Shown: one piece after another, positions 1 to 64,000 of the stretch | Layout of the letters: the number at the start of each line of letters is the position of its first letter | How positions within the stretch are numbered: position 1 is the first letter of the stretch | Assembly (NCBI RefSeq): GCF_009831625.1 | Contig: NZ_WUUS01000002.1 | Span: 310,001-374,000 of the forward strand | Source: Halobaculum saliterrae | GTDB taxonomy: Archaea; Halobacteriota; Halobacteria; Halobacteriales; Haloferacaceae | Direction of reading: 5' to 3' | DNA length: 64,000 bases | The notes under the pieces: model-generated | What the model saw: only the letters and a program-made list of their open reading frames with translations | Databases searched by the model: none | Told to the model about the DNA's origin: nothing | Translations under genes and position numbers: made by a program

Positions 1-64
1 TCGACGGTGGCGTTCCGAACGGGTGTCGCCGAGCCGCGGCGACGGGTCCCGGTCCGTCCGACGC

Positions 65-283
65 TTACCGTTCTGGACGACCCCCTCCCGATCGCCAGCC
101 CCACGCCACCTCGGCCACGATCCAGAAGCCGGTCCACAGCCAGAAGAGGACGAACACCAGCACGGTCGTGGTCAACAACTCCGGCTCCAGTCGGCCGACC
201 GTCGCGACCAACTCCGGGTAGAAGGTGACGGCGAGCGCGACCGTCACGACGAAGCCGACCGAAGCGCAGCCGGCGTGTCCCAT
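65..283 (-). CDS. Small two-helix membrane protein
   Basis: This 72-residue protein begins with Met-Gly-His-Ala-Gly-Cys. It has two strongly hydrophobic stretches, about residues 6-24 and 37-62, the second rich in Phe and Trp. It ends in a short Arg/Gly-rich tail, so it should sit in the cytoplasmic membrane as a hairpin. The frame is open further upstream, but that extension is Arg/Pro-rich and runs through a promoter-like region, so I chose the ATG at 283. It lies divergent to the universal stress protein gene and may share its control region. I recognise no family; function is unknown. Confidence 0.55.
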   Translation of the reverse strand: MGHAGCASVGFVVTVALAVTFYPELVATVGRLEPELLTTTVLVFVLFWLWTGFWIVAEVAWGWRSGGGRPER

Positions 284-381
284 CGTCGTACCCGCCTTCG
301 CTCGCGGTCGGTTCGGGGGACGGTCAGGGGACCGTCGATCTCCCTCGCCCGCCGCCGGTGTGTACATAGTTGTCACCCCCC

Positions 382-480
382 ACGTTCGAAAGATCACGAA
401 CGTCAGATATATATCTGCCGGCGAACGGTCCGTTCCCTCCCGAGACCGTCCGAACGGCACCGAGGACAAACCATTATCAA
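382..480 (+). promoter_or_regulatory. Candidate operator and promoters before the stress-protein gene
   Basis: A perfect 7-bp inverted repeat, ACGTTCG-N8-CGAACGT, spans 382-403. It is followed at once by a perfect 14-bp palindrome, CAGATATATATCTG (404-417), which contains a symmetric TATA-like core. A second A/T-rich element, CCATTATCAA (471-480), lies about 30 bases before the ATG at 509, the spacing expected for a leaderless archaeal transcript. The symmetric element could serve either the divergent small membrane gene or a longer stress-gene transcript. The sequence is seen directly; operator function is inferred. Confidence 0.45.
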
Positions 481-508
481 CTGCACCGAGAACAGGATGT
501 CACCAGCC

Positions 509-1378
509 ATGTACGATCACATCCTCCTCCCGTTCGACGGCAGCGACGGCGCGACGGCGGTGTTGCATCACGTCGCCGAGATCGCCGCCGCCCACGACGC
601 GACCGTTCAGGTGCTGTTCGTCGCTGACACGACACGCGATTCGATGACCGTGATCGGCGGAGAGCCCGTGGACGCGCTCGTTGAACACGGGGAAGCCGTC
701 GTCGCGGACGCGGAACGGACCCTCGCGACGTCCGGCGTCGACTGCGAGACGGACGTCGTTCAGGGGAATCCGGCGGCCGAGATCCCCGCGTACGCCGAGC
801 GATACGGCCACGACCTGATCGCGATGCCGACGAACGGTCGGCGGGGGATCTCCCGGTACCTCCTTGGGAGTGTGACGGAGAAGGTCGTCCGCCTGTCGTC
901 GGTTCCGGTGTTGACGGCCCGGATGCGGCCGGACGAGCGGCTCGCGTTCCCCTACGAGGACGTCCTCGTTCCGACGGACGGAAGCCCCGGAGTCACCCCC
1001 GCGGTCGAACACGCGCTGACGCTCGCCTCGGCGCTCGGTGCGACCGTCCACGTGCTGTCGGTCGTGGACACCTCGTCGCCCGAACTCGAGACGCTGGCGG
1101 CCACCTCGGCGGAGGCCGGGGAGGGGGCCGCGACCGACGCCATCGACGACGTGGTTTCACGGGCCGAGGCACACGGCGTCGCCGAGGTCGTTCGGCACCT
1201 CGAACACGGGCACCCGGCCACCGAGATCCTGGAGTGCGTCGACGAGTCGGACGCCGACGCAGTCGTCATGGGAACGGTCGGCCGTCGCGGTACCGAGCGA
1301 GTACTGCTGGGCAGCGTCGCCGAGCGTACCGTGCGGTCGGCCCCGGTCCCGGTGATAACGGTCAGAGACGCGGAGTAG
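509..1378 (+). CDS. Tandem universal stress protein (UspA family)
   Basis: This 289-residue protein consists of two UspA domains in tandem. The first starts with the typical hydrophobic strand and acidic turn (HILLPFDGSDGA, residues 3-14). The second starts near residue 149 with VLVPTDGSPG. Each half ends with the nucleotide-binding pattern: GRRGISRYLLGSVTEKV in the first and GRRGTERVLLGSVAERT in the second, matching the G-x2-G-x9-G-S/T motif of ATP-binding Usp proteins. It is probably cytosolic and involved in stress survival; its target cannot be told from sequence. An in-frame ATG at 497 would add four residues. I prefer 509 because it begins the domain directly and lies about 30 bases from a TATA-like element. 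Confidence 0.88.
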   Translation: MYDHILLPFDGSDGATAVLHHVAEIAAAHDATVQVLFVADTTRDSMTVIGGEPVDALVEHGEAVVADAERTLATSGVDCETDVVQGNPAAEIPAYAERYGHDLIAMPTNGRRGISRYLLGSVTEKVVRLSSVPVLTARMRPDERLAFPYEDVLVPTDGSPGVTPAVEHALTLASALGATVHVLSVVDTSSPELETLAATSAEAGEGAATDAIDDVVSRAEAHGVAEVVRHLEHGHPATEILECVDESDADAVVMGTVGRRGTERVLLGSVAERTVRSAPVPVITVRDAE

Positions 1379-1423
1379 CCGCCGCGCGAACCGGCCGGCC
1401 GCGGCAACTGACGACGGCGGCGA

Positions 1424-2140
1424 TCAGGCGGAGTCGATCGCCTCGACGGTCAGATCGAAGCCCCATTCCGCCGTCGTCACGTCGTCGCCGCCGACGCTCC
1501 CGTCGGTGTGGTCGGCGTACGTCGTCTCGAACCGGACCGTCCCCGTCGGGAAACACCCGCCGAAACTCAGGGTGTCGTGGGCGACGTACAGTCCGACGAA
1601 CGCCGTGAGCGTTCCCCCCGCGGGGATCTCGACGGTTCCGTACTCCATCGTCTGGGCGATCCCCGACGCCAGCCGCCAGCACCCCTCGTCGGCGAGATCG
1701 AGATCCGGGACCGCCCGGTCCGGCTCGCCGGCCGTCGACCGGTCGGAGTGGGGGTACCAGACGAACGTCCCGTCGACGTCGCGTACGTACTGGAACACGA
1801 CGGGTCGATACTCGCCGATCACGACCGACTCGTCGGTCGCGTTCCCGACGTCCACCCTGAGAACCGGCGGCGACCCGTCGGTCACGTACGGGTTCGCGAG
1901 CGAGACGCGCGGACGGACGGGGAGTTCCGGCGGGGCATCCCGCGAGGAGATCCTCGCCTCGTGGGTCGCATCCGGCGGGTGGTCGCGATCGGAGGGGCGA
2001 GTATCGTCGTCGCCGTCGGTCCCGGTTCCGCCGTCCGGGAGCGGTCCGTCGGTCGAGCCGTCGGCGAGTCCCGCACAGCCGGCGAGTCCCGCGAGGCCGA
2101 CGACGCCGGCCGCACGGAGGAGGGCGCGTCTGTTCTGCAT
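1424..2140 (-). CDS. Tat-exported lipoprotein of unknown function
   Basis: This 238-residue secreted protein carries a haloarchaeal Tat signal. Two arginines (residues 4-5) precede a hydrophobic stretch ending in the lipobox LAGC, so Cys22 should be lipid-modified and anchor it outside the cell. An Asp/Gly/Thr-rich linker follows (about 24-60), then a beta-rich domain. Its features (NPYVTDGSPPVLRVDVGN, then alternating strands and a late GGTLTAFVGLYVA) suggest an immunoglobulin-like sandwich. I recognise no catalytic motif. The neighbours give no functional clue: a stress protein converges on it and a short unknown protein lies divergent. Confidence 0.75.
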   Translation of the reverse strand: MQNRRALLRAAGVVGLAGLAGCAGLADGSTDGPLPDGGTGTDGDDDTRPSDRDHPPDATHEARISSRDAPPELPVRPRVSLANPYVTDGSPPVLRVDVGNATDESVVIGEYRPVVFQYVRDVDGTFVWYPHSDRSTAGEPDRAVPDLDLADEGCWRLASGIAQTMEYGTVEIPAGGTLTAFVGLYVAHDTLSFGGCFPTGTVRFETTYADHTDGSVGGDDVTTAEWGFDLTVEAIDSA

Positions 2141-2293
2141 GGGTGACCGTTGTCGGGTGAGCTGTTAAGCACGCCGTACGGTCAAACCGGCCTTTGACTC
2201 TCCGCTGTCGCCGGTCTCCGATCCGGCGAGAGTGTCGACCCATGTCGCGATGGGGACCGACAACGGGATGCGACGCCGGCCGAACACACGTCC

Positions 2294-2590
2294 GTGACCG
2301 AGACGATCACGATCGAGGTGGTGCACACCGTCGCGTCCGGGGAACTCGACGAGGCCGATCTGCAGCCGGCGCTTCGGGAGATCGCCGACTCCCGCCACGT
2401 CGTCGTCGGTCGCCGGGGCGGACGCCAGTCGTGGCTCGATCGGCTCCGAGCGTTCCTCGCGCGCGAGCCGGTCGAGGCGGTGACCGTCGTGACCGACGAG
2501 CCGGCGGCGGAGGGCGAGGAGCTGACGCTCCGCGTCGACGAGACTGAGATCCCCGGGGTGTACGTCGCGGCGGCGACGACGAACGAGTGA
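2294..2590 (+). CDS. Conserved-looking short acidic protein, unknown
   Basis: This is a 98-residue soluble protein starting at GTG (2294). It shows beta-alpha-beta character: an initial strand (TITIEVVHTV), a helix (DLQPALREIADS), a strand, an Arg/Trp-rich loop (GRRGGRQSWLDRLRAFL), and two further strands. Composition and codon use match the genes around it, and the frame remains acidic to the end, which supports a real gene. It lies divergent from the lipoprotein gene and convergent to katG. I recognise no family and no catalytic motif. Confidence 0.55.
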   Translation: MTETITIEVVHTVASGELDEADLQPALREIADSRHVVVGRRGGRQSWLDRLRAFLAREPVEAVTVVTDEPAAEGEELTLRVDETEIPGVYVAAATTNE

Positions 2591-2660
2591 GCGGCGCGAT
2601 CGTTCGTCGAACGAATCGAAGGGAACGAGAACGGAGTCGGGGCCCCGATCGGTTCCGTCG

Positions 2661-4889
<2,229 letters not shown>

Positions 4890-5010
4890 TCAGCCAACAT
4901 TAGTTTGTCATCGGGGCAGGTCGCCGTCCCCGACACCGAACACGGCCGGGTTCGACACGACGGATCGAACCGCCGTTTCCGGTCGACCGATCGTCGGAGG
5001 TCGGTGCGAG

Positions 5011-6438
5011 TCAGTGTGAGTGGCCGTCGTCGCCGCGGCTGAACTGTCCGGAGAACCCGCGCTGGACGACCTCCGAGAGCGCCGGGTGCACGTGAACCGA
5101 CTCGCGGATGTCGCTGACCGTTCCCGATCCGGCCTTCATCGCGACGACGACCTCCTCGATGAGGGTGGACGCCTGCGGACCGATGATGTGACAGCCGAGG
5201 ATCTCCCCCTCCAACGAGATGATCGCCTTGAGGAACCCCTCCGCCTTCATCGCGCCGCCGCGAGCCGTCTGGTCGTACCGGTAGGTCCGGGTCGCGTACT
5301 CGCGATCGGCCGCTCGGAGTTCGTCCTCGGTCGCCCCGACTCCCGCGACCTCGGGGGAGGCGAAGACGGCGAACGGCATCGCGTCGTAGTCGACGGGCTG
5401 GAGTTCGTCGCCGAGGAGGTTCCGGACGACCGCCTGCGCCTCGTGGTTCGCGCTGTGTTTCAGCAGGTACTCGCCGACGATGTCGCCGAGCGCCCACACG
5501 CCGTCGGCGGTCGTCCGGAGGAACTCGTCGGTCTCGACGAACCCGCGCTCGTCGGTCTCGATCGAGGTCGCCCCCAAGTTCAGCGTGTCCGTGTTCGGCG
5601 TCCGGCCCGCGGCGACGAGGAGTTCGTCGCCGGTGACCGAGACGCCCTCGTCGTCGACGACCCCGCCGTCGTCGCCGTACTCGTAGGGCTTCGCCTCGAC
5701 GGTGACGCTCCCGTCCGACTGCGAGACTGCGGTCGCGGCGTGCCCCGTGTGGACGGTCATCCGGTCGGCGAAGCGCTCGGTGAACGCCTCGGCGACCTCA
5801 GGGTCCGCCTCGGGGAGGAGGTTCGGCCGCCGGCCGACGATCGTCACCTCGCTGCCGAACGTCTCGAAGAAGTGGCCCAACTCGGCGGCGATGTACCCGC
5901 CGCCGACGACGACCAGATGCTCGGGGGGCGTCTCCAACCGGAGGGCCTCGGTGCTCGTCAGGTAGTCCACGTCGTCGATCCCGTCGACGGGCGGGACCGA
6001 CGGGCGCGTTCCCGCGGCGATGAGCACCGTGTCGGCCCGTATCTGTGTGCCGTCGTCCTCGCCCCCAACGATCTCGATGGTGTGGTCGTCGACGAACCGA
6101 CCCTCGCCCTCGTATAGGTCGTGTTTCGGGGACGACCGGAGCCCCTCCCTGATCGACTCGGAGTCGCCCTCGACCTCCTCGTTGACCTCGTGGACGATCT
6201 CGGGGAAGTCCACGTCGTCGACGGTGGCGTCGATGTGGAACTCGTCGGCCCGCTCGACGGTCTCGAGCATCTCCGCGTGGTACAACAGGAGCTTCGACGG
6301 GATGCACCCGCGGTTGAGGCAGGTCCCCCCGAGCCGTCCCTTCTCCACGACGGCGACCGACTGCCCCCGGTTGGCGACCGCGTTCGCCACGTCGAGTCCG
6401 GAGCCCGATCCGATCACGAGGAAGTCGACTTCGTCCAT
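5011..6438 (-). CDS. FAD-dependent disulfide reductase (possible bis-gamma-glutamylcystine reductase)
   Basis: This 475-residue flavoprotein belongs to the class I pyridine nucleotide-disulfide oxidoreductases. It has an N-terminal FAD-binding GSGSGLDVA fingerprint, a redox-active pair Cys40/Cys45 (GGTCLNRGCIPSK), a central NAD(P)-binding VVGGGYIAAELG, the second FAD motif VWALGDIVG, and a C-terminal dimer domain with the His-Glu pair HPALSE. It resembles mycothione reductases and haloarchaeal bis-gamma-glutamylcystine reductase, which keeps the archaeal thiol gamma-Glu-Cys reduced. Dihydrolipoamide dehydrogenase remains possible, but no 2-oxoacid dehydrogenase genes are nearby. Its position between katG and a regulator with a single cysteine favours thiol homeostasis. 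The ATG at 6438 starts the domain and lies about 27 bases from a TATA-like site. Confidence 0.85.
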   Translation of the reverse strand: MDEVDFLVIGSGSGLDVANAVANRGQSVAVVEKGRLGGTCLNRGCIPSKLLLYHAEMLETVERADEFHIDATVDDVDFPEIVHEVNEEVEGDSESIREGLRSSPKHDLYEGEGRFVDDHTIEIVGGEDDGTQIRADTVLIAAGTRPSVPPVDGIDDVDYLTSTEALRLETPPEHLVVVGGGYIAAELGHFFETFGSEVTIVGRRPNLLPEADPEVAEAFTERFADRMTVHTGHAATAVSQSDGSVTVEAKPYEYGDDGGVVDDEGVSVTGDELLVAAGRTPNTDTLNLGATSIETDERGFVETDEFLRTTADGVWALGDIVGEYLLKHSANHEAQAVVRNLLGDELQPVDYDAMPFAVFASPEVAGVGATEDELRAADREYATRTYRYDQTARGGAMKAEGFLKAIISLEGEILGCHIIGPQASTLIEEVVVAMKAGSGTVSDIRESVHVHPALSEVVQRGFSGQFSRGDDGHSH

Positions 6439-6460
6439 AGGTCCGAGGTCGACGAGCGGG

Positions 6461-6470
6461 TACAATAATC
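6461..6470 (-). promoter_or_regulatory. TATA-like element of the disulfide reductase gene
   Basis: On the minus strand this reads GATTATTGTA and is centred about 27 bases before the ATG at 6438. It is the only A/T-rich block in the 204-bp gap, and its spacing supports a leaderless transcript and the start chosen for the reductase. Confidence 0.5.
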
Positions 6471-6642
6471 AACGGGCGGTGTGTCCGCCGGGCACCAGCG
6501 CGCGGGAGCGGCGAGAACGTGCGAGCTGACCCCGTTCGGGCGCGGGGCTGTCCACAGATCTCCCCGCATCGGCGCTCTGGATCGTTTACGTCATCGTGAC
6601 CGACGTGCCGCCGACGCCTGGGAGAAGGTGTCCCGCATGTGA

Positions 6643-7446
6643 CTACTGGAACTGGTCGCGAGCGGGAATCAGTCCGTGGGCCATGAGCCGTCGGGCGATC
6701 ACGACGAGTCCGTTCCCGAACCCCTCGCCGAAGATGGCTTGCTCCTTCCCCGAGTCCGGCATGATCGAACTCACCAGGATCGTCGAGCGATCCACCAGAA
6801 GGAGTCGACCGATCGCCGTCTCGTTATCGGTCGCGTCCTGCCCGTGTAACCACTCCAGCCCGGAGACGAACGTCTTCGCCTCCGGCACGGCCGCCTCGAC
6901 GCGGTCCCGGAGCGTGGGGGTCAACGTTCCGACGATCAGTTCGATGCCGTCGGGGATCTCGTTGAGGGTCTCGACGAGTTCGTCGGTCAGCAGCGACTCG
7001 TCGCCGAGGACGAGCACGATCTCGTCCTCGGCCGTCTCGAGGAGTTGATCCGCCCGGTTCTCGATCGAGTCCCGTCCGGCCAACGCCCAGATCTGCTGGA
7101 CGGGCGACTCGTCCTCGTCCTCGACGACGTCGACCGTCTCGAGGGCGTTCTGCAGTCGCTCGACGCGCTCCTCGTACTGATCGCGGAGCGTCTCTGTCGC
7201 CTCCTCGAGCGGTACCGCGCGGAACTGCTGTGGGCTCGAGTGCTGAATCTCGACCAGCCCTTGCGCCTCGAGGACCCGTATCGCGTCGTACACCCGCGTC
7301 CGAGGGACCTCGGTGAGTTCGCTCAGCTTCTTCGCGGTTCCCGTGTTCAATCGCGTCAATCCGACGAAGCACCGAGCTTCGTACTCCTTCAGGCCGAGTT
7401 GTTGGAGGACGCCGATCGCCTCCTCCACGTGTTCTGGTGTGTCCAT
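6643..7446 (-). CDS. TrmB-family regulator with a single cysteine (OxsR-like)
   Basis: This is a 267-residue DNA-binding regulator. Residues 1-80 form a TrmB-type winged helix (LGLKEYEARCFVGLTRL, then VPRTRVYDAIRVLEAQGLVEI). A helical linker follows, and then a C-terminal alpha/beta domain (about 115-265) of the short TrmB/PLD-like kind. It has exactly one cysteine, Cys26, in the first helix of the winged domain. That position resembles the single conserved cysteine of OxsR, the TrmB-family thiol-switch regulator reported in Haloferax. With KatG and a disulfide reductase downstream, a role in oxidative-stress control is likely but inferred. A Met three codons upstream (7455) is an alternative start. 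Confidence 0.82.
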   Translation of the reverse strand: MDTPEHVEEAIGVLQQLGLKEYEARCFVGLTRLNTGTAKKLSELTEVPRTRVYDAIRVLEAQGLVEIQHSSPQQFRAVPLEEATETLRDQYEERVERLQNALETVDVVEDEDESPVQQIWALAGRDSIENRADQLLETAEDEIVLVLGDESLLTDELVETLNEIPDGIELIVGTLTPTLRDRVEAAVPEAKTFVSGLEWLHGQDATDNETAIGRLLLVDRSTILVSSIMPDSGKEQAIFGEGFGNGLVVIARRLMAHGLIPARDQFQ

Positions 7447-7457
7447 GTGTCCCAACC

Positions 7458-7476
7458 TCCCGGGTCTACCCCGGGA
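7458..7476 (-). promoter_or_regulatory. GC-rich inverted repeat before the single-cysteine TrmB gene
   Basis: A perfect 7-bp inverted repeat, TCCCGGG-N5-CCCGGGA, lies 12 bases before the start codon at 7446. It could be an operator bound by the dimeric regulator itself, or a stem-loop in the 5' end of its message. The sequence shows the symmetry; which role it plays is not decided. Confidence 0.4.
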
Positions 7477-7510
7477 CTTCTCTGAAGATTACTCCCCGGA
7501 CAGATAGGTA

Positions 7511-7531
7511 TTGTCACTCTCGTCATGACAA
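7511..7531. promoter_or_regulatory. TTGTCA-N9-TGACAA inverted repeat between two TrmB genes
   Basis: A perfect 6-bp inverted repeat with a 9-bp spacer sits in the 392-bp gap between the divergent TrmB-family genes (7447-7838). Its centre-to-centre spacing suits a winged-helix dimer. Elsewhere in the gap, an A/T-rich patch (about 7687-7709, GATTAATCACAAAAGAGATAA) may be a promoter for the rightward gene with a leader of over 100 bases. No other gene is supported in the gap. Confidence 0.42.
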
Positions 7532-7838
7532 AGACACCCATTGTCCGTAGATTCGGCGCCTCGACACCGCTATCGGCCATACGGCCGTAGGCGTCCGAGC
7601 CGATTTGTGACTCCACCAGTCACGGTCAGGTGCCGGTCCGCTCTGTGCCCGTGTTCGAACGATGCGACCGGATACGATACTCACCCGATTAATCACAAAA
7701 GAGATAATGAGGTGGAACACTACTGCCAATCTGCGCGCAGACCAGTTCAGTGTCCCAACCACCGTACTGCTGCGTGCTAACTCGGTCACCTCACCACGAG
7801 GTGGCCGGGCCATCTACCTTCGGAACACGGGTTATCGA

Positions 7839-8645
7839 ATGAACGAAGACACGACTGCGGACCCTCAATCGGCGGCGATCGAGCAACTCGAACGGTTCGG
7901 GCTGAGCGCGTACGCCGCGCGGACGTTCGTGGCCCTCTCGGGTCTGGAGTCGGGAACCGCCAAGGACGTGAGCGAGGTGTCGACGGTCCCGCGAACCCGG
8001 GTATACGACGCGATCGAGGAACTAAAGGACCGAGGGCTCGTCGACGTCCTCCAGTCCTCGCCGAAGCAGTTCCACGCCGTCTCGGCCGAGACCGCGAGCC
8101 GGACGTTCGAGCACGAACTCCGGCACCGCTCGGACGTGCTGCGGACGGCGCTCGGCGAACTCGAGCCAGTCGAACAACGAGCCGAACAGCGAGGGGTCTG
8201 GACGGTCAACGGGCGGCGGGCGATCACGGAACGAGTCATCGAGTTCTTCGCGAACGCCGAGGAGGAGATCGTCTACATGACCGTCGAGGACGTCCTCACC
8301 GAGGACCTGATCGACGAGCTGAGCGAGGCCGCGGAGCGGGGCGTCTCGATCAAACTCGGGGGCGTCTCGCCGGACGTCCAGGAGCGTATCCAGGAGGAGA
8401 TCCCCGGCGCGGAGACGTTCGAGTCGCTGTGGGTCTGGTCCGATACGTCGGCGGGGCGGGTCATGATGGTCGACGGACGGCGAACCCTCGTGAGCGTGAT
8501 CGCCGACGGGCCCGACGCCTCGCCGTCCGACCCACAGTCGGAGACCGCCATCTGGGGCGAGGGCGAGGGCAACGGTCTGGTCGTCGTGTTGAAGGCGGTG
8601 TTCACGTGGCGGCTCGGCGGCGAGGACCCCGAGGACCGGGACTGA
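7839..8645 (+). CDS. TrmB-family regulator, cysteine-free paralogue
   Basis: This 268-residue regulator is a paralogue of the one encoded divergently at 6643-7446. The winged helix is clearly alike (FGLSAYAARTFVAL and VPRTRVYDAIEELKDRGLVDV), as is the C-terminal domain ending in GEGEGNGLVVVLKAVF. The residue matching Cys26 of the neighbour is Thr, and there is no cysteine anywhere in the protein. The ATG at 7839 fits the domain start; the open frame upstream gives unconvincing protein. The divergent layout suggests mutual or shared regulation. Its ligand is unknown. Confidence 0.8.
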   Translation: MNEDTTADPQSAAIEQLERFGLSAYAARTFVALSGLESGTAKDVSEVSTVPRTRVYDAIEELKDRGLVDVLQSSPKQFHAVSAETASRTFEHELRHRSDVLRTALGELEPVEQRAEQRGVWTVNGRRAITERVIEFFANAEEEIVYMTVEDVLTEDLIDELSEAAERGVSIKLGGVSPDVQERIQEEIPGAETFESLWVWSDTSAGRVMMVDGRRTLVSVIADGPDASPSDPQSETAIWGEGEGNGLVVVLKAVFTWRLGGEDPEDRD

Positions 8646-8713
8646 GGGCTCCACACCGGAGGTCGCTCCCACGAACCACGAACCCACGACACGGAAGGTG
8701 GAGCGGGCGACAG

Positions 8714-9694
8714 TCAGCCGACCAACCCCAGCAGTCCCAGCACCCACCGCCCCACCTCCGACGCCGCGAACAACCCCCCCTCAGGTCGCGAGAGCCGTCG
8801 GCCAGTCCACAGCGCCGCGACCATGACCACGGTGACGACGGTGAGCCACGCCACCGACTCCAGCGCGACGGTCCCGAACGACAACGGTCGGACGACCGCA
8901 CCCAGCCCCAACACGCCGAGCATGTTGAACACGTTGCTCCCGACGACGTTGCCGACTGACACGCCGATCTGTCCCTGCCGCATCGCGACCAGCGAGACGG
9001 CGAACTCCGGCGTCGAGGTTCCCGCGGCGACGACGGTCCCGCCGATGACCGAGTCGGGCACGCCCGCGGTCCGTGCCAGCGACGAGGCTGCCCCCACCAT
9101 CAGGTCGCCGCTCACGAGGACGACGGCGAGACCAACCATCAGCAGGACCGCGTCGCGGCCGCGGAAGCTCACGCGCTCAGTCAGTTCCGTCGGGATGGTG
9201 TCGGTCTCGGCGGCGGGGTCCGCGTCCGGGGCACCGGAGCCGGTACGGAGCAGGTACGCGACGTAGGCGACGAACGAGACGACGAGCGCGGCGCCCTCGA
9301 TGCGAGTCACCGTGCCGTCGAGCAGGACCGCGGCACCGACGAGTGTGCTCGCCACCAGAACCACGCCGTCGCGGTGGATCAGCGATCGGTTGATCGGGAT
9401 GATTCGGACCAGGGAGACGACGCCGAGGATGAACGCGAGGTTGTAGATGTTCGACCCGACGACGTTGCCGACCGCGATCGCCCCCAACCCGGCCACCGCC
9501 GCGTCCGCGGTGACCACCAACTCCGGGGTGGAGGTGCCGACGGCGACGATGGTGAGGCCGATAGTCAGCTCCGACAGCCCGATCCGACGCGCCAGCCGGA
9601 CCACGGAGTCGACGAGGAGACGGGCCCCGATCCAGAGCCCGGCGACCGTCGCGACGAGCACACCGACGTGGACAGCAGTACCGCCGAGTACCAT
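8714..9694 (-). CDS. Sodium/calcium exchanger family membrane antiporter
   Basis: This 326-residue integral membrane protein has about ten hydrophobic segments in two homologous halves. It carries the paired alpha-repeat motifs of the Ca2+:cation antiporter superfamily: TIVAVGTSTPELVV followed by GNVVGSNIYN in the first half, and TVVAAGTSTPEFAV followed by GNVVGSNVFN in the second. The acidic residue in each STPE motif is the cation-binding glutamate. It resembles the YrbG/CaxA-type calcium-sodium antiporters. The start is taken at the ATG at 9694, because the 31-residue upstream extension is Arg-rich and unlike the family. It converges on the TrmB gene. Confidence 0.9.
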   Translation of the reverse strand: MVLGGTAVHVGVLVATVAGLWIGARLLVDSVVRLARRIGLSELTIGLTIVAVGTSTPELVVTADAAVAGLGAIAVGNVVGSNIYNLAFILGVVSLVRIIPINRSLIHRDGVVLVASTLVGAAVLLDGTVTRIEGAALVVSFVAYVAYLLRTGSGAPDADPAAETDTIPTELTERVSFRGRDAVLLMVGLAVVLVSGDLMVGAASSLARTAGVPDSVIGGTVVAAGTSTPEFAVSLVAMRQGQIGVSVGNVVGSNVFNMLGVLGLGAVVRPLSFGTVALESVAWLTVVTVVMVAALWTGRRLSRPEGGLFAASEVGRWVLGLLGLVG

Positions 9695-9821
9695 GCGTGT
9701 GGTGACGGATGTCAGGATACGCCCGGATAAAACCGGTCGGAGCCCGCGTCGGGATACCGCGATGAGAGCGGGCCCGGCCCCCGGCACCGCACCCTTCGCA
9801 TCCCTGAGACGACGGGCGATC

Positions 9822-10373
9822 TCACTCCGGGGGTGCCGCTCGCCGCTCCTCGAACCTGCCGTTTGCGAAGACCGTGACCCGACCGTTCTCCTCGCTGAGC
9901 GTGATCGCCGCGACGACCTCCTCGCGGGTCGAGGTCTCCAGCGCGCTCATGTGACGGGCACCCATCCATCCCGCATACGGGAGGTCACCGACGCGTCGGC
10001 GCTCGGCCTCGGAGAGCTGTTTGACTCGGACCATCGCCTCGTCGATCGTCCCGTCGCTGTGGACGACGATCGCGCCATCGCAGGACGACGCGACGGTCTC
10101 CGCGGTCTCGAGGAGCACGTCGGTCCCGTCGAGGACGCTCGCACAGTCCTCGACCGGCCACCGGTTCGACCCCATCGGGTCGGTGAGTTCGGCGATCGAC
10201 TCCCGTTCGATGATGAAGTAGAGCCCGGGTCCGCGCGCGACTGGATCGTCCCATCGGTCGAACCCGAGGCTGACGTCCTTGGTGCATCGCTCGACCCGCT
10301 CGAGTATCGTACCGACGGCCGTGTCGTCGGGGTCCTGCTCCGCCATCTCCGAGCTGTGGATGGGATCGACCAT
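9822..10373 (-). CDS. dacZ: DisA_N-domain diadenylate cyclase (DacZ-like)
   Basis: This 183-residue cytosolic protein has one DisA_N (DAC) domain, predicted to join two ATP molecules into cyclic di-AMP. The catalytic DGA motif is present in SCDGAIVVHSDG, and the second motif appears as GARHMSALETSTREE, where bacterial enzymes usually have RHR. Haloarchaea are known to make c-di-AMP with DacZ, linked to osmotic control. The start at 10373 places an A/T-rich block (about 10401-10414) at TATA distance; an ATG at 10346 would give 174 residues. The 288-bp gap to the divergent gene (10374-10661) holds no other gene that I can support. Confidence 0.75.
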   Translation of the reverse strand: MVDPIHSSEMAEQDPDDTAVGTILERVERCTKDVSLGFDRWDDPVARGPGLYFIIERESIAELTDPMGSNRWPVEDCASVLDGTDVLLETAETVASSCDGAIVVHSDGTIDEAMVRVKQLSEAERRRVGDLPYAGWMGARHMSALETSTREEVVAAITLSEENGRVTVFANGRFEERRAAPPE

Positions 10374-10661
10374 TCCGTTCGTCGGATGATACGATCGCCG
10401 GGAGAATATCGACACCGAATTTCCGGGTGAGCTGGTGTATTGATTAACCGGGTCAACCTTGAGGAGATCGCCCCGGACGGTGACACCGAGAATGTGGACG
10501 GGCGAGAGGATGCGACGGGGTAAACTCCCGCCGACCCCGGTATCAACGACGCTCACGAGACGGGGACATCGAACCGACACGGATCGGACCCCCCACGGTG
10601 CCGGTTTCGTGGGTGATACTCGGGGACGAACGGTTTTCAATCGGGACCGGGTTCGACGAGT

Positions 10662-11162
10662 ATGGAGTCCCCCGATCGGGAGGATGCGCCGATCGAGGCC
10701 CGGGAGCGATCGCCGCTGTCGGACGCCGAGAAACACGACATCACCCGAACGGTCGACCGCGCGGTCGCCTACGGGGCCGACGGCATCGAGGTGGACGAGT
10801 GGGCCGTACTCCCCGCATGCAGCGTCGCGTTCGTCGTCAGTGCCGACCGGATCGACATCCGACTGCGGTACGACGCGCACGAGCTCCCGGGACCCGTGGT
10901 CGTCCCGGGCGCGGGAGAGGACGCCCCGTCGTTGGTCGACGACGGCGGGACGCCGACGGCGTTCGTCTCGCTCTCGGCCGCACACGACGCGCTGTACGAG
11001 GATCTGACCGACGCCGCAGGCCACGCAGTCGACCCCTACGCCGTCGCGGTGCCGGACACGCCCGTCGCACGGTCGGTCTCCGAGGGGACAGTGACGTTCG
11101 TCGCGACGCTGAAACTGTTCACCGGAGACGAGTCCGCCGATCGCCGGACGCACGAGTGGTGA
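10662..11162 (+). CDS. Haloarchaeal protein of unknown function
   Basis: This is a 166-residue acidic soluble protein with mixed alpha/beta pattern. An N-terminal helix is followed by strands (AFVVSADRIDIRLRYDA), a Pro/Gly-rich turn, a helix (SAAHDALYEDLTDAAGHAV) and a final strand (GTVTFVATLKLF). There is no signal peptide, transmembrane segment or catalytic motif that I recognise. It is divergent from the diadenylate cyclase gene and precedes the sensor-kinase gene with a 108-bp gap containing that gene's promoter. Composition and codon use match its neighbours. Confidence 0.6.
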   Translation: MESPDREDAPIEARERSPLSDAEKHDITRTVDRAVAYGADGIEVDEWAVLPACSVAFVVSADRIDIRLRYDAHELPGPVVVPGAGEDAPSLVDDGGTPTAFVSLSAAHDALYEDLTDAAGHAVDPYAVAVPDTPVARSVSEGTVTFVATLKLFTGDESADRRTHEW

Positions 11163-11234
11163 TCCGACACGGATCGACGATGCGCCCGACGGACATCGGC
11201 CATGGGGGAATCAAATTCGATACTGTAACCGAAC

Positions 11235-11263
11235 GTATATATTGTAGCAACGGAACATTGTTC
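11235..11263 (+). promoter_or_regulatory. Promoter and palindrome before the hybrid sensor kinase
   Basis: A strong TATA-like box, GTATATATT (11235-11243), is centred about 32 bases before the ATG at 11271. Between it and the start lies the palindrome GAACA-T-TGTTC (11253-11263). Its position just downstream of the TATA box is that of a repressor operator. The symmetry is seen; the repressor is unknown, and the kinase may act in its own control. Confidence 0.5.
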
Positions 11264-11270
11264 TGATAGT

Positions 11271-14228
11271 ATGGCGGACCAGGTCCGCGTGCTCCACGTC
11301 GACCCGGATCCGGAGTCCGCGGCGCCGATCGTGGGCTCGCTCGAACGCGCGGGGCGTGTGTCCACCGAGACCGTCGGCGACGCCGAGACGGCGCTGGACA
11401 GGCTGGCGTCGACTGCGGTCGACTGCGTCGTGGCCGAGTACGCGCTGCAGGACCGAACCGGGATCGACCTCCTGGAACGGGTCCGCGTGGACCGTCCGCT
11501 GCTCCCGTTCGTGCTGCACACCGACGAGGACGGCGACGCGCTCGCGAGCAGGGCGTTCGCGGCGGGCGCGACCGACTGCCTCTCGACGGACGCGGACGCC
11601 GACCGACGCGACCGGGTGGTCGACCGGGTGGTGGCCGCGGTCGAGCGGTTCCGTGCCGCCGGAGGATCGGCCGCGACGGAGCGACCGCACGGTGTCGCTC
11701 GCGGGGTAGGCGAGGCGCTCCTCCGAGCGACGGCGAGGGCCGACGCGCTCGAGCGTGTGTGTGAACTCCTCGTCGACGGCGGCCCGTTCTCGTCGGCCGG
11801 AGTCGCGACGCTCGAGGACGACGGGGACGACGCCGCGTTGGAACACCTCACGCTCGAGGAACACCACACGTCGGCGACCCCCGAGGACTCCACGGAACCC
11901 GAAGAATACGAGGGGACGCTCGGATCGGTCGCGAGCGCCCTCGCACGGGAGGCACTGGAGGCGGACGGCGTCGTCGTGCGGTCCGATCGCCGTCGTGAGG
12001 GAGACGCGGCCGCGGACGAGTCCGACGAGCGCGAGCGGGGCGGGTCGAGCGGTCGGCCACCGAACGGCGGGTGGCCGGGCGGCGACGAGCACCCGTTCGA
12101 TGGCGACGAGGTGGCGGCGGTTCCGATCGCATCGGCGGACACGGTACATGGCGCGCTCGTGGTGACGGCCGACGCCGGGAACGTGATCGACCGGTCCGGA
12201 CGGGAGTTGCTCGAGCGGGTGGGGAACGACACCGCACACGCGTTGGACTCCTTCGAGACCGAGGAGCGCCTTCGCGAGGAGGCCGACCGGCGCCGGGCGC
12301 TGTTCTCGAACGCCCCGAACTCGGTCATCGAGGGCGAGGTTCTCGACGAGGGCGAGACCCATCGCATCCGCTCCGTCAACGAGGCGTTCGAGGAGACGTT
12401 CGGATACGACCCGAACGAGGCCGTCGGCTCGGACATCGCCGACGTGGTCGTTCCTCCCGAGCGGGTGGACGACCATCGTCGGCTCCGGTCACAGATCGCC
12501 GAGGGCGAGTCGATCCTCGCGGAGGTCGTCCGCGAGACGGCGGACGGCGAACGGGAGTTCCTGTTGAGCGGGATCCCGTGGGGTAGCGACGGCGACCGCG
12601 CCGACGGGTGGTACGTGTGGCACGTCGACATCTCCGAACGCAAGCGAAGGGCGAACGCGATCGAGGAGCTTCACGACGCGACCGGGGCGCTCGTCGAGGC
12701 GGAGACCGCCGACGAAGTCGGGGAGATAACCGCCGACGCGCTCCGCGACGTGCTCGATCTGCCGTACAACGGCGTCCACCTGTACGACGATCGCGTGGAC
12801 GGACTCGTCCCGGTCGCGTGGACGAGCGAGACGGAGGAGGTCGTCGGCACGCCGCCGACGATCGCCCCCGGAGAGGGTATCGCCGGCCGGACCTACGAGG
12901 CGGGCGAGCCCCGCGTGTACGGCGACATCTCCGACGCGTCCGAACCGTACAACCCGGAAACGGCGATACGAAGCCAGATGGCGCTCCCGCTTGCCGATCA
13001 CGGCGTACTCCTCGTCGGGTCGCCGGAACGTGACGCCTTCGACGACCTCGACGTGTCGATGGCGCGGACTCTCGCGGAGCACGCCACCGCCGTGTTACAC
13101 CGGATCGAGCGGGAGCACGTGCTCGAGGAACTGCAGGACCGGACCCGGCGGTTGATGCAGGCGGCCACGCCGGAGGCGATCGCCGAGGTCGCCGTCGAGA
13201 CCGCCAACGAGGTCCTCGGCGCACAGCTGAGCGGGGTCCACTTCGTCCGCGACGGCGGGCGCCGGCTCGAGCTGGCGGCCCACGCCGACTCCGTCGAGAC
13301 GTCCTTCGACGAGCTCCCGGTGTACGAACGGAACTCCGAGAACGACCCCGCCGCCGCCGTCGTCTGGGACGCCTTCGACAGCGGCGAGCCACGATACATC
13401 GACGACATCCGAACGCGCGAACGGCTCGCCGCGGAGACGCCGAGTCGAAGCGTGATCGTCTACCCGCTCGACGGGCACGGCGTGTTCATCGTGTCCTCGA
13501 CGGAACCGAACGCGTTCGACGAACCCGACAAGACGTTCAGCGAGGTCCTGGCGACGGCGGTGGTCGCCGCGCTCGATCGGATAGAACGGGAACAGGAACT
13601 CCGTCGCAGAAACGAACAGCTCGACGAGTTCGCGGGGCTGGTCTCACACGACCTCCGTAACCCGCTCAACGTGGCCCAGGGCCGGCTGGTCCTGGCCCGC
13701 GAGGAGACGGACAGCGACCACCTCGACTCGGCGGCGAGCGCGATCGACCGGGCAATCTCGCTGCTCGAGGAGTCGCTCGCGATCGCGCGTCGGGGACACG
13801 ACGACGGCGACGTCGAACTCGTCGACCTCGCGTCCGCCGTCGCCGACAGCTGGGCGCACACCGATACGGCCGGAGCGGAGCTTGTCGTCGACACGGACCG
13901 GACGGTCGCCGCCGATCCGAGCCGGCTCAAACAGCTCCTCGAGAACCTGATCAGGAACGCGGTGAAACACGGCGGCGACGACGTTCGCGTCGCCGTCGGC
14001 GACGTTCCCGGCGGGTTCTACGTGGCCGACGACGGCCCGGGGATCCCCGAGGCCGAGCGCGAGACCGTCTTCGACATCGGCCACACCACCGACGACGAGA
14101 GCACGGGATACGGGCTGTACATCGTCCGGGAGATCGCGAGGGCGCACGGCTGGGCTGTCGAGGTCTCCGAGAGCGAGGACGGCGGCGCGCGGTTCGACGT
14201 GACCGGCGTCGATGACGACGAACGCTGA
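11271..14228 (+). CDS. Hybrid histidine kinase: pseudo-receiver, PAS, two GAF, HisKA, HATPase
   Basis: This 985-residue cytosolic sensor kinase has, in order, a receiver-like domain (about 1-125), a degenerate GAF-like stretch (about 150-330), PAS (about 335-465), two GAF domains (about 470-615 and 625-775), HisKA with His793 in SHDLRNPL, and HATPase with an N box (ENLIRNAVKHGG) and G box (DDGPGIPE). The receiver has Glu56 where the phosphorylated Asp should be, and Thr106 where the conserved Lys should be, though the acidic pocket Asp11/Asp13 remains. It therefore probably cannot be phosphorylated in the usual way. No transmembrane segments are seen, so it likely senses an internal signal. 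No partner regulator is adjacent. Confidence 0.85.
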   Translation: MADQVRVLHVDPDPESAAPIVGSLERAGRVSTETVGDAETALDRLASTAVDCVVAEYALQDRTGIDLLERVRVDRPLLPFVLHTDEDGDALASRAFAAGATDCLSTDADADRRDRVVDRVVAAVERFRAAGGSAATERPHGVARGVGEALLRATARADALERVCELLVDGGPFSSAGVATLEDDGDDAALEHLTLEEHHTSATPEDSTEPEEYEGTLGSVASALAREALEADGVVVRSDRRREGDAAADESDERERGGSSGRPPNGGWPGGDEHPFDGDEVAAVPIASADTVHGALVVTADAGNVIDRSGRELLERVGNDTAHALDSFETEERLREEADRRRALFSNAPNSVIEGEVLDEGETHRIRSVNEAFEETFGYDPNEAVGSDIADVVVPPERVDDHRRLRSQIAEGESILAEVVRETADGEREFLLSGIPWGSDGDRADGWYVWHVDISERKRRANAIEELHDATGALVEAETADEVGEITADALRDVLDLPYNGVHLYDDRVDGLVPVAWTSETEEVVGTPPTIAPGEGIAGRTYEAGEPRVYGDISDASEPYNPETAIRSQMALPLADHGVLLVGSPERDAFDDLDVSMARTLAEHATAVLHRIEREHVLEELQDRTRRLMQAATPEAIAEVAVETANEVLGAQLSGVHFVRDGGRRLELAAHADSVETSFDELPVYERNSENDPAAAVVWDAFDSGEPRYIDDIRTRERLAAETPSRSVIVYPLDGHGVFIVSSTEPNAFDEPDKTFSEVLATAVVAALDRIEREQELRRRNEQLDEFAGLVSHDLRNPLNVAQGRLVLAREETDSDHLDSAASAIDRAISLLEESLAIARRGHDDGDVELVDLASAVADSWAHTDTAGAELVVDTDRTVAADPSRLKQLLENLIRNAVKHGGDDVRVAVGDVPGGFYVADDGPGIPEAERETVFDIGHTTDDESTGYGLYIVREIARAHGWAVEVSESEDGGARFDVTGVDDDER

Positions 14229-14651
14229 CGGCTCGGCGACGGCCACCGCCTGCGACGACCGGAACGGGTGCGTCGACGACGCGTGTTGGCGGATCGCCCC
14301 ACTCCGCATCACCGTCGAGAGGCTCGGGTTCGGTCCGATATCCGTCGCGATCGGCGTCCCGCTGGCCGCCGCGTCGAGTGCTCGTCGAAACCGGCGAGGA
14401 CGACACCTACGAACCGTCCCGCGTGAGAAACCGGACCGGGGCGACGGCCGATCGCCCCGTCCAGCGGTGGTGTCAACCGGGCCGACCGTCGATCGATGCG
14501 TGGATCGTGTCGACCCGGGGATAGCTTCTCGCCACCAACGGTAAATCTTGCTACTTCCTCCGACGCAGTCCGGGGGACTCGAGACAGGCGGCGCCCGCCG
14601 ACCCGGGTCGGGGCCGCGGCGTTTTAGCCGCGCCGGCCCGGACAGCTCCGC
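14229..14651. other. Gap between sensor kinase and nth, no supported gene
   Basis: This 423-bp stretch contains an open frame on the plus strand (about 14212-14544), but it is Arg/Pro-rich, lacks the acidic composition of real haloarchaeal proteins and overlaps the kinase end, so I do not call it. A weak A/T-rich block, GCGTTTTAGC (about 14619-14628), lies at promoter distance from nth. I see nothing else of note. Confidence 0.4.
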
Positions 14652-15356
14652 ATGTCCAGTCAGGACGCGAGCTGGGACGAGGCTGCCGTCCGCGACCTTC
14701 ACGGGGATCTCGTCGACCAGTACGGCGCGGTCGGCGCGACCGACGCCCACGGCGCCGAGAGCGACCCCGATCCGGGCGACGGTGTCCGACAGCTGATCAC
14801 GACGATCCTCTCGCAGAACGTCGCGGACGCCAACACCGAGCGGGCCGCGGAGAGCCTCTTCTCCACGTACGGGAGCTTCGAGGCCATCGAGTCCGCCCCG
14901 CTCGACGAACTCGCGGAGGCGATCCGCGTCGCCGGGCTGGCCGAGACGAAGGCCGAGCGGATCCAGCGCGCGCTCGCGGCGATCCGCGAGGAGACGGGCG
15001 GCGCGTACTCCCTGGCGTTCCTCGACGCGATGGCGACCGACGAGGCGAAGGCGTGGCTCACCGAGATCAAGGGCGTCGGCCCCAAGACGGCCAGCGTCGT
15101 CCTCAACTTCCACTTCGGCAAGCCGACGATGGCCGTCGACACGCACGTCGAGCGCGTGTCGAAGCGGTTCGGGCTCGTGCCCGAGTCGGCGTCGAACGCC
15201 CGTGCCCACGACGTGCTCGACGCGACGATCCCCGACGAACTCACGTATCCGCTGCACGTGCTGCTCATCGAGCACGGGCGGACGCACTGTGCGGCGCGGA
15301 ACGCGGACTGCGACAACCCGGTGTGCGACCGGTACTGCGACTGCGAGTGGTGCTGA
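14652..15356 (+). CDS. nth: Endonuclease III (DNA glycosylase/AP lyase)
   Basis: This 234-residue base-excision repair enzyme removes oxidised pyrimidines and cleaves abasic sites. The helix-hairpin-helix reads LTEIKGVGPKTASVVLNF, with the catalytic Lys in VGPKT. The catalytic Asp lies in MAVDTHVERVSKRFGLV. The C-terminus carries a cysteine cluster, C-x6-C-x4-C-x3-C-x-C-x2-C. This differs from the classic C-x6-C-x2-C-x5-C iron-sulfur spacing but has enough cysteines to hold a [4Fe-4S] cluster. Length is near the family norm. A photolyase-family gene lies 3.6 kb away. Confidence 0.93.
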   Translation: MSSQDASWDEAAVRDLHGDLVDQYGAVGATDAHGAESDPDPGDGVRQLITTILSQNVADANTERAAESLFSTYGSFEAIESAPLDELAEAIRVAGLAETKAERIQRALAAIREETGGAYSLAFLDAMATDEAKAWLTEIKGVGPKTASVVLNFHFGKPTMAVDTHVERVSKRFGLVPESASNARAHDVLDATIPDELTYPLHVLLIEHGRTHCAARNADCDNPVCDRYCDCEWC

Positions 15357-15647
15357 GACGGCCACCGAGTCCACTCGGAGACGGTGACCGTGAGGGCGAT
15401 GATCTCTCCCGATCGACGACGCACTGTCAGTGATCGATCGGGAAGAACCGCCGGTAGGGAGGTCGATGCGGACGATCGCTGAACCCTGGTCGCCGACAAC
15501 GGCGGATGGATTCTTGTGCGGCGACCGCGAATCGCCGGGCGGTGACGATGTACACGAGACGAGTTCCGACGCGATCGGCCGACCGGCCCCCGCGGCTCGC
15601 GAGCGGGACCGCCGTCGGTCCGGGTCGACCACGGTTCGAGGTGGGAG

Positions 15648-17852
15648 ATGAGCGGTGATCACGACCCGACGGAGGGCCACGTCGACGGCGAAGAATCGTT
15701 CTGGGGTGACGAACCGCTCCCAGAGGACACAGCCGTCGACGGCGGCGCCGCGCTCGCCGGGCTGTTCGACCCCGATCGGGTCGCGGTCGTCGGCGCGACG
15801 GACCGGGAGGGGTCGGTCGGCCGGGCGGTGACGGAGAACCTCATCGACGAGTTCGACGGCGAGGTCGTCCCAGTCAATCCCAGCCGCGAGGAGGTGCTTG
15901 GACTGTCGTGCGTCGCGTCGGTCGCGGACGCCGACGCCGACATGGCGGTCGTCGCGGTCCCGCCGGGGGCCGTCATCGACGTGGTCCGCGAGTGTGGCGA
16001 GTCCGGCGTCCGGAACGTCGTCGTGCTCACCGCCGGCTTCGGCGAGACCGGAGCCGAGGGAGCCGACCGCGAGGGACGGCTCCGGTCGGTCGCCGACGAG
16101 CACGACCTGAACCTCGTGGGGCCCAACAGCCTCGGCGTGATGTCCAGCCCTCGCGGGCTCAACGCCACCTTCGGCCCCGATGCGGCGCCGGCTGGCGGCA
16201 TCTCGTTCATGAGCCAGTCGGGGGCGTTCGTCACGGCGGTCGTTGACTGGGCGAAGGAACAGGGTATCGGCTTCAAGGACGTCGTCTCGCTGGGCAACAA
16301 GGCCGTCCTCGATGAGACGGACTTCGTCCGTGCGTGGGGCGACGACCCCGGTACCGACGTGGTCGTCGGCTACCTGGAGAGCATCGTCGACGGTCGCGCG
16401 TTCGTCGACGCCGCCCGCGAGGCGACCGACGACACGCCCGTCGCCGTCGTCAAGTCAGGGCGCACCGACGCCGGCGCGCAGGCCGCCTCCAGCCACACCG
16501 GCGCGATCGCCGGTTCCGACCGCGCCTACGAGGCGGGTCTCGACGCGGCTGGGGTCCTCCGGGCGGAGTCCGTACAGGAACTGTTCGACGCCGCGCGCGC
16601 GCTCTCCGGCGGGGACGTGCCCGACTCCGACGGCGTCGCCGTCGTGACGAACGCCGGCGGCCCGGGCGTGATGGCGACCGACGCCGTCGGCGACGCCGAG
16701 CGCCTCCGGCTGGCGAGCTTCGACGAGGGGACGGTGGACCGCCTCGGCGAGGCGCTACCCGACGAGGCGAACGTGTACAACCCAGTCGACGTGATCGGCG
16801 ACGCGAGCGTCGACCGGTTCCGCGAGGCGCTCGACATCGCGCTACAGGACCCGGACGTGGGCTCGGTCGTCGTGATCACCGCGCCGACCGCCACGCTCGA
16901 CTTCGGCGAACTGGGCGAGATGATCGCCGACGCCGCCGACGAGCACGGCGTCCCGATGGCCGCCTGCCTGATGGGCGGCGGCCGCCTCGCCGACGCCCGC
17001 GACGTGCTCCGTGACCGCGGCGTCCCCTCGTACTTCGACCCGGCGCGCGCGGTCGGCGGGCTGGAGTCGCTCGCGGAGTACCGCGAGGTTCGGGGGCGCT
17101 CGTACCCCGAGCCGGAGCCGATCGACGCCGACCGCGAGCGGGTCCGCGAGATCCTCTCGTCGGTGACCGAGCGGTCGGACAACCGCCTCGGCGTCGAGGC
17201 GATGGGGATCTTCGACGCCTACGGGATCCCGACCCCCGAGGGCGCGGTGGTCGACGACCCCGCCGAGGCCGAGCGGGTCGCCGAGGGGATCGGCGAGGAG
17301 GTCGTGATGAAGATCGTCTCGCCGGACATCCTCCACAAGTCCGACATCGGCGGCGTGAAGGTCGGCGTCCCGGTCGCGGAGGTCGCCGACGCCTACGAGG
17401 ACCTCGTCTCGCGGGCGCGCAACTACCAGCCCGACGCGACGATCCTCGGCGTGCAGGTGCAGGAGATGATCGACCTCGACGAGGGCGTCGAGACGATCGT
17501 CGGCAGCCACACGGACCCGCAGTTCGGTCCGCTCGTCATGTTCGGGCTGGGCGGCGTGTTCGTCGAGATCATGGAGGACACCACCTTCCGCCTCGCGCCC
17601 GTCGGGCACGACGAGGCCGTCGAGATGACCGAGGATATCGACGCCGCGCCGCTCCTGCGGGGCGCCCGCGGACGCGAGGCGGTCGACCTGGACGCGGTCG
17701 TCGACGCCGTCAGGCGCGTCTCGCAGCTGGTCGCCGACTTCCCGAGCATCGTGGAACTGGACGTGAACCCACTGGTCGCGACGCCCGACGGGGTCCGGGC
17801 CGTCGACCTGCGACTCACCGTCGACCCCGAGGAGCTGGAGACCCAGTCATGA
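15648..17852 (+). CDS. ADP-forming acyl-CoA synthetase (acetate-CoA ligase), fused subunits
   Basis: This 734-residue cytosolic enzyme converts acetyl-CoA (or another acyl-CoA), ADP and phosphate to the acid, CoA and ATP. It is the archaeal route of acetate formation. The alpha part comes first: a CoA-binding Rossmann domain (VAVVGATDREGSVG, about 45-60) and ligase domains with the phosphorylated His283 in SSHTGAIAGS. The beta part follows from about residue 500 as an ATP-grasp module (MKIVSPDILHKSDIGGVKVG, later LDVNPL). Haloarchaeal enzymes of this kind are usually single fused chains. It overlaps the next gene by 4 bp, so the two are co-translated. The gap before it (15357-15647) shows no gene. 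Confidence 0.92.
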   Translation: MSGDHDPTEGHVDGEESFWGDEPLPEDTAVDGGAALAGLFDPDRVAVVGATDREGSVGRAVTENLIDEFDGEVVPVNPSREEVLGLSCVASVADADADMAVVAVPPGAVIDVVRECGESGVRNVVVLTAGFGETGAEGADREGRLRSVADEHDLNLVGPNSLGVMSSPRGLNATFGPDAAPAGGISFMSQSGAFVTAVVDWAKEQGIGFKDVVSLGNKAVLDETDFVRAWGDDPGTDVVVGYLESIVDGRAFVDAAREATDDTPVAVVKSGRTDAGAQAASSHTGAIAGSDRAYEAGLDAAGVLRAESVQELFDAARALSGGDVPDSDGVAVVTNAGGPGVMATDAVGDAERLRLASFDEGTVDRLGEALPDEANVYNPVDVIGDASVDRFREALDIALQDPDVGSVVVITAPTATLDFGELGEMIADAADEHGVPMAACLMGGGRLADARDVLRDRGVPSYFDPARAVGGLESLAEYREVRGRSYPEPEPIDADRERVREILSSVTERSDNRLGVEAMGIFDAYGIPTPEGAVVDDPAEAERVAEGIGEEVVMKIVSPDILHKSDIGGVKVGVPVAEVADAYEDLVSRARNYQPDATILGVQVQEMIDLDEGVETIVGSHTDPQFGPLVMFGLGGVFVEIMEDTTFRLAPVGHDEAVEMTEDIDAAPLLRGARGREAVDLDAVVDAVRRVSQLVADFPSIVELDVNPLVATPDGVRAVDLRLTVDPEELETQS

Positions 17853-18931
17853 ACCCGTTACTCGTCACATCGACCGCCGAGAGCACCGGCAAGACGGCCG
17901 TCACGCTCGCGCTCGCGCGCATCGCCGCCGAGCGCGGGCGCGAGGTCGGCTACATGAAACCGAAGGGCACGCGCCTCCAGAGCGTCGTCGGCAAGACGCT
18001 CGACGAGGACCCCATGCTCGCGCGAGAGCTGCTGGGCCTCGACGCCGAGATGCACGAGATGGAGCCGATCGTCTACTCGCCGACGTTCATCGAGGGTGCG
18101 ATCCGCGGCCGCGAGGACCCCGACGAACTCCGCGAGCGCATCGCGGAGGCGTACGACGGGCTCGCCGCGGACGCCGACGCCATGTTCGTCGAGGGCGGCG
18201 GGAACGTCCGCACCGGCGGCGTCGTCGACCTCACCGACCCGGACGTGGCAGAACTGCTCGACGCCGACGTACTGCTGGTCGCCGAGTACGGCGAGCCGGG
18301 CGACGTGGACGACCTGCTCGCGGCCGTCGACGACATCGGCGACAGCCTCGCGGGCGTCCTGTTCAACCGCGTCGACGACGCCGTGTACGACGACGTCGAC
18401 CAGGACGTCATCCCGTTCCTCACGAGCCGCGGCGTCGACACGCTCGGCGCGCTGCCGCGCAGCCCGGAACTCGCCGGCGTGACCGTGTCGGCGCTGGCGG
18501 ACGAACTGGGCGCGGAGACGCTCGTCGAGGGCGACGGCGACGCGCTCGTCCAGCGGTTCATGGTCGGCGCGATGGGCGCCGAGGAGGCGCTGCGGCACTT
18601 CCGTCGCGCCCGCGACGCCGCGGTCATCACCGGCGGCGACCGCTCGGACATCGCCACGGCGGCCGTCGAGGCCAACAGCGTCCGCTGTCTCGTGCTCACC
18701 GGCGGGCACCGGCCGTCCGGGTCGGTGTTCGGCAAGGCGAAGGAGGCCGGCCTTCCGGTGCTGTCGGTTCCCTCGGACACGCTCACGACCGTCGACCGCG
18801 CGGAGGACGTGATCCGCAGCGGCCGGACCCGCGACGCGCGGACGGTCGAGGTGATGCGCGAGCTGCTGGAGACCCACGCGGACGTGGACGCGCTTATCGG
18901 CGGCGACCCGGGTGCCGGGTCCGACGAGTAG
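17849..18931 (+). CDS. BioD-like P-loop protein with DRTGG domain (Pta N-terminal-like)
   Basis: This 360-residue protein has two parts. The first, about 1-200, is a BioD/AAA_26-like nucleotide-binding domain with P-loop TSTAESTGKTAV, MKPKGT and the acidic FVEGGGN. The second, about 210-330, is a DRTGG domain (AVITGGDRSDIATAA, then LVLTGGHRPSG). This is the regulatory N-terminal architecture of long phosphotransacetylases, but the catalytic PTA domain is absent. It overlaps the ADP-forming acyl-CoA synthetase gene by 4 bp, so a role as a regulatory or accessory subunit of that enzyme is plausible. This pairing is inference; no enzymatic function can be assigned. Confidence 0.8.
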   Translation: MNPLLVTSTAESTGKTAVTLALARIAAERGREVGYMKPKGTRLQSVVGKTLDEDPMLARELLGLDAEMHEMEPIVYSPTFIEGAIRGREDPDELRERIAEAYDGLAADADAMFVEGGGNVRTGGVVDLTDPDVAELLDADVLLVAEYGEPGDVDDLLAAVDDIGDSLAGVLFNRVDDAVYDDVDQDVIPFLTSRGVDTLGALPRSPELAGVTVSALADELGAETLVEGDGDALVQRFMVGAMGAEEALRHFRRARDAAVITGGDRSDIATAAVEANSVRCLVLTGGHRPSGSVFGKAKEAGLPVLSVPSDTLTTVDRAEDVIRSGRTRDARTVEVMRELLETHADVDALIGGDPGAGSDE

Positions 18932-18974
18932 TCCGCAATCGGATCCGACGTGTGGCTCCGGTCACAGCCGACAA

Positions 18975-20546
18975 TCACTCGAACGCGTCGAGACTCGACT
19001 GACCGGCGTTCCCGTCGGGACCACCCTCCGCGTCCGGCTCCGCCGGGTCGTCGCTTCGCCCCGACCGCGATAGCGAGAGTCGCTCACGGACCCTGGGGTG
19101 GTTCGCCGCCTCCCGAGCCCGGTCCGCGAGCGCGTCGAACCGTTCTCGCGCCGCCCGCCGGGCGCTCTCGAACTCGACGATCGGTCGGGGGTAGTCCTCC
19201 CCGATCTCGATTCCCAGATCCGCCTGCATCGACAGCGGGAGCTTCTCCGGCCTGTCGAGGTGTTCCGGCGGGACGTCCGCCAGTTCCGGGACCCAGCGGT
19301 GGACGAACGCGCCGTCGGGATCGTTCTCACGGACCTGCTTCCGAGGGTTGTAGATTCGGACGGCTGCGACGCCGGTCAGCCCGGTCTGGTACTGCCACTG
19401 CGTGTAGTTGATGGCGGGGTCGGCGTCGACGAGGTGCTCGTAGAAGTGGTCGGCGCCGACGCGCCACGGTTGCCGGAGGAGGAAGCCGAAGAACGACGCA
19501 CACATCGCGCGCATCCGGAAGTTGAGCCACCCCGTCTCGCGCAGACAGCGCATCGACGCGTCGACCATGGGGTAGCCCGTCCGCCCCTCCTTCCACGCGT
19601 CGATGCGTTCCTCGTCGCGCGTGTCGCGGTTCAGCCACCTGAAGACCGGATTGACCGCGCGATCGGTCCACCCCGGCCAGTCCTGAAGCTTCTGCGTGTA
19701 GTGGCGGTTCCAGTAGAGCCGATCGCGGAACAGTTCCTTGCCCGCGCCGTCGGGCGCGTCGCGTTCGAGACGCTGGAACACCTCCCTGACGGACAGACAG
19801 CCGAACCGGAGGTACGGGGACAGCCGACTGGTCCCTGTCTCGGCGGCCGCGGGCGCCGAGATCGACTCCGGGTACTCGTGGATCCGGTCCAGAAACCGGT
19901 CGAGGCGCGCGAGCGCGGGCGACCGCCCGCCGACGGGGACCGACTCCTTCGCGGGAGTCACGTCGTAGCTCCCCTCGATAGCCTCGACGCTCGTCGCGGC
20001 GTCGACGCCGTGGCTTCCGAACCCCGAATCGTCGGGGGTCAGCGGGTCGCTCCGGAGGTACGACTCGACGTGCTCGGCCCACCCGTCGCGCGGATCGTCG
20101 ACTCCCCTGCGGATCCCGTCGCCGTCGACGTACCGAACGTCGAGCCGTTCGGCCGCGCGGTCGTCCCGGCGCCTCCCGTATCGGCTCGTCGCGTCCGCGG
20201 TCGCGACGACGTCCCACCCGGCGTCGCGAAACCGTCCCAGTACGTCGAGCGGGTCCCCGTGAGCGTACACGAGAGCGGTGTCGCGGTCGGCGTATTGATC
20301 GCCGAGATCCGACAGCGACTCGTGGAGGAACCGACGCCGAGCGTCACAGGCGAGCGCGTCCTCGCCGTAGAAGTGGGGATCGAAGACGAACAAGGGACAG
20401 ACGGTCTCGTACTCCCGCGTCGCGTACGTCACCGCGGGCTGATCCGGGACCCGCAGGTGACGCCGGTGCCAGAGGACGCACGCCGACCCCTCGGCGACGG
20501 CGGGCGGCGAGGGCACGCCTCCGAGGTCGTCCGGGTCGTCGCTCAT
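18975..20546 (-). CDS. phr: Photolyase/cryptochrome-family flavoprotein
   Basis: This 523-residue protein has an N-terminal Rossmann photolyase domain (SACVLWHRRHLRVPDQPAV, about 20-150) and a C-terminal FAD-binding helical domain with typical blocks (GYPMVDASMRCLRETGW, NFRMRAMCASFF, IYNPRKQ). It should be light-driven and repair UV-induced cyclobutane pyrimidine dimers. The flavin-site block reads NYTQWQYQTGLTG rather than the classic ASNxxxWQWxAxTG, so a subfamily shift to a cryptochrome-like role is possible. The ATG at 20546 fits a TATA-like GTTAAC about 27 bases upstream; an in-frame ATG at 20558 is the alternative. It is divergent from the cobalt transporter genes. Confidence 0.87.
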   Translation of the reverse strand: MSDDPDDLGGVPSPPAVAEGSACVLWHRRHLRVPDQPAVTYATREYETVCPLFVFDPHFYGEDALACDARRRFLHESLSDLGDQYADRDTALVYAHGDPLDVLGRFRDAGWDVVATADATSRYGRRRDDRAAERLDVRYVDGDGIRRGVDDPRDGWAEHVESYLRSDPLTPDDSGFGSHGVDAATSVEAIEGSYDVTPAKESVPVGGRSPALARLDRFLDRIHEYPESISAPAAAETGTSRLSPYLRFGCLSVREVFQRLERDAPDGAGKELFRDRLYWNRHYTQKLQDWPGWTDRAVNPVFRWLNRDTRDEERIDAWKEGRTGYPMVDASMRCLRETGWLNFRMRAMCASFFGFLLRQPWRVGADHFYEHLVDADPAINYTQWQYQTGLTGVAAVRIYNPRKQVRENDPDGAFVHRWVPELADVPPEHLDRPEKLPLSMQADLGIEIGEDYPRPIVEFESARRAARERFDALADRAREAANHPRVRERLSLSRSGRSDDPAEPDAEGGPDGNAGQSSLDAFE

Positions 20547-20620
20547 CGTCCGGATCATGGGCGAATCGGTGTTAACGCTTCACCTCGATCGGCGGGCGAC
20601 CGTGACGACCCCACGAGTCC

Positions 20621-20680
20621 TCCGAACCGACGGCCTCTGAACCGACGGCATCCGAACCGATGGCCTCTGAACCGACGCTC
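20621..20680. repeat. Four tandem 15-bp repeats upstream of cbtB
   Basis: Four contiguous 15-base units occupy 20621-20635, 20636-20650, 20651-20665 and 20666-20680. The consensus is TCYGAACCGAYGGCC. The first three differ mainly at two positions, and the last diverges at its end. Spacing is exactly 15 bases with no gap. The array lies between the divergent photolyase and cobalt-transporter starts, 52 bases upstream of the cbtB start codon. It could be a set of regulator sites or simply replication slippage. Confidence 0.8.
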
Positions 20681-20693
20681 GCCGCAGGAAAGT

Positions 20694-20713
20694 TTTACAA
20701 CCCTGCTTGTTTT
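20694..20713 (+). promoter_or_regulatory. cbtB promoter with ACAA-N6-TTGT inverted repeat
   Basis: An A/T-rich block beginning TTTACAA carries the inverted repeat ACAA (20697-20700), six bases, TTGT (20707-20710). It is 22 bases before the cbtB ATG, where TATA and operator functions would overlap. The same ACAA-N6-TTGT arrangement occurs before cbiT, the first gene of the corrin operon, suggesting a shared cobalt- or cobalamin-responsive repressor site. The regulator is not identified. Confidence 0.45.
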
Positions 20714-20732
20714 CGGACAATTTGAATTGCCT

Positions 20733-20918
20733 ATGACGGCGACAGACTCCGTTCACGGCCGATGGAACCACGCGCGAACGACCATCACCCCGGCACAGGC
20801 GCTGGCTGCGGCGCTCTCGATCGCGGCGCTCGGGTTCACGCTGCTGGCGCTCCAGGAACCGGCCGCCCACGAGGCGATGCACAACTTCCGTCACGCCGCA
20901 GGCATCGTCTGCCACTGA
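20733..20918 (+). CDS. cbtB: Cobalt transporter small subunit CbtB
   Basis: This 61-residue membrane peptide has one central transmembrane helix (about 21-40, ALAAALSIAALGFTLLALQ) followed by a histidine-containing segment (AAHEAMHNFRHAAGIVCH). That is the CbtB signature, in which the C-terminal histidines are thought to bind Co2+. It is immediately followed by cbtA with one base between stop and start, so they form a unit. CbtAB are predicted cobalt importers tied to B12 synthesis, which fits the corrin cluster that begins 1.3 kb downstream. Confidence 0.88.
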   Translation: MTATDSVHGRWNHARTTITPAQALAAALSIAALGFTLLALQEPAAHEAMHNFRHAAGIVCH

Positions 20919-20919
20919 G

Positions 20920-21705
20920 ATGCTCGCCGGCTACCTCGTCAGGGGCGTGAAGGCGGGACTCGTCGCCGGCGTCGTCTTCGGGCTGTTCGTGGCGCTCGTG
21001 GCGAACCCGCTGGTGGCGTTCGCCGACGATCGCGCACACGCGGACGGCGCCGTTCACGATCACGATCACGCCGCGGAGGGGGCCGGGACCGAGGGCGTGT
21101 TCCCGTCAGTCGTGACGGACGCCGTCGGCGTCGTCTCCGGTGTCCTCTGGGGAGTCCTCCTCGGGACAGCCGTGTTCGGGGCGGCGTTCTACTTCCTCGA
21201 ACCGATCGTGCCCGGGGACGGCGCCGCTCGAAGCTACGTGTTCGGCGCTGCAGGGTTCCTCACCGTCTCGGTGGCGCCGTGGCTGGTGCTGCCACCGGCG
21301 GTACCCGGCGTCGAGCGGACGCTCGACCCGAACGCCGCGACGGCGGTCTACCTCGCCGCGACGCTCGCCGGGGGGGTCGCTTCCGTCCTCGGGATGTACG
21401 CGTACACCAGGACGCGCCCCGATCACGGCCGACTCGTCGCCGGCGTCGCCGGCGTCGCCCCGTGGGGGATGCTCGCCGCCGCGGCGGTCAGCCTCGTCGG
21501 GGTGCCCACGGTCGCGACGCCGACGGGGATACCGGCGGGTCTCGCGACCGGACTGACCGGGGTGGTCGTCTTCGGACAGGCGCTGCTGTGGTTGGTGCTG
21601 GCCGGCGCCCACGCCCGCCTTCGGGAGCGCTCCGCCCGCGCCGAACGGGTCGACGACCCCGAGAGAACTCGGCTCAGCGCGACCGCATCCGCGGGGGAGC
21701 GATGA
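20920..21705 (+). CDS. cbtA: Cobalt transporter subunit CbtA
   Basis: This 261-residue integral membrane protein has about six hydrophobic segments, starting with LVRGVKAGLVAGVVFGLFVAL. A His/Asp-rich loop (HADGAVHDHDHAAEG, about 40-54) follows the first helix and is the likely cobalt-sensing or binding loop. The order cbtB-cbtA and the two-protein layout match the CbtAB transporter family, thought to deliver Co2+ for cobalamin. Its stop overlaps the start of the downstream ferredoxin by 4 bp. Confidence 0.88.
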   Translation: MLAGYLVRGVKAGLVAGVVFGLFVALVANPLVAFADDRAHADGAVHDHDHAAEGAGTEGVFPSVVTDAVGVVSGVLWGVLLGTAVFGAAFYFLEPIVPGDGAARSYVFGAAGFLTVSVAPWLVLPPAVPGVERTLDPNAATAVYLAATLAGGVASVLGMYAYTRTRPDHGRLVAGVAGVAPWGMLAAAAVSLVGVPTVATPTGIPAGLATGLTGVVVFGQALLWLVLAGAHARLRERSARAERVDDPERTRLSATASAGER

Positions 21706-22061
21706 GGGAGCGCAGCGCCGAGATCGCCGAGGGCGGCTTCACCGATCACGTCCTCGTGTGCACCAACGCCCGCGACTCGGAGTACGCCGCCTGCGCGGAG
21801 GCCCACGGCGATGAGGTGCTCGACGCCGTACAGTCGTGGCTGAAGGACCGCGGCGTGTTCTGGTCGAGCGTCCACGTCGCCGAGACGAGCTGTCTCGGAC
21901 TCTGCAGCGCCGACGGGACCGCCGTCGCGGTCCACCCGCGCGGGCGGTGGTTCTCCGACGTGGTTCCGTCGGACGTACCCGACCTCCTCGCGCAGGTGTT
22001 CGGTCCGGACGCATCGGAACTCGGCGTCCCGGCTGACGCGACCGGTCCCCCGCTGGGGTAA
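21702..22061 (+). CDS. Thioredoxin-fold [2Fe-2S] ferredoxin
   Basis: This 119-residue soluble protein has the thioredoxin-like ferredoxin pattern: a first pair of cysteines in LVCTNARDSEYAAC (C-x11-C) and a second in SCLGLC (C-x3-C). These four residues should hold a [2Fe-2S] cluster. A similar domain is fused to the C-terminus of CbiX in the adjacent cluster, so this protein is probably an electron carrier used in cobalamin synthesis or cobalt handling. It overlaps cbtA by 4 bp. It closes the cbtBA unit before the cbiT promoter. Confidence 0.8.
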   Translation: MRERSAEIAEGGFTDHVLVCTNARDSEYAACAEAHGDEVLDAVQSWLKDRGVFWSSVHVAETSCLGLCSADGTAVAVHPRGRWFSDVVPSDVPDLLAQVFGPDASELGVPADATGPPLG

Positions 22062-22186
22062 CCTCGATCACCGTACCGCCGACGCCTCGCTTTGGGTGAC
22101 CGCCCCGCCGTCCGCGACTCCACCGGGGTCGCCGCGGACGGGTAGCCGACGGTCCGCGATCCGTTGTTCAACCTCACTTTTCTTAG

Positions 22187-22206
22187 AACAAACCAAATTG
22201 TTATTA
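22187..22206 (+). promoter_or_regulatory. cbiT-operon promoter with AACAA-N6-TTGTT inverted repeat
   Basis: This A/T island in a GC-rich gap holds AACAA (22187-22191), six bases, TTGTT (22198-22202), followed by ATTA. It lies 24 bases before the ATG at 22231, as expected for the promoter of a leaderless message. The inverted repeat has the same spacing as the one before cbtB. I see no convincing cobalamin riboswitch in the 169-bp gap (22062-22230). Confidence 0.5.
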
Positions 22207-22230
22207 CCCGAGGCGCCGGGCGTGGAACCG

Positions 22231-22839
22231 ATGCCTCGGATACCGTCGATACGCCTCCCGCACGACGCGAAGGCCGGGCCGACCAAGCCCGAAGTTCGGG
22301 CCGTGACGCTCTCGAAACTGGGGCTCACGCCCGCGGACCACTTCGTCGAGGTCGGCTCCTGTACGGGCGCGGTGACGATCGAGGCCGCGCGCCGTGCGGG
22401 GCGCGTCACCGCGCTCGAACGGAAGCCCGAGCGGTTGGAGGTGACGCGGAAGAACCTCGCCGCGAACGACGTCGGCGACGCGGACGTGGAACTCGTCGCC
22501 GCCGAGGCGCCCGAGGGGCTCCCCGACGACGCGGACGCGCTGTTCCTCGGCGGCTCGCGCAACTTCGAGGCGGTCCTCGATCACGCCGTCGAGACGGACG
22601 TGGACCGCGTCGTGATGAACGTCTCGCGGCTGGAGGTCGCGGGGCGCGCGGTCGAGGCGTTCCGCGACCGGGGCATCCTCGACGAGGTGGCCCAGTTCCA
22701 GGCGAGCCACGGCTACGAGCTGGCGGGCGCGACGAGCTTCGACTCGGACAACCCGGTGTACCTCGTCGCAGGCGGGGCCGGGGACGACGAGGGGTCGGGA
22801 GACGAGGACGCCGAGGCATCCGGGGTGAGCGACGCGTGA
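22231..22839 (+). CDS. cbiT: Cobalt-precorrin-6B C15-methyltransferase/decarboxylase CbiT
   Basis: This 202-residue S-adenosylmethionine-dependent methyltransferase methylates C15 of the corrin ring and decarboxylates the C12 acetate side chain. The N-terminus reads GPTKPEVRAVTLSKLGL, typical of CbiT, followed by the SAM-binding motif FVEVGSCTGAVTIEAAR and the acidic ALERKPERL. The last 25 residues are a disordered acidic tail. It is the first gene of the long corrin operon, and its end overlaps the cbiL GTG start by 4 bp. An in-frame GTG at 22222 is a minor alternative start. Confidence 0.93.
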   Translation: MPRIPSIRLPHDAKAGPTKPEVRAVTLSKLGLTPADHFVEVGSCTGAVTIEAARRAGRVTALERKPERLEVTRKNLAANDVGDADVELVAAEAPEGLPDDADALFLGGSRNFEAVLDHAVETDVDRVVMNVSRLEVAGRAVEAFRDRGILDEVAQFQASHGYELAGATSFDSDNPVYLVAGGAGDDEGSGDEDAEASGVSDA

Positions 22840-23588
22840 CCCTGTACGGCGTCGGGCTCGGCCCGGGCGCATCGGACCTGATCACGCTTCGCGGGAAACG
22901 CGCGCTGGAGGAGGCCGACACGGTCTACACGCCGGGACGACTCTCGCGGTCGGTCGCCGTCGAGCACGTTCCCGAGTCCCGGCTGGGCGACCTCGACTTC
23001 CCCATGACGCGCGACCCCGAGGAACTCCGTCGCGCGTGGCGGGAGGCCGCCGACGCGGTGGCGCCCGTCGCCCGTGACGGCGATGCGGCGTTCGTGACGC
23101 TCGGTGACCCGAACGTGTACTCGACGTTCGGCCACCTCCGACGGACGCTGGACGCCTTCCACCCAGACGTGGACGTGGAGACGGTACCGGGCGTCTCCGC
23201 GACGACCGCGTTCACCACCGCCCTCGGCGTCGAGGTGGAGGCCGGCGCGGGGCTGGCGCTCCGGGAGGCCGACGCCGGACGGTCGCCGACGGGCCCCGAC
23301 CGGATGGTCCTGTTCAAGGTGACCGACGCGCCGGCGACCCACGAGGGGCTCGTCGACGCCGGCTACGAGGTGACCTACGGCCGCCGCCTGTTCATGGAGC
23401 AGGGCGACACCGTCGTCACCGACGACCCGGAGGATATCGCCGACCGCGACTACTACACGCTGGCGTACGCTCGCCGCCCCGACGCCGGCGAGGAGCCGGC
23501 GACCGCGGCGTTCGCCGACGGCGACACGACGGCGACCGAGGCCACGGAGACTGACGGCGGCGAGTCCGCGACGGGGGGCGACCGATGA
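22836..23588 (+). CDS. cbiL: Cobalt-factor-II/precorrin-2 C20-methyltransferase CbiL
   Basis: This 250-residue tetrapyrrole methylase of the anaerobic-type pathway adds the C20 methyl group. It starts with the family strand and glycine loop (LYGVGLGPGASDLITLRG), has the SAM-binding TLGDPNVYSTFGHL, and VETVPGVSATTAF in the second domain. The C-terminal 30 residues are a Thr/Glu-rich tail typical of haloarchaeal versions. The start is GTG, overlapping cbiT by 4 bp, and its end overlaps cbiF by 4 bp. Confidence 0.92.
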   Translation: MTLYGVGLGPGASDLITLRGKRALEEADTVYTPGRLSRSVAVEHVPESRLGDLDFPMTRDPEELRRAWREAADAVAPVARDGDAAFVTLGDPNVYSTFGHLRRTLDAFHPDVDVETVPGVSATTAFTTALGVEVEAGAGLALREADAGRSPTGPDRMVLFKVTDAPATHEGLVDAGYEVTYGRRLFMEQGDTVVTDDPEDIADRDYYTLAYARRPDAGEEPATAAFADGDTTATEATETDGGESATGGDR

Positions 23589-24439
23589 CCGACGCCGACG
23601 ACCTCCCGGAGCCCGCGACCGAGGTGCTGGAGGACCGCGAGGGCATCCCGTTCGCGGGCGCCGGTCCCGGCGACCCCGGGCTGTTGACGGTGCGCGGGCG
23701 GGCGCTCCTCGCGGACGCCGACCTGGTCGTGCACGCGGGGTCGCTGGTGAACAGCGAACTGCTCGACGCCTTCTGCGACCACGCCGAGCAGGTGAACTCC
23801 GTCGGGAAGGACCTCGAGGAGCTGGTCCCGTTGATGCGGGACGCCTACGAGGAGGGTCGGACTGTCGTCCGGCTCCACTCGGGCGACCCGTCGATCTACG
23901 GCGCGGCGCTGGAGCAGATGGACGCGCTGGAGTCGGAGGGCGTTCCGACCTACTTCGTCCCCGGCGTCACCTCGGCGTTCGCCGCGAGCGCGACGCTCGA
24001 CACGCAACTCACGCTCAACGAGGTGGCGAACCACGTCGCGTTCACCCGGCCGCAGGGGAAGACCCTGAGTCCCGAGGAGGACCACATCTCGGAGTTCGTC
24101 CGCATGGGCGACGTGACGACGTGCATCTACCTCGGCACGCACGCGGTCCGCGAGACGATGGACCGCCTGCTTGAGGACGGGGTCGACCCCGACACGCCCG
24201 TCGCGGTCGTGTACCACGCCTCCTGGCCCGACGAGGACGTGATCCGCGGCACCGTCGCCGACGTGGCCGACGCGGTCGAGGAGGCGGGGTACCGCGCCTC
24301 CGCGCTCGTCGTGATCGGCGAGGCGGTCACCGGCGGTGGCTACGAACGCTCGTACCTCTACGGCGACTGGGCGAACGGCGGAAGCGACGACGGCGGCGAG
24401 GCGGACCGGGACGCGGAGGCCGCCGAGGGCGACGACTGA
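23585..24439 (+). CDS. cbiF: Cobalt-precorrin-4 C11-methyltransferase CbiF
   Basis: This 284-residue tetrapyrrole methylase methylates C11 after ring contraction. The markers are the first glycine loop FAGAGPGDPGLLTVRG, the SAM site RLHSGDPSIYGAALEQ, the turn YFVPGVTSAFAASA and the CbiF-type ELTLNEVANHVAFTRPQGK-like segment (residues about 138-158). An acidic C-terminal tail of about 25 residues extends past the family core. It is translationally coupled to cbiL by a 4-bp overlap, with 26 bp before cbiG. Confidence 0.93.
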   Translation: MTDADDLPEPATEVLEDREGIPFAGAGPGDPGLLTVRGRALLADADLVVHAGSLVNSELLDAFCDHAEQVNSVGKDLEELVPLMRDAYEEGRTVVRLHSGDPSIYGAALEQMDALESEGVPTYFVPGVTSAFAASATLDTQLTLNEVANHVAFTRPQGKTLSPEEDHISEFVRMGDVTTCIYLGTHAVRETMDRLLEDGVDPDTPVAVVYHASWPDEDVIRGTVADVADAVEEAGYRASALVVIGEAVTGGGYERSYLYGDWANGGSDDGGEADRDAEAAEGDD

Positions 24440-24465
24440 CACACACCGACAGCGAGGACCACGAC

Positions 24466-25488
24466 ATGAGCACGGACGACGACACCACGGACGTATCGAC
24501 CGACGACGCGGGAGGTTCGGACACCGACTCCGACTCCGGCGGCGCACACTGCTCGACGCCGGACTCCGACGGCGAGGTCGCCGAGACGCTCGGGATCGTC
24601 ACCTTCGAGCGCAAGCGCGACACCGCCGAGGAGATCAAGGAGGGGCTGGCCGACCGCTACGAGCGCATCGACCTGCTGGAGTACCACGGCGACGTGTTCG
24701 AGGAGCACTGGGGCGAGTACGACGTGTTCTGCGGTCTGATGGCCAGCGGCATCGCCATGCGCAAGACCGCGCCGCTGCTGGACGACAAGTGGGACGACCC
24801 CGCGGTCGTCGTCGTCGACGAGGAACTGACGTGGGCGATCCCGCTCACGGGCGGCCACCACGGCGCGAACCAGGTCGCCGACGACCTCGCCTCGCTGGGG
24901 GCGGTGCCGGCGATGACGACCGCCAGCGAGGCCGCGGGCAAGCAGGGCGTCGAGGAGCGAGCGAAGGCGCTGGACGCCCACGTCGTCAACGGCGACTCGA
25001 CGGTCGCGACGAACCTCGCCGTCCTCGACGACGAGCTGGGTCCGGTCGAGCGGCTCGACGGCCCGCGGGCGGTCCTCGTCGGCGACGACGTGACCGTTCT
25101 GAAGCGCAACAGCGACCCCGAGGAGGGCGTCGTCCTCGGGACGGGCAGCGTCTCCGGCGCGACCGCGGAGCAGTTCGAGGCGGCCTGGGAGCGCGCCCTG
25201 GATGAGGCCGACGCCGGCTGGGACGACGTGGAGTTCGTCGCCACCGGCACCCGCAAGGAGGAGGAACCCGGGCTGCTGGAGGCCGCCGAGGCGCGCGATC
25301 TCGGCGTTGTGAGCTTCGAGAAGGAGACGCTGGAGGATCACGAGGGGCCGACGCCGTCGCGCTCGAAGGAGCTGATCGGCTGGCCCGGCATCTCGGAGGC
25401 GTCGGCCATCGCCGGCGGCCGCGAGCACGAGCTCGTCGTCGAGAAGATCGGGTACGAGGACAGCGTCACCGTGGCGGTGGGCCGATGA
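24466..25488 (+). CDS. cbiG: Cobalt-precorrin-5A hydrolase CbiG
   Basis: This 340-residue enzyme opens the delta-lactone of cobalt-precorrin-5A and releases acetaldehyde, completing ring contraction. After a 35-residue Asp/Thr/Ser-rich leader comes the N-terminal CbiG domain (FCGLMASGIAMRKTAPLL and LTGGHHGANQVADDLA). A middle part and a C-terminal domain (EFVATGTRKEEEPGLLEAA) follow. It overlaps the next gene by 4 bp. Presence of cbiG rather than cobG points to the cobalt-early, oxygen-independent chemistry even though the organism is probably aerobic. Confidence 0.92.
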   Translation: MSTDDDTTDVSTDDAGGSDTDSDSGGAHCSTPDSDGEVAETLGIVTFERKRDTAEEIKEGLADRYERIDLLEYHGDVFEEHWGEYDVFCGLMASGIAMRKTAPLLDDKWDDPAVVVVDEELTWAIPLTGGHHGANQVADDLASLGAVPAMTTASEAAGKQGVEERAKALDAHVVNGDSTVATNLAVLDDELGPVERLDGPRAVLVGDDVTVLKRNSDPEEGVVLGTGSVSGATAEQFEAAWERALDEADAGWDDVEFVATGTRKEEEPGLLEAAEARDLGVVSFEKETLEDHEGPTPSRSKELIGWPGISEASAIAGGREHELVVEKIGYEDSVTVAVGR

Positions 25489-26375
25489 GCGGCGAGGCCC
25501 CCTCCGGGTCGCTCCTCACAGACTCCCGCGCGGCCGCCGGCGGCGACCCCGAGGGCGATGCCCCCGACGGCTACGGCACGCTGTACGTCGTCGGCATCGG
25601 CCCGGGCCTGCCGGGCGAGATGACCGATCGCGCCCGCCGAGTCATCGAGGAGGCCGACTGCGTGATCGCCTCGAACCTGTATCAGGCGTTCCTCCGCGAC
25701 GACGGCACGCTCCCGCCCGAGGACGAGCAGGAGGACAGCGATCAGGAACTGGTCCGCTCGTCGATGGGCAAGCAGGTCGAACTGGCGCGGGAGGCGTTCG
25801 AGCGCGTCCGCGACGGGCAGGACGTGGCGCACGTCTCCGGCGGCGACCCGAACGTGTACGGGAAGTCGGACCTGCTGTTCACGATGGCCGAGGCGGAGGA
25901 GGCGACCGACGTTCCCATCGAGATCGTTCCCGGCGTCACCGCGGGACTGAGCCTCGCCGCGACGCTGGGCGCGCCGCTGTCGAACGACTTCTGCACGGTC
26001 TCGCTGTCGGACAAGTGGCGCGGCTGGGAGGAGATCGAGGAGAAGCTCCACGCGGCGGCGACAGCGGACTTCGTGATCGTCCTGTACAACTGCTGGCGCG
26101 ACTACGAGCGTGCGATCGAGGCGATCCGCGAGGCGCGCCACGACGACGTGCCCGTCGCCATCGTCAACGACGCCGGCCGGGGCGACGCCGGCCGCAACGT
26201 CGACGGCGAGACGTACACCCTGACGACGCTCGGCGAGGCGACCGAGCACGACGAGGAGGTCGGCGGGATGGGCACCTCCATCCTCGTCGGCACCCACGAG
26301 ACCGAGGTCTGGGAGAACGACTACCGCGACTACCTCGTCACGCCCCGCGGCGGGCGCGACGTGGAGGACTTCTGA
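25485..26375 (+). CDS. cbiH: Precorrin-3B/cobalt-factor-III C17-methyltransferase, first copy
   Basis: This 296-residue tetrapyrrole methylase resembles CbiH/CobJ. Motifs are LYVVGIGPGLPGEMTDRA, the SAM site HVSGGDPNVYGKSDL, EIVPGVTAGLSLAA and the CbiH-like LSDKWRGWEEIEEKLHAAA. It is one of two consecutive CbiH-type genes; they share the layout but differ clearly in sequence. One copy probably performs C17 methylation with ring contraction, and the other may act on a different intermediate. An N-terminal 30-residue extension is disordered. A 25-bp A/C-rich gap separates it from the second copy. Confidence 0.85.
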   Translation: MSGEAPSGSLLTDSRAAAGGDPEGDAPDGYGTLYVVGIGPGLPGEMTDRARRVIEEADCVIASNLYQAFLRDDGTLPPEDEQEDSDQELVRSSMGKQVELAREAFERVRDGQDVAHVSGGDPNVYGKSDLLFTMAEAEEATDVPIEIVPGVTAGLSLAATLGAPLSNDFCTVSLSDKWRGWEEIEEKLHAAATADFVIVLYNCWRDYERAIEAIREARHDDVPVAIVNDAGRGDAGRNVDGETYTLTTLGEATEHDEEVGGMGTSILVGTHETEVWENDYRDYLVTPRGGRDVEDF

Positions 26376-26400
26376 GTCATACGACACCACACTACACACA

Positions 26401-27432
26401 ATGAGCGACGACACCACCTGCGGCGGTTCGACGGACGAGGCGAACAGCAGCGAAACCGAGACCGGCACGAGCGCCTGCGGCGCGAAGACCGACGGCGGAA
26501 CGGCCGCCGAGACGGCCCAGTCCGACGCGGCCTCCTCCGGGTCGTCGGCGTGCGGCGCGTCGTCGGGGTCCGCGGACTCCTCGGGGTCGTCCTCCTGTGG
26601 CGGCTCGAAGAGCGCGACCGACCAGAAGGTGGAGGCCACCGTCGACGACTTCGACGCCGACCCCGGTCGGCTCGTCGCCGTCGGGCTCGGCCCCGGCCAC
26701 GCCGACGGCATGACCACGCGGGCGAAGTCCTCGCTCGCGGACGCCGAGCACATCGTCGGCTACACCACCTACATCGACCTCATCCCCGACGAGATCACAG
26801 AGCAGGCGGACGAGCTGTACGACACGCCGATGTGCGGCGAGGTCTCGCGCACCGAGGAGGCCATCGACCGCGCGCTCGCCGGCCACGACGTGGCGATCGT
26901 CGGCTCAGGCGACCCGAACGTGTACGCGCTCGCGGGGCTCGCCCTCGAGATCCTGGAGTCGAAGGGCGCGACCGCCTCGATGGTCGACTTCGAGGTCGTC
27001 CCCGGCGTCCCGGCGGCGCAGTCGTGCGGCGCGCGGCTGGGCGCGCCCCTCGTCAACGACTCCGTGTCCGTGTCGCTGTCGGACCACCTCACTCCGATGG
27101 AGGAGATCGAGTCGCGCCTCCACGCCGTCGCCGGCGAGGGGTTCACGATCTCCATCTACAACCCGTGGAGCCGCAAGCGCCGCGAGAACTGGGAGACCGC
27201 CTGCGAGATCCTCCGCGAGCACCGCGCGGACGACACCCCGGTGGGCATCGTCCACGGCGCCGGCCGCGACGACGAGGAGGTCGAGATCACGACCCTCGGG
27301 GAGTTGGAGTCGTACGGCGAGACCGACCTCGTGGACATGACGACGACGGTCGTCGTCGGCAACGAGGACACGTACGTGTGGGACGACCGGATGGTCACCC
27401 CGCGCGGCTACGAGAGCAAGTACGACTACTGA
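26401..27432 (+). CDS. cbiH2: CbiH-type methyltransferase, second copy with cysteine-rich leader
   Basis: This is a 343-residue protein. Residues 1-75 are Ser/Gly/Thr-rich with four Cys-Gly units (TCGG, ACGA, ACGA, SCGG), and from about 85 on it is a C17-methyltransferase-like domain. That domain has LVAVGLGPGHADGMTTRA, the SAM site IVGSGDPNVYALAGL, VVPGVPAAQSC, and LSDHLTPMEEIESRLHAVA followed by SIYNPWSRKR, a typical CbiH/CobJ motif. The second copy keeps the NPWSR-type site better than the first, so this one may be the true ring-contraction enzyme. The Cys-Gly leader could bind metal or a cluster; that is inference. Confidence 0.85.
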   Translation: MSDDTTCGGSTDEANSSETETGTSACGAKTDGGTAAETAQSDAASSGSSACGASSGSADSSGSSSCGGSKSATDQKVEATVDDFDADPGRLVAVGLGPGHADGMTTRAKSSLADAEHIVGYTTYIDLIPDEITEQADELYDTPMCGEVSRTEEAIDRALAGHDVAIVGSGDPNVYALAGLALEILESKGATASMVDFEVVPGVPAAQSCGARLGAPLVNDSVSVSLSDHLTPMEEIESRLHAVAGEGFTISIYNPWSRKRRENWETACEILREHRADDTPVGIVHGAGRDDEEVEITTLGELESYGETDLVDMTTTVVVGNEDTYVWDDRMVTPRGYESKYDY

Positions 27433-27433
27433 G

Positions 27434-27709
27434 ATGAGCGGGCCAGCCAGCTACACGGTGACGGTCGACCGCGACGCCTGCGACGGCGTGTTCGCGTGTC
27501 TCGTCCGCGACCCGCGGTTCGTCGAGGACGACGACGGCCTCGCGGGGATCGACGCCGACGACGCCGAGGCGGTCGAGCGGACGGAGGCGAGCGTGACAGC
27601 GACGTTCGCGGACGACCGGATCGACGACGCGCAGCAGGCCGCCGAGGCGTGCCCGCTCGACGCCATCACGGTCGAGACCGCGGAGACGCCGGGGGTGATC
27701 GACGGATGA
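27434..27709 (+). CDS. Small [3Fe-4S]-type ferredoxin
   Basis: This 91-residue ferredoxin has a cysteine pattern Cys-x5-Cys (DACDGVFAC, residues 14-22) and a later Cys-Pro (EACPLDAI). That matches the single-cluster ferredoxins, seen for example in actinobacteria, that hold a three-iron cluster. The acidic insert between the two motifs is haloarchaeal in style. It begins one base after cbiH2 ends and overlaps the next gene by 4 bp, so it is a built-in electron carrier of the corrin operon. Confidence 0.8.
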   Translation: MSGPASYTVTVDRDACDGVFACLVRDPRFVEDDDGLAGIDADDAEAVERTEASVTATFADDRIDDAQQAAEACPLDAITVETAETPGVIDG

Positions 27710-28443
27710 GCGAGTCCGCCGAGGCGGACACCTCCGACCGGACGACCGGCGCGCCGCTCCCGGAGCCCCCTGACGACCTCCTCGCCGCGACGCCCGAGGC
27801 CGCGTACCTGTGGGGCCGCGTCGCCGCCGACGGCTCGGTCGCCGGCGACGTGGTGAGCGTTCGCGTGGGCGACGCGGAAGCCGCGGAGCGCGTCGCCGCC
27901 CTGTTCGGCGCTCGCGACGTGGACCGCGAGCGCGAGGTGACCGAGCGGGAGTACGCCCATAACACGGCCGTGACACGCACGAGCGACGAGTTCGTCGTCA
28001 CGGCGGAGACGCCCGCGGCCCGCCGAGCGTCGGCCGCGTTCGGCCTCCCGACCGACGGGGAGGAGTCCGGCGGCTACCGCCTCTCGGCGCTCGACGACCA
28101 CCGTCGACAACTGCTCCGGGGGCTCGTCGAGGGCTGTGGCACGGTGTGTTACAAGTCGGACGCGAACGCGGTCGGCATCTCGTTCGTCCACGACGACGAG
28201 GCGCTGCTCGCGACGGTCCGGGATCACCTCGACGCGGCGCCGGTCGACGCCCCCTACGGCGACCTGAACGAGTCCTCCTCGGGCGGCTACTGGTTCGGCG
28301 TCGCCGACGACGCCGGCCCCGCCCTCGGCGAGTGGCTGTACGAGGGGAGCGAGGAGTCGGGCCTGTTCGCCCCCCAGCGACGGCGAAAGACTCGCAGGAG
28401 TATCGAGCGCGTCCGCGAGGGCGACGAGGGAGGCGACGAATGA
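27706..28443 (+). CDS. Cobalamin-cluster protein with LAGLIDADG-like pattern
   Basis: This is a 245-residue soluble protein co-translated with its neighbours (4-bp overlaps at both ends). Two segments look like the paired helices of LAGLIDADG proteins: AYLWGRVAADGSVAG (about residues 33-47) and LLRGLVEGCGTVCYKSD (about 138-154). Each is followed by strand-rich sequence, with an intervening YRLSALDDHRRQ. The acidic metal-binding positions are only partly kept. It may be a tamed homing-endonuclease fold reused as a binding protein. Its fixed place in a corrin operon argues for a role in B12 synthesis, but no reaction can be assigned. Confidence 0.6.
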   Translation: MSESAEADTSDRTTGAPLPEPPDDLLAATPEAAYLWGRVAADGSVAGDVVSVRVGDAEAAERVAALFGARDVDREREVTEREYAHNTAVTRTSDEFVVTAETPAARRASAAFGLPTDGEESGGYRLSALDDHRRQLLRGLVEGCGTVCYKSDANAVGISFVHDDEALLATVRDHLDAAPVDAPYGDLNESSSGGYWFGVADDAGPALGEWLYEGSEESGLFAPQRRRKTRRSIERVREGDEGGDE

Positions 28444-29669
28444 GCAGCGAGACCGCCCCCACGCCGTCGTCACTGTCCGACGAGGCGGTGTTGCTCGTCG
28501 GCCATGGCTCCCGGCGCGAGAAGTCGAACGAGCAGGTCCGGGAGTTGGCCGCCGACCTCGAATCCCGACTCGGCATCCCGGTCGACGCCGCGTTCCTCGA
28601 ACTCGCCTCGCCGGCCATCGACGAGGCCGTCGCGGGGCTCGCGAACGCCGTCTCGCGCGTCTCCGTCGTCCACCTCTCGCTGTTCGCGGCCAGCCACGTC
28701 AAGAACGACGTGCCGCTCGCGGTGAAGCGCGCACGCGCAGCGCACCCCGACCTGGAGATCCGGAACGGCTCGCACCTCGGCGTCCACCCGGCGCTGATCG
28801 ACCTGCTCGACGACCGGGCGGCGGCCGTCGAGCGCGAGTTGGGCGTCGACCGCGCGGACGACGAGGTGGCGGTCGTGCTGTGCGCACGGGGCTCCTCGGA
28901 CCCCGACGCGAACGCGGACGTGCACAAGCTCGCCCGACTGCTGTACGAGGGACGGGAGTTCGCGGACGTGCGCGCCACCTTCATCGGCGTGACCGAGCCG
29001 ACGCTGGACGAGACCCTCCACGCCGTCGCTCGCGAGCGTCCGGACGCCGTGGTCGTCCTCCCGTACATGCTCGGCGACGGCGTCCTCACCGGTCGGATCA
29101 AGGACGGCGCCGAGGAGTTCGACGAGGAGTACCCGTACGTCGAGGCGTCGTACGGGGAGCCGCTCGGCACCGACCCGCGCCTGCTCGACGTGCTCTCGGA
29201 CCGCTGGCAGGAGGCCCGGACGGGAAGCGTCGAGATGTCCTGTGACACGTGCAAGTACAAGGTCGAACTCGACGGCTACGAGGAGGACGAGGGCGGCGCG
29301 CGGGCGATGTTGCGCGCCCTGAACCACAGCGCCGCCCACGCCGACCGCGAGGACGTGGACGACGACCCCCACGCCCACGACGCCCCCGCGAACCACGTCG
29401 CCGTCTGCACCAACCAGACCTGCGCGGCCGCCGGATCGCCGGCCGTCCTCGAACGGCTTCGGCAGGCCGTCCGCGACTCCGACGCCTGCGACGCGCGCGT
29501 CACCCGGACCTCCTGTCTCGACCAGTGCGGCGACGGTCCGATGGTGGCCGTCTACCCCGACGGCGTCTGGTACGGCGGCGTCGAGGAGGCCGACGCCGAC
29601 CGCATCGTCTCCTCGCACCTCGACCGCGAGCGCATCGTCTCCGACCTCGTCCACGACACCCTACAATGA
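28440..29669 (+). CDS. cbiX: Sirohydrochlorin cobaltochelatase CbiX fused to a [2Fe-2S] ferredoxin domain
   Basis: This is a 409-residue fusion. The first CbiX domain (about 14-135) begins LLVGHGSRREKSNEQV, with histidines at HGS and HLS as chelatase ligands. The second (about 140-260) includes LCARGSSDPDANAD and VLPYMLGDGVLTGRI. Next come a four-residue Cys motif (SCDTCKYK) and an acidic His-rich linker. A thioredoxin-fold ferredoxin domain with C-x4-C and C-x3-C motifs ends the protein (about 320-400). CbiX inserts Co2+ into sirohydrochlorin at the start of the cobalt-early route. It overlaps both neighbours by 4 bp. Confidence 0.9.
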   Translation: MSSETAPTPSSLSDEAVLLVGHGSRREKSNEQVRELAADLESRLGIPVDAAFLELASPAIDEAVAGLANAVSRVSVVHLSLFAASHVKNDVPLAVKRARAAHPDLEIRNGSHLGVHPALIDLLDDRAAAVERELGVDRADDEVAVVLCARGSSDPDANADVHKLARLLYEGREFADVRATFIGVTEPTLDETLHAVARERPDAVVVLPYMLGDGVLTGRIKDGAEEFDEEYPYVEASYGEPLGTDPRLLDVLSDRWQEARTGSVEMSCDTCKYKVELDGYEEDEGGARAMLRALNHSAAHADREDVDDDPHAHDAPANHVAVCTNQTCAAAGSPAVLERLRQAVRDSDACDARVTRTSCLDQCGDGPMVAVYPDGVWYGGVEEADADRIVSSHLDRERIVSDLVHDTLQ

Positions 29670-30037
29670 GCTGTCTCGAACTCGAAGCCCTACGACTCGG
29701 CCTGATGAACGTCCTCGGCACCGACGACCGCTCCGCACGCGAACATGCCGAGAAGGAACTGGAGGGCGAACTGGAGGGACCCATCGAGGGGCTCGCCACC
29801 GCCGCCACCCTCGACGAGCTCCGCCGGCACCTCGACGCCGCGCTCGTCGACCTGGAGGAGGAGGTGGCGACGCTCGACCCCGAGGATCCGGAAGCCGACT
29901 ACGTCCGCGGCCGCCTCGTCGCCGTCCGCGACGCCGAACGGAGCCTCGGCCGTCTGGCGACACAGGGCGAAGGCCTGCTCGACGGCCTCGGCGAGACCCA
30001 CCACGACCTGCACGATGCCTTCCCCGTCGAGGAGTGA
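29666..30037 (+). CDS. DUF3209-type helical protein in the cobalamin operon
   Basis: This 123-residue protein is almost all helix: MSCLELEALRLGLMNVLG, then acidic amphipathic helices, ending with LDGLGETHHDLHDAFP. It resembles the DUF3209 family of short proteins found beside haloarchaeal corrin genes. Single Cys and several His residues (C3, and a HHDLHD cluster near the end) could bind metal, which is interesting next to a cobaltochelatase, but that is inference. It overlaps cbiX by 4 bp and the following propeller gene by 23 bp. Confidence 0.7.
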   Translation: MSCLELEALRLGLMNVLGTDDRSAREHAEKELEGELEGPIEGLATAATLDELRRHLDAALVDLEEEVATLDPEDPEADYVRGRLVAVRDAERSLGRLATQGEGLLDGLGETHHDLHDAFPVEE

Positions 30038-31427
30038 GGCGGTCGGCGGCGGCGACAGCGACGGCGAGGACGGGGGCGACAGCGGGCCGACCGCGCCCGG
30101 GCTCGCCGTCCATGCCGTCGCCCCCCTGGGTGACCTCGATCCCGGCGGCTCGCGCCAGCGAGGACGGCGCACCGCCGTCGCGCTGACGGAGGACTCCGTC
30201 GTCGTCGGGACCGCCGACGGCGACCTCCGGGCGTTCGAGCGGACTGGAACGACCGCCGGCGATGGTGGCGGAGACGACACTCTCGGTCCGGAGCGGTGGC
30301 GACTCGACGGCAACGAGCCGGTCGTCGCGCTCGCGCCGTTCGACGGCGGCGTCCTCGCGGGTACCCGCGGCGAGCGCGGCGCGATCCGGCACGTCGACGC
30401 CGTCGGCGACGAACGCTGGCGACTGAACGCGGCTGACGACGTGGGGGCGCCCGTGAAGGCGACGCGCTTCTGGTACCCGTTCGTCGCCGCGATCGAGACC
30501 CACGGCGACCGGGCGTACGTTGCCGCACGCCGGTACGAACGGCGACGCGGTGCCGAGGACGGGGACGATGACGACGCGAGCGCCCGGCGCTTCGAGAGCG
30601 TCGTGTACGCGCTCGATCCGGACGGCAGTGTCGCTTGGCGGTACGCGGTCCGCGCCTCGCCCATCGCGGTGGCGGCCGACCGTGACCGTGTCGCGGTCGC
30701 GTACAACCGCTGCCCGGAACCCACCGCCCACGACGACGGGCTGGTCGTGCTCGACCCCGATTCCGGTGAGGTCCGACTCCGATGGGACCCCCGTCGCGCG
30801 CCCGACGCCGACGCGACCCGCCCAGTCGGCGACGTGGCGCTCACACCGGAGGGCTATGCGGTCGCGAGCCACGCCGACTACCGCGGCTACCTACTCGACC
30901 GCGACGCCGCCGTCCGCGCGTCGCTCGACCTCGGAACGCCCGTCGAGCGCGGGGTCGGTGACGGTTCCGGGTCGGACGCCGACGCGACCGACCGGGTGTA
31001 CGCCTACCCGAACCACGTCCACGCCGGCGCCGACGGCGTCGCGTTCGTCGTCGGCAACACCTTCCCGGAGGAGGGCCGCGAGACGGCCGCGCGCCACCCC
31101 GCCGAACACACCGCCGTCGGCGTCGACCCCGCGGGCGAGGAGCGCTGGCGCGCGGACGCGGGCGGCTTCGCCCACCACGTCGCGGGAACGGACGACACGC
31201 TCGCGGTTCCGACGGCCCAGCACTTCCGCGAACGCGACCCCTCGATCCACGGGGTCCGCCTGTTCGACCTCCGGTCCGGCGGGGGGACCGTCGTCGACAC
31301 CGAGGGCGTCGCGACCGCGGTCGCGCTCGACGGAGACGGCGTCGCCGCGGTCGAGGAACCGGTCGCATACCACGACGACGACGCGGACGAACGCGGCGCG
31401 TACCGGCTGCATCGCTGGCAGCGCTGA
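30015..31427 (+). CDS. Cytosolic PQQ-like beta-propeller protein of the cobalamin operon
   Basis: This 470-residue protein has repeating blade patterns such as SVVVGTADGDLRAFERTG, GGVLAGTRGERGAIRHVD and SVVYALDPDGSVAWRYAVRA, as in pyrroloquinoline-quinone-type propellers. The first 30 residues are Ser/Gly/Asp-rich and not a signal peptide, so it is probably cytosolic. It overlaps the DUF3209 gene by 23 bp and is the last gene of the corrin operon. Such a propeller may act as a scaffold or sensor; no catalytic residues are evident. The 63-bp gap to the convergent ChlID gene holds nothing else. Confidence 0.75.
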   Translation: MPSPSRSEAVGGGDSDGEDGGDSGPTAPGLAVHAVAPLGDLDPGGSRQRGRRTAVALTEDSVVVGTADGDLRAFERTGTTAGDGGGDDTLGPERWRLDGNEPVVALAPFDGGVLAGTRGERGAIRHVDAVGDERWRLNAADDVGAPVKATRFWYPFVAAIETHGDRAYVAARRYERRRGAEDGDDDDASARRFESVVYALDPDGSVAWRYAVRASPIAVAADRDRVAVAYNRCPEPTAHDDGLVVLDPDSGEVRLRWDPRRAPDADATRPVGDVALTPEGYAVASHADYRGYLLDRDAAVRASLDLGTPVERGVGDGSGSDADATDRVYAYPNHVHAGADGVAFVVGNTFPEEGRETAARHPAEHTAVGVDPAGEERWRADAGGFAHHVAGTDDTLAVPTAQHFRERDPSIHGVRLFDLRSGGGTVVDTEGVATAVALDGDGVAAVEEPVAYHDDDADERGAYRLHRWQR

Positions 31428-31490
31428 CCCCCAAGTCGTAAGCGGACGCAACGCGGCGGGCCCCTCCCCCGAGAGCTTCTCCCCCGTGAA

Positions 31491-33734
31491 CTACCGCTCG
31501 GTTGACCCGTCCCCTACCGTCCCGCCGAGCGCTCGGTCGACCCGTCCGGCCGACAGCGCCGACAGCGGAACGCGCTCGGCCCCTGTGGCCTCGACGAGCG
31601 TGGGAACGACCCCCTCGGCGTCGCCGGCGTCGACCACGAGCGTCCGGTCGGCGACCTCGCGGAGCCGACCGCCCGCCTCGCGGACGGCCGCCGTTGGGCG
31701 CTCGGCGCCGTTGGCGCCGCCGTCGGTGACGACGACCGCAAGCGACACGTCGGCGTCGGCGCGCGCGAGCGTGTCGGCCGCGGCGTTCACTCCCGCCGAG
31801 AGCGGCGTGCGGTCGCCAGTCGGCAGGTCCTTCAGGTGCCGGGCGGCCCGGCCCACGTCGTCGGTCGGCGGGAGCAACACGGCCGCGTCGTCGCCGGCGA
31901 ACGCCACCAGCGAGACGGCGTCGCGGTGCTCGTATGAGTCGCGCAGCAGATCCACGGCGGCGCCCTTCGCGGCGCGCATCGGCCCACGCATCGAGGCGGA
32001 GGCGTCGACGACGAAGCACACGAGGGCCTCCGCGTCGCCGGCGCGGACCGAGCGACGGAGGTCCCGCTCCTCGACCGCCCGGCCGCCGCGCTTCGCAGCC
32101 GCCCGGACCGAGGCGCCCGCGTCGACCGGGTCGTCCGCGCTCGCTCGCTCCGTCCGAACGCGCGGCCCCGACCCGCGCGTGGACGGGGCGGCGCTCCCCC
32201 TCCCGGTCCCGTCGCCCGCGGCCTCCCGGCCCGCGTCAGGCGCCTCCACCTCCGGCGCAACGGCGTCGCCGACGCCTGCGCGCTCTGACCCGGGCACCAC
32301 CGGCGTCGCCGCGTCGGGGTCGTCCGAGCTCCCGTTGTCGGAACCGGGGCTCCCGCTTTCGTCGTCGCTGTCCTCACCACGACCGTCGTCGCCACCGGCG
32401 TCCTCTGGCGATGACCCCTCGCCGCCGCCGTCGACTTCGCCGTCCCCCGCCCCGCCCGCAGTCAGATTCGGTTCACGGGGGGCATCGTCGGCCTCGGTAT
32501 CCGGGGGTCCTCCGTCGGCGCCGTCGCCCTCGCCGTCCGCACCCGGGTCCCCATCTGCGTCCGCACCCGAGCTCCCATCGGCGTCGTCGCGGGCCGGGTT
32601 CTCTCCTCGATCGTGCGCGTCGTTGTCGTCGCGGTTGTCGTCGCCAGTCTCCGTATCGCCGTCCGGGTCCGCGTCTTCGGCGTCCGATCCCGTTCCGTCG
32701 CCCGTCTCGTTGCCGTCGTCGAGGTGGTCGTCGATCAGGTCCTCGGGGTCGGCCGCCTCCTCGAACGGGTCGGTGCGGAGGCGGTGCGGGAGCGCCCACG
32801 AGGCCGCCTCGCGCACGTCGCCCTCGATGACGCGAGAGCGCCCGTCCAGCGCGGCGAGAACCCGGGCGCACCGCGCCGCCGCGATGTCGGCGCGGTGGCC
32901 GTCGACGCCGGCGTCCCGGCACAGATCCACCAGGTCGCGGACGAACGAGTCGGGGAGCGTCACCTCCGGAAGCCGCTCGCGGGCGTCGGCGACAGCCGCA
33001 GAGGGGTCGGGGAACTCCGGGTCCGGTTCGTGGGCGTCGCCGTCCCGGCCCAGCGCACGGTCGACCACGGCGGCGCGGTCGGCGGTGTCGGCCAGTCCCG
33101 TCACGTCGACCGCGAGATCGAACCGGTCGCGCAGTTGCGGGCGGAGGTCGCCCTCCTCGGGGTTCATCGTCCCGATCAGGGTGAACTCCGCGGGGTGGCG
33201 CCGGGAGACGCCGTCGCGCTCGACCGTGTTCACGCCGGCCGCGGCCGCGTCGAGCACCACGTCGACGAGGTGGTCGTCGAGGAGGTTCACCTCGTCCACG
33301 TAGAGCACACCCCGGTTCGCCCGCGCGAGTAGACCCGGCTCGAAGGTCGCCTCGCCGTCGAGCGCGCCCGCGACCGACAGCGACCCGACCACGGCCTCCC
33401 GCGTCGCCCCGAGCGGGAGCGTGACGAACGGGGCCGGCCGAGTGTCGACCGGGAGGCTCGCCCGGCGGCGACACTCGGGACACTGTCGGTCGCGGTCGCC
33501 CGGCGGACAGGCGAACGGGCAGTCGGCGACGACACGCCGTTGGGGGAGATAGCTCGCCAGCGCGCGGGCGAGCGTGGACTTCCCCGTTCCCTTCTCGCCG
33601 CGCACGAGCACGCCCGAGAGGTCGTCGTGCGCGCCGACCGAAAGCAGCGCCCGCTTCAGCTCGTCCTGCCCCACCACGTCGGCGAAGCCGTCGGCCGGCG
33701 TCGGTGGGTTTTTGTCCCTGCCTTCATCAATCAC
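31491..33734 (-). CDS. Chelatase ATPase: fused ChlI (AAA+) and ChlD (von Willebrand A) subunits
   Basis: This is a 747-residue protein. The N-terminal AAA+ domain has Walker A GEKGTGKST (46-54), Walker B GVLYVDEVNLLDD and a four-cysteine loop (Cys72, 76, 85, 88). A very long acidic Asp/Gly/Glu-rich linker follows (about 330-510). The C-terminal von Willebrand A domain has the MIDAS motif DASASM. This fusion supplies ATP-driven power to the large chelatase subunit CobN, encoded divergently 34 bp away. Its strand makes it converge on the cbiT operon. The start codon is GTG at 33734. Confidence 0.9.
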   Translation of the reverse strand: MIDEGRDKNPPTPADGFADVVGQDELKRALLSVGAHDDLSGVLVRGEKGTGKSTLARALASYLPQRRVVADCPFACPPGDRDRQCPECRRRASLPVDTRPAPFVTLPLGATREAVVGSLSVAGALDGEATFEPGLLARANRGVLYVDEVNLLDDHLVDVVLDAAAAGVNTVERDGVSRRHPAEFTLIGTMNPEEGDLRPQLRDRFDLAVDVTGLADTADRAAVVDRALGRDGDAHEPDPEFPDPSAAVADARERLPEVTLPDSFVRDLVDLCRDAGVDGHRADIAAARCARVLAALDGRSRVIEGDVREAASWALPHRLRTDPFEEAADPEDLIDDHLDDGNETGDGTGSDAEDADPDGDTETGDDNRDDNDAHDRGENPARDDADGSSGADADGDPGADGEGDGADGGPPDTEADDAPREPNLTAGGAGDGEVDGGGEGSSPEDAGGDDGRGEDSDDESGSPGSDNGSSDDPDAATPVVPGSERAGVGDAVAPEVEAPDAGREAAGDGTGRGSAAPSTRGSGPRVRTERASADDPVDAGASVRAAAKRGGRAVEERDLRRSVRAGDAEALVCFVVDASASMRGPMRAAKGAAVDLLRDSYEHRDAVSLVAFAGDDAAVLLPPTDDVGRAARHLKDLPTGDRTPLSAGVNAAADTLARADADVSLAVVVTDGGANGAERPTAAVREAGGRLREVADRTLVVDAGDAEGVVPTLVEATGAERVPLSALSAGRVDRALGGTVGDGSTER

Positions 33735-33768
33735 GCTTGACTTACAACAACGAGGATTTACAAAGCTT
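33735..33768. promoter_or_regulatory. Compact divergent control region between ChlID and cobN
   Basis: Only 34 bp separate the two divergent start codons. The gap contains two TTACAA elements (33742-33747 and 33758-33763) in the cobN direction. With so little space, the promoters of both genes must overlap each other or lie inside the opposite gene. That suggests coupled control of the two chelatase parts. Confidence 0.4.
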
Positions 33769-36700
33769 ATGACGACACTCGGGCTCTACACGGCGACGGA
33801 GAACGAACTGGGCTCGGTCGCGGCGGCGGCCGCAGAGACGGACGTCGACCTGATCGCACGCTCCAAGGGCGACCTCGACGACCCCGCCGACGTGGACGCG
33901 TTCCTGTCGGACCTCGCCGAGGCTGACGCCGCGGCGGTCGTGCTGTGGCTGCACGGCGGCACCGACAGCATGCCCGGCTACGAGCGCGCCGTCGAACGAC
34001 TCCGCGAGGAGGGGACGCCGCTCGTGGTGAAGGCGACCGGCGACGCCTTCGCCGACGAGGACACGACCGCCGACGACGAGGTGACCGATCGAGTTCGCGA
34101 GTACCTGGATCGCGGCGGCGCGGCCAACCTCGCGAACCTCCTGCGGTACCTCGCGGACACGTACGGAACCGACGGCGACGAGCCGACCGGCGGCTACGAG
34201 TACGACGACCCGGTGGCGCTCCCCTCCGAGGGGGTGTACCATCCGGACTATCCGGGCGCGGACTACGATGAACTGGTCGCGACGTTCGACCCCGACACGC
34301 CGACGGTCGGCGTCTGGTTCTACGAGTCCCACTGGACCCACGAGAACACCCGGTACGTCGACGCCCAGGTGCGCGCGCTGGAGGCGCGGGGCGTCGACGC
34401 GCTCCCGGTGTTCTGCAACCCCGCGGGCGACGAGGACGGCTGGGACGCCGAGCGCGTCACCGACGAGTGGCTGCTCGACGACGACGGCGACCCGGTCGTC
34501 GACGCCATGTGCTCGTCGTTCATGTTCGCGCTCTCGATGGACGAGCGCGGCCGCGACGCCGACGACGAGGGGGCGAGCGCCGAGGAGGTGTTCCTCGACC
34601 GCCTCGGCGTCCCCGTGCTCCAGACGGTCACGACGATGCGCTCGCGGTCGCGGTACGAGTCGAGCGACACCGGCGTCATGGGGTTCGAGCTCGCGCTCTC
34701 GATCGCGCTGCCGGAGTTCGACGGCAACGTGATCACCCACCCGATCTCGGGGAAGGAGCGCACCGACGACGAGGCCGGGATCGGCTCGGCGCCGAAACAG
34801 CACTTCCCGATCGACGACCGGATCGACCACGTCGCGTCGCTTGCGGCCAACTGGGCGCGACTCAGGCACCTCCCGAACGACGAGACGGACGTGGCGGTCG
34901 TCCTCCACAACTACCCGCCCAGCGACGACGGCATCGGCACCGCGTTCGGGCTGGACACGCCCGAGAGCACGGCGAACCTCCTCTCGGAACTGGACGAGCG
35001 GGGGTACGACCTCGGCGGCGCAAGTGACGGTGCCGCCGGCGCCGCTGCCAACGGCGCCGACGACGCCGCGGTCGGCGGCGGCCCGCCGGTCGACGGGGCG
35101 GACCTCATCGACGCGCTCACGGCCCAGCTCACCCTCGACGACCGCTGGGTCGCCCCCGAGGACGTCCGCGATCTGAGCGTCGACACGGTCGCACCCGACA
35201 CGTACCGCGAGTGGTTCGACGACCTCGACGACGGCTTCTGCGAGGCGGTGCTCGGGGAATGGGGCGACCCGCCCGACCGTCCGTTCGCGATCCCGGGCGT
35301 CGAGTTCGGGAACGTCCTCGTGACGGTCCAGCCCCCACGCGGGTTCGGGATGGACCCCTCGAAGGTGTACCACGACTCGGACCTCCAGCCCCCGCACGAC
35401 TACGTCGCCTTCTACGGCTGGCTCCGGGAGTCGTTCGACGCCGACGCGGTCGTCCACATGGGCACCCACGGGTCGCTGGAGTGGCTCCCCGGCAAGACCG
35501 TGGGGCTGGACTCGTCGTCCGCACCGGATCAGTTGGTCGGCGACCTGCCGAACGTCTACCCCTACGTGATCAACAACCCCGGCGAGGGGACGCAGGCGAA
35601 GCGGCGCTCGTACGCCGCCGTCGTCGACCACCTCACGCCGCCGATGGCCAACGCAGGCACGTACGACGACCTCGCCGAGTTGGAGGAGCTCGCCGACCAG
35701 TACCGCGAGGCCGGAACGACCGACGCGCGCCCGGACGACGGCGAGCGACTCGAACGCCGGATCCGCGAGACGGTCGACGACCTCGACCTCGCGGTCGAGC
35801 TGGGCGTCGCGGGCGACATCGACGAGGCGGTCGACGTGCGCGGTCCCGACGAGGCCGGGTCCTCGCTCGCGGAGGGCGAGGTCGCTGGCGACGAGGTAGC
35901 CGTCGACGAACTCGTCGAACGGATCCACGAGTACCTCACGGACGTGAAGACGACCCAGATCCGGATGGGGTTACACACGCTCGGCGAGCCGCCCGCGGAG
36001 GACCGACTCGTGGAGTACCTCGTCGCGCTCACCCGGCTGGAGAACCCCGGCGCGCCGAGCCTCCGGGAGTCGGTCGCGGGCGTCCTCGGCGTCGACTACG
36101 ACCGCATGCGGGAGGAGCCGGGCGCCTACGACGAGGATCTCGGGATGACATACTCGGAGGCGGCCGACCGTGTCCACGAGGTGAGTTGTGACCTCGTTCG
36201 GACGCTCGCGGAACACGGCTTCGACGTGCCCGACTCCGAGCGGGACGGAGGGGACGACGACGAGGTCAACATGAACCTCCTCGTCGTCGACATCGACACG
36301 GTCGGCGACGCTCGTGCGAAGTCCGGCGCCCACGACGACCTCCGGGAGGTACTTCGCTACGTCTGCGAGGAGGCCGCGCCCCGCGTGGGCGGCGCCCGCG
36401 CCGAGGTGGGAAACGTCGCCGACGCACTCGCCGGCGGATACGTCCCGCCGGGCGGCAGCGGCGCGCCGACCCGCGGGGGCGTCGACCTGCTCCCCTCGGG
36501 GCGGAACTTCTACACGCTGGACCCGCGGAAGGTCCCGGCCCGTGCCGCCTGGGAGGTCGGTCGGGAGGTCGCCGACGGCGTTCTCGATCGCCATCTCGAC
36601 GACGAGGGCGAGTACCCCGAGGAGGTCGGCGTCGTCGCGTGGGGTACCCCCACCGTCCGGACGCGCGGGGAGACCATCGCACAGGTCCTCGCGATGATGG

Positions 36701-37746
36701 GCGTGGAGCCGGTGTGGACCGACGCCGGCCGGGTCGACGACGTGGAACCGATCCCGCTTGACGAGCTCGGTCGCCCGCGGGTCGACGTGACCACGCGCGT
36801 GTCGGGGCTGTTCCGCGACGCGTTCCCCGCCGCGGCTGGGGTGATCCACGACGCCGTCGACGCCGTGGTCGACCTCGACGAGCCGCACGACATGAACTAC
36901 GTCAAGAAGCACGTCGAGGAGGAGGCCGAGGAGCTGGCCGCCGAGGGCGTCGACGACCCCGAGTCCGCCGCCCGCCACCGCGTGTTCACGACCAAGCCCG
37001 GCGGCTACGGCGCCGGCACGAACAAGGCGGTCGACGAGGGCAACTGGGAGGACCGGTCGGATCTCGCGGACGTGTACACGCAGTGGGGCGGCTACGCGCT
37101 CGGCTCGCGCGGACGCGTCAGCGAGGCCCACGACGCCTTCGCTCGGCGCCTCTCGGGCGTCGAGGCGACCGTGAAGGTCGAGGACACCGACGAGCAGGAC
37201 GAGTTCGACTCCTCGGACTGGTACGCGTTCCACGGCGGGTTCATCACCGCCGTCACGGAGCACGCTGGCGAGGAGCCCGCCTCCTACGTCGGCGACTCCT
37301 CCGACCCGGACGACGTGCGCGTCTACACCAACGAGGAGAAAGTCCGCAAGGCGATGCGCTCGCGGGTGCTCAACCCCCGCTGGCTCGACTCCATGGAGGA
37401 ACACGGCTACAAGGGCGCCGGCGACCTCTCCTCGACGGTCGACGTGGTCCTCGGCTGGGACGCGACGACCGGCGTCGTGAGCGACACGCTGTGGGAGGCC
37501 GTCGCCGACGCGTACGCCTTCGACGAGGACCGCCGCGAGTGGATGGCCGACGTGAACCCCTGGGCGCTGGACTCGATCACGGACACGCTGCTGGAGGCGG
37601 TCGATCGCGGCCTCTGGGACGCCGACGCGGGAACCGAGGAACGCCTGCGCGACCTCAACCTCCGCGCCGAGGGCGCCATCGAGGAACGTGAGTCCCGCGA
37701 CGGCGACGCGAACGCGCTCGCGGGGCGCGCCGGCGACGACGACTGA
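33769..37746 (+). CDS. cobN: Cobaltochelatase large subunit CobN
   Basis: This is a full-length 1,325-residue CobN/Mg-chelatase H-family protein, the porphyrin-binding subunit that inserts cobalt with ATP from the ChlI/ChlD partner. Hallmark stretches include FHMGTHGSLEWLPGKTVGL-like sequence (about residues 563-580), DLPNVYPYVINNPGEGTQAKRR and, near the end, LEEHGYKGAGDLS-like sequence with NPWALDSITDTLLEA. Acidic inserts, e.g. around 415-440, are haloarchaeal expansions. The ATG at 33769 starts the conserved first strand (TLGLYTATENE). It heads a second corrin transcript with cbiC and cbiE. Confidence 0.95.
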   Translation: MTTLGLYTATENELGSVAAAAAETDVDLIARSKGDLDDPADVDAFLSDLAEADAAAVVLWLHGGTDSMPGYERAVERLREEGTPLVVKATGDAFADEDTTADDEVTDRVREYLDRGGAANLANLLRYLADTYGTDGDEPTGGYEYDDPVALPSEGVYHPDYPGADYDELVATFDPDTPTVGVWFYESHWTHENTRYVDAQVRALEARGVDALPVFCNPAGDEDGWDAERVTDEWLLDDDGDPVVDAMCSSFMFALSMDERGRDADDEGASAEEVFLDRLGVPVLQTVTTMRSRSRYESSDTGVMGFELALSIALPEFDGNVITHPISGKERTDDEAGIGSAPKQHFPIDDRIDHVASLAANWARLRHLPNDETDVAVVLHNYPPSDDGIGTAFGLDTPESTANLLSELDERGYDLGGASDGAAGAAANGADDAAVGGGPPVDGADLIDALTAQLTLDDRWVAPEDVRDLSVDTVAPDTYREWFDDLDDGFCEAVLGEWGDPPDRPFAIPGVEFGNVLVTVQPPRGFGMDPSKVYHDSDLQPPHDYVAFYGWLRESFDADAVVHMGTHGSLEWLPGKTVGLDSSSAPDQLVGDLPNVYPYVINNPGEGTQAKRRSYAAVVDHLTPPMANAGTYDDLAELEELADQYREAGTTDARPDDGERLERRIRETVDDLDLAVELGVAGDIDEAVDVRGPDEAGSSLAEGEVAGDEVAVDELVERIHEYLTDVKTTQIRMGLHTLGEPPAEDRLVEYLVALTRLENPGAPSLRESVAGVLGVDYDRMREEPGAYDEDLGMTYSEAADRVHEVSCDLVRTLAEHGFDVPDSERDGGDDDEVNMNLLVVDIDTVGDARAKSGAHDDLREVLRYVCEEAAPRVGGARAEVGNVADALAGGYVPPGGSGAPTRGGVDLLPSGRNFYTLDPRKVPARAAWEVGREVADGVLDRHLDDEGEYPEEVGVVAWGTPTVRTRGETIAQVLAMMGVEPVWTDAGRVDDVEPIPLDELGRPRVDVTTRVSGLFRDAFPAAAGVIHDAVDAVVDLDEPHDMNYVKKHVEEEAEELAAEGVDDPESAARHRVFTTKPGGYGAGTNKAVDEGNWEDRSDLADVYTQWGGYALGSRGRVSEAHDAFARRLSGVEATVKVEDTDEQDEFDSSDWYAFHGGFITAVTEHAGEEPASYVGDSSDPDDVRVYTNEEKVRKAMRSRVLNPRWLDSMEEHGYKGAGDLSSTVDVVLGWDATTGVVSDTLWEAVADAYAFDEDRREWMADVNPWALDSITDTLLEAVDRGLWDADAGTEERLRDLNLRAEGAIEERESRDGDANALAGRAGDDD

Positions 37747-37771
37747 TCCGACCACCACGACGCAACACCTC

Positions 37772-37800
37772 ATCAGACCACACCATATCAGACCACACCA
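37772..37800 (+). repeat. Direct repeat in the cobN-cbiC gap
   Basis: The 14-base sequence ATCAGACCACACCA occurs twice (37772-37785 and 37787-37800), a 15-base tandem spacing, within the 67-bp gap before cbiC. The gap is A/C-rich and has no Shine-Dalgarno match. It may simply be a low-structure leader created by slippage. Confidence 0.6.
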
Positions 37801-37813
37801 CAGCATACCACCC

Positions 37814-38608
37814 ATGAACGACACATCCGACGCGACCGAGACGGCATCGGGGACGGACGACGAGACATCGAGCGAGCGCGAGGCGTACGCGGACCTGGGC
37901 GCCACGACCGAGGCGGCGATGGACATCGCGGAGACGAGCATGGACCGCGTCCACGAGCTGGTCCCACAGGAGACGCTGGCGGATCGCGTGCGCGCGAAGT
38001 CGGTCCACGCCACCGGCGATCCCGAGTTCCAACACCTGGTCCGGTTCACGGGCGACGACGAGGATGACCCGATCAGGGCGGGCGCCCGAGCGATCCTCGA
38101 CGAGCGGCCGATCGTCACCGACATCACGATGGTGAAGTCCGGGATCACCGGTCGCGGCCACGACTGCCCGGTGCGAAAGGCGATCGGGAACGGGGCCGAA
38201 CTCGCCGCCGAGACCGGGATGACCCGGACCGCCGCGGCGGTGCTGGAGCTCGACCGGGAGGGCGTCTACGACGGCGCGATCGCCGTCGTCGGCAACGCGC
38301 CCACTGCGGCGCTCGCGCTCGCCGACTGCATCGAGGACGGCACCCGTCCGGCCGTCGTGGTCGCGACGCCGGTCGGCTTCGTGAAAGCCGCCGACTCCCG
38401 CGAGCGGATCCGCGAGGTCTGCGCCGAGCACGGCGTGCCCGCGGTGACGAACGTGGGCCGCCGCGGCGGCAGCGGCCTCGCGGCCGGCCTGACGAACGAA
38501 CTCGTCCACGTCGCCAGCGACGCCCGCGAGGGGGAGGTCTCCGTGGAGACCTCCGAACGGTCGAGCGGCGGGGACGCGGAGCCGCGAGACGGGGAGGCCG
38601 ACCTGTGA
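37814..38608 (+). CDS. cbiC: Cobalt-precorrin-8 methylmutase CbiC
   Basis: This 264-residue enzyme moves the methyl group from C11 to C12 to form cobyrinic acid. After a disordered acidic leader of about 35 residues comes the conserved core: SVHATGDPEFQHLVRF with the catalytic His in VHATG, DITMVKSGITGR, AVVGNAPTAALAL and VATPVGFVKAADSRE. An acidic tail follows. It is the second gene of the cobN transcript, and its stop overlaps the cbiE GTG start by 4 bp. Confidence 0.94.
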   Translation: MNDTSDATETASGTDDETSSEREAYADLGATTEAAMDIAETSMDRVHELVPQETLADRVRAKSVHATGDPEFQHLVRFTGDDEDDPIRAGARAILDERPIVTDITMVKSGITGRGHDCPVRKAIGNGAELAAETGMTRTAAAVLELDREGVYDGAIAVVGNAPTAALALADCIEDGTRPAVVVATPVGFVKAADSRERIREVCAEHGVPAVTNVGRRGGSGLAAGLTNELVHVASDAREGEVSVETSERSSGGDAEPRDGEADL

Positions 38609-39438
38609 GCGGGGAGGAGCCGAACGTGCCCGACACCCCCGACCTCCCGGACCGTCCCGCCGAGACGGCGAGCGCGGCACCGGAGCCGCCGCGGGTCGAT
38701 CGGGACGCCGGCGGCGACTCGGGCGGCGCCGGCCTCGCCGCGGACGGCGACGCCGACAGCGAGATCGCGGTTCACGCGGTGGGGATCGGTCCCGGCAACC
38801 CGGAGTTCCTGACCCGGCGCGCGGGTCGGCTGCTCCGCGAGGCCGACGTCGTCGTCGGGTTCGAGACGGTCGTCGACTACGTCGCCGACGAGACGGACGC
38901 GGACCTGATCACCTGCGGCTACCGCGACGAACCCGAGGCGCTCGGCCGGTTCGCCGCCCGTGTCGACGACGGCGCCCGCGGCGTCGCCGTCCTGATGGGA
39001 GACCCGAACCACTCGGGCTACCAGTTCCTCGGCAAGGTCGAGTCGGCCGTCGACGCCCCGGTCGAGGTGGTGCCCGGTGTCTCCAGCGTGCAGGTGGCCG
39101 CGAGCCGCGCGCGGACGCCGCTGGAGGGCTCGACGTTCGTGACCCTCCACGTCCGCGGCGACGTGTCGGCTGACTTGGAGCGGCTGAGCCGCGACGCCGG
39201 GGCCCGGCACCTGATCGTCATCCCGCGACCGTACGACTGGATGCCCGAGGACGTCGCCGCGCGCCTGATCGCCGACGGCGCCGATCCAAGCCTCGACGCG
39301 CTGGTGCTCGAACGCATGACGCACGCCGACGAACAGGTCACCCGGACGGACCTGGGAGCGCTCGCGGACGGTGCCGGCGGCGACGGCGCCGACGACACGG
39401 CCTTCTCGGACCTCTCGGTGCTGGTCGTCCGGGCCTGA
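38605..39438 (+). CDS. cbiE: Cobalt-precorrin-7 C5-methyltransferase CbiE
   Basis: This 277-residue tetrapyrrole methylase partners with CbiT. After about 50 disordered acidic residues come VHAVGIGPGNPEFLTRRAG, the SAM site LMGDPNHSGYQFLGK and EVVPGVSSVQVAA, matching CbiE. CbiT and CbiE are separate here, as in many archaea, whereas bacteria often fuse them as CobL. The start is GTG, translationally coupled to cbiC. It is the last corrin gene of the cluster; a convergent membrane gene follows 39 bp later. Confidence 0.9.
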   Translation: MSGEEPNVPDTPDLPDRPAETASAAPEPPRVDRDAGGDSGGAGLAADGDADSEIAVHAVGIGPGNPEFLTRRAGRLLREADVVVGFETVVDYVADETDADLITCGYRDEPEALGRFAARVDDGARGVAVLMGDPNHSGYQFLGKVESAVDAPVEVVPGVSSVQVAASRARTPLEGSTFVTLHVRGDVSADLERLSRDAGARHLIVIPRPYDWMPEDVAARLIADGADPSLDALVLERMTHADEQVTRTDLGALADGAGGDGADDTAFSDLSVLVVRA

Positions 39439-39477
39439 GCGGCGGCCCGCGGTCGAGCGCCCTGCGGTGTCGGTCGT

Positions 39478-39948
39478 TCAGTAGCCCCCGGGCAGCGCGA
39501 ACACGACGCTCAGCAGGACGAACGGGACCGCGAACACCGCCGCGTACCAGCCGCCGCCGGCCGCCAGCAGCACCCACGTCGACGCGCCGTATCCCGTCCG
39601 GTCCCAGTCCACGCCGAGGCTCGGGAGCACGACGACGCCGAGGAGGGGCGCACCCGCGACGTACAGCACGGAAAGCGCGACTGTCAGCCCGAGGACCGCG
39701 TTGCTGAGCCCGGCGTCGGCCGGGTCGACTGTCGCGAGGACGACGAGCACCCCCGCGACGTACGGAATCGACGCGGTGACGCCGACGACGGCGTACGAGG
39801 GGACGACCGAGTCTGTGGGCGGGAGCGCCGCGAACAGCGCCCGAACTCGCTTCGCGACCAGAAACGGCGCCCACAAGAGTGTCGCGACGACGCCGGGCGC
39901 GACGAAGACGAGGGCGGTAAGCAGCCAGCCGCCGGCCGTGTCGGCCAT
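39478..39948 (-). CDS. Four-helix membrane protein of unknown function
   Basis: This 156-residue hydrophobic protein has about four transmembrane segments: WLLTALVFVAPGVVATLLWA, a second near TASIPYVAGVLVVLATV, a third AVLGLTVALSVLYVAGA, and a last YAAVFAVPFVLLSVVFALP. There is no family motif that I recognise; annotated relatives are likely just haloarchaeal membrane proteins. The ATG at 39948 was preferred to an upstream GTG (39987) because the hydrophobic segment then starts near residue 8. It ends close to cbiE and is not in its operon. Confidence 0.6.
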   Translation of the reverse strand: MADTAGGWLLTALVFVAPGVVATLLWAPFLVAKRVRALFAALPPTDSVVPSYAVVGVTASIPYVAGVLVVLATVDPADAGLSNAVLGLTVALSVLYVAGAPLLGVVVLPSLGVDWDRTGYGASTWVLLAAGGGWYAAVFAVPFVLLSVVFALPGGY

Positions 39949-40050
39949 CGATTGGAGGGGGACCACACTCGACCGATCGGCGTTCACGGCAAGTGTCTTC
40001 CGGACGTCAGTTCGTCGGGGTCGTCCGTCGCGAACCGGGGACGTGGGCCG

Positions 40051-40605
40051 TCAGCCGAGCACGTAGCGGAGCCACGGATACCGCTCGACGAGCGGCTCGC
40101 CGCCGACGTCGTACGCCTCGATGTACTTATCCAGTCCGAGGATCCGGCCGGCACCGAACGCGGCGACCGAGAGGAACACGAGCATGTACGCGAAGTCGCC
40201 GTTGATGTAGCCGTGGGAGACGTCCCAGTTCCCGAAGTAGAAGAGGACCATCATGAACCCCCCGAAGAACGCCGCGAGCCTCGTCAGACATCCGACGACG
40301 AGGCCGAGCCCGATCAGGAGCTGTCCCCACGGGACGGCGACGTTCACGAAGTCCATGAACCACGGTGTCTGTGCCATCGAGACGAACAGATCCGCCAACG
40401 GACTCCCGTTTGCTGACGGCGCGTTCTGAAGATACCCCGCGGCGCTGAATCCTTCGCCGGTCAGTTTCCCGAGACCCGCTTGGAGGAACGCCAGCCCCAT
40501 CATCAGCCTGAGCGCGAGAATGAACCAGACGCTCAGCGTGTGCAGTTTGCCCTCGGCGGTGTAGCCTGCGACCGTGCTCCGGAGCGTGACCTCTCGTGTG
40601 GACAT
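40051..40605 (-). CDS. DoxX-family membrane protein
   Basis: This 184-residue integral membrane protein has about four hydrophobic segments (FILALRLMMGLAFLQAGLGKL, PWGQLLIGLGLVVGCLTRLA, FFGGFMMVLFYFGNWD, FAYMLVFLSVAAFGAGRILGLD). The pattern and GLGKL/GRILGLD ends match the DoxX/DoxD group, linked to quinone-dependent thiosulfate oxidation or thiol/redox balance. The ATG at 40605 was chosen over the one at 40680 because a clear TATA box lies 25-30 bases upstream. A terminal acidic tail is cytosolic. Confidence 0.8.
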   Translation of the reverse strand: MSTREVTLRSTVAGYTAEGKLHTLSVWFILALRLMMGLAFLQAGLGKLTGEGFSAAGYLQNAPSANGSPLADLFVSMAQTPWFMDFVNVAVPWGQLLIGLGLVVGCLTRLAAFFGGFMMVLFYFGNWDVSHGYINGDFAYMLVFLSVAAFGAGRILGLDKYIEAYDVGGEPLVERYPWLRYVLG

Positions 40606-40628
40606 CACGAGTCCGAAATCAAGACTTT

Positions 40629-40637
40629 CATATAAAT
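40629..40637 (-). promoter_or_regulatory. TATA box of the DoxX gene
   Basis: On the minus strand this is ATTTATATG, about 28 bases before the ATG at 40605. It stands alone in an otherwise GC-rich region and gives a leaderless transcript from the chosen start. The remaining gap to the divergent AIM24-like gene holds no other supported feature. Confidence 0.6.
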
Positions 40638-40807
40638 CCAATCCACGAACATATTCGCTCATAGACAGCTCCCGAGACATAGATCGCCGTAACGGCGTTA
40701 CACCGGGTCAAACGCCGATTCGCGATCACGGCTATCCATTCGTTCAGTGTTCCCGATGTGCGATATCCCACGGGGACGTTCATGTCGCCGCTCGACGAAC
40801 GACCGAC

Positions 40808-41485
40808 ATGGACCACGAGATCACGTCCCGACCCGCGTTCGCGCTGCTCACCGTCTCGCTCGATCGAGGCGAGGCCGTCCGTGCGGAGTCGGGCGCGATG
40901 GTCAGCCACGACCGCGGCGTCGACATGGAGACGAACGCGACCGGCGGGTTCCTGAAGTCGGTCCGGCGTGCGTTCGGCGGCGAGAGCTTCTTCCAGAACA
41001 CCTTCACCGCGACCGAGGCTGGCGACGTACAGTTCGCGCCGCCGCTCCCGGGAGACATCGAGCACCTCGAACTGCGGGGAGAGACGGTGTTCGTCCAGTC
41101 GGGGTCGTACCTCGCGGGTAACGCCGGCCTGGACGTGGACACGGACTTCGGCGGCGCTCGCACGTTCCTCGGCGGCGAGGGACTGTTCCTCCTGCGGGTC
41201 GCCGGCGACGGTCCCCTGTTCGTGTCGAGCTACGGCGCGATCGAGGCGATCGACCTCGACGAGCGCGACTCGTTCGTCGTCGACACCGGCCACGTCGTCG
41301 CCTTCGAGGAGACCGCCGAGTTCACCGTCCGTCGTGTCGGCGGGCTGCGCTCGACGCTGACGAGCGGCGAGGGACTCGTCTGCGAGTTCGCCGGCTCGGG
41401 GACCGTGTGGCTCCAGTCCCGGAGTCAGGACGCGTTCCTCTCGTGGCTCCTCCCGAAGCTGCCGACGCAGTCGTCGTCCGCCTGA
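40808..41485 (+). CDS. AIM24/TIGR00266-family protein
   Basis: This 225-residue beta-rich soluble protein begins with the family pattern [15 protein letters not shown] and [15 protein letters not shown]. It continues with Gly-rich strands such as [22 protein letters not shown] and [21 protein letters not shown]. The family forms a beta-helix-like fold; bacterial and archaeal members are of unknown function, and the yeast relative AIM24 is mitochondrial. It stands alone, divergent from a DoxX gene. Confidence 0.85.
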
Positions 41486-41565
41486 TCGAACGGCGTCGCC
41501 CCCGATCCGCCGGCGACCGTGTGTCGGAGCGAAAGAGACTCGGATCACCCATCGAGTCGTGACGC

Positions 41566-43827
41566 ATGGGACTGGACGACGACGCGCGGGAGTACCACCG
41601 TCGCGACCCGCCGGGCAAGCTCGAGATATCGACGACGAAGCCGACGAACACGCAACGGGATCTGTCGCTGGCGTACTCTCCGGGTGTCGCCGTGCCCTGC
41701 CGAGACATCGCCGAGGAGACGGACCGCGGATACGAGTACACCGCCAAGGGGAACCTGGTGGGCGTCGTCTCGGACGGCTCGGCCGTGCTCGGTCTCGGCG
41801 ACATCGGCCCGCTCGCCTCGAAGCCGGTCATGGAGGGGAAGGGCGTCCTGTTCAAGCGCTTCGCCGACATCGACGTGTTCGACCTCGAACTCGACACGGG
41901 GTCGCTGGACTCGTTCGTCGACCGGGTCGCCGCGATGGAGCCCACGTTCGGCGGCGTCAACCTGGAGGACATCGCCGCGCCGACGTGTTTCGAGGCCGAG
42001 GAGCGTCTCCGCGACCGGATGGCCGTGCCCGTGTTCCACGACGACCAGCACGGCACTGCGATCATCACCGGCGCGGCGCTGCTCAACGCCGTCGACATCG
42101 TCGACAAGGAGCTCGCCGACCTCGAGGTCGTCTTCTCCGGCGCGGGCGCGGCCGCCACCGCGACCGCGAAGTTCTACACCTCGCTGGGGGTTCCGGCCGA
42201 CCAGATCACGATGTGTGACATCGACGGCGTGATCACGCCCCAGCGCGCCGCCGCGGGGGATCCGCACGAACACGTCAGCCAGTTCGCGACGGACACCGAC
42301 GCGATCGGCGGCACGGACCTCGCGGACGCCATCGAGGGCGCGGACGTGTTCGTCGGCCTGTCGGTGGGTGGGATCGTCAGCCGGGAGATGGTCCGCTCGA
42401 TGGCGGACGACCCGATCGTCTTCGCGATGGCGAACCCAGACCCGGAGATCGATTACGAGGAGGCGAGAGCCGCCCGCGACGACACCGTGGTCGTGGCGAC
42501 CGGCCGGTCGGACTACCCGAACCAGGTGAACAACGTGCTGTGTTTCCCGTTCGTGTTCAGAGGGGCGCTCGACGCACGCGCGAGGGATATCACCGAGGGG
42601 ATGAAGGTCGCCGCCGCGGAGGCGCTGGCCGATCTCACCCGCGAGGACGTTCCCGACGCCGTCAGGCGAGCCTACGGCGACCAGCCGTTGGAGTTCGGTC
42701 CCGAGTACGTCATCCCGAAGCCGCTCGACGAGCGCGTGCTGTTCCGGGTCGCCCCCGCGGTCGCCGAGGCGGCCGTCGCGGACGGGGTCGCCCGACGCGA
42801 CCTCGACCGCGAGGCGTACGTCCGCGAGCTCGAGGACCGCCTCGGCGGCAGCCGGGAGGCGATGCGCGCGGTCCTCACCGAGGCGAAGCGCGATCCCAAA
42901 CGGCTCGTGTTGGCCGAGGGGGACGACGAGACGGTCGTCCGCGCCGCCCACCAACTCGTCGACCGCGGCATCGCCGAGCCGCTCCTCGTCGGCGATCGCG
43001 ACAGGATCGAGGCGACGCTCGACGGACTGGGCTTCGATTTCACCCCGGAGATCGTCGACCCGGCCGAGACGGATCTCGACCCCTACGTGGAGCTGGTGTA
43101 CGAGCGACGCAAGCGCAAGGGAGTCACTCGCCGTGAGGCGCGCGACCTGCTGTACGAGAACGACGCGCTCGCGAGCGCGCTCGTGGCCGCCGGCGACGCG
43201 GACGCGATGCTCACCGGTCGGACTCACCACTACCCGAGCGCCCTTCGGCGGCCGCTCCAGATCGTCGGTACCGCCGACGACGCCGAGTTCGCCGCCGGCG
43301 TCTACATGCTCGCGTTCGACGACCGCGTCGTGTTCTGTGCGGACGCGACCGTCAATCAGGACCCCGACGCCGACGTGCTCGCGGAGGTGACCGGACACAC
43401 CGCCGATCTGGCCCGCCGGTTCAACGTCGAGCCACGGGCGGCGCTGCTGTCGTACTCCGACTTCGGGAGCGTCGACAACGACGGCACCCGAAAGCCCCGG
43501 GAGGCAGCCCGCCGCCTCCGCGAGGACCCCGAGGTGGACTTCCCAGTCGACGGAGAGATGCAGGCGGACACCGCCGTCGTCGACGACCTCCTCACGGAGG
43601 ACTACGAGTTCGCCGAACTCGACGCGCCCGCGAACGTGCTCGTGTTTCCGAACCTGGAGGCGGGCAACGTGGCCTACAAGCTGCTGCACCGCCTCGGCGG
43701 CGCCGCCGTCGTCGGTCCGATGCTCGTCGGGATGGCCGAGCCCGTGCACGTCCTTCAGCGGGGCGACGACGCCGCCGACATCGTCAACCTCGCCGGCGTC
43801 GCGGTCGCGACCGCCGCCGACGAGTGA
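41566..43827 (+). CDS. maeB: NADP-dependent malic enzyme with C-terminal phosphotransacetylase-like domain
   Basis: This is a 753-residue cytosolic enzyme. Residues 1-420 form the malic enzyme: YSPGVAVPC, a catalytic Lys in [26 protein letters not shown] and the NAD(P)-binding [14 protein letters not shown]. Residues 430-750 form a PTA_PTB-like domain ([16 protein letters not shown], then [17 protein letters not shown]). It converts malate to pyruvate and CO2 with reduction of NADP. In bacterial homologues the PTA-like domain is regulatory and binds acetyl-CoA, rather than catalytic, and I expect the same here. It is monocistronic, with 172 bp before the next gene. Confidence 0.94.
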
Positions 43828-43959
43828 CCGACCGTTCCGGTCGTTCGAGATATCGACGTTCATACACTCTCGATCCGGATACGGAACAGTTCTTTCCGGA
43901 ATCGAGTTCGTGTGCGGATGAATGCACGGGGTCCGGGGGGGGCGAATGAGACGAACCAA

Positions 43960-43971
43960 ACGTATTTGAAC
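43960..43971 (+). promoter_or_regulatory. TATA-like element before the winged-helix regulator gene
   Basis: The A/T-rich block ACGTATTTGAAC is about 33 bases before the ATG at 44000. It is preceded by A-rich sequence that could serve as a transcription-factor-B recognition element. The remainder of the 172-bp gap shows no other feature. Confidence 0.45.
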
Positions 43972-43999
43972 GGCGGAGTCGAGTTCACGGTAGACGCAG

Positions 44000-44518
44000 A
44001 TGGACCTGACCAGCAGTCAACGGGAGATCCTGAACACCCTCGTCAACGGGTACGAGGCGACGGACTCCCCGATGCCGGCCACGGAGATCGCCGAGGTGTG
44101 CGACCGGCACGTTGGGACGATCCGGAACCTGATGCAGATGATGAAGTCGCTCGGGTTGGTCGAGGGCGTTCCGGGATCGGAGGGGGGATACGTGCCGACG
44201 GACGCCGCCTTCGCGGCGCTGGACCGCGACCCGGACGGGAACGAGAACAGCGAGACGCTGGGGCTCGCCCACGACTACGACCGGGTCTCCGTCGCCGTCG
44301 AGTCGATCGACTTCACCAACGTTCACCACCCCGAGAAGTGTCGCGCCACCGTGACGTTTCGGGAGTCGGTCGCCCGGTTCAACGTGGGCGATCCGGTGAT
44401 CGTCGGACCGACCCCGAAGTCGGGGCTCGCGATCACGGGGCAGGTCGAGGCGACCGACGAGGGGCGCAACGTCCTCCATCTCGACGTGGCCGAAATGGAA
44501 GCGCCGCTGGAGCGGTAG
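44000..44518 (+). CDS. Winged-helix regulator of the haloarchaeal Rrf2-like kind
   Basis: This is a 172-residue protein. Residues 1-75 form a winged helix (SQREILNTLVNGYEATD, HVGTIRNLMQMMKSLGLVEG, then GGYVPTDAAFAAL). The rest is a beta-rich domain with VESIDFTNVHHPEKCRATV and FNVGDPVIVGPTPKSGLAITG. A single Cys and adjacent His-His lie in VHHPEKC, which could bind a metal or thiol ligand. Similar haloarchaeal proteins are annotated as Rrf2-type regulators, but no typical Fe-S cysteine triad is present. It faces the NAD synthetase gene, with 22 bp between the convergent ends. Confidence 0.75.
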   Translation: MDLTSSQREILNTLVNGYEATDSPMPATEIAEVCDRHVGTIRNLMQMMKSLGLVEGVPGSEGGYVPTDAAFAALDRDPDGNENSETLGLAHDYDRVSVAVESIDFTNVHHPEKCRATVTFRESVARFNVGDPVIVGPTPKSGLAITGQVEATDEGRNVLHLDVAEMEAPLER

Positions 44519-44540
44519 CGGGAGGCTTCTCGTCGGCCCG

Positions 44541-46325
44541 TCAGTCGTCGGCGTTCGGTTCCGTCCGCGAGGGGGAGCCGGGCGTCGGCGGGTCTATCTT
44601 CAGTTCGAGTTCGTGGAAGTAGCTTCGAGCGTCGTCGCCGTCAGTCGTCGGCGGGCGCGCGCGGGTCCGCTCGGACGCGACGTGTCGGGCGGCGATTCGC
44701 CGGACCGTCTCGCGATCCGAGTCGACCGCGGCGGCGGTCGACCCGATACCGAGGTCGCGGTCGACGAGCCGAGCGAGGATCGCATCGAGTGTATCAGCAG
44801 TGAGGCCCTCCGGCGCCTCTCGATCGTCATCGGGGGAAGTGGCTCCCGAGCGACCGCGGTCACGTCGCTCGGAGAGGTCGGGGACGGCGACGGAGGGGTC
44901 GAGCTGTCGGCCGATCGCCGCCAGTTCGCTCGCGTACGTGGTGCCGAGCGGCCGGAGGTCGGCCGCCGCGTCGCCGTATCGAGTCACGCGTCCGAGCAGG
45001 GCGTCGGTCCGGTTCGTCGTTCCGACGACGAGCCTGTCGTCGGCGTTCGCGACGTAGTACCGGCACGCCGTCCGGACCCGTGAGACGAACTCGGCCAGAT
45101 CGGCCGCGCCCGCCCGCTCGGTGACCCGGACCGGGAGCGCCGCCTCGAGTTCGGTGACGAGGGGTCTTATCGTCACGCGATCCAGTTCGATCTCGAGGTC
45201 GTCGGCGATGGACTGGGGCGCCGGATCGGCGATACCGGCGGCCTTGTGACAGGGGAGATGGAGTCCGCGGACCCGCCCGGGTCCGAGGGCCTCGACCGCG
45301 ACCGCGGCGGCGACGCTCGATTCCCGTCCGGCACCGAGGTCGAGGACGACTCCCTCGGCGTCGGCCGTGTCGACGCGGGACTGAACGAGGTCGACGGCAC
45401 GGACGGCGATCGCCGACGCCCGACGGTCGCCACCGACGGGCGACCGGGCCCCGGCGTCACCGGTTCCGACGGGGGTGTCCTCGACCCGGCGGGACGGCAC
45501 CGGCGGCCGCTCCCGCTTGTGCTCGGTCCGACGAACCCGGTCGAGGAGCCGTGTGACCGTCTCATGCTCGACGCCCGCCGTCTCGTCGATCGGCGCCGGC
45601 GGTGCGTCCGGGTCCGCGTCGACGAGCGTCTCGAGAACGCCGTCGAGCGTCTCGTAGGACGCCCCGAGATCGGACTCGTCGGTCTGTCCGGACCAGAACC
45701 CCGCCGTCGGCGGGCGCGAGCGAATCGACGGCGGCACGTCGAGGGAGGTCGCGAGCGCCCGTACCGCCGTCTTGTCGTACTCGCCGAGGGGGTGCAGGTC
45801 CGCGGCGTCGTCGCCGTACTTCGTGAAGTACCCGAGCAGCCGCTCGGTGCGGTTGCTCGTGCCGACGACCATCCCGTTGGACGCGTCCGCGACGAGATGT
45901 GCACACGCCATCCGGAGGCGCGCGGCCAGGTTTCCGACGGCGACGGCGTCGCCATCGGCGGCGATCCGCGGGGCGACGTACCGCTTGAACACGTCCAGCG
46001 CCGGCTCCAACGGGACGGTGACGTGGTCGACGCCGAGCGAGTCGGCGAACGAACGCGCGTCGCTCGTGTGTCGCTCGTCGGTCGTATCGGTCGGCATGAT
46101 CAACGCCGTCACCTCGGAAGCACCCACGGCCTCGACCGCGAGCGCCGCGGTGGTCGCCGAGTCGACGCCGCCGGAGAGGCAGACGACGGCGTTCTCGGCG
46201 TCGAGCGTGTCGGCCGTCTTCCGGATCAGCTCCACCGAATTCGATCGGAGCCGTTCGGGACGCCCGGTCCCGCGGCTGTCGTCCGTGCCCGCCCGACCCG
46301 CGAGGCGTTCGGCCGCCACGCTCAC
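44541..46325 (-). CDS. nadE: Duplicated NAD synthetase: active N-terminal copy and degenerate C-terminal copy
   Basis: This is a 594-residue protein of two NadE copies. The N-terminal copy (about 30-270) has the PP-loop SGGVDSATTA (51-60), GTSNRTERLLGYFTKYGDD and RPPTAGFWSGQTDESDLG, so it should make NAD from nicotinate adenine dinucleotide with ammonia. The C-terminal copy (about 300-560) repeats the fold, but its PP-loop reads DLGAGRESSVAA. It keeps GTTNRTDALLGRVTRYGD and lacks the PPTAGxWxGQTDE block. It should not bind ATP normally and may be regulatory. An Arg-rich linker joins the two. The start is GTG, overlapping the upstream small gene by 4 bp. Confidence 0.85.
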   Translation of the reverse strand: MSVAAERLAGRAGTDDSRGTGRPERLRSNSVELIRKTADTLDAENAVVCLSGGVDSATTAALAVEAVGASEVTALIMPTDTTDERHTSDARSFADSLGVDHVTVPLEPALDVFKRYVAPRIAADGDAVAVGNLAARLRMACAHLVADASNGMVVGTSNRTERLLGYFTKYGDDAADLHPLGEYDKTAVRALATSLDVPPSIRSRPPTAGFWSGQTDESDLGASYETLDGVLETLVDADPDAPPAPIDETAGVEHETVTRLLDRVRRTEHKRERPPVPSRRVEDTPVGTGDAGARSPVGGDRRASAIAVRAVDLVQSRVDTADAEGVVLDLGAGRESSVAAAVAVEALGPGRVRGLHLPCHKAAGIADPAPQSIADDLEIELDRVTIRPLVTELEAALPVRVTERAGAADLAEFVSRVRTACRYYVANADDRLVVGTTNRTDALLGRVTRYGDAAADLRPLGTTYASELAAIGRQLDPSVAVPDLSERRDRGRSGATSPDDDREAPEGLTADTLDAILARLVDRDLGIGSTAAAVDSDRETVRRIAARHVASERTRARPPTTDGDDARSYFHELELKIDPPTPGSPSRTEPNADD

Positions 46326-46615
46326 TCAGCCCCCGATCCGGCGTCGTCCCCGTGATCGGCGTGTCTCGCGTCCGGAGTCGGCTCGCCCGGCGGGAGCTCG
46401 TACGCCACGCTCGAATGGATCCAGGCGTCTACCCGATCGCGATCGTAGACGATCACGCCGTCGTCGCCGAGCGATATCCGATCGTACCTGTTGGTGACCG
46501 GCGTCTCCGTCGAGCCGCCCTCACCCGGTGGCTCCGCCGTCACGGCGATCCCCCCGAGAACGGAGCCGTCTGAGGGGATATCTCGCCGGATCCGATATCG
46601 ACATTCGTTTCGCAT
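46322..46615 (-). CDS. Small haloarchaeal protein (DUF7331-like)
   Basis: This 97-residue acidic protein is co-translated with nadE (4-bp overlap). The conserved-looking core is NRYDRISLGDDGVIVYDRDRVDAWIHSS, here spread over about residues 42-69, resembling short haloarchaeal proteins annotated DUF7331. There is no transmembrane segment. The ATG at 46615 fits a TATA-like CCTAATATC on the minus strand about 30 bases upstream; an in-frame ATG at 46627 is less compatible. Function is unknown; its coupling to NAD synthesis is noteworthy. Confidence 0.65.
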   Translation of the reverse strand: MRNECRYRIRRDIPSDGSVLGGIAVTAEPPGEGGSTETPVTNRYDRISLGDDGVIVYDRDRVDAWIHSSVAYELPPGEPTPDARHADHGDDAGSGAE

Positions 46616-46641
46616 ATCCTCATACATCTATTCGTTACGGA

Positions 46642-46651
46642 GATATTAGGG
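46642..46651 (-). promoter_or_regulatory. TATA-like element of the small-gene/nadE operon
   Basis: Minus-strand CCTAATATCT is centred about 31 bases before the ATG at 46615. It is the only such block near the operon start, and its position argues for 46615 over the ATG at 46627. Confidence 0.45.
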
Positions 46652-47035
46652 CCCCATGTCGCTACGTTGGCGAACTGATCCCCGAACGTTCGACAGATTC
46701 GTCCACCGGTCATACTACGAACGGCGATCCACGCACACATAGTACTTTCGAGAGAAGTGATGATAGTGTACGGTTTTAGTAAGTGTCCTAGTATCTGTAT
46801 CCACCAAATACCAAACGTTCGTTGTGCTTTTCCGAGTATTTCTGTTTTTATTTATTTTGAGCCCTCTCGGCGGCTGGGGTACGACTCGCGTCGACAGCGT
46901 GCCCTGCTCGGATCCGGCGAACCGTCTCCGGCTTCCGCGAACAGGCGCTTCCTACTCTCGACCTGTCCGTCGGTTTCGACCGGCGCGTGTCGGACGTTTC
47001 GCCGCGTGATACTAGCGGGATAACACTTAGTACGT
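46652..47035. other. Divergent gap with an A/T-rich island
   Basis: Within this gap of nearly 400 bp, about 46735-46862 is strikingly A/T-rich compared with its surroundings. It contains TTTTAGTAAG, a run CTGTTTTTATTTATTTTGAG (46839-46858) and several ATAC/GTAT elements. No protein frame is convincing. It may hold an extra promoter for the rightward operon, an unannotated small RNA ending in the T-run, or sequence of foreign origin. The remainder up to 47035 shows no strong TATA box. Confidence 0.45.
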
Positions 47036-48178
47036 ATGAGTGGAGAATATCGGTCAATGCCGCTCCGTCCCGTCGATCGCGACGTTCTGGAGGACATCTC
47101 ACAGGACATCACGCAGGCCAACTACGGGTTCCTGTACGTCGACCGCGTCCGCGACGACCTGAAGGACCAGTATCAGAGCAGAGAGAAACGTCGCCTGAAG
47201 GCCCCGAAGCTGTCGAACTCGGACATGAAGGAGGCCCTTCGGGACCTCGCCGAGGACGAGAACTACAGCCTCGAACGGATCCGGTCGGGGGTGTTCTACT
47301 GGGATCCGTTCGGGAGCGGCACGCGCACGGGGATCACGGAGCGACTCAAGGGCGTGTTTCGCGACCAGATGGTCGTCACCACCGAGGACCTCCGGAAGGC
47401 GTTCGATCTGGCACACGAGGACGCCGACTTCTTCGCCTCGCAGTTGCGCCGACAGAACCTCGTGATGCGCATCGCCGCCGGCAGCCGGGACTACTACTCC
47501 GTCGGCTCGCGGCTGAAGGAGGAGACCGGCGAGGACGACCTCAAGGGGAAACTCAAGCGACGATCGACTCACGGCAAGCTCTCGCACGGTCAGCTGGAGG
47601 AGGCGATCTCGGTGGCCGCCACCTCCGACGTGATCGGCTACCTTCAGGGCGAAGGGCTCATCATCGACATGGACGGGGAGTACCTCGTCCGGAGCGCGCT
47701 GGACGAGTTCGCCGAGAAGCTCGCCGACGACCTCGGCGACGACGTGAGCCGGGCGTTCGACGACGCCGGCAACGTGATGCCGACGGGCGAGTACGACTCG
47801 CTGATCGAGTCGGAGATCGAGGTCCGCTCGAACGTCCTCGCGCACGTCAGGTCCAGCGGCGCCGACGTCGACAAGCGGGACGTCGTGGAGGCCGTCCAGG
47901 ACGAGTACGGCGAGGGCGGTGACCCGCACATCGAGGTGCTCGAGGCGCGCAGCCTCGCGGTGGCCGCCGAGCCGTTCGACCGAATGGTCGAGGCGAGAGC
48001 GGAGGACCTGACGCGGCCGTTGTTGCAGGACCTGACGGCGGCCACGGCCGACTCGCTCAAGTCGGAGCTCCGCGAGGAGATCGAGGAGCTCCACCTCACG
48101 ACGAGCGACGCCGGGAACGCGTACGCACGGACGCAGGTCCGTGAACGCGGCGAGGAGCTGATCGACGAGCGGTTCTGA
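47036..48178 (+). CDS. Winged-helix-like protein opening the AAA+ operon
   Basis: This 380-residue soluble acidic protein has several helix-turn-helix-like stretches (e.g. RPVDRDVLEDISQDITQANYG, then LSNSDMKEALRDLAEDENYSL and SHGQLEEAISVAATSDVIGYL). A helical C-terminal third (LTRPLLQDLTAATADSLKSEL) is likely coiled. No enzymatic motif is seen. It could be a DNA- or protein-binding adaptor, and the winged-helix repeats resemble those in archaeal ESCRT-like or COP9/proteasome-lid proteins only in general shape. It starts the five-gene plus-strand operon. An ATG at 47057 is an alternative start. Confidence 0.7.
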   Translation: MSGEYRSMPLRPVDRDVLEDISQDITQANYGFLYVDRVRDDLKDQYQSREKRRLKAPKLSNSDMKEALRDLAEDENYSLERIRSGVFYWDPFGSGTRTGITERLKGVFRDQMVVTTEDLRKAFDLAHEDADFFASQLRRQNLVMRIAAGSRDYYSVGSRLKEETGEDDLKGKLKRRSTHGKLSHGQLEEAISVAATSDVIGYLQGEGLIIDMDGEYLVRSALDEFAEKLADDLGDDVSRAFDDAGNVMPTGEYDSLIESEIEVRSNVLAHVRSSGADVDKRDVVEAVQDEYGEGGDPHIEVLEARSLAVAAEPFDRMVEARAEDLTRPLLQDLTAATADSLKSELREEIEELHLTTSDAGNAYARTQVRERGEELIDERF

Positions 48179-48208
48179 CCACCGATCCACCACCACTCAC
48201 TGAATCCA

Positions 48209-49243
48209 ATGCGCTACACTACCTTCGAGGAAGACGAGAAGTCCGGAACAGTCGTCGCCCGACCGAAGAGCCAGACCGACTCGGCGGTCAGGTTCGAACA
48301 CGGCTTCGCCGACTGGGCCGACGAGGACAGCGGCAACTGGGAGGAACTGCTCGCCCACCTCATGGAGGAGGTCCTCGGCGGCGAGGACCTCTCGATCGAC
48401 CAGGACGGCAACGCGGTGATCGACGTGGATGACGCCGCGAAGACCCTCGCGGAGAGCGAACACGCCCGCAGCGAGGACTCCGCACGGGCCATCATCGACT
48501 ACCTCGGGCACAACGACATCGTCACGATCGAGCAGTCGACGGTGACGGTGCTGCGGCCGCCCCACACCTACGACGAGGACGAGATGGATCGGGCGGTGAA
48601 GATGTACAGCAACTGGGCGGCGGCGTTCGACACGCTGACCGAGCGGATCGAGACGGCCGTCGGTCGCGTCGAGGAGGCGCAGGAGCGGCTGAACTCGCGC
48701 GCGGAGGACACGACGGACGTGACTGAACACCTCCAGAACCTCCGCGAGTCGCGAGAGGAGTACAAACAGGAGATGCTCTCGATCGCGGGCGACCGCGACA
48801 TCGACGACCTCGGCGAGGAGGAACGTCGCAAGTTCGACCACGCCCGCGAACAGTACTACCACTACGACAACCTCGTCGAGCAGGAGGAGAAGCAGGGCGA
48901 GACGATCCCGAACCCGAACCCCGACCAGATGGACCTCGGGGAGATCATCAACCAGCTCGAGTCGACCAAGGACCAGTTCTCGATCGAGCAGGAACGCCTC
49001 AGGGACCGGATCCGGACCCAGCAGCTGTGGCCGACCGACGCGGTCGCCGCCTCCGAACAGTTCACGAACGTGCTGTCGGCGATGGGCAACGTCGTCCCGA
49101 AGCAACAGCGGATGGAGGAGGAGGACGCCCAGAACGTCCTCGACGACCTCCGCGGGAACTCCGACGAGCTCGCACAGATGAACGAGTCCTCCCAGGAGAT
49201 CACCCAGGGCGAGACGGAAGCCGAGACGATCACGGAGCAGTGA
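48209..49243 (+). CDS. Winged-helix and coiled-coil protein
   Basis: This is a 344-residue protein. An N-terminal mixed domain (about 1-115) includes a winged-helix-like part (DDAAKTLAESEHARSEDSA, then IIDYLGHNDIVTIEQSTVTVL). A long coiled coil follows (about 125-290: helices with AVGRVEEAQERLNSRAEDT, LRESREEYKQEM and LESTKDQFSIEQERLRDRI), and an acidic tail ends the protein. It is soluble with no signal peptide. It is the second gene of the operon, 30 bp after the first, and may be a structural or adaptor protein for the AAA+ ATPase. No family is recognised. Confidence 0.7.
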   Translation: MRYTTFEEDEKSGTVVARPKSQTDSAVRFEHGFADWADEDSGNWEELLAHLMEEVLGGEDLSIDQDGNAVIDVDDAAKTLAESEHARSEDSARAIIDYLGHNDIVTIEQSTVTVLRPPHTYDEDEMDRAVKMYSNWAAAFDTLTERIETAVGRVEEAQERLNSRAEDTTDVTEHLQNLRESREEYKQEMLSIAGDRDIDDLGEEERRKFDHAREQYYHYDNLVEQEEKQGETIPNPNPDQMDLGEIINQLESTKDQFSIEQERLRDRIRTQQLWPTDAVAASEQFTNVLSAMGNVVPKQQRMEEEDAQNVLDDLRGNSDELAQMNESSQEITQGETEAETITEQ

Positions 49244-49360
49244 GGATGACGGTCGGGGCTCCGTCGCGACCGGCGGTCGTCCGCACGGCGGGGTCCGACC
49301 CGTCGGGTCGGGATACCGACTCCCGCGTCGGGAGCGGAGCGCGAGGCGGGAGGTAACACA

Positions 49361-50005
49361 GTGTCACGTCCAACGAGCGCCGGTCCGTGGATCGACCGCG
49401 TCGCCGTCGTCGAGGAGACGAGCGAGCGGGTCCTCTCGTGGGCGGAGCCGCCGGCCCCCGGCGAGGTCTGGTCCGAGGTCGCGGCGTTCGACGCCGCGCT
49501 ACGCGGGATCGGCGACCTCTTCGCCGACGCGTTGCCGCTTCCGGTTCCGGCCACGGCCGACGATCCCCGCGTCGCGGAGGCGGTCGAGCGGGTGCTCGTC
49601 GCGGCGTTCGAGGGAGAGGAACCGCCGGATGCGGCGGTCGAGGCCGCACGCGAGACCGGCCGCCTCGGCGAGGACCCCGCGGACGGGCGCGCCGTGCCGC
49701 TGGCCACCGTCGGCGATCCGGTCGCGAACTGGTTCGTGCTCGTGCCGGTCCTCGCCGACCGACTCGAGGCGGCCGCCGAGCGCGTCGAACGCTGCGCCGG
49801 CAGGATGGAACTCCACGGCCGCCGCGACTCCGCGGCCGCGTTGCGGGACGTGGCGGGCGCCCTCCGAGACACCGTCGCGACGGTGCGGAACGTCGCCACG
49901 CGAACGCTGTGGCTCAATCCGCCCGACGGCCTTATCGACGCGAAGGAACGGCGGGTGCGCGAGTACGTGACCCGAACGATGAACGCCTACAACCCAGTCG
50001 CATGA
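49361..50005 (+). CDS. Small helical protein upstream of AAA+ ATPase
   Basis: This is a 214-residue, mostly helical, soluble protein that starts with GTG. Long amphipathic helices (VWSEVAAFDAALRGIGDLFADAL, residues 36-58; later LADRLEAAAERVERCAGRMEL and ALRDVAGALRDTVATVRNVATR) suggest a helical bundle. No catalytic motif is present. Its end overlaps the AAA+ ATPase gene by 4 bp, so it is co-translated and probably a dedicated partner. The 117-bp gap before it has no supported gene. Confidence 0.65.
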   Translation: MSRPTSAGPWIDRVAVVEETSERVLSWAEPPAPGEVWSEVAAFDAALRGIGDLFADALPLPVPATADDPRVAEAVERVLVAAFEGEEPPDAAVEAARETGRLGEDPADGRAVPLATVGDPVANWFVLVPVLADRLEAAAERVERCAGRMELHGRRDSAAALRDVAGALRDTVATVRNVATRTLWLNPPDGLIDAKERRVREYVTRTMNAYNPVA

Positions 50006-51627
50006 CGAGTGTCAATCTCACGCCGATCACGAAAGAGGACCAGCCGACATCCCACGTCACCGTGGGCGAGAGCAAGGTGGGACCGGGCGCGGAGGTCGTC
50101 CGCGTCCGCCACGCGGGCCGCGAGGCGTTCTTCCGGGTCGACACCGAGGAGGACGGCTTCGCGAGCACGATCAAGAACAAGGTCTACCTCAACAACAACG
50201 TCGCGACCCTGTTCGGGGGGATCAACCGGACGAACGACTTCTACGTCGACACCGACGTGTCCCTCGGGGCGATCAGAGCGTGCAAGCGCGCGACGATCTA
50301 CGCCGAGGGCGTCAACGAGGAGGCGCTGACGTCGGCGCTCGCGGAACGACAGTTCCTGCTGCACCCCATCCACGAGGTGGCCGACATCGGCGGCGAACGG
50401 GTCGAGTTCGTCGTCGACGAACTGGAGCCGCGGGCGACGACGCTCCGCGTCGACGACGACACCGAGTTCGAGTTCCTCGACGAGCCACCGACGAGCACGG
50501 GACCGCCGGCGGGCGCCGCCGCGGGCGGATCGGACGGCGGCGGGGCACCCGGGGGCGGCGGAGCGGGCGGCGGTGCCGGCGGAGGGGCCGACGAGGAGGA
50601 GGCCAACATCGACATCACGCCCCAGAACCCGACGACCAGCTTCGAGGAGGACGTCGCGGGCCTCGAGGAGGTGAAGCGGACGGCGGAGATGATGCTGTCG
50701 CTGTTCGAGCCGGACGTCCGCGACGAGGTCGTCGAGCGGTACGGCGAGGAGTTCGCCGACCGCGGCGGCGGGATGATGCTGTACGGGCCGCCCGGCTGCG
50801 GGAAGACGCTCGTCTCGGAGGCGATCGCCTACGAGGCGAAGCACAACACCGACATCGAGGACAGCTACGGCGAGGTCGTCTTCCTCGAGGTCCGCGGCAG
50901 CGACGTGGTCTCCAAGTACTCCGGCGAGTCGGAGAAGAACGTCCGCGCGGCGTTCGAGCAGGCCCACGAGGCCGCCGGCGACGGGTTCGCCGTGCTGTTC
51001 TTCGACGAGGTGGAGACCCTCATCCCGGACCGATCGGACGACATTCAGCGCCACGAGCGGGCGCTGACGAACGCGTTCCTGCAGGAGATGAACGACGTGG
51101 AGGACAACCTCCTCGTCATCGGCGCGACGAACATGCCGTTCAGCATCGACCCTGCGGCGACCCGCCGGTTCCCGATCCAGCAGTTCATCCCCCAACCCGA
51201 CGCGGAGGTGATGTCGGAGGTGTGGCGCACGTCGCTGGGCCGCATCGGCGAGGAGCTCGGCGAGGAGGCTATCGCGGAACTCGGCGAGGCCTCGGTCGGG
51301 TACACCCCCGCGGAGATCGCGGACCGGATACTGGGCTCGGAACTCCAACGCGAACTCATCGAGAGCGTCATCGACGGCGACGCGATCACGCCCGACAAGG
51401 AGTACCTAATGGAGAAGCTCGAGGAGTCCGAACCCAAGACCGTCCGTCAGTACGTCTCCTCGACGATGAAGCAGGCCTCCGAGCTGGAGGGGTACCCGGA
51501 GATGAAGCGGTACCTCGAGGAGCAGGCCCAGCAGATCCGCGAGGAGAACGCCGCGAGCGGAGAGTCGTCCGCGGCGCCCGACGGTGACGCTCCGGCGGCG
51601 ACGGGGAACGGGACGGGGGCCGAGTAG
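50002..51627 (+). CDS. AAA+ ATPase of the Cdc48/Vps4 type with N-domain and glycine-rich linker
   Basis: This is a 541-residue ATPase. A novel N-terminal domain (about 1-160) is joined by a glycine/alanine-rich linker (about 165-200) to one AAA+ module. That module has Walker A GPPGCGKT (262-269), a pore loop KYSGESEKNVR, Walker B VLFFDEVE (331-338), a sensor VIGATN and an Arg finger region in AATRRF. The C-terminal helical lid and a disordered Ser/Ala/Gly tail follow. It has a single AAA module, as in Vps4 and katanin, rather than the two of Cdc48. It probably forms a hexamer that remodels protein complexes, most likely those of its own operon. Confidence 0.88.
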   Translation: MTSVNLTPITKEDQPTSHVTVGESKVGPGAEVVRVRHAGREAFFRVDTEEDGFASTIKNKVYLNNNVATLFGGINRTNDFYVDTDVSLGAIRACKRATIYAEGVNEEALTSALAERQFLLHPIHEVADIGGERVEFVVDELEPRATTLRVDDDTEFEFLDEPPTSTGPPAGAAAGGSDGGGAPGGGGAGGGAGGGADEEEANIDITPQNPTTSFEEDVAGLEEVKRTAEMMLSLFEPDVRDEVVERYGEEFADRGGGMMLYGPPGCGKTLVSEAIAYEAKHNTDIEDSYGEVVFLEVRGSDVVSKYSGESEKNVRAAFEQAHEAAGDGFAVLFFDEVETLIPDRSDDIQRHERALTNAFLQEMNDVEDNLLVIGATNMPFSIDPAATRRFPIQQFIPQPDAEVMSEVWRTSLGRIGEELGEEAIAELGEASVGYTPAEIADRILGSELQRELIESVIDGDAITPDKEYLMEKLEESEPKTVRQYVSSTMKQASELEGYPEMKRYLEEQAQQIREENAASGESSAAPDGDAPAATGNGTGAE

Positions 51628-51629
51628 CC

Positions 51630-54623
51630 GTGGACGACGCCGGCTCGGACTCCGAGGAGTGGGGCGATTCCCCCGCCGACGAGGACTCGGACGCTTGGGG
51701 CGACCGGGCGGGCGACGGCTCAGCCGACCCCGGTTCCGAGCCCGTCGACGTGCCGGGCGCGGCGGACGTATCCGATGAACCGGACGCCACCGCGACCGAG
51801 GAAGTAGCGCAGGACGATGGGACGCCAGACGAGACGGCCCACGCCGACGCCGACGGGTCGGAGACGGACCCGGCCGAGGAGGCGACGGTTCCGGACCGGT
51901 ACGTGCAGGTCGACGCCTTCGACATGCCGGAGGTCGCGGCGGCGGACGCGGGCCCCGGCGTCATCGCCGTCGCGACCGCGGACGGCCGGATCGACCTCAT
52001 CACGTCGGGCGACCGGCGGCGCGTCACCCGCAGGGACGGCGTGATCGACGTCGCCGTCGCCGACAGGGTGTACGCGCTCACCGACACGGAACTGGAGGCG
52101 TTCTCCCACGCGGGGAGCCGCGTGTGGGGCGTCGACGTGACGGACGGTCGCTCCGTCGACGCCGACCCCGAGGACGACCGGGTGTACGTCCGAACCGGCG
52201 ACGGGGAGTTCGTCGTCCTCGAGGGGCGGACCGGCATCGAGGCCGGCCGGTTCGACCAGCCGAACGCCGAGGTCGCCGAGTCGCCCGCGGTCGCCGCCGC
52301 AGACGGCCGGCTCGCGGTCGCCTCGTGGTCGTTCCTGACGGTGCTCGACTCGTCAGGGGATCTGCTCGACGAGCAGACCCTCTCAGGCGCGGTCACCGAC
52401 GTGGGGCTGCTCCCGGGGCGTGCGGTCGTCTCTCTGAAGGACGGCCAGCTCGTCGGGTACGAGGGCGACGAGCGGCTGTGGGGGGTCGACGGCGACGTCT
52501 CCTGGCTGGCGGACGCCGGGATCGCGGCGCTGGCGGCCCGCGTCGCCGGCAGCGACTACGCGGTGGACACCGACGGCGACCGGCGCCCGCTCGACGGGGT
52601 GAGCGGCACGCCGATCGCGGCGACGCCGGCGCTGGATCTGGTGTGCACGGTCGGAAGCGGGACGGCGACGGTGTACGCGGCGGTCGGGCAGGGTGACGAG
52701 TCCGTCGGCGTCCGGATCGAGTCGGAGTCGGTGCGTCCCGCCGACCCGACGGTGGTGCTCGCGCTCACCAACGAGGGCGACCGCGCCGTCGAAGTCGACG
52801 CCACCGTCGAGTCGGAGGGTGCCGAGGTCGCCTCCTCGACCGTGTCGGCCACCATCGACGCCGACGCAACCCAGCGTCGGCGCGTCTCGCTGCAGAACCT
52901 GTCGGCCGAGGAAGTGACCGTCGCCGCGACCGCGGGCGAGGCGTCGGTCGAGAGAACCCTGGAGGTGCAGGAGGAGACCACCGCGCTCCGCGTCGACGCC
53001 GTGCTCGATGGGGTCGAGAACGGCGTGTTGTCCGCGGCGATCGAGGTCGAGAACGAGGGCGAGTCGAGCGTGACGGGCGTCACCGTGGGGGAGAGGACCG
53101 TCGGGACGCTCGACCCCGGCGAGGCCGAGCGCGTCCCGTTCGAACAGGACCTGCCCAGCGGCGCGGTGGCGGTCCGCGCGGACGGCGTCGACCCGTTGGA
53201 GGCCGGGACGGCCGTGCCGACGACGCCGACCGCGATCGATCTCGAGGCGGAGTCCGACGGCTTCCTCTCGGTGACGCTGCGCAACGAGACGCCCGTCGCC
53301 GTCGACGACGAGGTCACCGTCGAGGGCGTCCCCGACGAGGACGGCTCGTTCTCGATGCCGGTCTCGATCCCGGCGAACGGTGCCTATCGACTCGCGCTCC
53401 CGGTCGCGTCGCCCGGCGAGCGCTCCGTCACCGTCGAGACGAGCGGCGGACGTGTCTCCGAGCGCCTCTCGTTGGCGCGGTGTTCACTGCTCGGGGAGCC
53501 CGCGACCGGCGGCGACGCCGGTCGAACGGGCGCCGGCGGTGACGGTCGAGGGGCGACCCGATCGCGGGGACGGTCGTCGACCGGGTCCCGACCCGTCGCC
53601 GGAGGCGACGAGGCAGTGCCCGTCTCCATGGACCGACAGTTCCCGTCGGAACCGCCGCGTCGGGGCGTCGTGTTCGAGGAGCGGCTGGTGGTGTCGAACG
53701 AGTCGGCCGAGCCGGTCGAGTTCGAACTGCGAACGGACGACGGCGCCTACGCACAGCGACTGAAGGTCCGCGGGAGCGGGCAGGCGGTCGGGACCAGGTA
53801 CCACGTGCCGCTGGAGTCGACGCTGTCGCTTCCCAGGGTGGAACTGGAACACGAGGGAGGGGTCGCGTCGCTTCCGGAGACCGATCTGTCGGTCGACGAC
53901 GGGGGCCTCGTCGCGACGATCACGTGGCGGCGGGACGACGCCCGCGACGGCGGCGAGCTCTCGCTGTCGCTCGAGAGCGACGAGGGGACGTGGGAGGTGG
54001 AGGACGCCGTCGTGGGCGGCGAGCGGTCGGCGCCGATCGACGCGCGCGTCGGCCCAGACTCGCCGGCACAAGTCACGGTCACCACCCCGTACACGCTCCG
54101 CGACGAGGTCGGGAAGGCGTTCGTTCGCGCGCGTCGGGTCGACAGCCGGGCGGCAGAGGGAGACGTACAGCAGATCAACACGCTGGTCGTCCACGAGTCG
54201 GTCACGGACGGGGACGACGACCGCGTGGACGACCTGAGCGTCGAGGTAGAATCCGACTCGCGCGTCGAGCGCGGGTTCGGGTCTGTCTTCCTCTCGATAA
54301 CGAACGACGGCTCGCGGCCGGTCGCCGGCGTCTCCGTCGACGCCGACGGGTCCCACGTGGAGAAGGCGATGTACGCGGACGGCGACGACGGGGAGACGAT
54401 CGCTCCGGGGTCGTCGCTGCGGTACCTCGTCGACCTCGAGGGCGTCGAGGCGGGCGAGGAGGTCGTCGTCGACGCCGAGGTGACGGCCGGCGAGGCCGCC
54501 ACGCACGCCACCGTCTCGGCAGTCGCCGACGAGGACGGAGCCGTCGAGTCGGGGGACTGGACCCTCGATGTCGAGACCGACGAATCCGGCGGGCCGTCCC
54601 GGCTCTCGACGCAGTACGAGTAA
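51630..54623 (+). CDS. Large cytosolic propeller and Ig-like repeat protein
   Basis: This is a 997-residue protein starting with GTG, two bases after the AAA+ gene. Residues 1-90 are highly acidic and disordered. About 90-350 form a beta-propeller with repeated blades (VIAVATADGRIDLITSGD, RVYVRTGDGEFVVLEGR, RAVVSLKDGQLVGYEGD). From 350 on come CARDB-like Ig folds, each rich in alternating strands (TVVLALTNEGDRAVEVDA, LSAAIEVENEGESSVTGV). An Arg/Gly-rich hinge (about 625-660) is followed by two or three more such domains. There is no signal peptide or membrane segment, so these normally extracellular folds are apparently inside the cell. It may be a scaffold. Confidence 0.7.
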   Translation: MDDAGSDSEEWGDSPADEDSDAWGDRAGDGSADPGSEPVDVPGAADVSDEPDATATEEVAQDDGTPDETAHADADGSETDPAEEATVPDRYVQVDAFDMPEVAAADAGPGVIAVATADGRIDLITSGDRRRVTRRDGVIDVAVADRVYALTDTELEAFSHAGSRVWGVDVTDGRSVDADPEDDRVYVRTGDGEFVVLEGRTGIEAGRFDQPNAEVAESPAVAAADGRLAVASWSFLTVLDSSGDLLDEQTLSGAVTDVGLLPGRAVVSLKDGQLVGYEGDERLWGVDGDVSWLADAGIAALAARVAGSDYAVDTDGDRRPLDGVSGTPIAATPALDLVCTVGSGTATVYAAVGQGDESVGVRIESESVRPADPTVVLALTNEGDRAVEVDATVESEGAEVASSTVSATIDADATQRRRVSLQNLSAEEVTVAATAGEASVERTLEVQEETTALRVDAVLDGVENGVLSAAIEVENEGESSVTGVTVGERTVGTLDPGEAERVPFEQDLPSGAVAVRADGVDPLEAGTAVPTTPTAIDLEAESDGFLSVTLRNETPVAVDDEVTVEGVPDEDGSFSMPVSIPANGAYRLALPVASPGERSVTVETSGGRVSERLSLARCSLLGEPATGGDAGRTGAGGDGRGATRSRGRSSTGSRPVAGGDEAVPVSMDRQFPSEPPRRGVVFEERLVVSNESAEPVEFELRTDDGAYAQRLKVRGSGQAVGTRYHVPLESTLSLPRVELEHEGGVASLPETDLSVDDGGLVATITWRRDDARDGGELSLSLESDEGTWEVEDAVVGGERSAPIDARVGPDSPAQVTVTTPYTLRDEVGKAFVRARRVDSRAAEGDVQQINTLVVHESVTDGDDDRVDDLSVEVESDSRVERGFGSVFLSITNDGSRPVAGVSVDADGSHVEKAMYADGDDGETIAPGSSLRYLVDLEGVEAGEEVVVDAEVTAGEAATHATVSAVADEDGAVESGDWTLDVETDESGGPSRLSTQYE

Positions 54624-54804
54624 CGCCCGTCCACGACCCGGACGGCGGCCGCGTTCCTCGCTCGCGGCTTCTGTGAGAACGGGCCCGACCGTCGCCCCGA
54701 GACCGAGCTATCACCGCGAACAGCGACAGTCACACGAAGAATTACGGAAGCGCGATCCCGAGGCGTGTCCCGCCCTGACAGCCTCTCGGAAAGCCGGCAG
54801 CGCC
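54624..54804. other. Convergent gap between the two large operons
   Basis: This 181-bp region separates the plus-strand and minus-strand operons end to end. It includes no gene I can support and no strong T-run that would mark a terminator. Short inverted elements are present, but none is distinctive. Confidence 0.35.
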
Positions 54805-57531
54805 TCAGGTGGAGGTCCGCGTGAGGAACTCCCCCGTCGTGGCCGCCTCGGCGTCCTGCACGTACGCGTACGTGCGGAAGCCGACGCGGGCGAGCACGAG
54901 CACGACGACGAGCGCGTACGCCCCGATCGCCCCGAACAGCCCGTATCGGCTGATCGACAGGCGGTTCTCGACCGTCGCCGCCCGGTCCGCCGCGGTGTTC
55001 GCCTCGTCGGTCGCGCCGGCGCGGTCGAAGCCGTCGATCGAGTCGTCGTACCGACTGTTGATCAGGTCGATCTCCCCGAGCACCGAGTCCGCCCGCGCCG
55101 GGTTGAGCACGAGGGGGTATCCCGCGAGCACGACCGTGGCGTTCGATCGGTACGCCGCGTACGCTGAGTCGCCGGCGGCGCGGTCGGTCGCGGCGTCCTC
55201 GACGAGCGCTCGATACCGAGCCGACGCCTCCTCGTAGCTCGACCTGTGTCGCCGTTCCGCCTCCTCGTCGCCCGTGTAGTCGGCGAGTTGCATCAGCGAA
55301 CGGTGTGCCTCCGCGGACTCGATCGCGGACTCGTTCGCCTCCACGACGTCGGTGTAGTGGTCGCGCTGGGCGGCGACGGTCTCCTCGAACGCCGAGTCGG
55401 CCGCGCCGACCCCGCCCTGCGCGGTCGATCGGAGCTCGTCCTGTTCTATCGAGTCGGCGTACTGCCGCATCAGGTCGCGGGCGACGGCCGCCCTACCCAG
55501 CGATCGCTGTGCCTGCGTGTAGTTCCCGTTCTCCTGGGCCGTCCGGGCGGCGTCGAGGGAGTCGACGAACAGCAGCGTCGCGCGGCCCGCCGCCAGCCCC
55601 CGTGAGAGGTCGGAGCCGGGAACCCCGGCGTCGCCCCGAAGGCGCTCCTCCATCGACAGGAGCATCTCGTTCATCGGCCCCGCGGTGTCGCTCTTCCACT
55701 GCTCCTGGGAGTCGTACTCGCCGAGTGGCTCGGTGATCCGGTCGAAACTGTACGGCTTCGCCGTCGCGGTCACGTTGATCGTCCGCGACTCGACGCCGTC
55801 GCCGGTCACGCGGAACTGCCAGCGGTACTGCTGGTACAGCTCCGCCTGCGTGTCGAACCGCAGCGCGACGACCAGCGGTTGCGTCTCGCCGGCGCCGACG
55901 GTGCCGCTCGGGCGACTGACGACCGTGAGCCATCGGTCGGGACCCTCCACCTGTTCGACTCGTACGTTCTCGATCGACTCGTAGCCGAGTCGCTCCGCCA
56001 CGTCGATCGTCTGCGTGCGGTTCTCGGTGATCGTCACGTCGCCGTACTCGACCGATCCGGACACCGACAGCTCCGGCTCCTGCGTGATCGTCACCGTCCG
56101 CGTGACGGTCTGCGTACCCGCGTCCTCCGTCCGGACGGTTATCTCGACGTCGTACTCGCCCTCCGGCGTGTCGTCGTCGGCTGTGAGCGCCAGCGTCGCC
56201 TGTCCGGTCGCGAGCCCGTCGACCGTGTTCGGGACGTCGGCGACGTCGGCGGTGATGTACTCGCCCCCGCTCACCATCGACGCGTCGGCGTTCACGACGT
56301 TCATCTCGAGGTCGCCGGAGTTGACGATGCCGACCTCCGTGGTCTCCTGGAACGTCGACGTCGAGGACTTGGGTTCGTCGAACGAGATCGTCGTGTCCGA
56401 CGCCTCGACCCGTTCGAGGTTCGCGGGGTAGATCACCCGCCCGGAGACCGTGAAGGTGTAGCTGGGTGCGTCGTCCGCCTCCGGCGTCACCTTCACGTCC
56501 CACTCCAGTTCCTCGTGTTGGTCGGCCGTGTCCCGAGCGCTCATCGTCACCGAGGCGGTGTCGCTGCCGCCGGCGGTCGTGGAGACGGACCGGAGATCGT
56601 TGAACGAGACGCTGCCGTCGGTCTCCGCGCCGATCACCTCGACATTGAGTCCGCTGATGCCGTCGTTGCCGGCGATCTCGTCGACCCGGAAGTCGACCGT
56701 GCTGGAGGACCCGACGAGCACGTCGCCGACGTTCACCTCGTCGCCCGAAACCGAGGCGATCGGCGGCTTCACCACGTCGACGGAGACGGTGGTGTCCCGC
56801 GTGTTCCCGAGGTTGTCCGTCAGCGTCATCGTGAAGCTGTACGATCCCGCAGAGACCTCGTCGTCGGCGGTGACCTGGATCCCCACGTCACCCTCGCCGT
56901 TCGCGTCGATCGTGTCGGGGATCGACTGCGTGTCGACGGAGAAGCCCGAGGGGACGTTCGAGAACGTCGCCTCCGAGATCACCATCGCTCCGTCGCCCGT
57001 GTTCGGAACGGTCACGTCGAAGGAGGTCGACTGGGACTGACTGTTGGGGTTGTCGAACACCAGCTTCGGGTCGCCGGCATCCGGGAAGCCGAAGTCGGGA
57101 TACAGGAGGTCGACGTACACGTCGAGGTCCTCCGAGTAGGACGTTCCACCCGAGATCGTTGCCGTCCCCGAGTAGGTTTGCTCGTCCACGTCTCCGGTGA
57201 CCGATACGTCGTAGATGACGCGGTACTCCTCGCCTGCGACCGGGTCCCACGTGTTGGACGTACCGCTCGCGGTTCCGCCGACCTGTTCCCAGGAATCGAA
57301 CGCGAAGACCACGTTCCCGCTCGCCCGCGTGATCTCGTCTGTCGCTTCCACCGTGTCGTTCGAGTCGGCCGTGAACTCGAACGACAGCTCATCGGAAACC
57401 GTCTGGTCCGTGAGCGCGGCGTCCTTCTCGACGGTGGTCGAGACGCCGACAGCCGGGGTCGCCGCGCCGAGCGCGACGACGACCGCCAGTAGCACGGCGA
57501 TGAACCGGACCGAGCCGACGGCTCGGCTCAT
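54805..57531 (-). CDS. Secreted, C-terminally anchored surface protein with Ig-like domains
   Basis: This is a 908-residue protein. A Sec signal peptide (about 1-29, FIAVLLAVVVALGAATPAVG) leads into a long ectodomain of beta-rich, CARDB-like repeats (e.g. STSFDVTVPNTGDGAMVISEA and TTEVGIVNSGDLEMNV). A helical part follows (about 620-850), then one transmembrane helix (about 862-881, YGLFGAIGAYALVVVLVLA) and a 27-residue cytosolic tail. Many Asn-x-Ser/Thr sites allow N-glycosylation. It is the last gene of the minus-strand operon, overlapping its upstream neighbour by 4 bp. It should project from the cell and may couple to the internal GTPase through its short tail. Confidence 0.78.
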   Translation of the reverse strand: MSRAVGSVRFIAVLLAVVVALGAATPAVGVSTTVEKDAALTDQTVSDELSFEFTADSNDTVEATDEITRASGNVVFAFDSWEQVGGTASGTSNTWDPVAGEEYRVIYDVSVTGDVDEQTYSGTATISGGTSYSEDLDVYVDLLYPDFGFPDAGDPKLVFDNPNSQSQSTSFDVTVPNTGDGAMVISEATFSNVPSGFSVDTQSIPDTIDANGEGDVGIQVTADDEVSAGSYSFTMTLTDNLGNTRDTTVSVDVVKPPIASVSGDEVNVGDVLVGSSSTVDFRVDEIAGNDGISGLNVEVIGAETDGSVSFNDLRSVSTTAGGSDTASVTMSARDTADQHEELEWDVKVTPEADDAPSYTFTVSGRVIYPANLERVEASDTTISFDEPKSSTSTFQETTEVGIVNSGDLEMNVVNADASMVSGGEYITADVADVPNTVDGLATGQATLALTADDDTPEGEYDVEITVRTEDAGTQTVTRTVTITQEPELSVSGSVEYGDVTITENRTQTIDVAERLGYESIENVRVEQVEGPDRWLTVVSRPSGTVGAGETQPLVVALRFDTQAELYQQYRWQFRVTGDGVESRTINVTATAKPYSFDRITEPLGEYDSQEQWKSDTAGPMNEMLLSMEERLRGDAGVPGSDLSRGLAAGRATLLFVDSLDAARTAQENGNYTQAQRSLGRAAVARDLMRQYADSIEQDELRSTAQGGVGAADSAFEETVAAQRDHYTDVVEANESAIESAEAHRSLMQLADYTGDEEAERRHRSSYEEASARYRALVEDAATDRAAGDSAYAAYRSNATVVLAGYPLVLNPARADSVLGEIDLINSRYDDSIDGFDRAGATDEANTAADRAATVENRLSISRYGLFGAIGAYALVVVLVLARVGFRTYAYVQDAEAATTGEFLTRTST

Positions 57532-58529
57532 TGGCTCGGCACCTCCACGGGCTCGCGCGGGACGATCCGTCCCACCTTCGACCCGTCCACGTCGTCGGCC
57601 CACGTCGCGATCCGCCAGCCGAACGCGGCGGCGACGAGTCCGACGAGGAGCGCGTACGCGAGCGACAGGATCGTCGCGGCCACCGAGAGCGAGAACAGCG
57701 CGTCACTCGTCGCGGTGGCGAGGGTGTTCGCGCGCTCGCTCTCGGCCTCGAGGCCGTGCTTCTCGGCCAACTGGGCGGCGACGTCCGCGTCGGCGGTCGC
57801 CGAGCGTGCGTCGGTGTACGTCCCGAACACGCCCGGGCCGAGCGTCGTTATCGCCGCGACCGGCGAGCCGCAGGCGTCCCCGCAGTCGTCGACGAACGCC
57901 CCGGCGGCGCTCAACGCGGAGTCCATCCGCTCGCGGTCGGACTCGTAGATCGCGCGGACGCGGCTCGCCTCGGCACTCACCGACGAGTACCGTTGGCTCG
58001 CGCCGGCGGCCTCGAACGCCGCCGCGGCGCTCTCGAGGTCGTCGAGTTCGGCCGAGGTGTTCGTCGCCTCCCGGGAGCGCTCGTACAGCACCTCCCCGCG
58101 CTGCTGGTAGAACCGCTCGAGACCGAGTCGGGCCAGCGTCGCGTAGCCGTCGCCGCCGGCCTCCTCGAGCCGCTCGATGGCTTGGGAGGTGGCGTCGGCC
58201 CGCGCGAGGCTCTCGTCGGTGCTGTCGTTCTGTGCGGCGCCGTACGCCGCGGTGAACTCCTCGAGGACAGTCACGACCGCGGCCATCTGTTCGCGGTCCG
58301 CCTCGGTGAACTCGCCGGTCTGTACGTCCGTGACGGCCTGTCCGCGCATCACCTCGAACTCGGAGTACGTCGACAGCGCCGGGGAGTCCTCGTACTGCCG
58401 TAGCTCCGTGAGGAACTCGTCTGCCGTCTCGGCGTCCGTCTGGGTCGCCCCGACGGGCACCGTGCCGACGACGAGCAGGAGACACACGGCGAGCGTTGCG
58501 ATCGGTTGGGTAGGTCGGTTGGATAGCAT
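57528..58529 (-). CDS. Secreted helical protein with C-terminal membrane anchor
   Basis: This is a 333-residue protein. A signal peptide (IATLAVCLLLVVGTVPVGATQ, residues 9-29) is followed by a helical ectodomain, with a small cysteine pair DDCGDACGSP that may form a disulfide. One transmembrane stretch (about 278-309, LFSLSVAATILSLAYALLVGL) and a 24-residue cytosolic end complete it. The helices resemble the helical section of the downstream surface protein, so the two may pair. The ATG at 58529 lies two bases after the upstream stop. No family is recognised. Confidence 0.75.
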   Translation of the reverse strand: MLSNRPTQPIATLAVCLLLVVGTVPVGATQTDAETADEFLTELRQYEDSPALSTYSEFEVMRGQAVTDVQTGEFTEADREQMAAVVTVLEEFTAAYGAAQNDSTDESLARADATSQAIERLEEAGGDGYATLARLGLERFYQQRGEVLYERSREATNTSAELDDLESAAAAFEAAGASQRYSSVSAEASRVRAIYESDRERMDSALSAAGAFVDDCGDACGSPVAAITTLGPGVFGTYTDARSATADADVAAQLAEKHGLEAESERANTLATATSDALFSLSVAATILSLAYALLVGLVAAAFGWRIATWADDVDGSKVGRIVPREPVEVPSQ

Positions 58530-58531
58530 CG

Positions 58532-61432
58532 TCAGTACATCGTCCTGTTGAGCCGGTCGAGCAGGCGCGGGTGTTCGAACAGCTCCGTGACCGACTCGAC
58601 GAAGCCGGCGACGGCGAAGACGAACGCCGCGTTCCGCACCTCGTCCGACTCCCGCGTCTCGCCCTCGTACGCCTGTAGTTCCTCGAGGACGTCGCTCGCG
58701 GGCGAGACGACGTTCACCTCGCCGCGGTGGTCCTCGACGGTCGATTCGGCCTCCGAGAGCCGCGACTTCAGCTCCGCCCGCTGGCTCACGCGGTCCGCCG
58801 CCGCCAGTTCGAAGAGGTCGTCGAGGTCGTAGTCCGCCCGCCACTCCTCGGAGACCTCGCGCATGTCCGCACACGCGCTGAACAGGTCGACGTTGTGCTT
58901 CGTGTTCATCGCGTTGTCGACGCCCTCGACGCAGCCGCGACCCGCCGACAGCATCGCGTCGACGACGGGGTCCGGTTCGACCCCGGTCTCGGCGAACCGG
59001 ATTCCGGAGTCGGGGACTCGCTCGACTGCGTCGCCCAGCGAGCGCGCGACGCTCGCGTAGTAGCTGTGAACGGCTGAATCGAGCCGACCGCCCGGGAGGA
59101 GGTCGTCCGCCTCGCGGCGCAGCGCCTCGAGCGACTCCCGCTGGGTCGCCGACAGCTCGAACGCGAACGGCACGTCGAGCGTGACGGTCGCCGTGTCGTC
59201 CTCGGGGACGGTGACACGCGAACGGACGTCCTCGAACGGCTCGCCGTCGACCGAGCCGACCAACGTGTACTCGCCGGCCGGGAGTCCGACCGCGTCGCCG
59301 CCACGATCGGTGGGGCTCGACTCCCGCAGTCGCTCCTTGAGCCACTCGTCGTCGGTCTCGAGGCTCACGTTCACATCGTCCGTCGGCTCGCCGCCGATGG
59401 CGGTTTCGACCCGGAGCGTTCCGGTCTTCCCGACGACGCGCAGTTCCTCGGGGACGTCGTTCGGGTCGGTCACCTCTCGGGTGTCGGGTTCGTATCGCTC
59501 GTGTTCCGCGGTCACCTCCACGCCGGAGGCGGTCATCGGGAGCGTCAGCGACACCTGTCCGCTCTCGTCGGTCCGCTCCGTGACCCGCTCGCCGTCGAAC
59601 GTCGCGGTGACCGTCGCGTCCCGCACCGGCTCGCCCGTCTCGTCGATGACGCTGACGCGTTTCGACGCCGGCTGGAAGCTCAGCGTCACCCGGTCGTCAC
59701 CCACCTCCGCCGTCTCGGTGACGGTCGCGCCGTTGTACGAGGCGGTGAACTCGTACGGCTCGGCGTCGAGGGTCCACGTGACGACCCCGCCGTCGACCGT
59801 CTCCTCCCGGCCGCCGCCGTCGCGGTTGACGCCGCTGGACGACCCCAACGGCTGGCCCGTCGGTCGCGCGGTCAGGTACACCTCGTCGGAGAGCTGCTCG
59901 TTCGCGAACCCGTCGGCGATCCGGACGCGCACGTCCCGCGTCCGTGTCGACGCGGCCGCTCCGGATCCCGAGCCGTCAGACTGGCCGAGCACGAACTTCC
60001 CGACCGCAACTCCGCCACCCCCGACGAGGAGCACAAGGAACCCGAGGACCAGCCCGAGTTCGAGGGACCTGGGCAAACCGACACTGGGGATGAAGCCGAA
60101 CAGGTCACCCTCTTGATTGTCCGGGCCCACGGCAGTCGTCGTATTCCCCTGGTCCGACTCGTCGGTCGCCGGTTGGAGTGCCGACGGTTCGCCGTCGCCG
60201 ACGGAGACTGTCGTCGCCCGCGCGTCGGCGAACGCGACGACCATCCGGTAGGACCCCTCGGGGTTCAGTTCCGACTCGTTCGAGAGCCCGAGCAGCGAGA
60301 GCGTCGCGCCGTCGACCGACGCGTTACTCAGTACGCCGACCTCGCTCGACGTCGACAGGAGGACGAACGAGACCTCGTCGCCTTCGAACGTGCCGGTATC
60401 CAGCGTCACGCTGCGGTTCCCCTCGGCGACGGACGCGGACTCCGGATCGGTGTCGTTGTACGTCGTCGACAGCACCGCCGATCCCTCGGTCGTCACGTCG
60501 ATCGTGACGCTGTCGATCCCGGCGATGTTCTCGTTCTCGACGACCACCGACGTGACGCCGTCGCTCTCCCGTGCGGTCGTCAACACGGCGTATTCACCAT
60601 CCGGTCCGTTCGTTTCGAGGTGGACACCGTACTCCGTTCCACCGACCAATAACGGCGACTCCACCGTCACGCGACCGGGAGACACGAGGACCCTCGGGTC
60701 GGGAGCGGCGTTCGTGAGCGACACGGCCGTCTCACCCGTGACGGAGGGTCCCCCGTCGGCCGCAGAAAGCCTCAGGTCCGCGGGCGGCGCGAGGAGCCCC
60801 GTGAACGCTTCGTCGCGGTCGATCCGGACCGTCCCGTTCTCGAGCGTCGCCGAGAGCGTTTCCGAGCGATCGTCGCCGTTCGCGGTCGCGGCCAGTTCGA
60901 AGGACGCGCCGTCGAGCCCGGCGGTGTCGTTGGTCGCTGTCAGGGTGAGCCGTCCCTCCTCGTCGAAGGAGCCGGCTCCGTCGCCGAGGTCTAGATGCCG
61001 GAGATCGACGCCCTGTTCGGTGAGGAAGTCGGTCCGGTTGTCTTCGGATCCCTGGTACACCTGCACGGTGGCGTTCGCCAGCGAGAACTCGGGAAGCCTG
61101 TTGGACGCGACCGTGTACGTGTAGACCCCGTCGGCCTCGGAGTCAGGCGAGACGCCCGATATCGTTTTCTTCTCCCCGCCGGATTCGATCAGGACGTTCA
61201 CTGCCGAGTCGTTTCCGACGCGTTCGGCGTCGAGTTCGAATCGCAGGGCCCCGGAGTCTGTCTGACGCAGATCCCCCGCTGCCATCGTCGATCCCGACGC
61301 CGTCAGCGCCCCGACCGTCGGGGAGTCGGGAGCGCCGACCGTAGCGGTCGCCGTCGCCGGCCCGACGACGAGCGCCAGCACGAGGAGCGCGACGAACAGC
61401 CGTCGGTGTGTGGTGTTCCCCATCCGGCTCAC
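58532..61432 (-). CDS. Secreted protein with Ig-like ectodomain, one membrane span, cytosolic PEGA-like part
   Basis: This is a 966-residue protein. A signal peptide (about 8-32) leads to an ectodomain of strand-rich repeats with many Asn-x-Thr/Ser sites. A single transmembrane helix sits at about 457-482 (LELGLVLGFLVLLVGGGG). The 480-residue cytosolic part has carboxypeptidase-regulatory-like Ig folds (KRVSVIDETGEPVRDATVTA, and later LRVETAIGGEPTDDVNV). A helical domain with several Cys and His residues ends it. The large internal half is unlike its two siblings and is a good candidate to contact the FtsZ-like protein directly. Start is GTG, overlapping the upstream gene by 4 bp; an ATG at 61423 is an alternative. 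Confidence 0.75.
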   Translation of the reverse strand: MSRMGNTTHRRLFVALLVLALVVGPATATATVGAPDSPTVGALTASGSTMAAGDLRQTDSGALRFELDAERVGNDSAVNVLIESGGEKKTISGVSPDSEADGVYTYTVASNRLPEFSLANATVQVYQGSEDNRTDFLTEQGVDLRHLDLGDGAGSFDEEGRLTLTATNDTAGLDGASFELAATANGDDRSETLSATLENGTVRIDRDEAFTGLLAPPADLRLSAADGGPSVTGETAVSLTNAAPDPRVLVSPGRVTVESPLLVGGTEYGVHLETNGPDGEYAVLTTARESDGVTSVVVENENIAGIDSVTIDVTTEGSAVLSTTYNDTDPESASVAEGNRSVTLDTGTFEGDEVSFVLLSTSSEVGVLSNASVDGATLSLLGLSNESELNPEGSYRMVVAFADARATTVSVGDGEPSALQPATDESDQGNTTTAVGPDNQEGDLFGFIPSVGLPRSLELGLVLGFLVLLVGGGGVAVGKFVLGQSDGSGSGAAASTRTRDVRVRIADGFANEQLSDEVYLTARPTGQPLGSSSGVNRDGGGREETVDGGVVTWTLDAEPYEFTASYNGATVTETAEVGDDRVTLSFQPASKRVSVIDETGEPVRDATVTATFDGERVTERTDESGQVSLTLPMTASGVEVTAEHERYEPDTREVTDPNDVPEELRVVGKTGTLRVETAIGGEPTDDVNVSLETDDEWLKERLRESSPTDRGGDAVGLPAGEYTLVGSVDGEPFEDVRSRVTVPEDDTATVTLDVPFAFELSATQRESLEALRREADDLLPGGRLDSAVHSYYASVARSLGDAVERVPDSGIRFAETGVEPDPVVDAMLSAGRGCVEGVDNAMNTKHNVDLFSACADMREVSEEWRADYDLDDLFELAAADRVSQRAELKSRLSEAESTVEDHRGEVNVVSPASDVLEELQAYEGETRESDEVRNAAFVFAVAGFVESVTELFEHPRLLDRLNRTMY

Positions 61433-62628
61433 CTCGCGTTGATCGAGACGTAGCGTTCGAGGTTCTCCGAGAGGTCGGCCACGTGCGCCTCGGAGATGGA
61501 GTCGTCGGACGCGTTTCCGAGCTGTCTGGCGGCCTCAACGTTCTGTTTGTGGGTCTCGAAGGCGTCCCGCGAGTGGTCGAGCAGCGGGTTCAGGTCGAAG
61601 CCGCCGAGCAACACCAGCACGTCGACGTCGTTGCCGCGTGTCTGTTTCGGCGTGAGGGTCGTCATCCCGACGGCGCCGCCGATGTCGTTGTCGCGCTTCC
61701 ACTCGCCGAAGGCCGACTGGACGCCGGTCTCGGTGATGTCGCCGGACTCGATGAGCTGTTCGGGAGCGCGCACGACCGCGTACGCCGCCCGCGACGTCGT
61801 CACGTCCATCGGGACGAACGTCTGCTCGGCCGCGCGGTCGAACAGCAGCTCGTACTCGAGCATCCGCCCGTTGAGCCCGGTCGCGACCGCGGGCGTGAAG
61901 TGATACGCGCCGATGTTCGACGGCTGGGCGACGTAGTCCTCCACGTCGATGACGCCGCGGGCCTCGCGGCCGGCGCTGATGAACAGGTCGATCGCGGTGA
62001 CGATACGGTCGTTCACCTCGTCGTAGCTGCCCTGCGTCCCGTCGTCGTTGAGATGGGAGTTGCTCGCCAACAGGACCATGTCGGCGTTCTGTTCGCCGTT
62101 CCGCTTCATCAGGAGCCGCGACAGCCCCATCACTGCGTTGAACTGGCGCTGTGCGGGCTCGTCGTAGTAGGGCCACGCCGCGAGCGCGACGTGGACGACG
62201 CTGTCCATCCACGGCCTGAGGTTCGACGCGTCAGACCCGCCCGACAGCTGCTCGATCAGGTACGGGATCGACCCGTTTCCGGTGCCGCCGCCGAGCGTCG
62301 TCATGTGCATGAACGCGTCGGCGCCGGTCATCCGCTCCTGGATGTCGCCGACGATGAGGTCGAGGTCCTCGCGGGCGCACTGCTCGCCCGCGATGAAGTT
62401 GTTTCCGACGCCGCGTTTGGACCCGAACACCGTCGTGAACTCGGAGGTGTCATCGAGGGACGCCCGCTCGATGGTGTTCAGGATGTCCGCGCGGTTCGTG
62501 TTCAACAGCGCGATGCGGTCGTCGATCCCGGGGTTGTCCTCCCGGGCGAGCAGTTGGGCCGCGATGCGGCCGCCGCCCTCGCCCGAGGAGATGACGCCCC
62601 AGCGAGTGAACGTGTCCCGCTGCGACAT
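61429..62628 (-). CDS. Divergent FtsZ/tubulin-superfamily GTPase
   Basis: This 399-residue protein has the tubulin-fold GTP-binding motifs in order: the T1 loop SGEGGGR (15-21), an FtsZ-like GVGNNFIAGEQ (73-83), the signature GGGTGNGS (113-120), LLASNSHLND (186-195) and VND (205-207). The co-catalytic T7 loop, normally N-x-D-x-x-D, appears as VIDVEDY (226-232), so its acidic residues are shifted. It lacks the usual FtsZ C-terminal tail and is clearly not FtsZ1, FtsZ2 or CetZ. It overlaps the upstream gene by one base and the downstream secreted gene by four. Polymerisation and GTPase activity are expected from the fold but unproven. Confidence 0.8.
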   Translation of the reverse strand: MSQRDTFTRWGVISSGEGGGRIAAQLLAREDNPGIDDRIALLNTNRADILNTIERASLDDTSEFTTVFGSKRGVGNNFIAGEQCAREDLDLIVGDIQERMTGADAFMHMTTLGGGTGNGSIPYLIEQLSGGSDASNLRPWMDSVVHVALAAWPYYDEPAQRQFNAVMGLSRLLMKRNGEQNADMVLLASNSHLNDDGTQGSYDEVNDRIVTAIDLFISAGREARGVIDVEDYVAQPSNIGAYHFTPAVATGLNGRMLEYELLFDRAAEQTFVPMDVTTSRAAYAVVRAPEQLIESGDITETGVQSAFGEWKRDNDIGGAVGMTTLTPKQTRGNDVDVLVLLGGFDLNPLLDHSRDAFETHKQNVEAARQLGNASDDSISEAHVADLSENLERYVSINAR

Positions 62629-64000
62629 CAGGCGCTCACCTCCGTCTCTCCGACGTCGACGCCGGCGTCGAGGTCACGCAGCGTCGAGCGAATGAGGTCG
62701 TCGGATGCCGGTACCGAGAGGAACTTTCGCCGCATTTCGTCGTATGTCATCGTGTCGCCCTCGCTCAGGTTGTGGGTCGTGATCGTGTCGAGTCGGGAAC
62801 GGAACTGGTCGTGGTCGTACACGAGGACGCGTCCGTCGTCGAGCGTCGCCTCGTGACCCGCCTCCTCAGCCCACAGGACGAGCAGACAGGGGACGTACTC
62901 GGCCGCGACGGGGATGTCGGAGTCGGGCGTGAGGTACTCCTCGGCCGCGAAGCCCTCCTCCAGCTTGGGAGCCACCGTCGGCAGTTGGCTCTCGACGTCG
63001 TCGACGTCGGCACCGCAGACGCGCTCGCGGAGGCCGATCTCAGCGAGCTCGAGTTTGACGGACTCGTCGTCCGCGACCTGTACGGTCGTCTCCTCGTCCG
63101 CGAACTCCTCGGTCGGCGTGGTCGCCGACACCGTGTACTCCCCGTACGGGATCTCCTCGAACGTCGCCTCCGTGGCGACGTACGTGGTCGCGGTCTCGCG
63201 CTCGTCGACCCCGTCGCCCGAGAGCGCGACCGTCAGGTCGTGTTCCTCCCCGGTCGAGGTCGCCATTTGTGCCGTGGCGGTCACCGTGTACGACTCGCCG
63301 CCGCCCTCGGCGACGACGGCCGGGACGGACGGGTCGAACTCGACCGCGCCGTTCCCGTCGGCGTACAGCTCGAGGAACGGCTCCGCGTCGCGGACCGGCA
63401 GGTCGTCGGCGGTCACGCGACCGTCCGTGCGCACGCCGTCGGCGATCCGGTCCTCAACCATCCCGTAGGAGTCGGCCACCGACGCCTTCGTCTCGGCCGC
63501 CTCGACGGCCTCCGTCAGTTCGCCCGCCGCGGCGAGCCACTCCTCGCGGAACTCGTCGAGATCCGCCGCCTCCCGCAGCCGCGCCTCGTAGTCGGTGGCG
63601 ACCGCCGGCGGCGCCGTGTAGAACCCCACGGGTACGTCGGCCTCGCGGATCACGTCGACGTCGGCCGCGAGCTCGGATTCGAGGGTCGCGACGACGTTCG
63701 TGGCGGCCCGTCGGACGTCCTCGCCGACCGTGTCCAGCTCGTCGCTCGCGAGCGCCGAGTCGATGCCTGCGAGCGTCTCCCGTGCCTCCTCGAACGTCCG
63801 GAGGTCGGCGTCCTCCGCGTACCTGTCGACGCCGACCGAGTCGACCGTCGAGAGGAGCCTGTCGATGCTGTCGCGGTCGGCGCTGAACGCGGCGCTCACC
63901 TCCGACTCGGCGTCGCCCTGCGCGTCGTCGATCGCCGCGCTGGCGCCGTCCCAGTCGGCGTCCTCGATGCACTCGCGTGCGGTGTCGAGGTGCGACTCGA
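62628..64000 (-). CDS. Helical/Ig-like protein, partial (start beyond window)
   Basis: The coding frame runs to the window edge without a stop. I checked the codons from 63900 to 64000; they read as acidic helical protein (HLDTARECIEDADWDGASA), so the GTG at 63899 is not the real start. At least 456 residues are visible. They comprise a helical N-terminal part, an Ig-like strand-rich part (residue pattern YGEYTVSATTPTEEFADEE), and a C-terminal helical, possibly winged-helix end (SEGDTMTYDEMRRKFLSV). Its stop overlaps the FtsZ-like start by one base. No family is recognised. No transmembrane segment is seen in the visible part. Confidence 0.75.
   Translation of the reverse strand, partial: ESHLDTARECIEDADWDGASAAIDDAQGDAESEVSAAFSADRDSIDRLLSTVDSVGVDRYAEDADLRTFEEARETLAGIDSALASDELDTVGEDVRRAATNVVATLESELAADVDVIREADVPVGFYTAPPAVATDYEARLREAADLDEFREEWLAAAGELTEAVEAAETKASVADSYGMVEDRIADGVRTDGRVTADDLPVRDAEPFLELYADGNGAVEFDPSVPAVVAEGGGESYTVTATAQMATSTGEEHDLTVALSGDGVDERETATTYVATEATFEEIPYGEYTVSATTPTEEFADEETTVQVADDESVKLELAEIGLRERVCGADVDDVESQLPTVAPKLEEGFAAEEYLTPDSDIPVAAEYVPCLLVLWAEEAGHEATLDDGRVLVYDHDQFRSRLDTITTHNLSEGDTMTYDEMRRKFLSVPASDDLIRSTLRDLDAGVDVGETEVSA

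Follow-up and report, generated by a model that had tools for sequence, protein, structure and literature searches.

What use does a haloarchaeon have for an NAD synthetase that carries a second, decayed NAD synthetase in the same polypeptide? The question is raised by a gene on the reverse strand at positions 44541..46325 of the window, a stretch of 64,000 nucleotides from Halobaculum saliterrae, which starts with GTG and encodes a protein of 594 amino acids. A preliminary description, made from the sequence alone, had taken this gene for a tandem NadE with a complete N-terminal and a degenerate C-terminal copy, and profile searches confirmed the presence of two NadE copies in one open reading frame (ORF), as the Pfam family PF02540 (NAD_synthase) matched two stretches of the protein with a total of 332.5 bits (E = 1.5e-99). 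The NCBIfam model NF010587 gave 380.4 bits with the whole tandem protein, thus passing its cut-off of 255, and its best stretch comprised residues 26-279 in the N half. The N-terminal NadE domain (residues ~25-280; 45486..46253, reverse strand) contains the NadE signature residues, with the motifs LSGGVDS, PPTAGFWSGQTDE and EHKR all found as described and the P-loop SGGVDS located at residues 51-56 (46158..46175, reverse strand).

A linker (residues ~281-309; 45399..45485, reverse strand) leads to the C-terminal pseudo-NadE domain and its tail (residues ~310-594; 44544..45398, reverse strand). The C-terminal 319 amino acids alone matched PF02540 with 107 bits (E = 1.1e-30) over profile positions 4-239 of 242, and the C half alone reached 131.9 bits with NF010587, below the cut-off of 255; together with the fold matches to NadE given below, these results show that the C half is a second NadE copy, no member of a separate family. 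The ATP site of this half is degenerate, as had been stated: the former P-loop in LGAGRES now reads GAGRES (residues 331-336; 45318..45335, reverse strand) in place of SGGVDS and the PPTAG-W-GQTDE block is absent, GTTNRTDALLGRVTRYGD being kept, and no replacement for the lost ATP motifs is visible in the sequence of the C half. A FHELEL-type motif in the C-terminal tail (residues 566-577; 44595..44630, reverse strand) was found in tandem proteins; it is missing from all 19 single NadE ORFs compared. No glutaminase or nitrilase domain was detected in the tandem protein by Pfam at E values up to 1, which rules out a glutamine-dependent NadE, as this type has a nitrilase-type glutaminase domain. 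The normal single-domain nadE for which the preliminary description had proposed to look is present on another contig of the same genome (G000:C1:360727-361449, 271 bits) and, thus, the fused gene does not encode the sole NAD synthetase of this organism.

The proposed survey of haloarchaea likewise revealed two-copy NadEs beyond this genome, in Halobaculum, Halocatena, one Haladaptatus and one further genus. Among 60 genomes (its own, 10 of the same genus, 25 of the same family and 24 of the same order) the full-length tandem was present in its own genome and in eight of the 10 congeners, and in none of the 49 others; two of the sampled Halobaculum congeners are without it. A family-wide sample of 170 genomes showed the tandem in the same nine only, among the matches listed. 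In an order-wide sample of 392 genomes, the match covered over 430 of the 579 positions in 14, namely seven of Halobaculum and seven others, the latter consisting of G289 (the further genus), Haladaptatus pallidirubidus and five of the genus Halocatena, including Halocatena salina. Searches of two other families gave the tandem in 6/146 and 2/28 genomes; one of the six, G481, duplicates G395, with identical match coordinates and score, and was dropped before the counts. No further genus with the tandem appeared in a class sample (391 genomes) or a phylum sample (392 genomes), the phylum search having been run at a strict limit of 1e-95 on an evenly drawn sample, which distant tandem forms could escape. 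Scanning of genome contigs with the query P0001 yielded one single-domain relative only, from a scanned set that possibly leaves out near relatives. The tandem lies on replicons of 250-490 kb in Halobaculum roseum, H. magnesiiphilum, H. halobium, H. marinum, H. limi, H. lipolyticum and Halobaculum sp. CBA1158 (plasmid records), and this patchy spread, often on secondary replicons, suggests that it was disseminated by horizontal transfer.

The residues kept in the two halves were tabulated for 16 tandem proteins; H. lipolyticum is included in the 17-protein set and absent from the 16-protein table, tree and comparisons. At the tabulated positions we take Glu to be a ligand of Mg, Lys a ligand of ATP, and H269 and K270 contacts of NaAD, by the presumed ligand assignments of UniProt/HAMAP MF_00193. 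All 16 N halves retain SGGxDS, R136, T156, E161, K169, D176, K185, W211, Q214, D216, H269 and K270 as well as HKR near the C-terminus; position 207 is Thr in 15 and Ser in one, and A208 and E217 are conserved in 15 and 13 of the 16, respectively. The C halves present a different pattern. The residues equivalent to R136 and D176 are present in 16/16 and the P2-loop Trp (W211) is lost from 16/16; in 10 of the 16 (eight Halobaculum and two Halocatena) the equivalents of the P-loop, Glu161, Lys185 and the P2 block are all changed, the alignment of the decayed P2 stretch being uncertain, and the remaining six keep the equivalents of the P-loop (one as SGSVDS), Glu161, Lys185 and HKR. The His-Lys pair equivalent to H269/K270 is lost from seven of the eight decayed Halobaculum C halves. 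In the C half encoded in the window, the P-loop is GAGRES, the Glu161 equivalent is Asp, the Lys185 equivalent is missing and no P2 loop can be recognised. With H. lipolyticum, whose C half has SGGLDS and a largely lost P2 block, SGGxDS is intact in 6/17 and changed in 11/17 C halves, and five of the six C halves bearing it also keep most of the P2 block. The second copy is thus degenerate here, as the preliminary description had it; this is, however, no isolated decay and instead represents one end of a series in which the C half is nearly intact in other genera, as it is in Haladaptatus. All 16 C halves have a Cys, within an LPC[HGY] motif, at the equivalent of residue 359 of the 594-residue protein; the Cys of LPC[HG] also occurs in 7/30 single NadEs and was discarded as a C-half marker.

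Parsimony reconstruction of SGGxDS as intact or changed, on a 17-protein tree from which the P-loop and P2 columns had been removed, required four changes, placed at G433, at G467 with G358, at G004, and at G001 and G002 grouped with the five nearest species, Halobaculum saliterrae among them; when the mild SGS change of G433 was excluded, three changes remained. The label clustered no more strongly than shuffled labels (93 of 500 shuffles were as low), so that the point of this result is recurrence and not phylogenetic signal. Judged by motifs and tree, the ATP motifs of the C half have been lost recurrently, giving a series from nearly intact to dead.

In a 65-row tree, which left out 11 canonical sequences, the 16 C halves formed one clade with a support of 100/100, and the 16 N halves likewise grouped as one clade, weakly supported at 75/35 (80% of bootstraps). 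Halocatena stood apart from Haladaptatus, G289 and Halobaculum in both half-clades, Halobaculum being one clade in each, and the canonical nadE copies were placed elsewhere in the tree; one alignment left out L027. As the N halves and the C halves form separate, congruent clades, the fusion is, on this phylogenetic evidence, old, its NadE halves having diverged as separate lineages. A constraint uniting N and C halves was not rejected (p-AU 0.413), a result that fits neither tandem duplication nor fusion of older paralogs uniquely. Both halves of L118 and L119 (G467 and G358, genus Halocatena) sit on long branches, of 0.75 and 1.12, and their N-half motifs are kept.

dN/dS was calculated according to Nei-Gojobori for the five nearest species (10 pairs) and ranged from 0.20 to 0.40 for the C half, 0.10 to 0.31 for the N half, 0.07 to 0.20 for the canonical nadE and 0.42 to 1.45 for the linker, which over residues 282-312 of the five nearest orthologs has an amino acid identity of 43% and a dN/dS of 0.66. 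Within the C half, the segment of residues 410-470 (SRVRTACRYYVAN...GTTNRTDALLGRVTRYGDAAADLRPLG; 44916..45098, reverse strand), which we take to hold the dimer-facing helix of NadE, gave 0.10 and the former P-loop segment (residues 326-349) 0.11, as compared with 0.04 for residues 129-190 of the N half. The P2-loop remnant (residues 476-513; 44787..44900, reverse strand) gave 0.52 with 44% identity. In a set of 36 pairs the C-half values rose up to 0.61; dS was ~1 or above in the distant pairs, where the method saturates. The dead C half is therefore still under purifying selection, with the exception of the P2 loop. Constraint on the GAGRES segment suggests that this stretch now serves some purpose of its own.

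Structure prediction of the C half alone resulted in a model with a pLDDT of 75.3 and a pTM of 0.75, part of the P2 remnant falling below 50. Its best match was the Pyrococcus NadE 2e18 (Z 26.7, 245 residues, rmsd 2.6), and Foldseek searches also led to NadE structures. The C half is thus predicted to keep the NadE fold; as an alignment of NadE proteins went into the model and partly dictated its fold, the match stands for compatibility and does not amount to finding the fold independently. The full-length model (pLDDT 66.2, pTM 0.64; residues 438-538 with pLDDT < 50) was obtained from an input alignment with almost no coverage of the C half and cannot, for this reason, settle the packing of the two halves; at these scores it was set aside as proof of an internal dimer. 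Fold searches with the full-length model matched NadE chains, chiefly through the N half.

Upstream of the tandem gene lies a DUF7331-like ORF of 101 amino acids (46322..46627, reverse strand), whose Pfam score is just under the curated cut-off and whose stop codon overlaps the NadE start (GTGA), and downstream, in convergent orientation, a gene for a winged-helix regulator of family PF03444 (44000..44518, forward strand); homologues of both were found at all nine Halobaculum loci compared. Relatives of this PF03444 gene adjoin single-domain paralogs of nadE in four further genomes (L053, L057, L059 and L060), and hence the Halobaculum tandem may sit at an older nadE2 locus; by the same gene order, the winged-helix protein is a candidate regulator of the second NAD synthetase in several haloarchaeal genera. 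Uncharacterised genes for proteins of 380, 344 and 214 amino acids, conserved in several Halobaculum, lie beside the tandem at positions 47036-54623 of the window, and in H. roseum this block continues with an AAA ATPase and a large protein. The 344-amino-acid protein gave a JetC-like match (E = 0.00079) too weak to call.

In Haladaptatus and G289 the tandem is preceded on one strand by the row DUF7331-like ORF, amt, PII and a degenerate NadE, with overlaps or short gaps between the genes. The stand-alone degenerate NadE genes (L103:8982-9932, forward strand, and L124:9740-10813, reverse strand) thus lie beside amt, PII and the tandem gene; the Haladaptatus copy is annotated as 7-cyano-7-deazaguanine synthase, a label at odds with its best Pfam and NCBIfam matches, which are to NAD synthase. 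PII is known to bind bacterial NadE2-Gln and to relieve its inhibition by NAD, and PII-nadE islands have been reported in Archaea too (PMC7196632). The row hints at a tie of the tandem to nitrogen or ammonium control, by analogy with these systems. Among 16 tandem loci compared, the amt-PII linkage occurs at two. Relatives of amt or PII were found neither near the tandem in the Halobaculum and Halocatena neighbourhoods compared nor near single-domain NadE loci in 16 neighbourhoods (L049-L064). PII itself was present in all eight genomes checked, and in the four of Halobaculum it lies inside an ORF of ~560-580 amino acids away from the tandem; the absence of the row at the Halobaculum tandem loci, with PII elsewhere, speaks against a nitrogen link.

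NadE forms homodimers in which the substrate site extends across the subunit interface. The reading that we favour, at slightly better than even chances, is that of an active NadE fused to a pseudo-NadE as its built-in dimer partner; from the data above we infer catalysis by the N half, internal pairing, regulation and the nitrogen link alike. The N half would be an ammonia-dependent NAD synthetase, predicted to convert NaAD and ammonia into NAD, and the C half would be a permanently attached second subunit, having kept the NadE fold and the dimer-facing part and lost the ATP/Mg motifs in this lineage. Each protein would then possess a single functional site, with residues of the inert C half completing it, and the tandem would serve as an accessory enzyme beside the canonical NadE, probably linked to ammonium or nitrogen status. 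Both the choice of residues lost and retained and the selection on the dead half are in keeping with a pseudoenzyme partner. Retention of an ATP-dead partner would also make sense because the NaAD site of NAD synthetases sits at the dimer interface (PMC6946656). Selection on residues 410-470 and the Arg and Asp retained in the C half lean towards internal pairing. Loss of the His-Lys pair from seven of the eight decayed Halobaculum C halves argues against it, as this would weaken a contribution in trans if the pair acts across the interface, and the presence of R136 and His-Lys in all 16 N halves is explained at least as well by an N-N' dimer of two chains. Such a dimer would have two working sites, the C half being an appended nucleotide sensor (for NAD, NaAD or ATP/ADP) or a docking module for a partner such as PII. 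We consider this arrangement unlikely, yet the most serious of the alternatives: the N half keeps all residues checked, including any that serve only the partner's site, two presumed NaAD-binding positions are kept in 16/16 C halves and rows with PII exist in two genera, whereas the most constrained C-half stretch is 410-470, presumably the dimer-facing helix, and PII is not found beside the tandem gene in Halobaculum.

A changed substrate, with the tandem acting for example as an NMN synthetase-like enzyme or in another amidation and not on NaAD, would find room in a genome where a canonical nadE is already present, and, of the solved structures, 3fiu, the Francisella NMN synthetase, is the second-best match in sequence; an NMN route might in theory be supplied by archaeal NadM (PMC3376133). 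We judge this improbable, as all 16 N halves retain their NadE signature residues, the best structural match by sequence is again Pyrococcus NadE 2e18, and the cut-off of the NCBIfam NAD+ synthase equivalog was passed. That both halves are catalytic and paired internally, the C-half losses being tolerated or compensated, receives very little credence from us for the window protein, with its GAGRES, its Mg-ligand Glu replaced by Asp, its ATP Lys lost and its P2 loop beyond recognition; the P2 Trp is gone from all 16 tabulated C halves too. The same proposal may well be right for the nearly intact tandem proteins of other genera, given the six of 17 C halves with SGGxDS and the P2 block largely kept in five of them. 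An ageing duplicate with no maintained role would account for the faster evolution of C half and linker relative to the canonical nadE and for the two sampled congeners that lack the tandem; this we hardly credit at all, since dN/dS is well below 1 for both halves in all ten close pairs and none of the 17 tandem ORFs is interrupted.

Compared with single-domain ammonia-dependent NadEs (PF02540, NF010587), including the canonical nadE of this genome, the N half is alike in the P-loop, the P2 block and the C-terminal HKR, and the C half in fold and conserved core. The tandem differs from them in having two domains per chain, the second devoid of ATP motifs, a FHELEL-type tail, and its place as one of at least two NadEs in the genome. 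Glutamine-dependent NadE (type F, glutaminase plus synthetase) is also a two-domain NAD synthetase; in the tandem, however, the second domain is another NadE. With the PII-regulated NadE2-Gln of Azospirillum, Herbaspirillum and Synechocystis (PMC7196632) the tandem shares, in Haladaptatus and G289, linkage of nadE to PII; it lacks the glutaminase domain, and in Halobaculum the linkage is absent. The stand-alone degenerate NadE of Haladaptatus and G289 is likewise a NadE-family pseudoenzyme with an altered P-loop, encoded by a separate gene, unfused and forming its own clade. Eighteen NadE homologues (L085-L102) were met on contigs filed as viral in IMG/VR, several of them longer than 100 kb.

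The accessible text of a survey of the NAD synthetase family describes single-domain forms and glutaminase-domain forms only (PMC3376133). Our literature search, with most subscription papers outside its reach and absence from print therefore unproven, retrieved no paper on a tandem NadE or NadE-NadE fusion; the enzyme family is known, its fused form apparently new. A bolder view of the favoured pairing is that haloarchaea possess an NAD synthetase with a catalytically dead twin as its obligate internal partner, that up to four lineages separately took apart the active site of this twin and retained its interface and shared substrate-binding part, and that a two-site homodimer was repeatedly turned into a one-site pseudo-heterodimer, perhaps first under ammonium/PII control with a further NadE pseudoenzyme; we hold this to be possible and, on balance, somewhat doubtful. 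The natural series from nearly intact to dead second halves allows direct tests of the contribution of the second subunit, of why half of the sites are dispensable and of whether pseudoenzyme halves regulate NAD synthesis, and the row of amt, PII and pseudo-NadE provides an archaeal test of the link between PII and NAD known from bacteria.

Follow-up and report, generated by a model that had tools for sequence, protein, structure and literature searches.

Tubulin polymers and ESCRT machines are customarily separate fields of study. One of the closest described systems is the ESCRT system that Makarova et al. named Halo_adaptin (mBio 2024, PMC10936438). According to the main text of that survey of ESCRT diversity, it contains a Vps4-like ATPase whose N-domain is of Cdc48/VAT type, together with winged-helix proteins, ESCRT-III-like proteins, propeller/Ig proteins and a single CetZ-related protein. 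A second is the Halo.Tub group (Santana-Molina et al. 2023, PMC9871819), which passages of that paper present as tubulin-like proteins of haloarchaea that fall outside canonical CetZ and occur in several quasi-tandem copies. A third is FtsZl1 (Tubulin_2), a divergent FtsZ-like protein whose gene context pointed to membrane remodelling (Makarova and Koonin 2010, PMC2875224). The initial annotation of the present locus knew of no previous description of such a set of genes; in this it was anticipated, the ATPase half together with one CetZ-related protein having been published in 2024 (PMC10936438) and the quasi-tandem tubulin-like proteins in 2023 (PMC9871819).

The window (the whole stretch of DNA analysed, 64,000 nucleotides) contains two convergent operons separated by a spacer of 181 bp. 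The plus operon consists of five genes (W1, CC, HB, AAA and PROP) and the minus operon of 11 (M1, M2, M3, Z1, M4, M5, S, Z2, H, Z3 and TM). Ten genes had been described as meeting tail to tail, and within the window these genes, their coordinates and the 30-bp and 117-bp gaps all check out. The minus operon, however, does not end there; it extends 8.4 kb beyond the window, to about 72397 in extended numbering, and the genes from M5 to TM were missed because the window ends inside M4. Three of these six, all on the minus strand, are M5 (64709–65752), S (65754–66041) and H (67288–68838), in extended numbering and outside the window. In full the set comprises 16 genes. Three encode tubulin relatives and seven encode proteins that are membrane-bound or secreted; an ESCRT-like ATPase module is also among them.

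In a sample of 391 genomes, strong matches to W1 were found in 38 and to Z1 in 40. Both occurred together in 38 genomes, Z1 alone in two and neither in 351 (Fisher 8e-51, a value to be read with the species not being independent, though the carriers span five families); one genome with a marginal W1 match (G345, E 5.6e-4) was left out of the count. No sampled genome had a strong W1 match without Z1, which ties three tubulin families to an ESCRT-like ATPase module. The cluster is present in about 10% of species represented in these 391 genomes. Gene order is kept across haloarchaeal families in the clusters examined, and CC is at the same position in every intact one. The genes stand in the same order in Haloquadratum walsbyi and in Halobacterium salinarum R1; the latter, a laboratory strain, carries all of it on plasmid PHS2, and the link is therefore open to genetic and imaging tests. 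The family trees of the cluster proteins broadly agree, with patristic r of 0.67–0.95 for the cluster families alone, taken without an unlinked background.

The initial annotation had regarded both operons as parts of one system, and had named their occurrence apart and independently in most genomes as the pattern that would speak against it; co-occurrence in 38 of the 40 carriers was found instead. One might still suppose that two unrelated operons are adjacent by chance, since in Halopenitus they lie at separate loci and two genomes have Z1 without W1. Against this stand the co-occurrence itself over five families, the conserved convergent order, and the retention of both halves in Halopenitus where they are split. 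A chance neighbourhood, to which we would give next to no probability, is refuted by the co-occurrence. Because all 38 genomes with W1 have Z1, even where the operons lie apart, the two are almost certainly one functional unit.

The system also exists in reduced variants without Z3 and without the ATPase module. In two of these (G042 and G048) the ATPase half and Z3 are missing, and PROP and the membrane proteins are kept along with Z1 and Z2. An orthologue of the ATPase was absent from both genomes and from G081; in the five genomes with a full cluster that were tested it scored 835–1013 bits. From the composition of G042 and G048 it follows that the ATPase is not required in every version of the system; PROP is common to full and reduced clusters. 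A Tubulin_2/FtsZl1 protein adjoins the reduced clusters. Mutual exclusion between FtsZl1 and the full cluster was considered and not upheld, the absence of overlap between 13 and 20 genomes among 145 being not significant (P 0.13).

The plus operon very probably represents the Halo_adaptin system. Its first gene, W1 (47036–48178, plus strand, 380 aa), gives a weak Pfam match to Mnd1 HTH (E 0.1), and its position and outline fit the winged-helix protein of that system. After a gap of 30 bp follows CC (48209–49243, plus strand, 344 aa), a coiled-coil protein in the position of the winged-helix/coiled-coil protein, and after a further 117 bp HB (49361–50005, plus strand, 214 aa), a helical protein encoded directly upstream of the ATPase gene in the position of the ESCRT-III/PspA-like protein. 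A counterpart of HB, of 210–252 aa, lies ahead of the ATPase gene in almost every cluster examined. Sequence profiles gave no convincing match of W1, CC or HB to known ESCRT folds, and HB no sequence match to ESCRT-III structures; the ESCRT-III identity of HB and the winged-helix identity of W1 and CC were not reproduced by this means.

AAA (50002–51627, plus strand, 541 aa), which overlaps HB by 4 bp, possesses a single AAA+ module (PF00004, 108.6 bits) with GPPGCGKT as Walker A motif and KYSGESE as pore loop. Its N-terminal domain is confirmed, at the level of the predicted structure, as a Cdc48/p97-type fold (Z 14.3 to p97-N, 155 aligned residues, rmsd 4.2), and Pfam detected no MIT domain. 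Tested for membership of the Vps4 clade, it has the RRF motif without PGR and falls outside the Cdc48 D1/D2 and PAN clades in a tree which holds no confirmed reference Vps4. The enzyme earlier labelled “unfoldase” is a single-AAA ATPase with a Cdc48/p97 N-domain, for which unfolding is plausible. A role in anti-phage defence was rejected, the IetA and TRIP13 models matching AAA only via the shared AAA+ module; no other cluster protein tested matches PADLOC.

The Cdc48-type N-domain and the gene order would also suit a system which is primarily one of ESCRT-type protein sorting and vesicle budding, as has been proposed in print for Halo_adaptin loci (PMC10936438). The propeller/Ig proteins would then bind cargo, the ESCRT-III-like protein would deform the membrane, and the ATPase would recycle that protein, with the tubulins as accessories. 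Three conserved tubulin families make a large accessory, however, the reduced clusters lose the ESCRT-like part while retaining two of the tubulins as well as the membrane proteins, and HB is without detectable ESCRT-III similarity in sequence. We consider this explanation unlikely, though deserving of some weight.

Z1 (61429–62628, minus strand, 399 aa), Z2 (66038–67201) and Z3 (68842–70467), the last two on the minus strand outside the window in extended numbering, belong to the tubulin superfamily. All three exceed the curated cut-off of PF00091 (33 bits), with 38.1, 52.6 and 51.1 bits respectively. None reaches that of the FtsZ model TIGR00065 (26.8, 45.6 and 32.6 bits; cut-off 295) or of the Tubulin_2/FtsZl1 model PF13809 (Z2 18.6 and Z3 14.1 bits, Z1 none; cut-off 27). 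The catalytic acids of the T7 loop, D-x-x-D, are invariant across the three families: D228 and D231 in Z1 (invariant in 13 sequences), which also has the T4 motif GGGTGNG, D240/D243 in Z2, and D359/D362 in Z3, which has the tail LFxCLGRxNM. The AlphaFold model of Z3 is poor (pLDDT 48). The single divergent FtsZ-like GTPase of the initial annotation is thus a tubulin-fold GTPase as claimed, but one of three families, Z2 and Z3 lying beyond the window. A viral or phage origin was discarded, no relatives of Z1 or Z3 having been found in viral contigs.

Among solved structures Z1 is nearest to CetZ in a sequence search (E 2e-13), with a similar T7 loop, and several membrane proteins of the cluster carry ectodomains. 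Both observations would fit a system for shape or surface patterning: CetZ-type shape control in a more elaborate, plasmid-borne form, with the ATPase doing no more than tune filament turnover. Yet Z1, Z2 and Z3 form clades of their own, and the CetZ clade (UFBoot 99) excludes all three in what is a small tree, whose deep nodes were not used, one extra row, a reading frame chosen in error (own_G048b), being attached to Z1. CetZ-type proteins are, moreover, already present in the same genome, and carriage by about a tenth of species suggests an optional function. Such a shape system appears to us distinctly improbable.

PROP (51630–54623, plus strand, 997 aa), which begins 2 bp after AAA, is a cytosolic propeller/Ig-like protein with weak matches to the BamB propeller and to designed Ig folds. 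On the minus strand M1 (54805–57531, 908 aa) has a signal peptide, an Ig-like and helical ectodomain and a C-terminal transmembrane segment. M2 (57528–58529, 333 aa) has a signal peptide, a helical ectodomain and a C-terminal transmembrane segment, and is related to the C-terminal part of M1 (hhalign P 83). In M3 (58532–61423, minus strand, 963 aa) a signal peptide and ectodomain are followed by a central transmembrane segment (residues 456–474) and a predicted cytosolic Ig-like (CarboxypepD_reg; PF13620, 32.4 bits) and helical domain, with the conserved C-terminal tail LFEHxxLRERLxRTVF. M4 (62628–64712 in extended numbering, in the window to 64000; minus strand, 694 aa) has two N-terminal transmembrane segments and a large helical/Ig part. 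It is related to M3 (P 80) and to TM (hhalign P 68; 70490–72397, minus strand, extended numbering, outside the window), and each of M4 and TM adjoins a tubulin gene, Z1 and Z3 respectively.

On balance we lean slightly towards an accessory haloarchaeal cell-envelope machine in which the Halo_adaptin ESCRT-like system is joined to a three-tubulin membrane scaffold; its likely role, judged from sequence, would be that of a membrane-anchored scaffold remodelled by the ATPase. The detailed mechanism is offered tentatively, at less than even confidence. Z1, Z2 and Z3 may form GTP-dependent filaments, singly or as a mixed polymer, at the inner face of the membrane, with M4 and TM as their putative anchors. 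M1–M3, M5 and S would connect the scaffold with the cell surface or cargo, and PROP, in the cytosol, would join membrane proteins to filaments. The ATPase, recruited by W1, CC and HB via its N-domain, would as a single ring extract subunits, presumably of the scaffold, and so perhaps cause bending, budding or recycling. Against this reading, vesicles are made in H. volcanii with the small GTPase ArvA and CetZ knockouts vesiculate normally, so that vesicle production as such needs no CetZ-type protein there (PMC10927574). Somewhat more doubtful than this mechanism is a further proposal, that the three families build one membrane-anchored heteropolymer disassembled by a dedicated ESCRT-linked Cdc48/Vps4-type ATPase, tubulin cytoskeleton and ESCRT-like module acting as a single apparatus, with exchangeable tubulin modules (Z1/Z2, Z3, FtsZl1) around the propeller/Ig connector.

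Compared with known systems, AAA resembles Cdc48/p97 in its N-domain fold and AAA+ module. Unlike Cdc48 it has one such module rather than two, and this branches outside the haloarchaeal Cdc48 D1 and D2 and the PAN clades. The tubulins share with CetZ the structural match and T7 loop of Z1 and differ from it in their separate clades. With FtsZl1 the locus has in common a divergent FtsZ-like protein in a membrane-remodelling context (PMC2875224), FtsZl1 itself standing beside reduced clusters, whereas Z1–Z3 fall below the PF13809 cut-off and have other partners. Compared by description only, Z1–Z3 are likely identical with the Halo.Tub group; passages of PMC9871819 on these proteins make no mention of the ATPase half. 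The likeness to Halo_adaptin, as set out in the main text of PMC10936438, embraces an ATPase, described there as Vps4-like, with a VAT/Cdc48-type N-domain and no MIT, a CetZ-related protein corresponding to Z1 and, matched by gene position, the helical protein just upstream of the ATPase, the winged-helix proteins, propeller/Ig proteins and membrane protein. Haloquadratum walsbyi, whose genome carries the present cluster, is named there. Where that text has one CetZ-related protein, the present locus has three families of tubulin, along with seven proteins that are membrane-bound or secreted, in fixed order. The three families, the fixed 16-gene set and the reduced variants with FtsZl1 alongside are new relative to it, and the additional tubulins and exchangeable modules therefore alter what merits testing.

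The window was placed on contig C2, which is 454 kb long. The initial annotation had described ten genes in two operons meeting tail to tail, and all ten were found, with strands and gaps as claimed: W1, CC, HB, AAA and PROP on the plus strand, and M1, M2, M3, Z1 and M4 on the minus strand. The converging operons are separated by 181 bp. The minus operon is cut by the window end, and the adjoining 20 kb of sequence revealed six extra genes (M5, S, Z2, H, Z3 and TM) reaching position 72397 in a numbering continued past the window. Z2 and Z3 also belong to the tubulin superfamily, and the full set therefore comprises 16 genes, including three tubulin relatives. Adjoining the cluster on the minus strand (44541–46325) is a gene for a 594-aa protein apparently composed of two tandem NAD-synthetase-like halves.

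A small tree places Z1, Z2 and Z3 in three separate clades, distinct from those of FtsZ (100) and CetZ (99). The acidic residues of the T7 D-x-x-D motif are kept without exception in the alignments of all three; the T4 loop is normal in Z1 and Z2 and reads TKGTGCG in Z3. Among the membrane or secreted products of the minus operon M1 is related to M2, and M4 to TM. The C-terminal tails of Z3, H and M3 are strongly conserved and are candidate docking motifs. Since the Z3 tail is partly retained in one genome (G031) whose locus is without an ATPase orthologue, its partner would more likely be TM, H or PROP.

The ATPase combines a Cdc48/p97 N fold at its N-terminus with a single AAA+ module. The N-domain model, with confidence values of 75–93 over most of residues 1–160, matched the Cdc48/p97 N domain over 155 residues (Z 14.3, rmsd 4.2). 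In Haloquadratum walsbyi J07HQW1, as well as on Halobaculum and Natrinema plasmids, PROP, the putative propeller/Ig-like protein encoded in the same operon, apparently spans two reading frames, which may reflect either a split gene or two proteins.

A search with Z3 gave clear relatives in 15 of 145 genomes of the class, from several families, two of these relatives being divergent. Neighbourhood comparison revealed the same convergent order in nine genomes beyond that of the window. Three others, including Halopenitus persicus and H. malekzadehii, carry the minus operon alone at the locus and a complete plus operon elsewhere. A CetZ-like gene lies approximately 4 kb from the separated W1–AAA operon in all three, and is present as a tandem pair in one of them (G061). 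The cluster, either whole or as far as the region examined extended, also occurs on H. salinarum R1 plasmid PHS2, a Natrinema plasmid and Halobaculum plasmids, in Haloquadratum walsbyi, and in further genomes. Apparently two copies reside on one plasmid (contig C2 of genome G340; compare Halobaculum halobium plasmid NZ_CP126159.1). Within the window's own genus the cluster was detected in six of eleven sampled species; this patchy presence and its location on plasmids suggest that the trait may be accessory and transferable. The trees of the cluster families are broadly congruent in a comparison confined to the linked genes.

Reduced versions of the locus also exist. Two genomes, G042 and G048, retain Z2, M5, M4, Z1, M3, M2, M1 and PROP and are without Z3, TM, H and the ATPase half; in each the reduced cluster adjoins a Tubulin_2/FtsZl1 protein of about 1150 residues with membrane-protein partners. 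On its contig C8, away from the reduced cluster, G048 encodes another Z1-like protein, which is distant at 31% identity. In a further genome, G081, a divergent Z3 lies with TM, H and PROP beside a third Tubulin_2/FtsZl1 protein. Judging from the parts retained and lost and from these FtsZl1 neighbours, the system looks modular, with PROP as the part in common. An FtsZl1 neighbour at each of the three reduced loci makes a suggestive pattern, drawn from few cases. Long-type FtsZl1 proteins are present in about 20 of 145 genomes, and in the haloarchaea examined the long FtsZl1/Tubulin_2 protein (about 1050–1190 aa) and a membrane protein mostly form a stand-alone two-gene unit.

When orthologues were counted over 391 genomes, with a threshold of >300 bits for Z1, Z1 was present in 40 and W1 in 38, counts uncorrected for shared ancestry. 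Every W1 genome (38 of 38, likewise uncorrected) possesses Z1; in this sample the ATPase operon, as tracked by W1, never occurs without it. The tubulin/membrane part can occur without the ATPase operon. On the best-supported reading, the cluster would specify a tubulin scaffold anchored in the membrane, together with an ESCRT-like ATPase module to which it is coupled. From the one-way co-occurrence we infer that the scaffold is probably served by the ATPase, which would remodel or recycle it, and not the reverse. In H. volcanii vesicles are produced by means of the small GTPase ArvA, and vesiculation is normal in CetZ knockouts of that species (PMC10927574), a finding that speaks against a cluster devoted solely to simple vesicle production.

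We found no experimental studies on any gene of the cluster, nor, in the open-access literature, any subsequent papers on Halo_adaptin, the ESCRT system of Makarova et al. (PMC10936438). The ESCRT-III and winged-helix assignments for that system come from those authors; neither identity was reproduced here for the plus-operon proteins. As to the tubulins, PMC9871819 mentions a Halo.Tub group with quasi-tandem copies. Haloquadratum, which is named in the Halo_adaptin paper, has the present cluster in our comparison. The plus operon matches Halo_adaptin both in gene order and in the N-domain of its ATPase.
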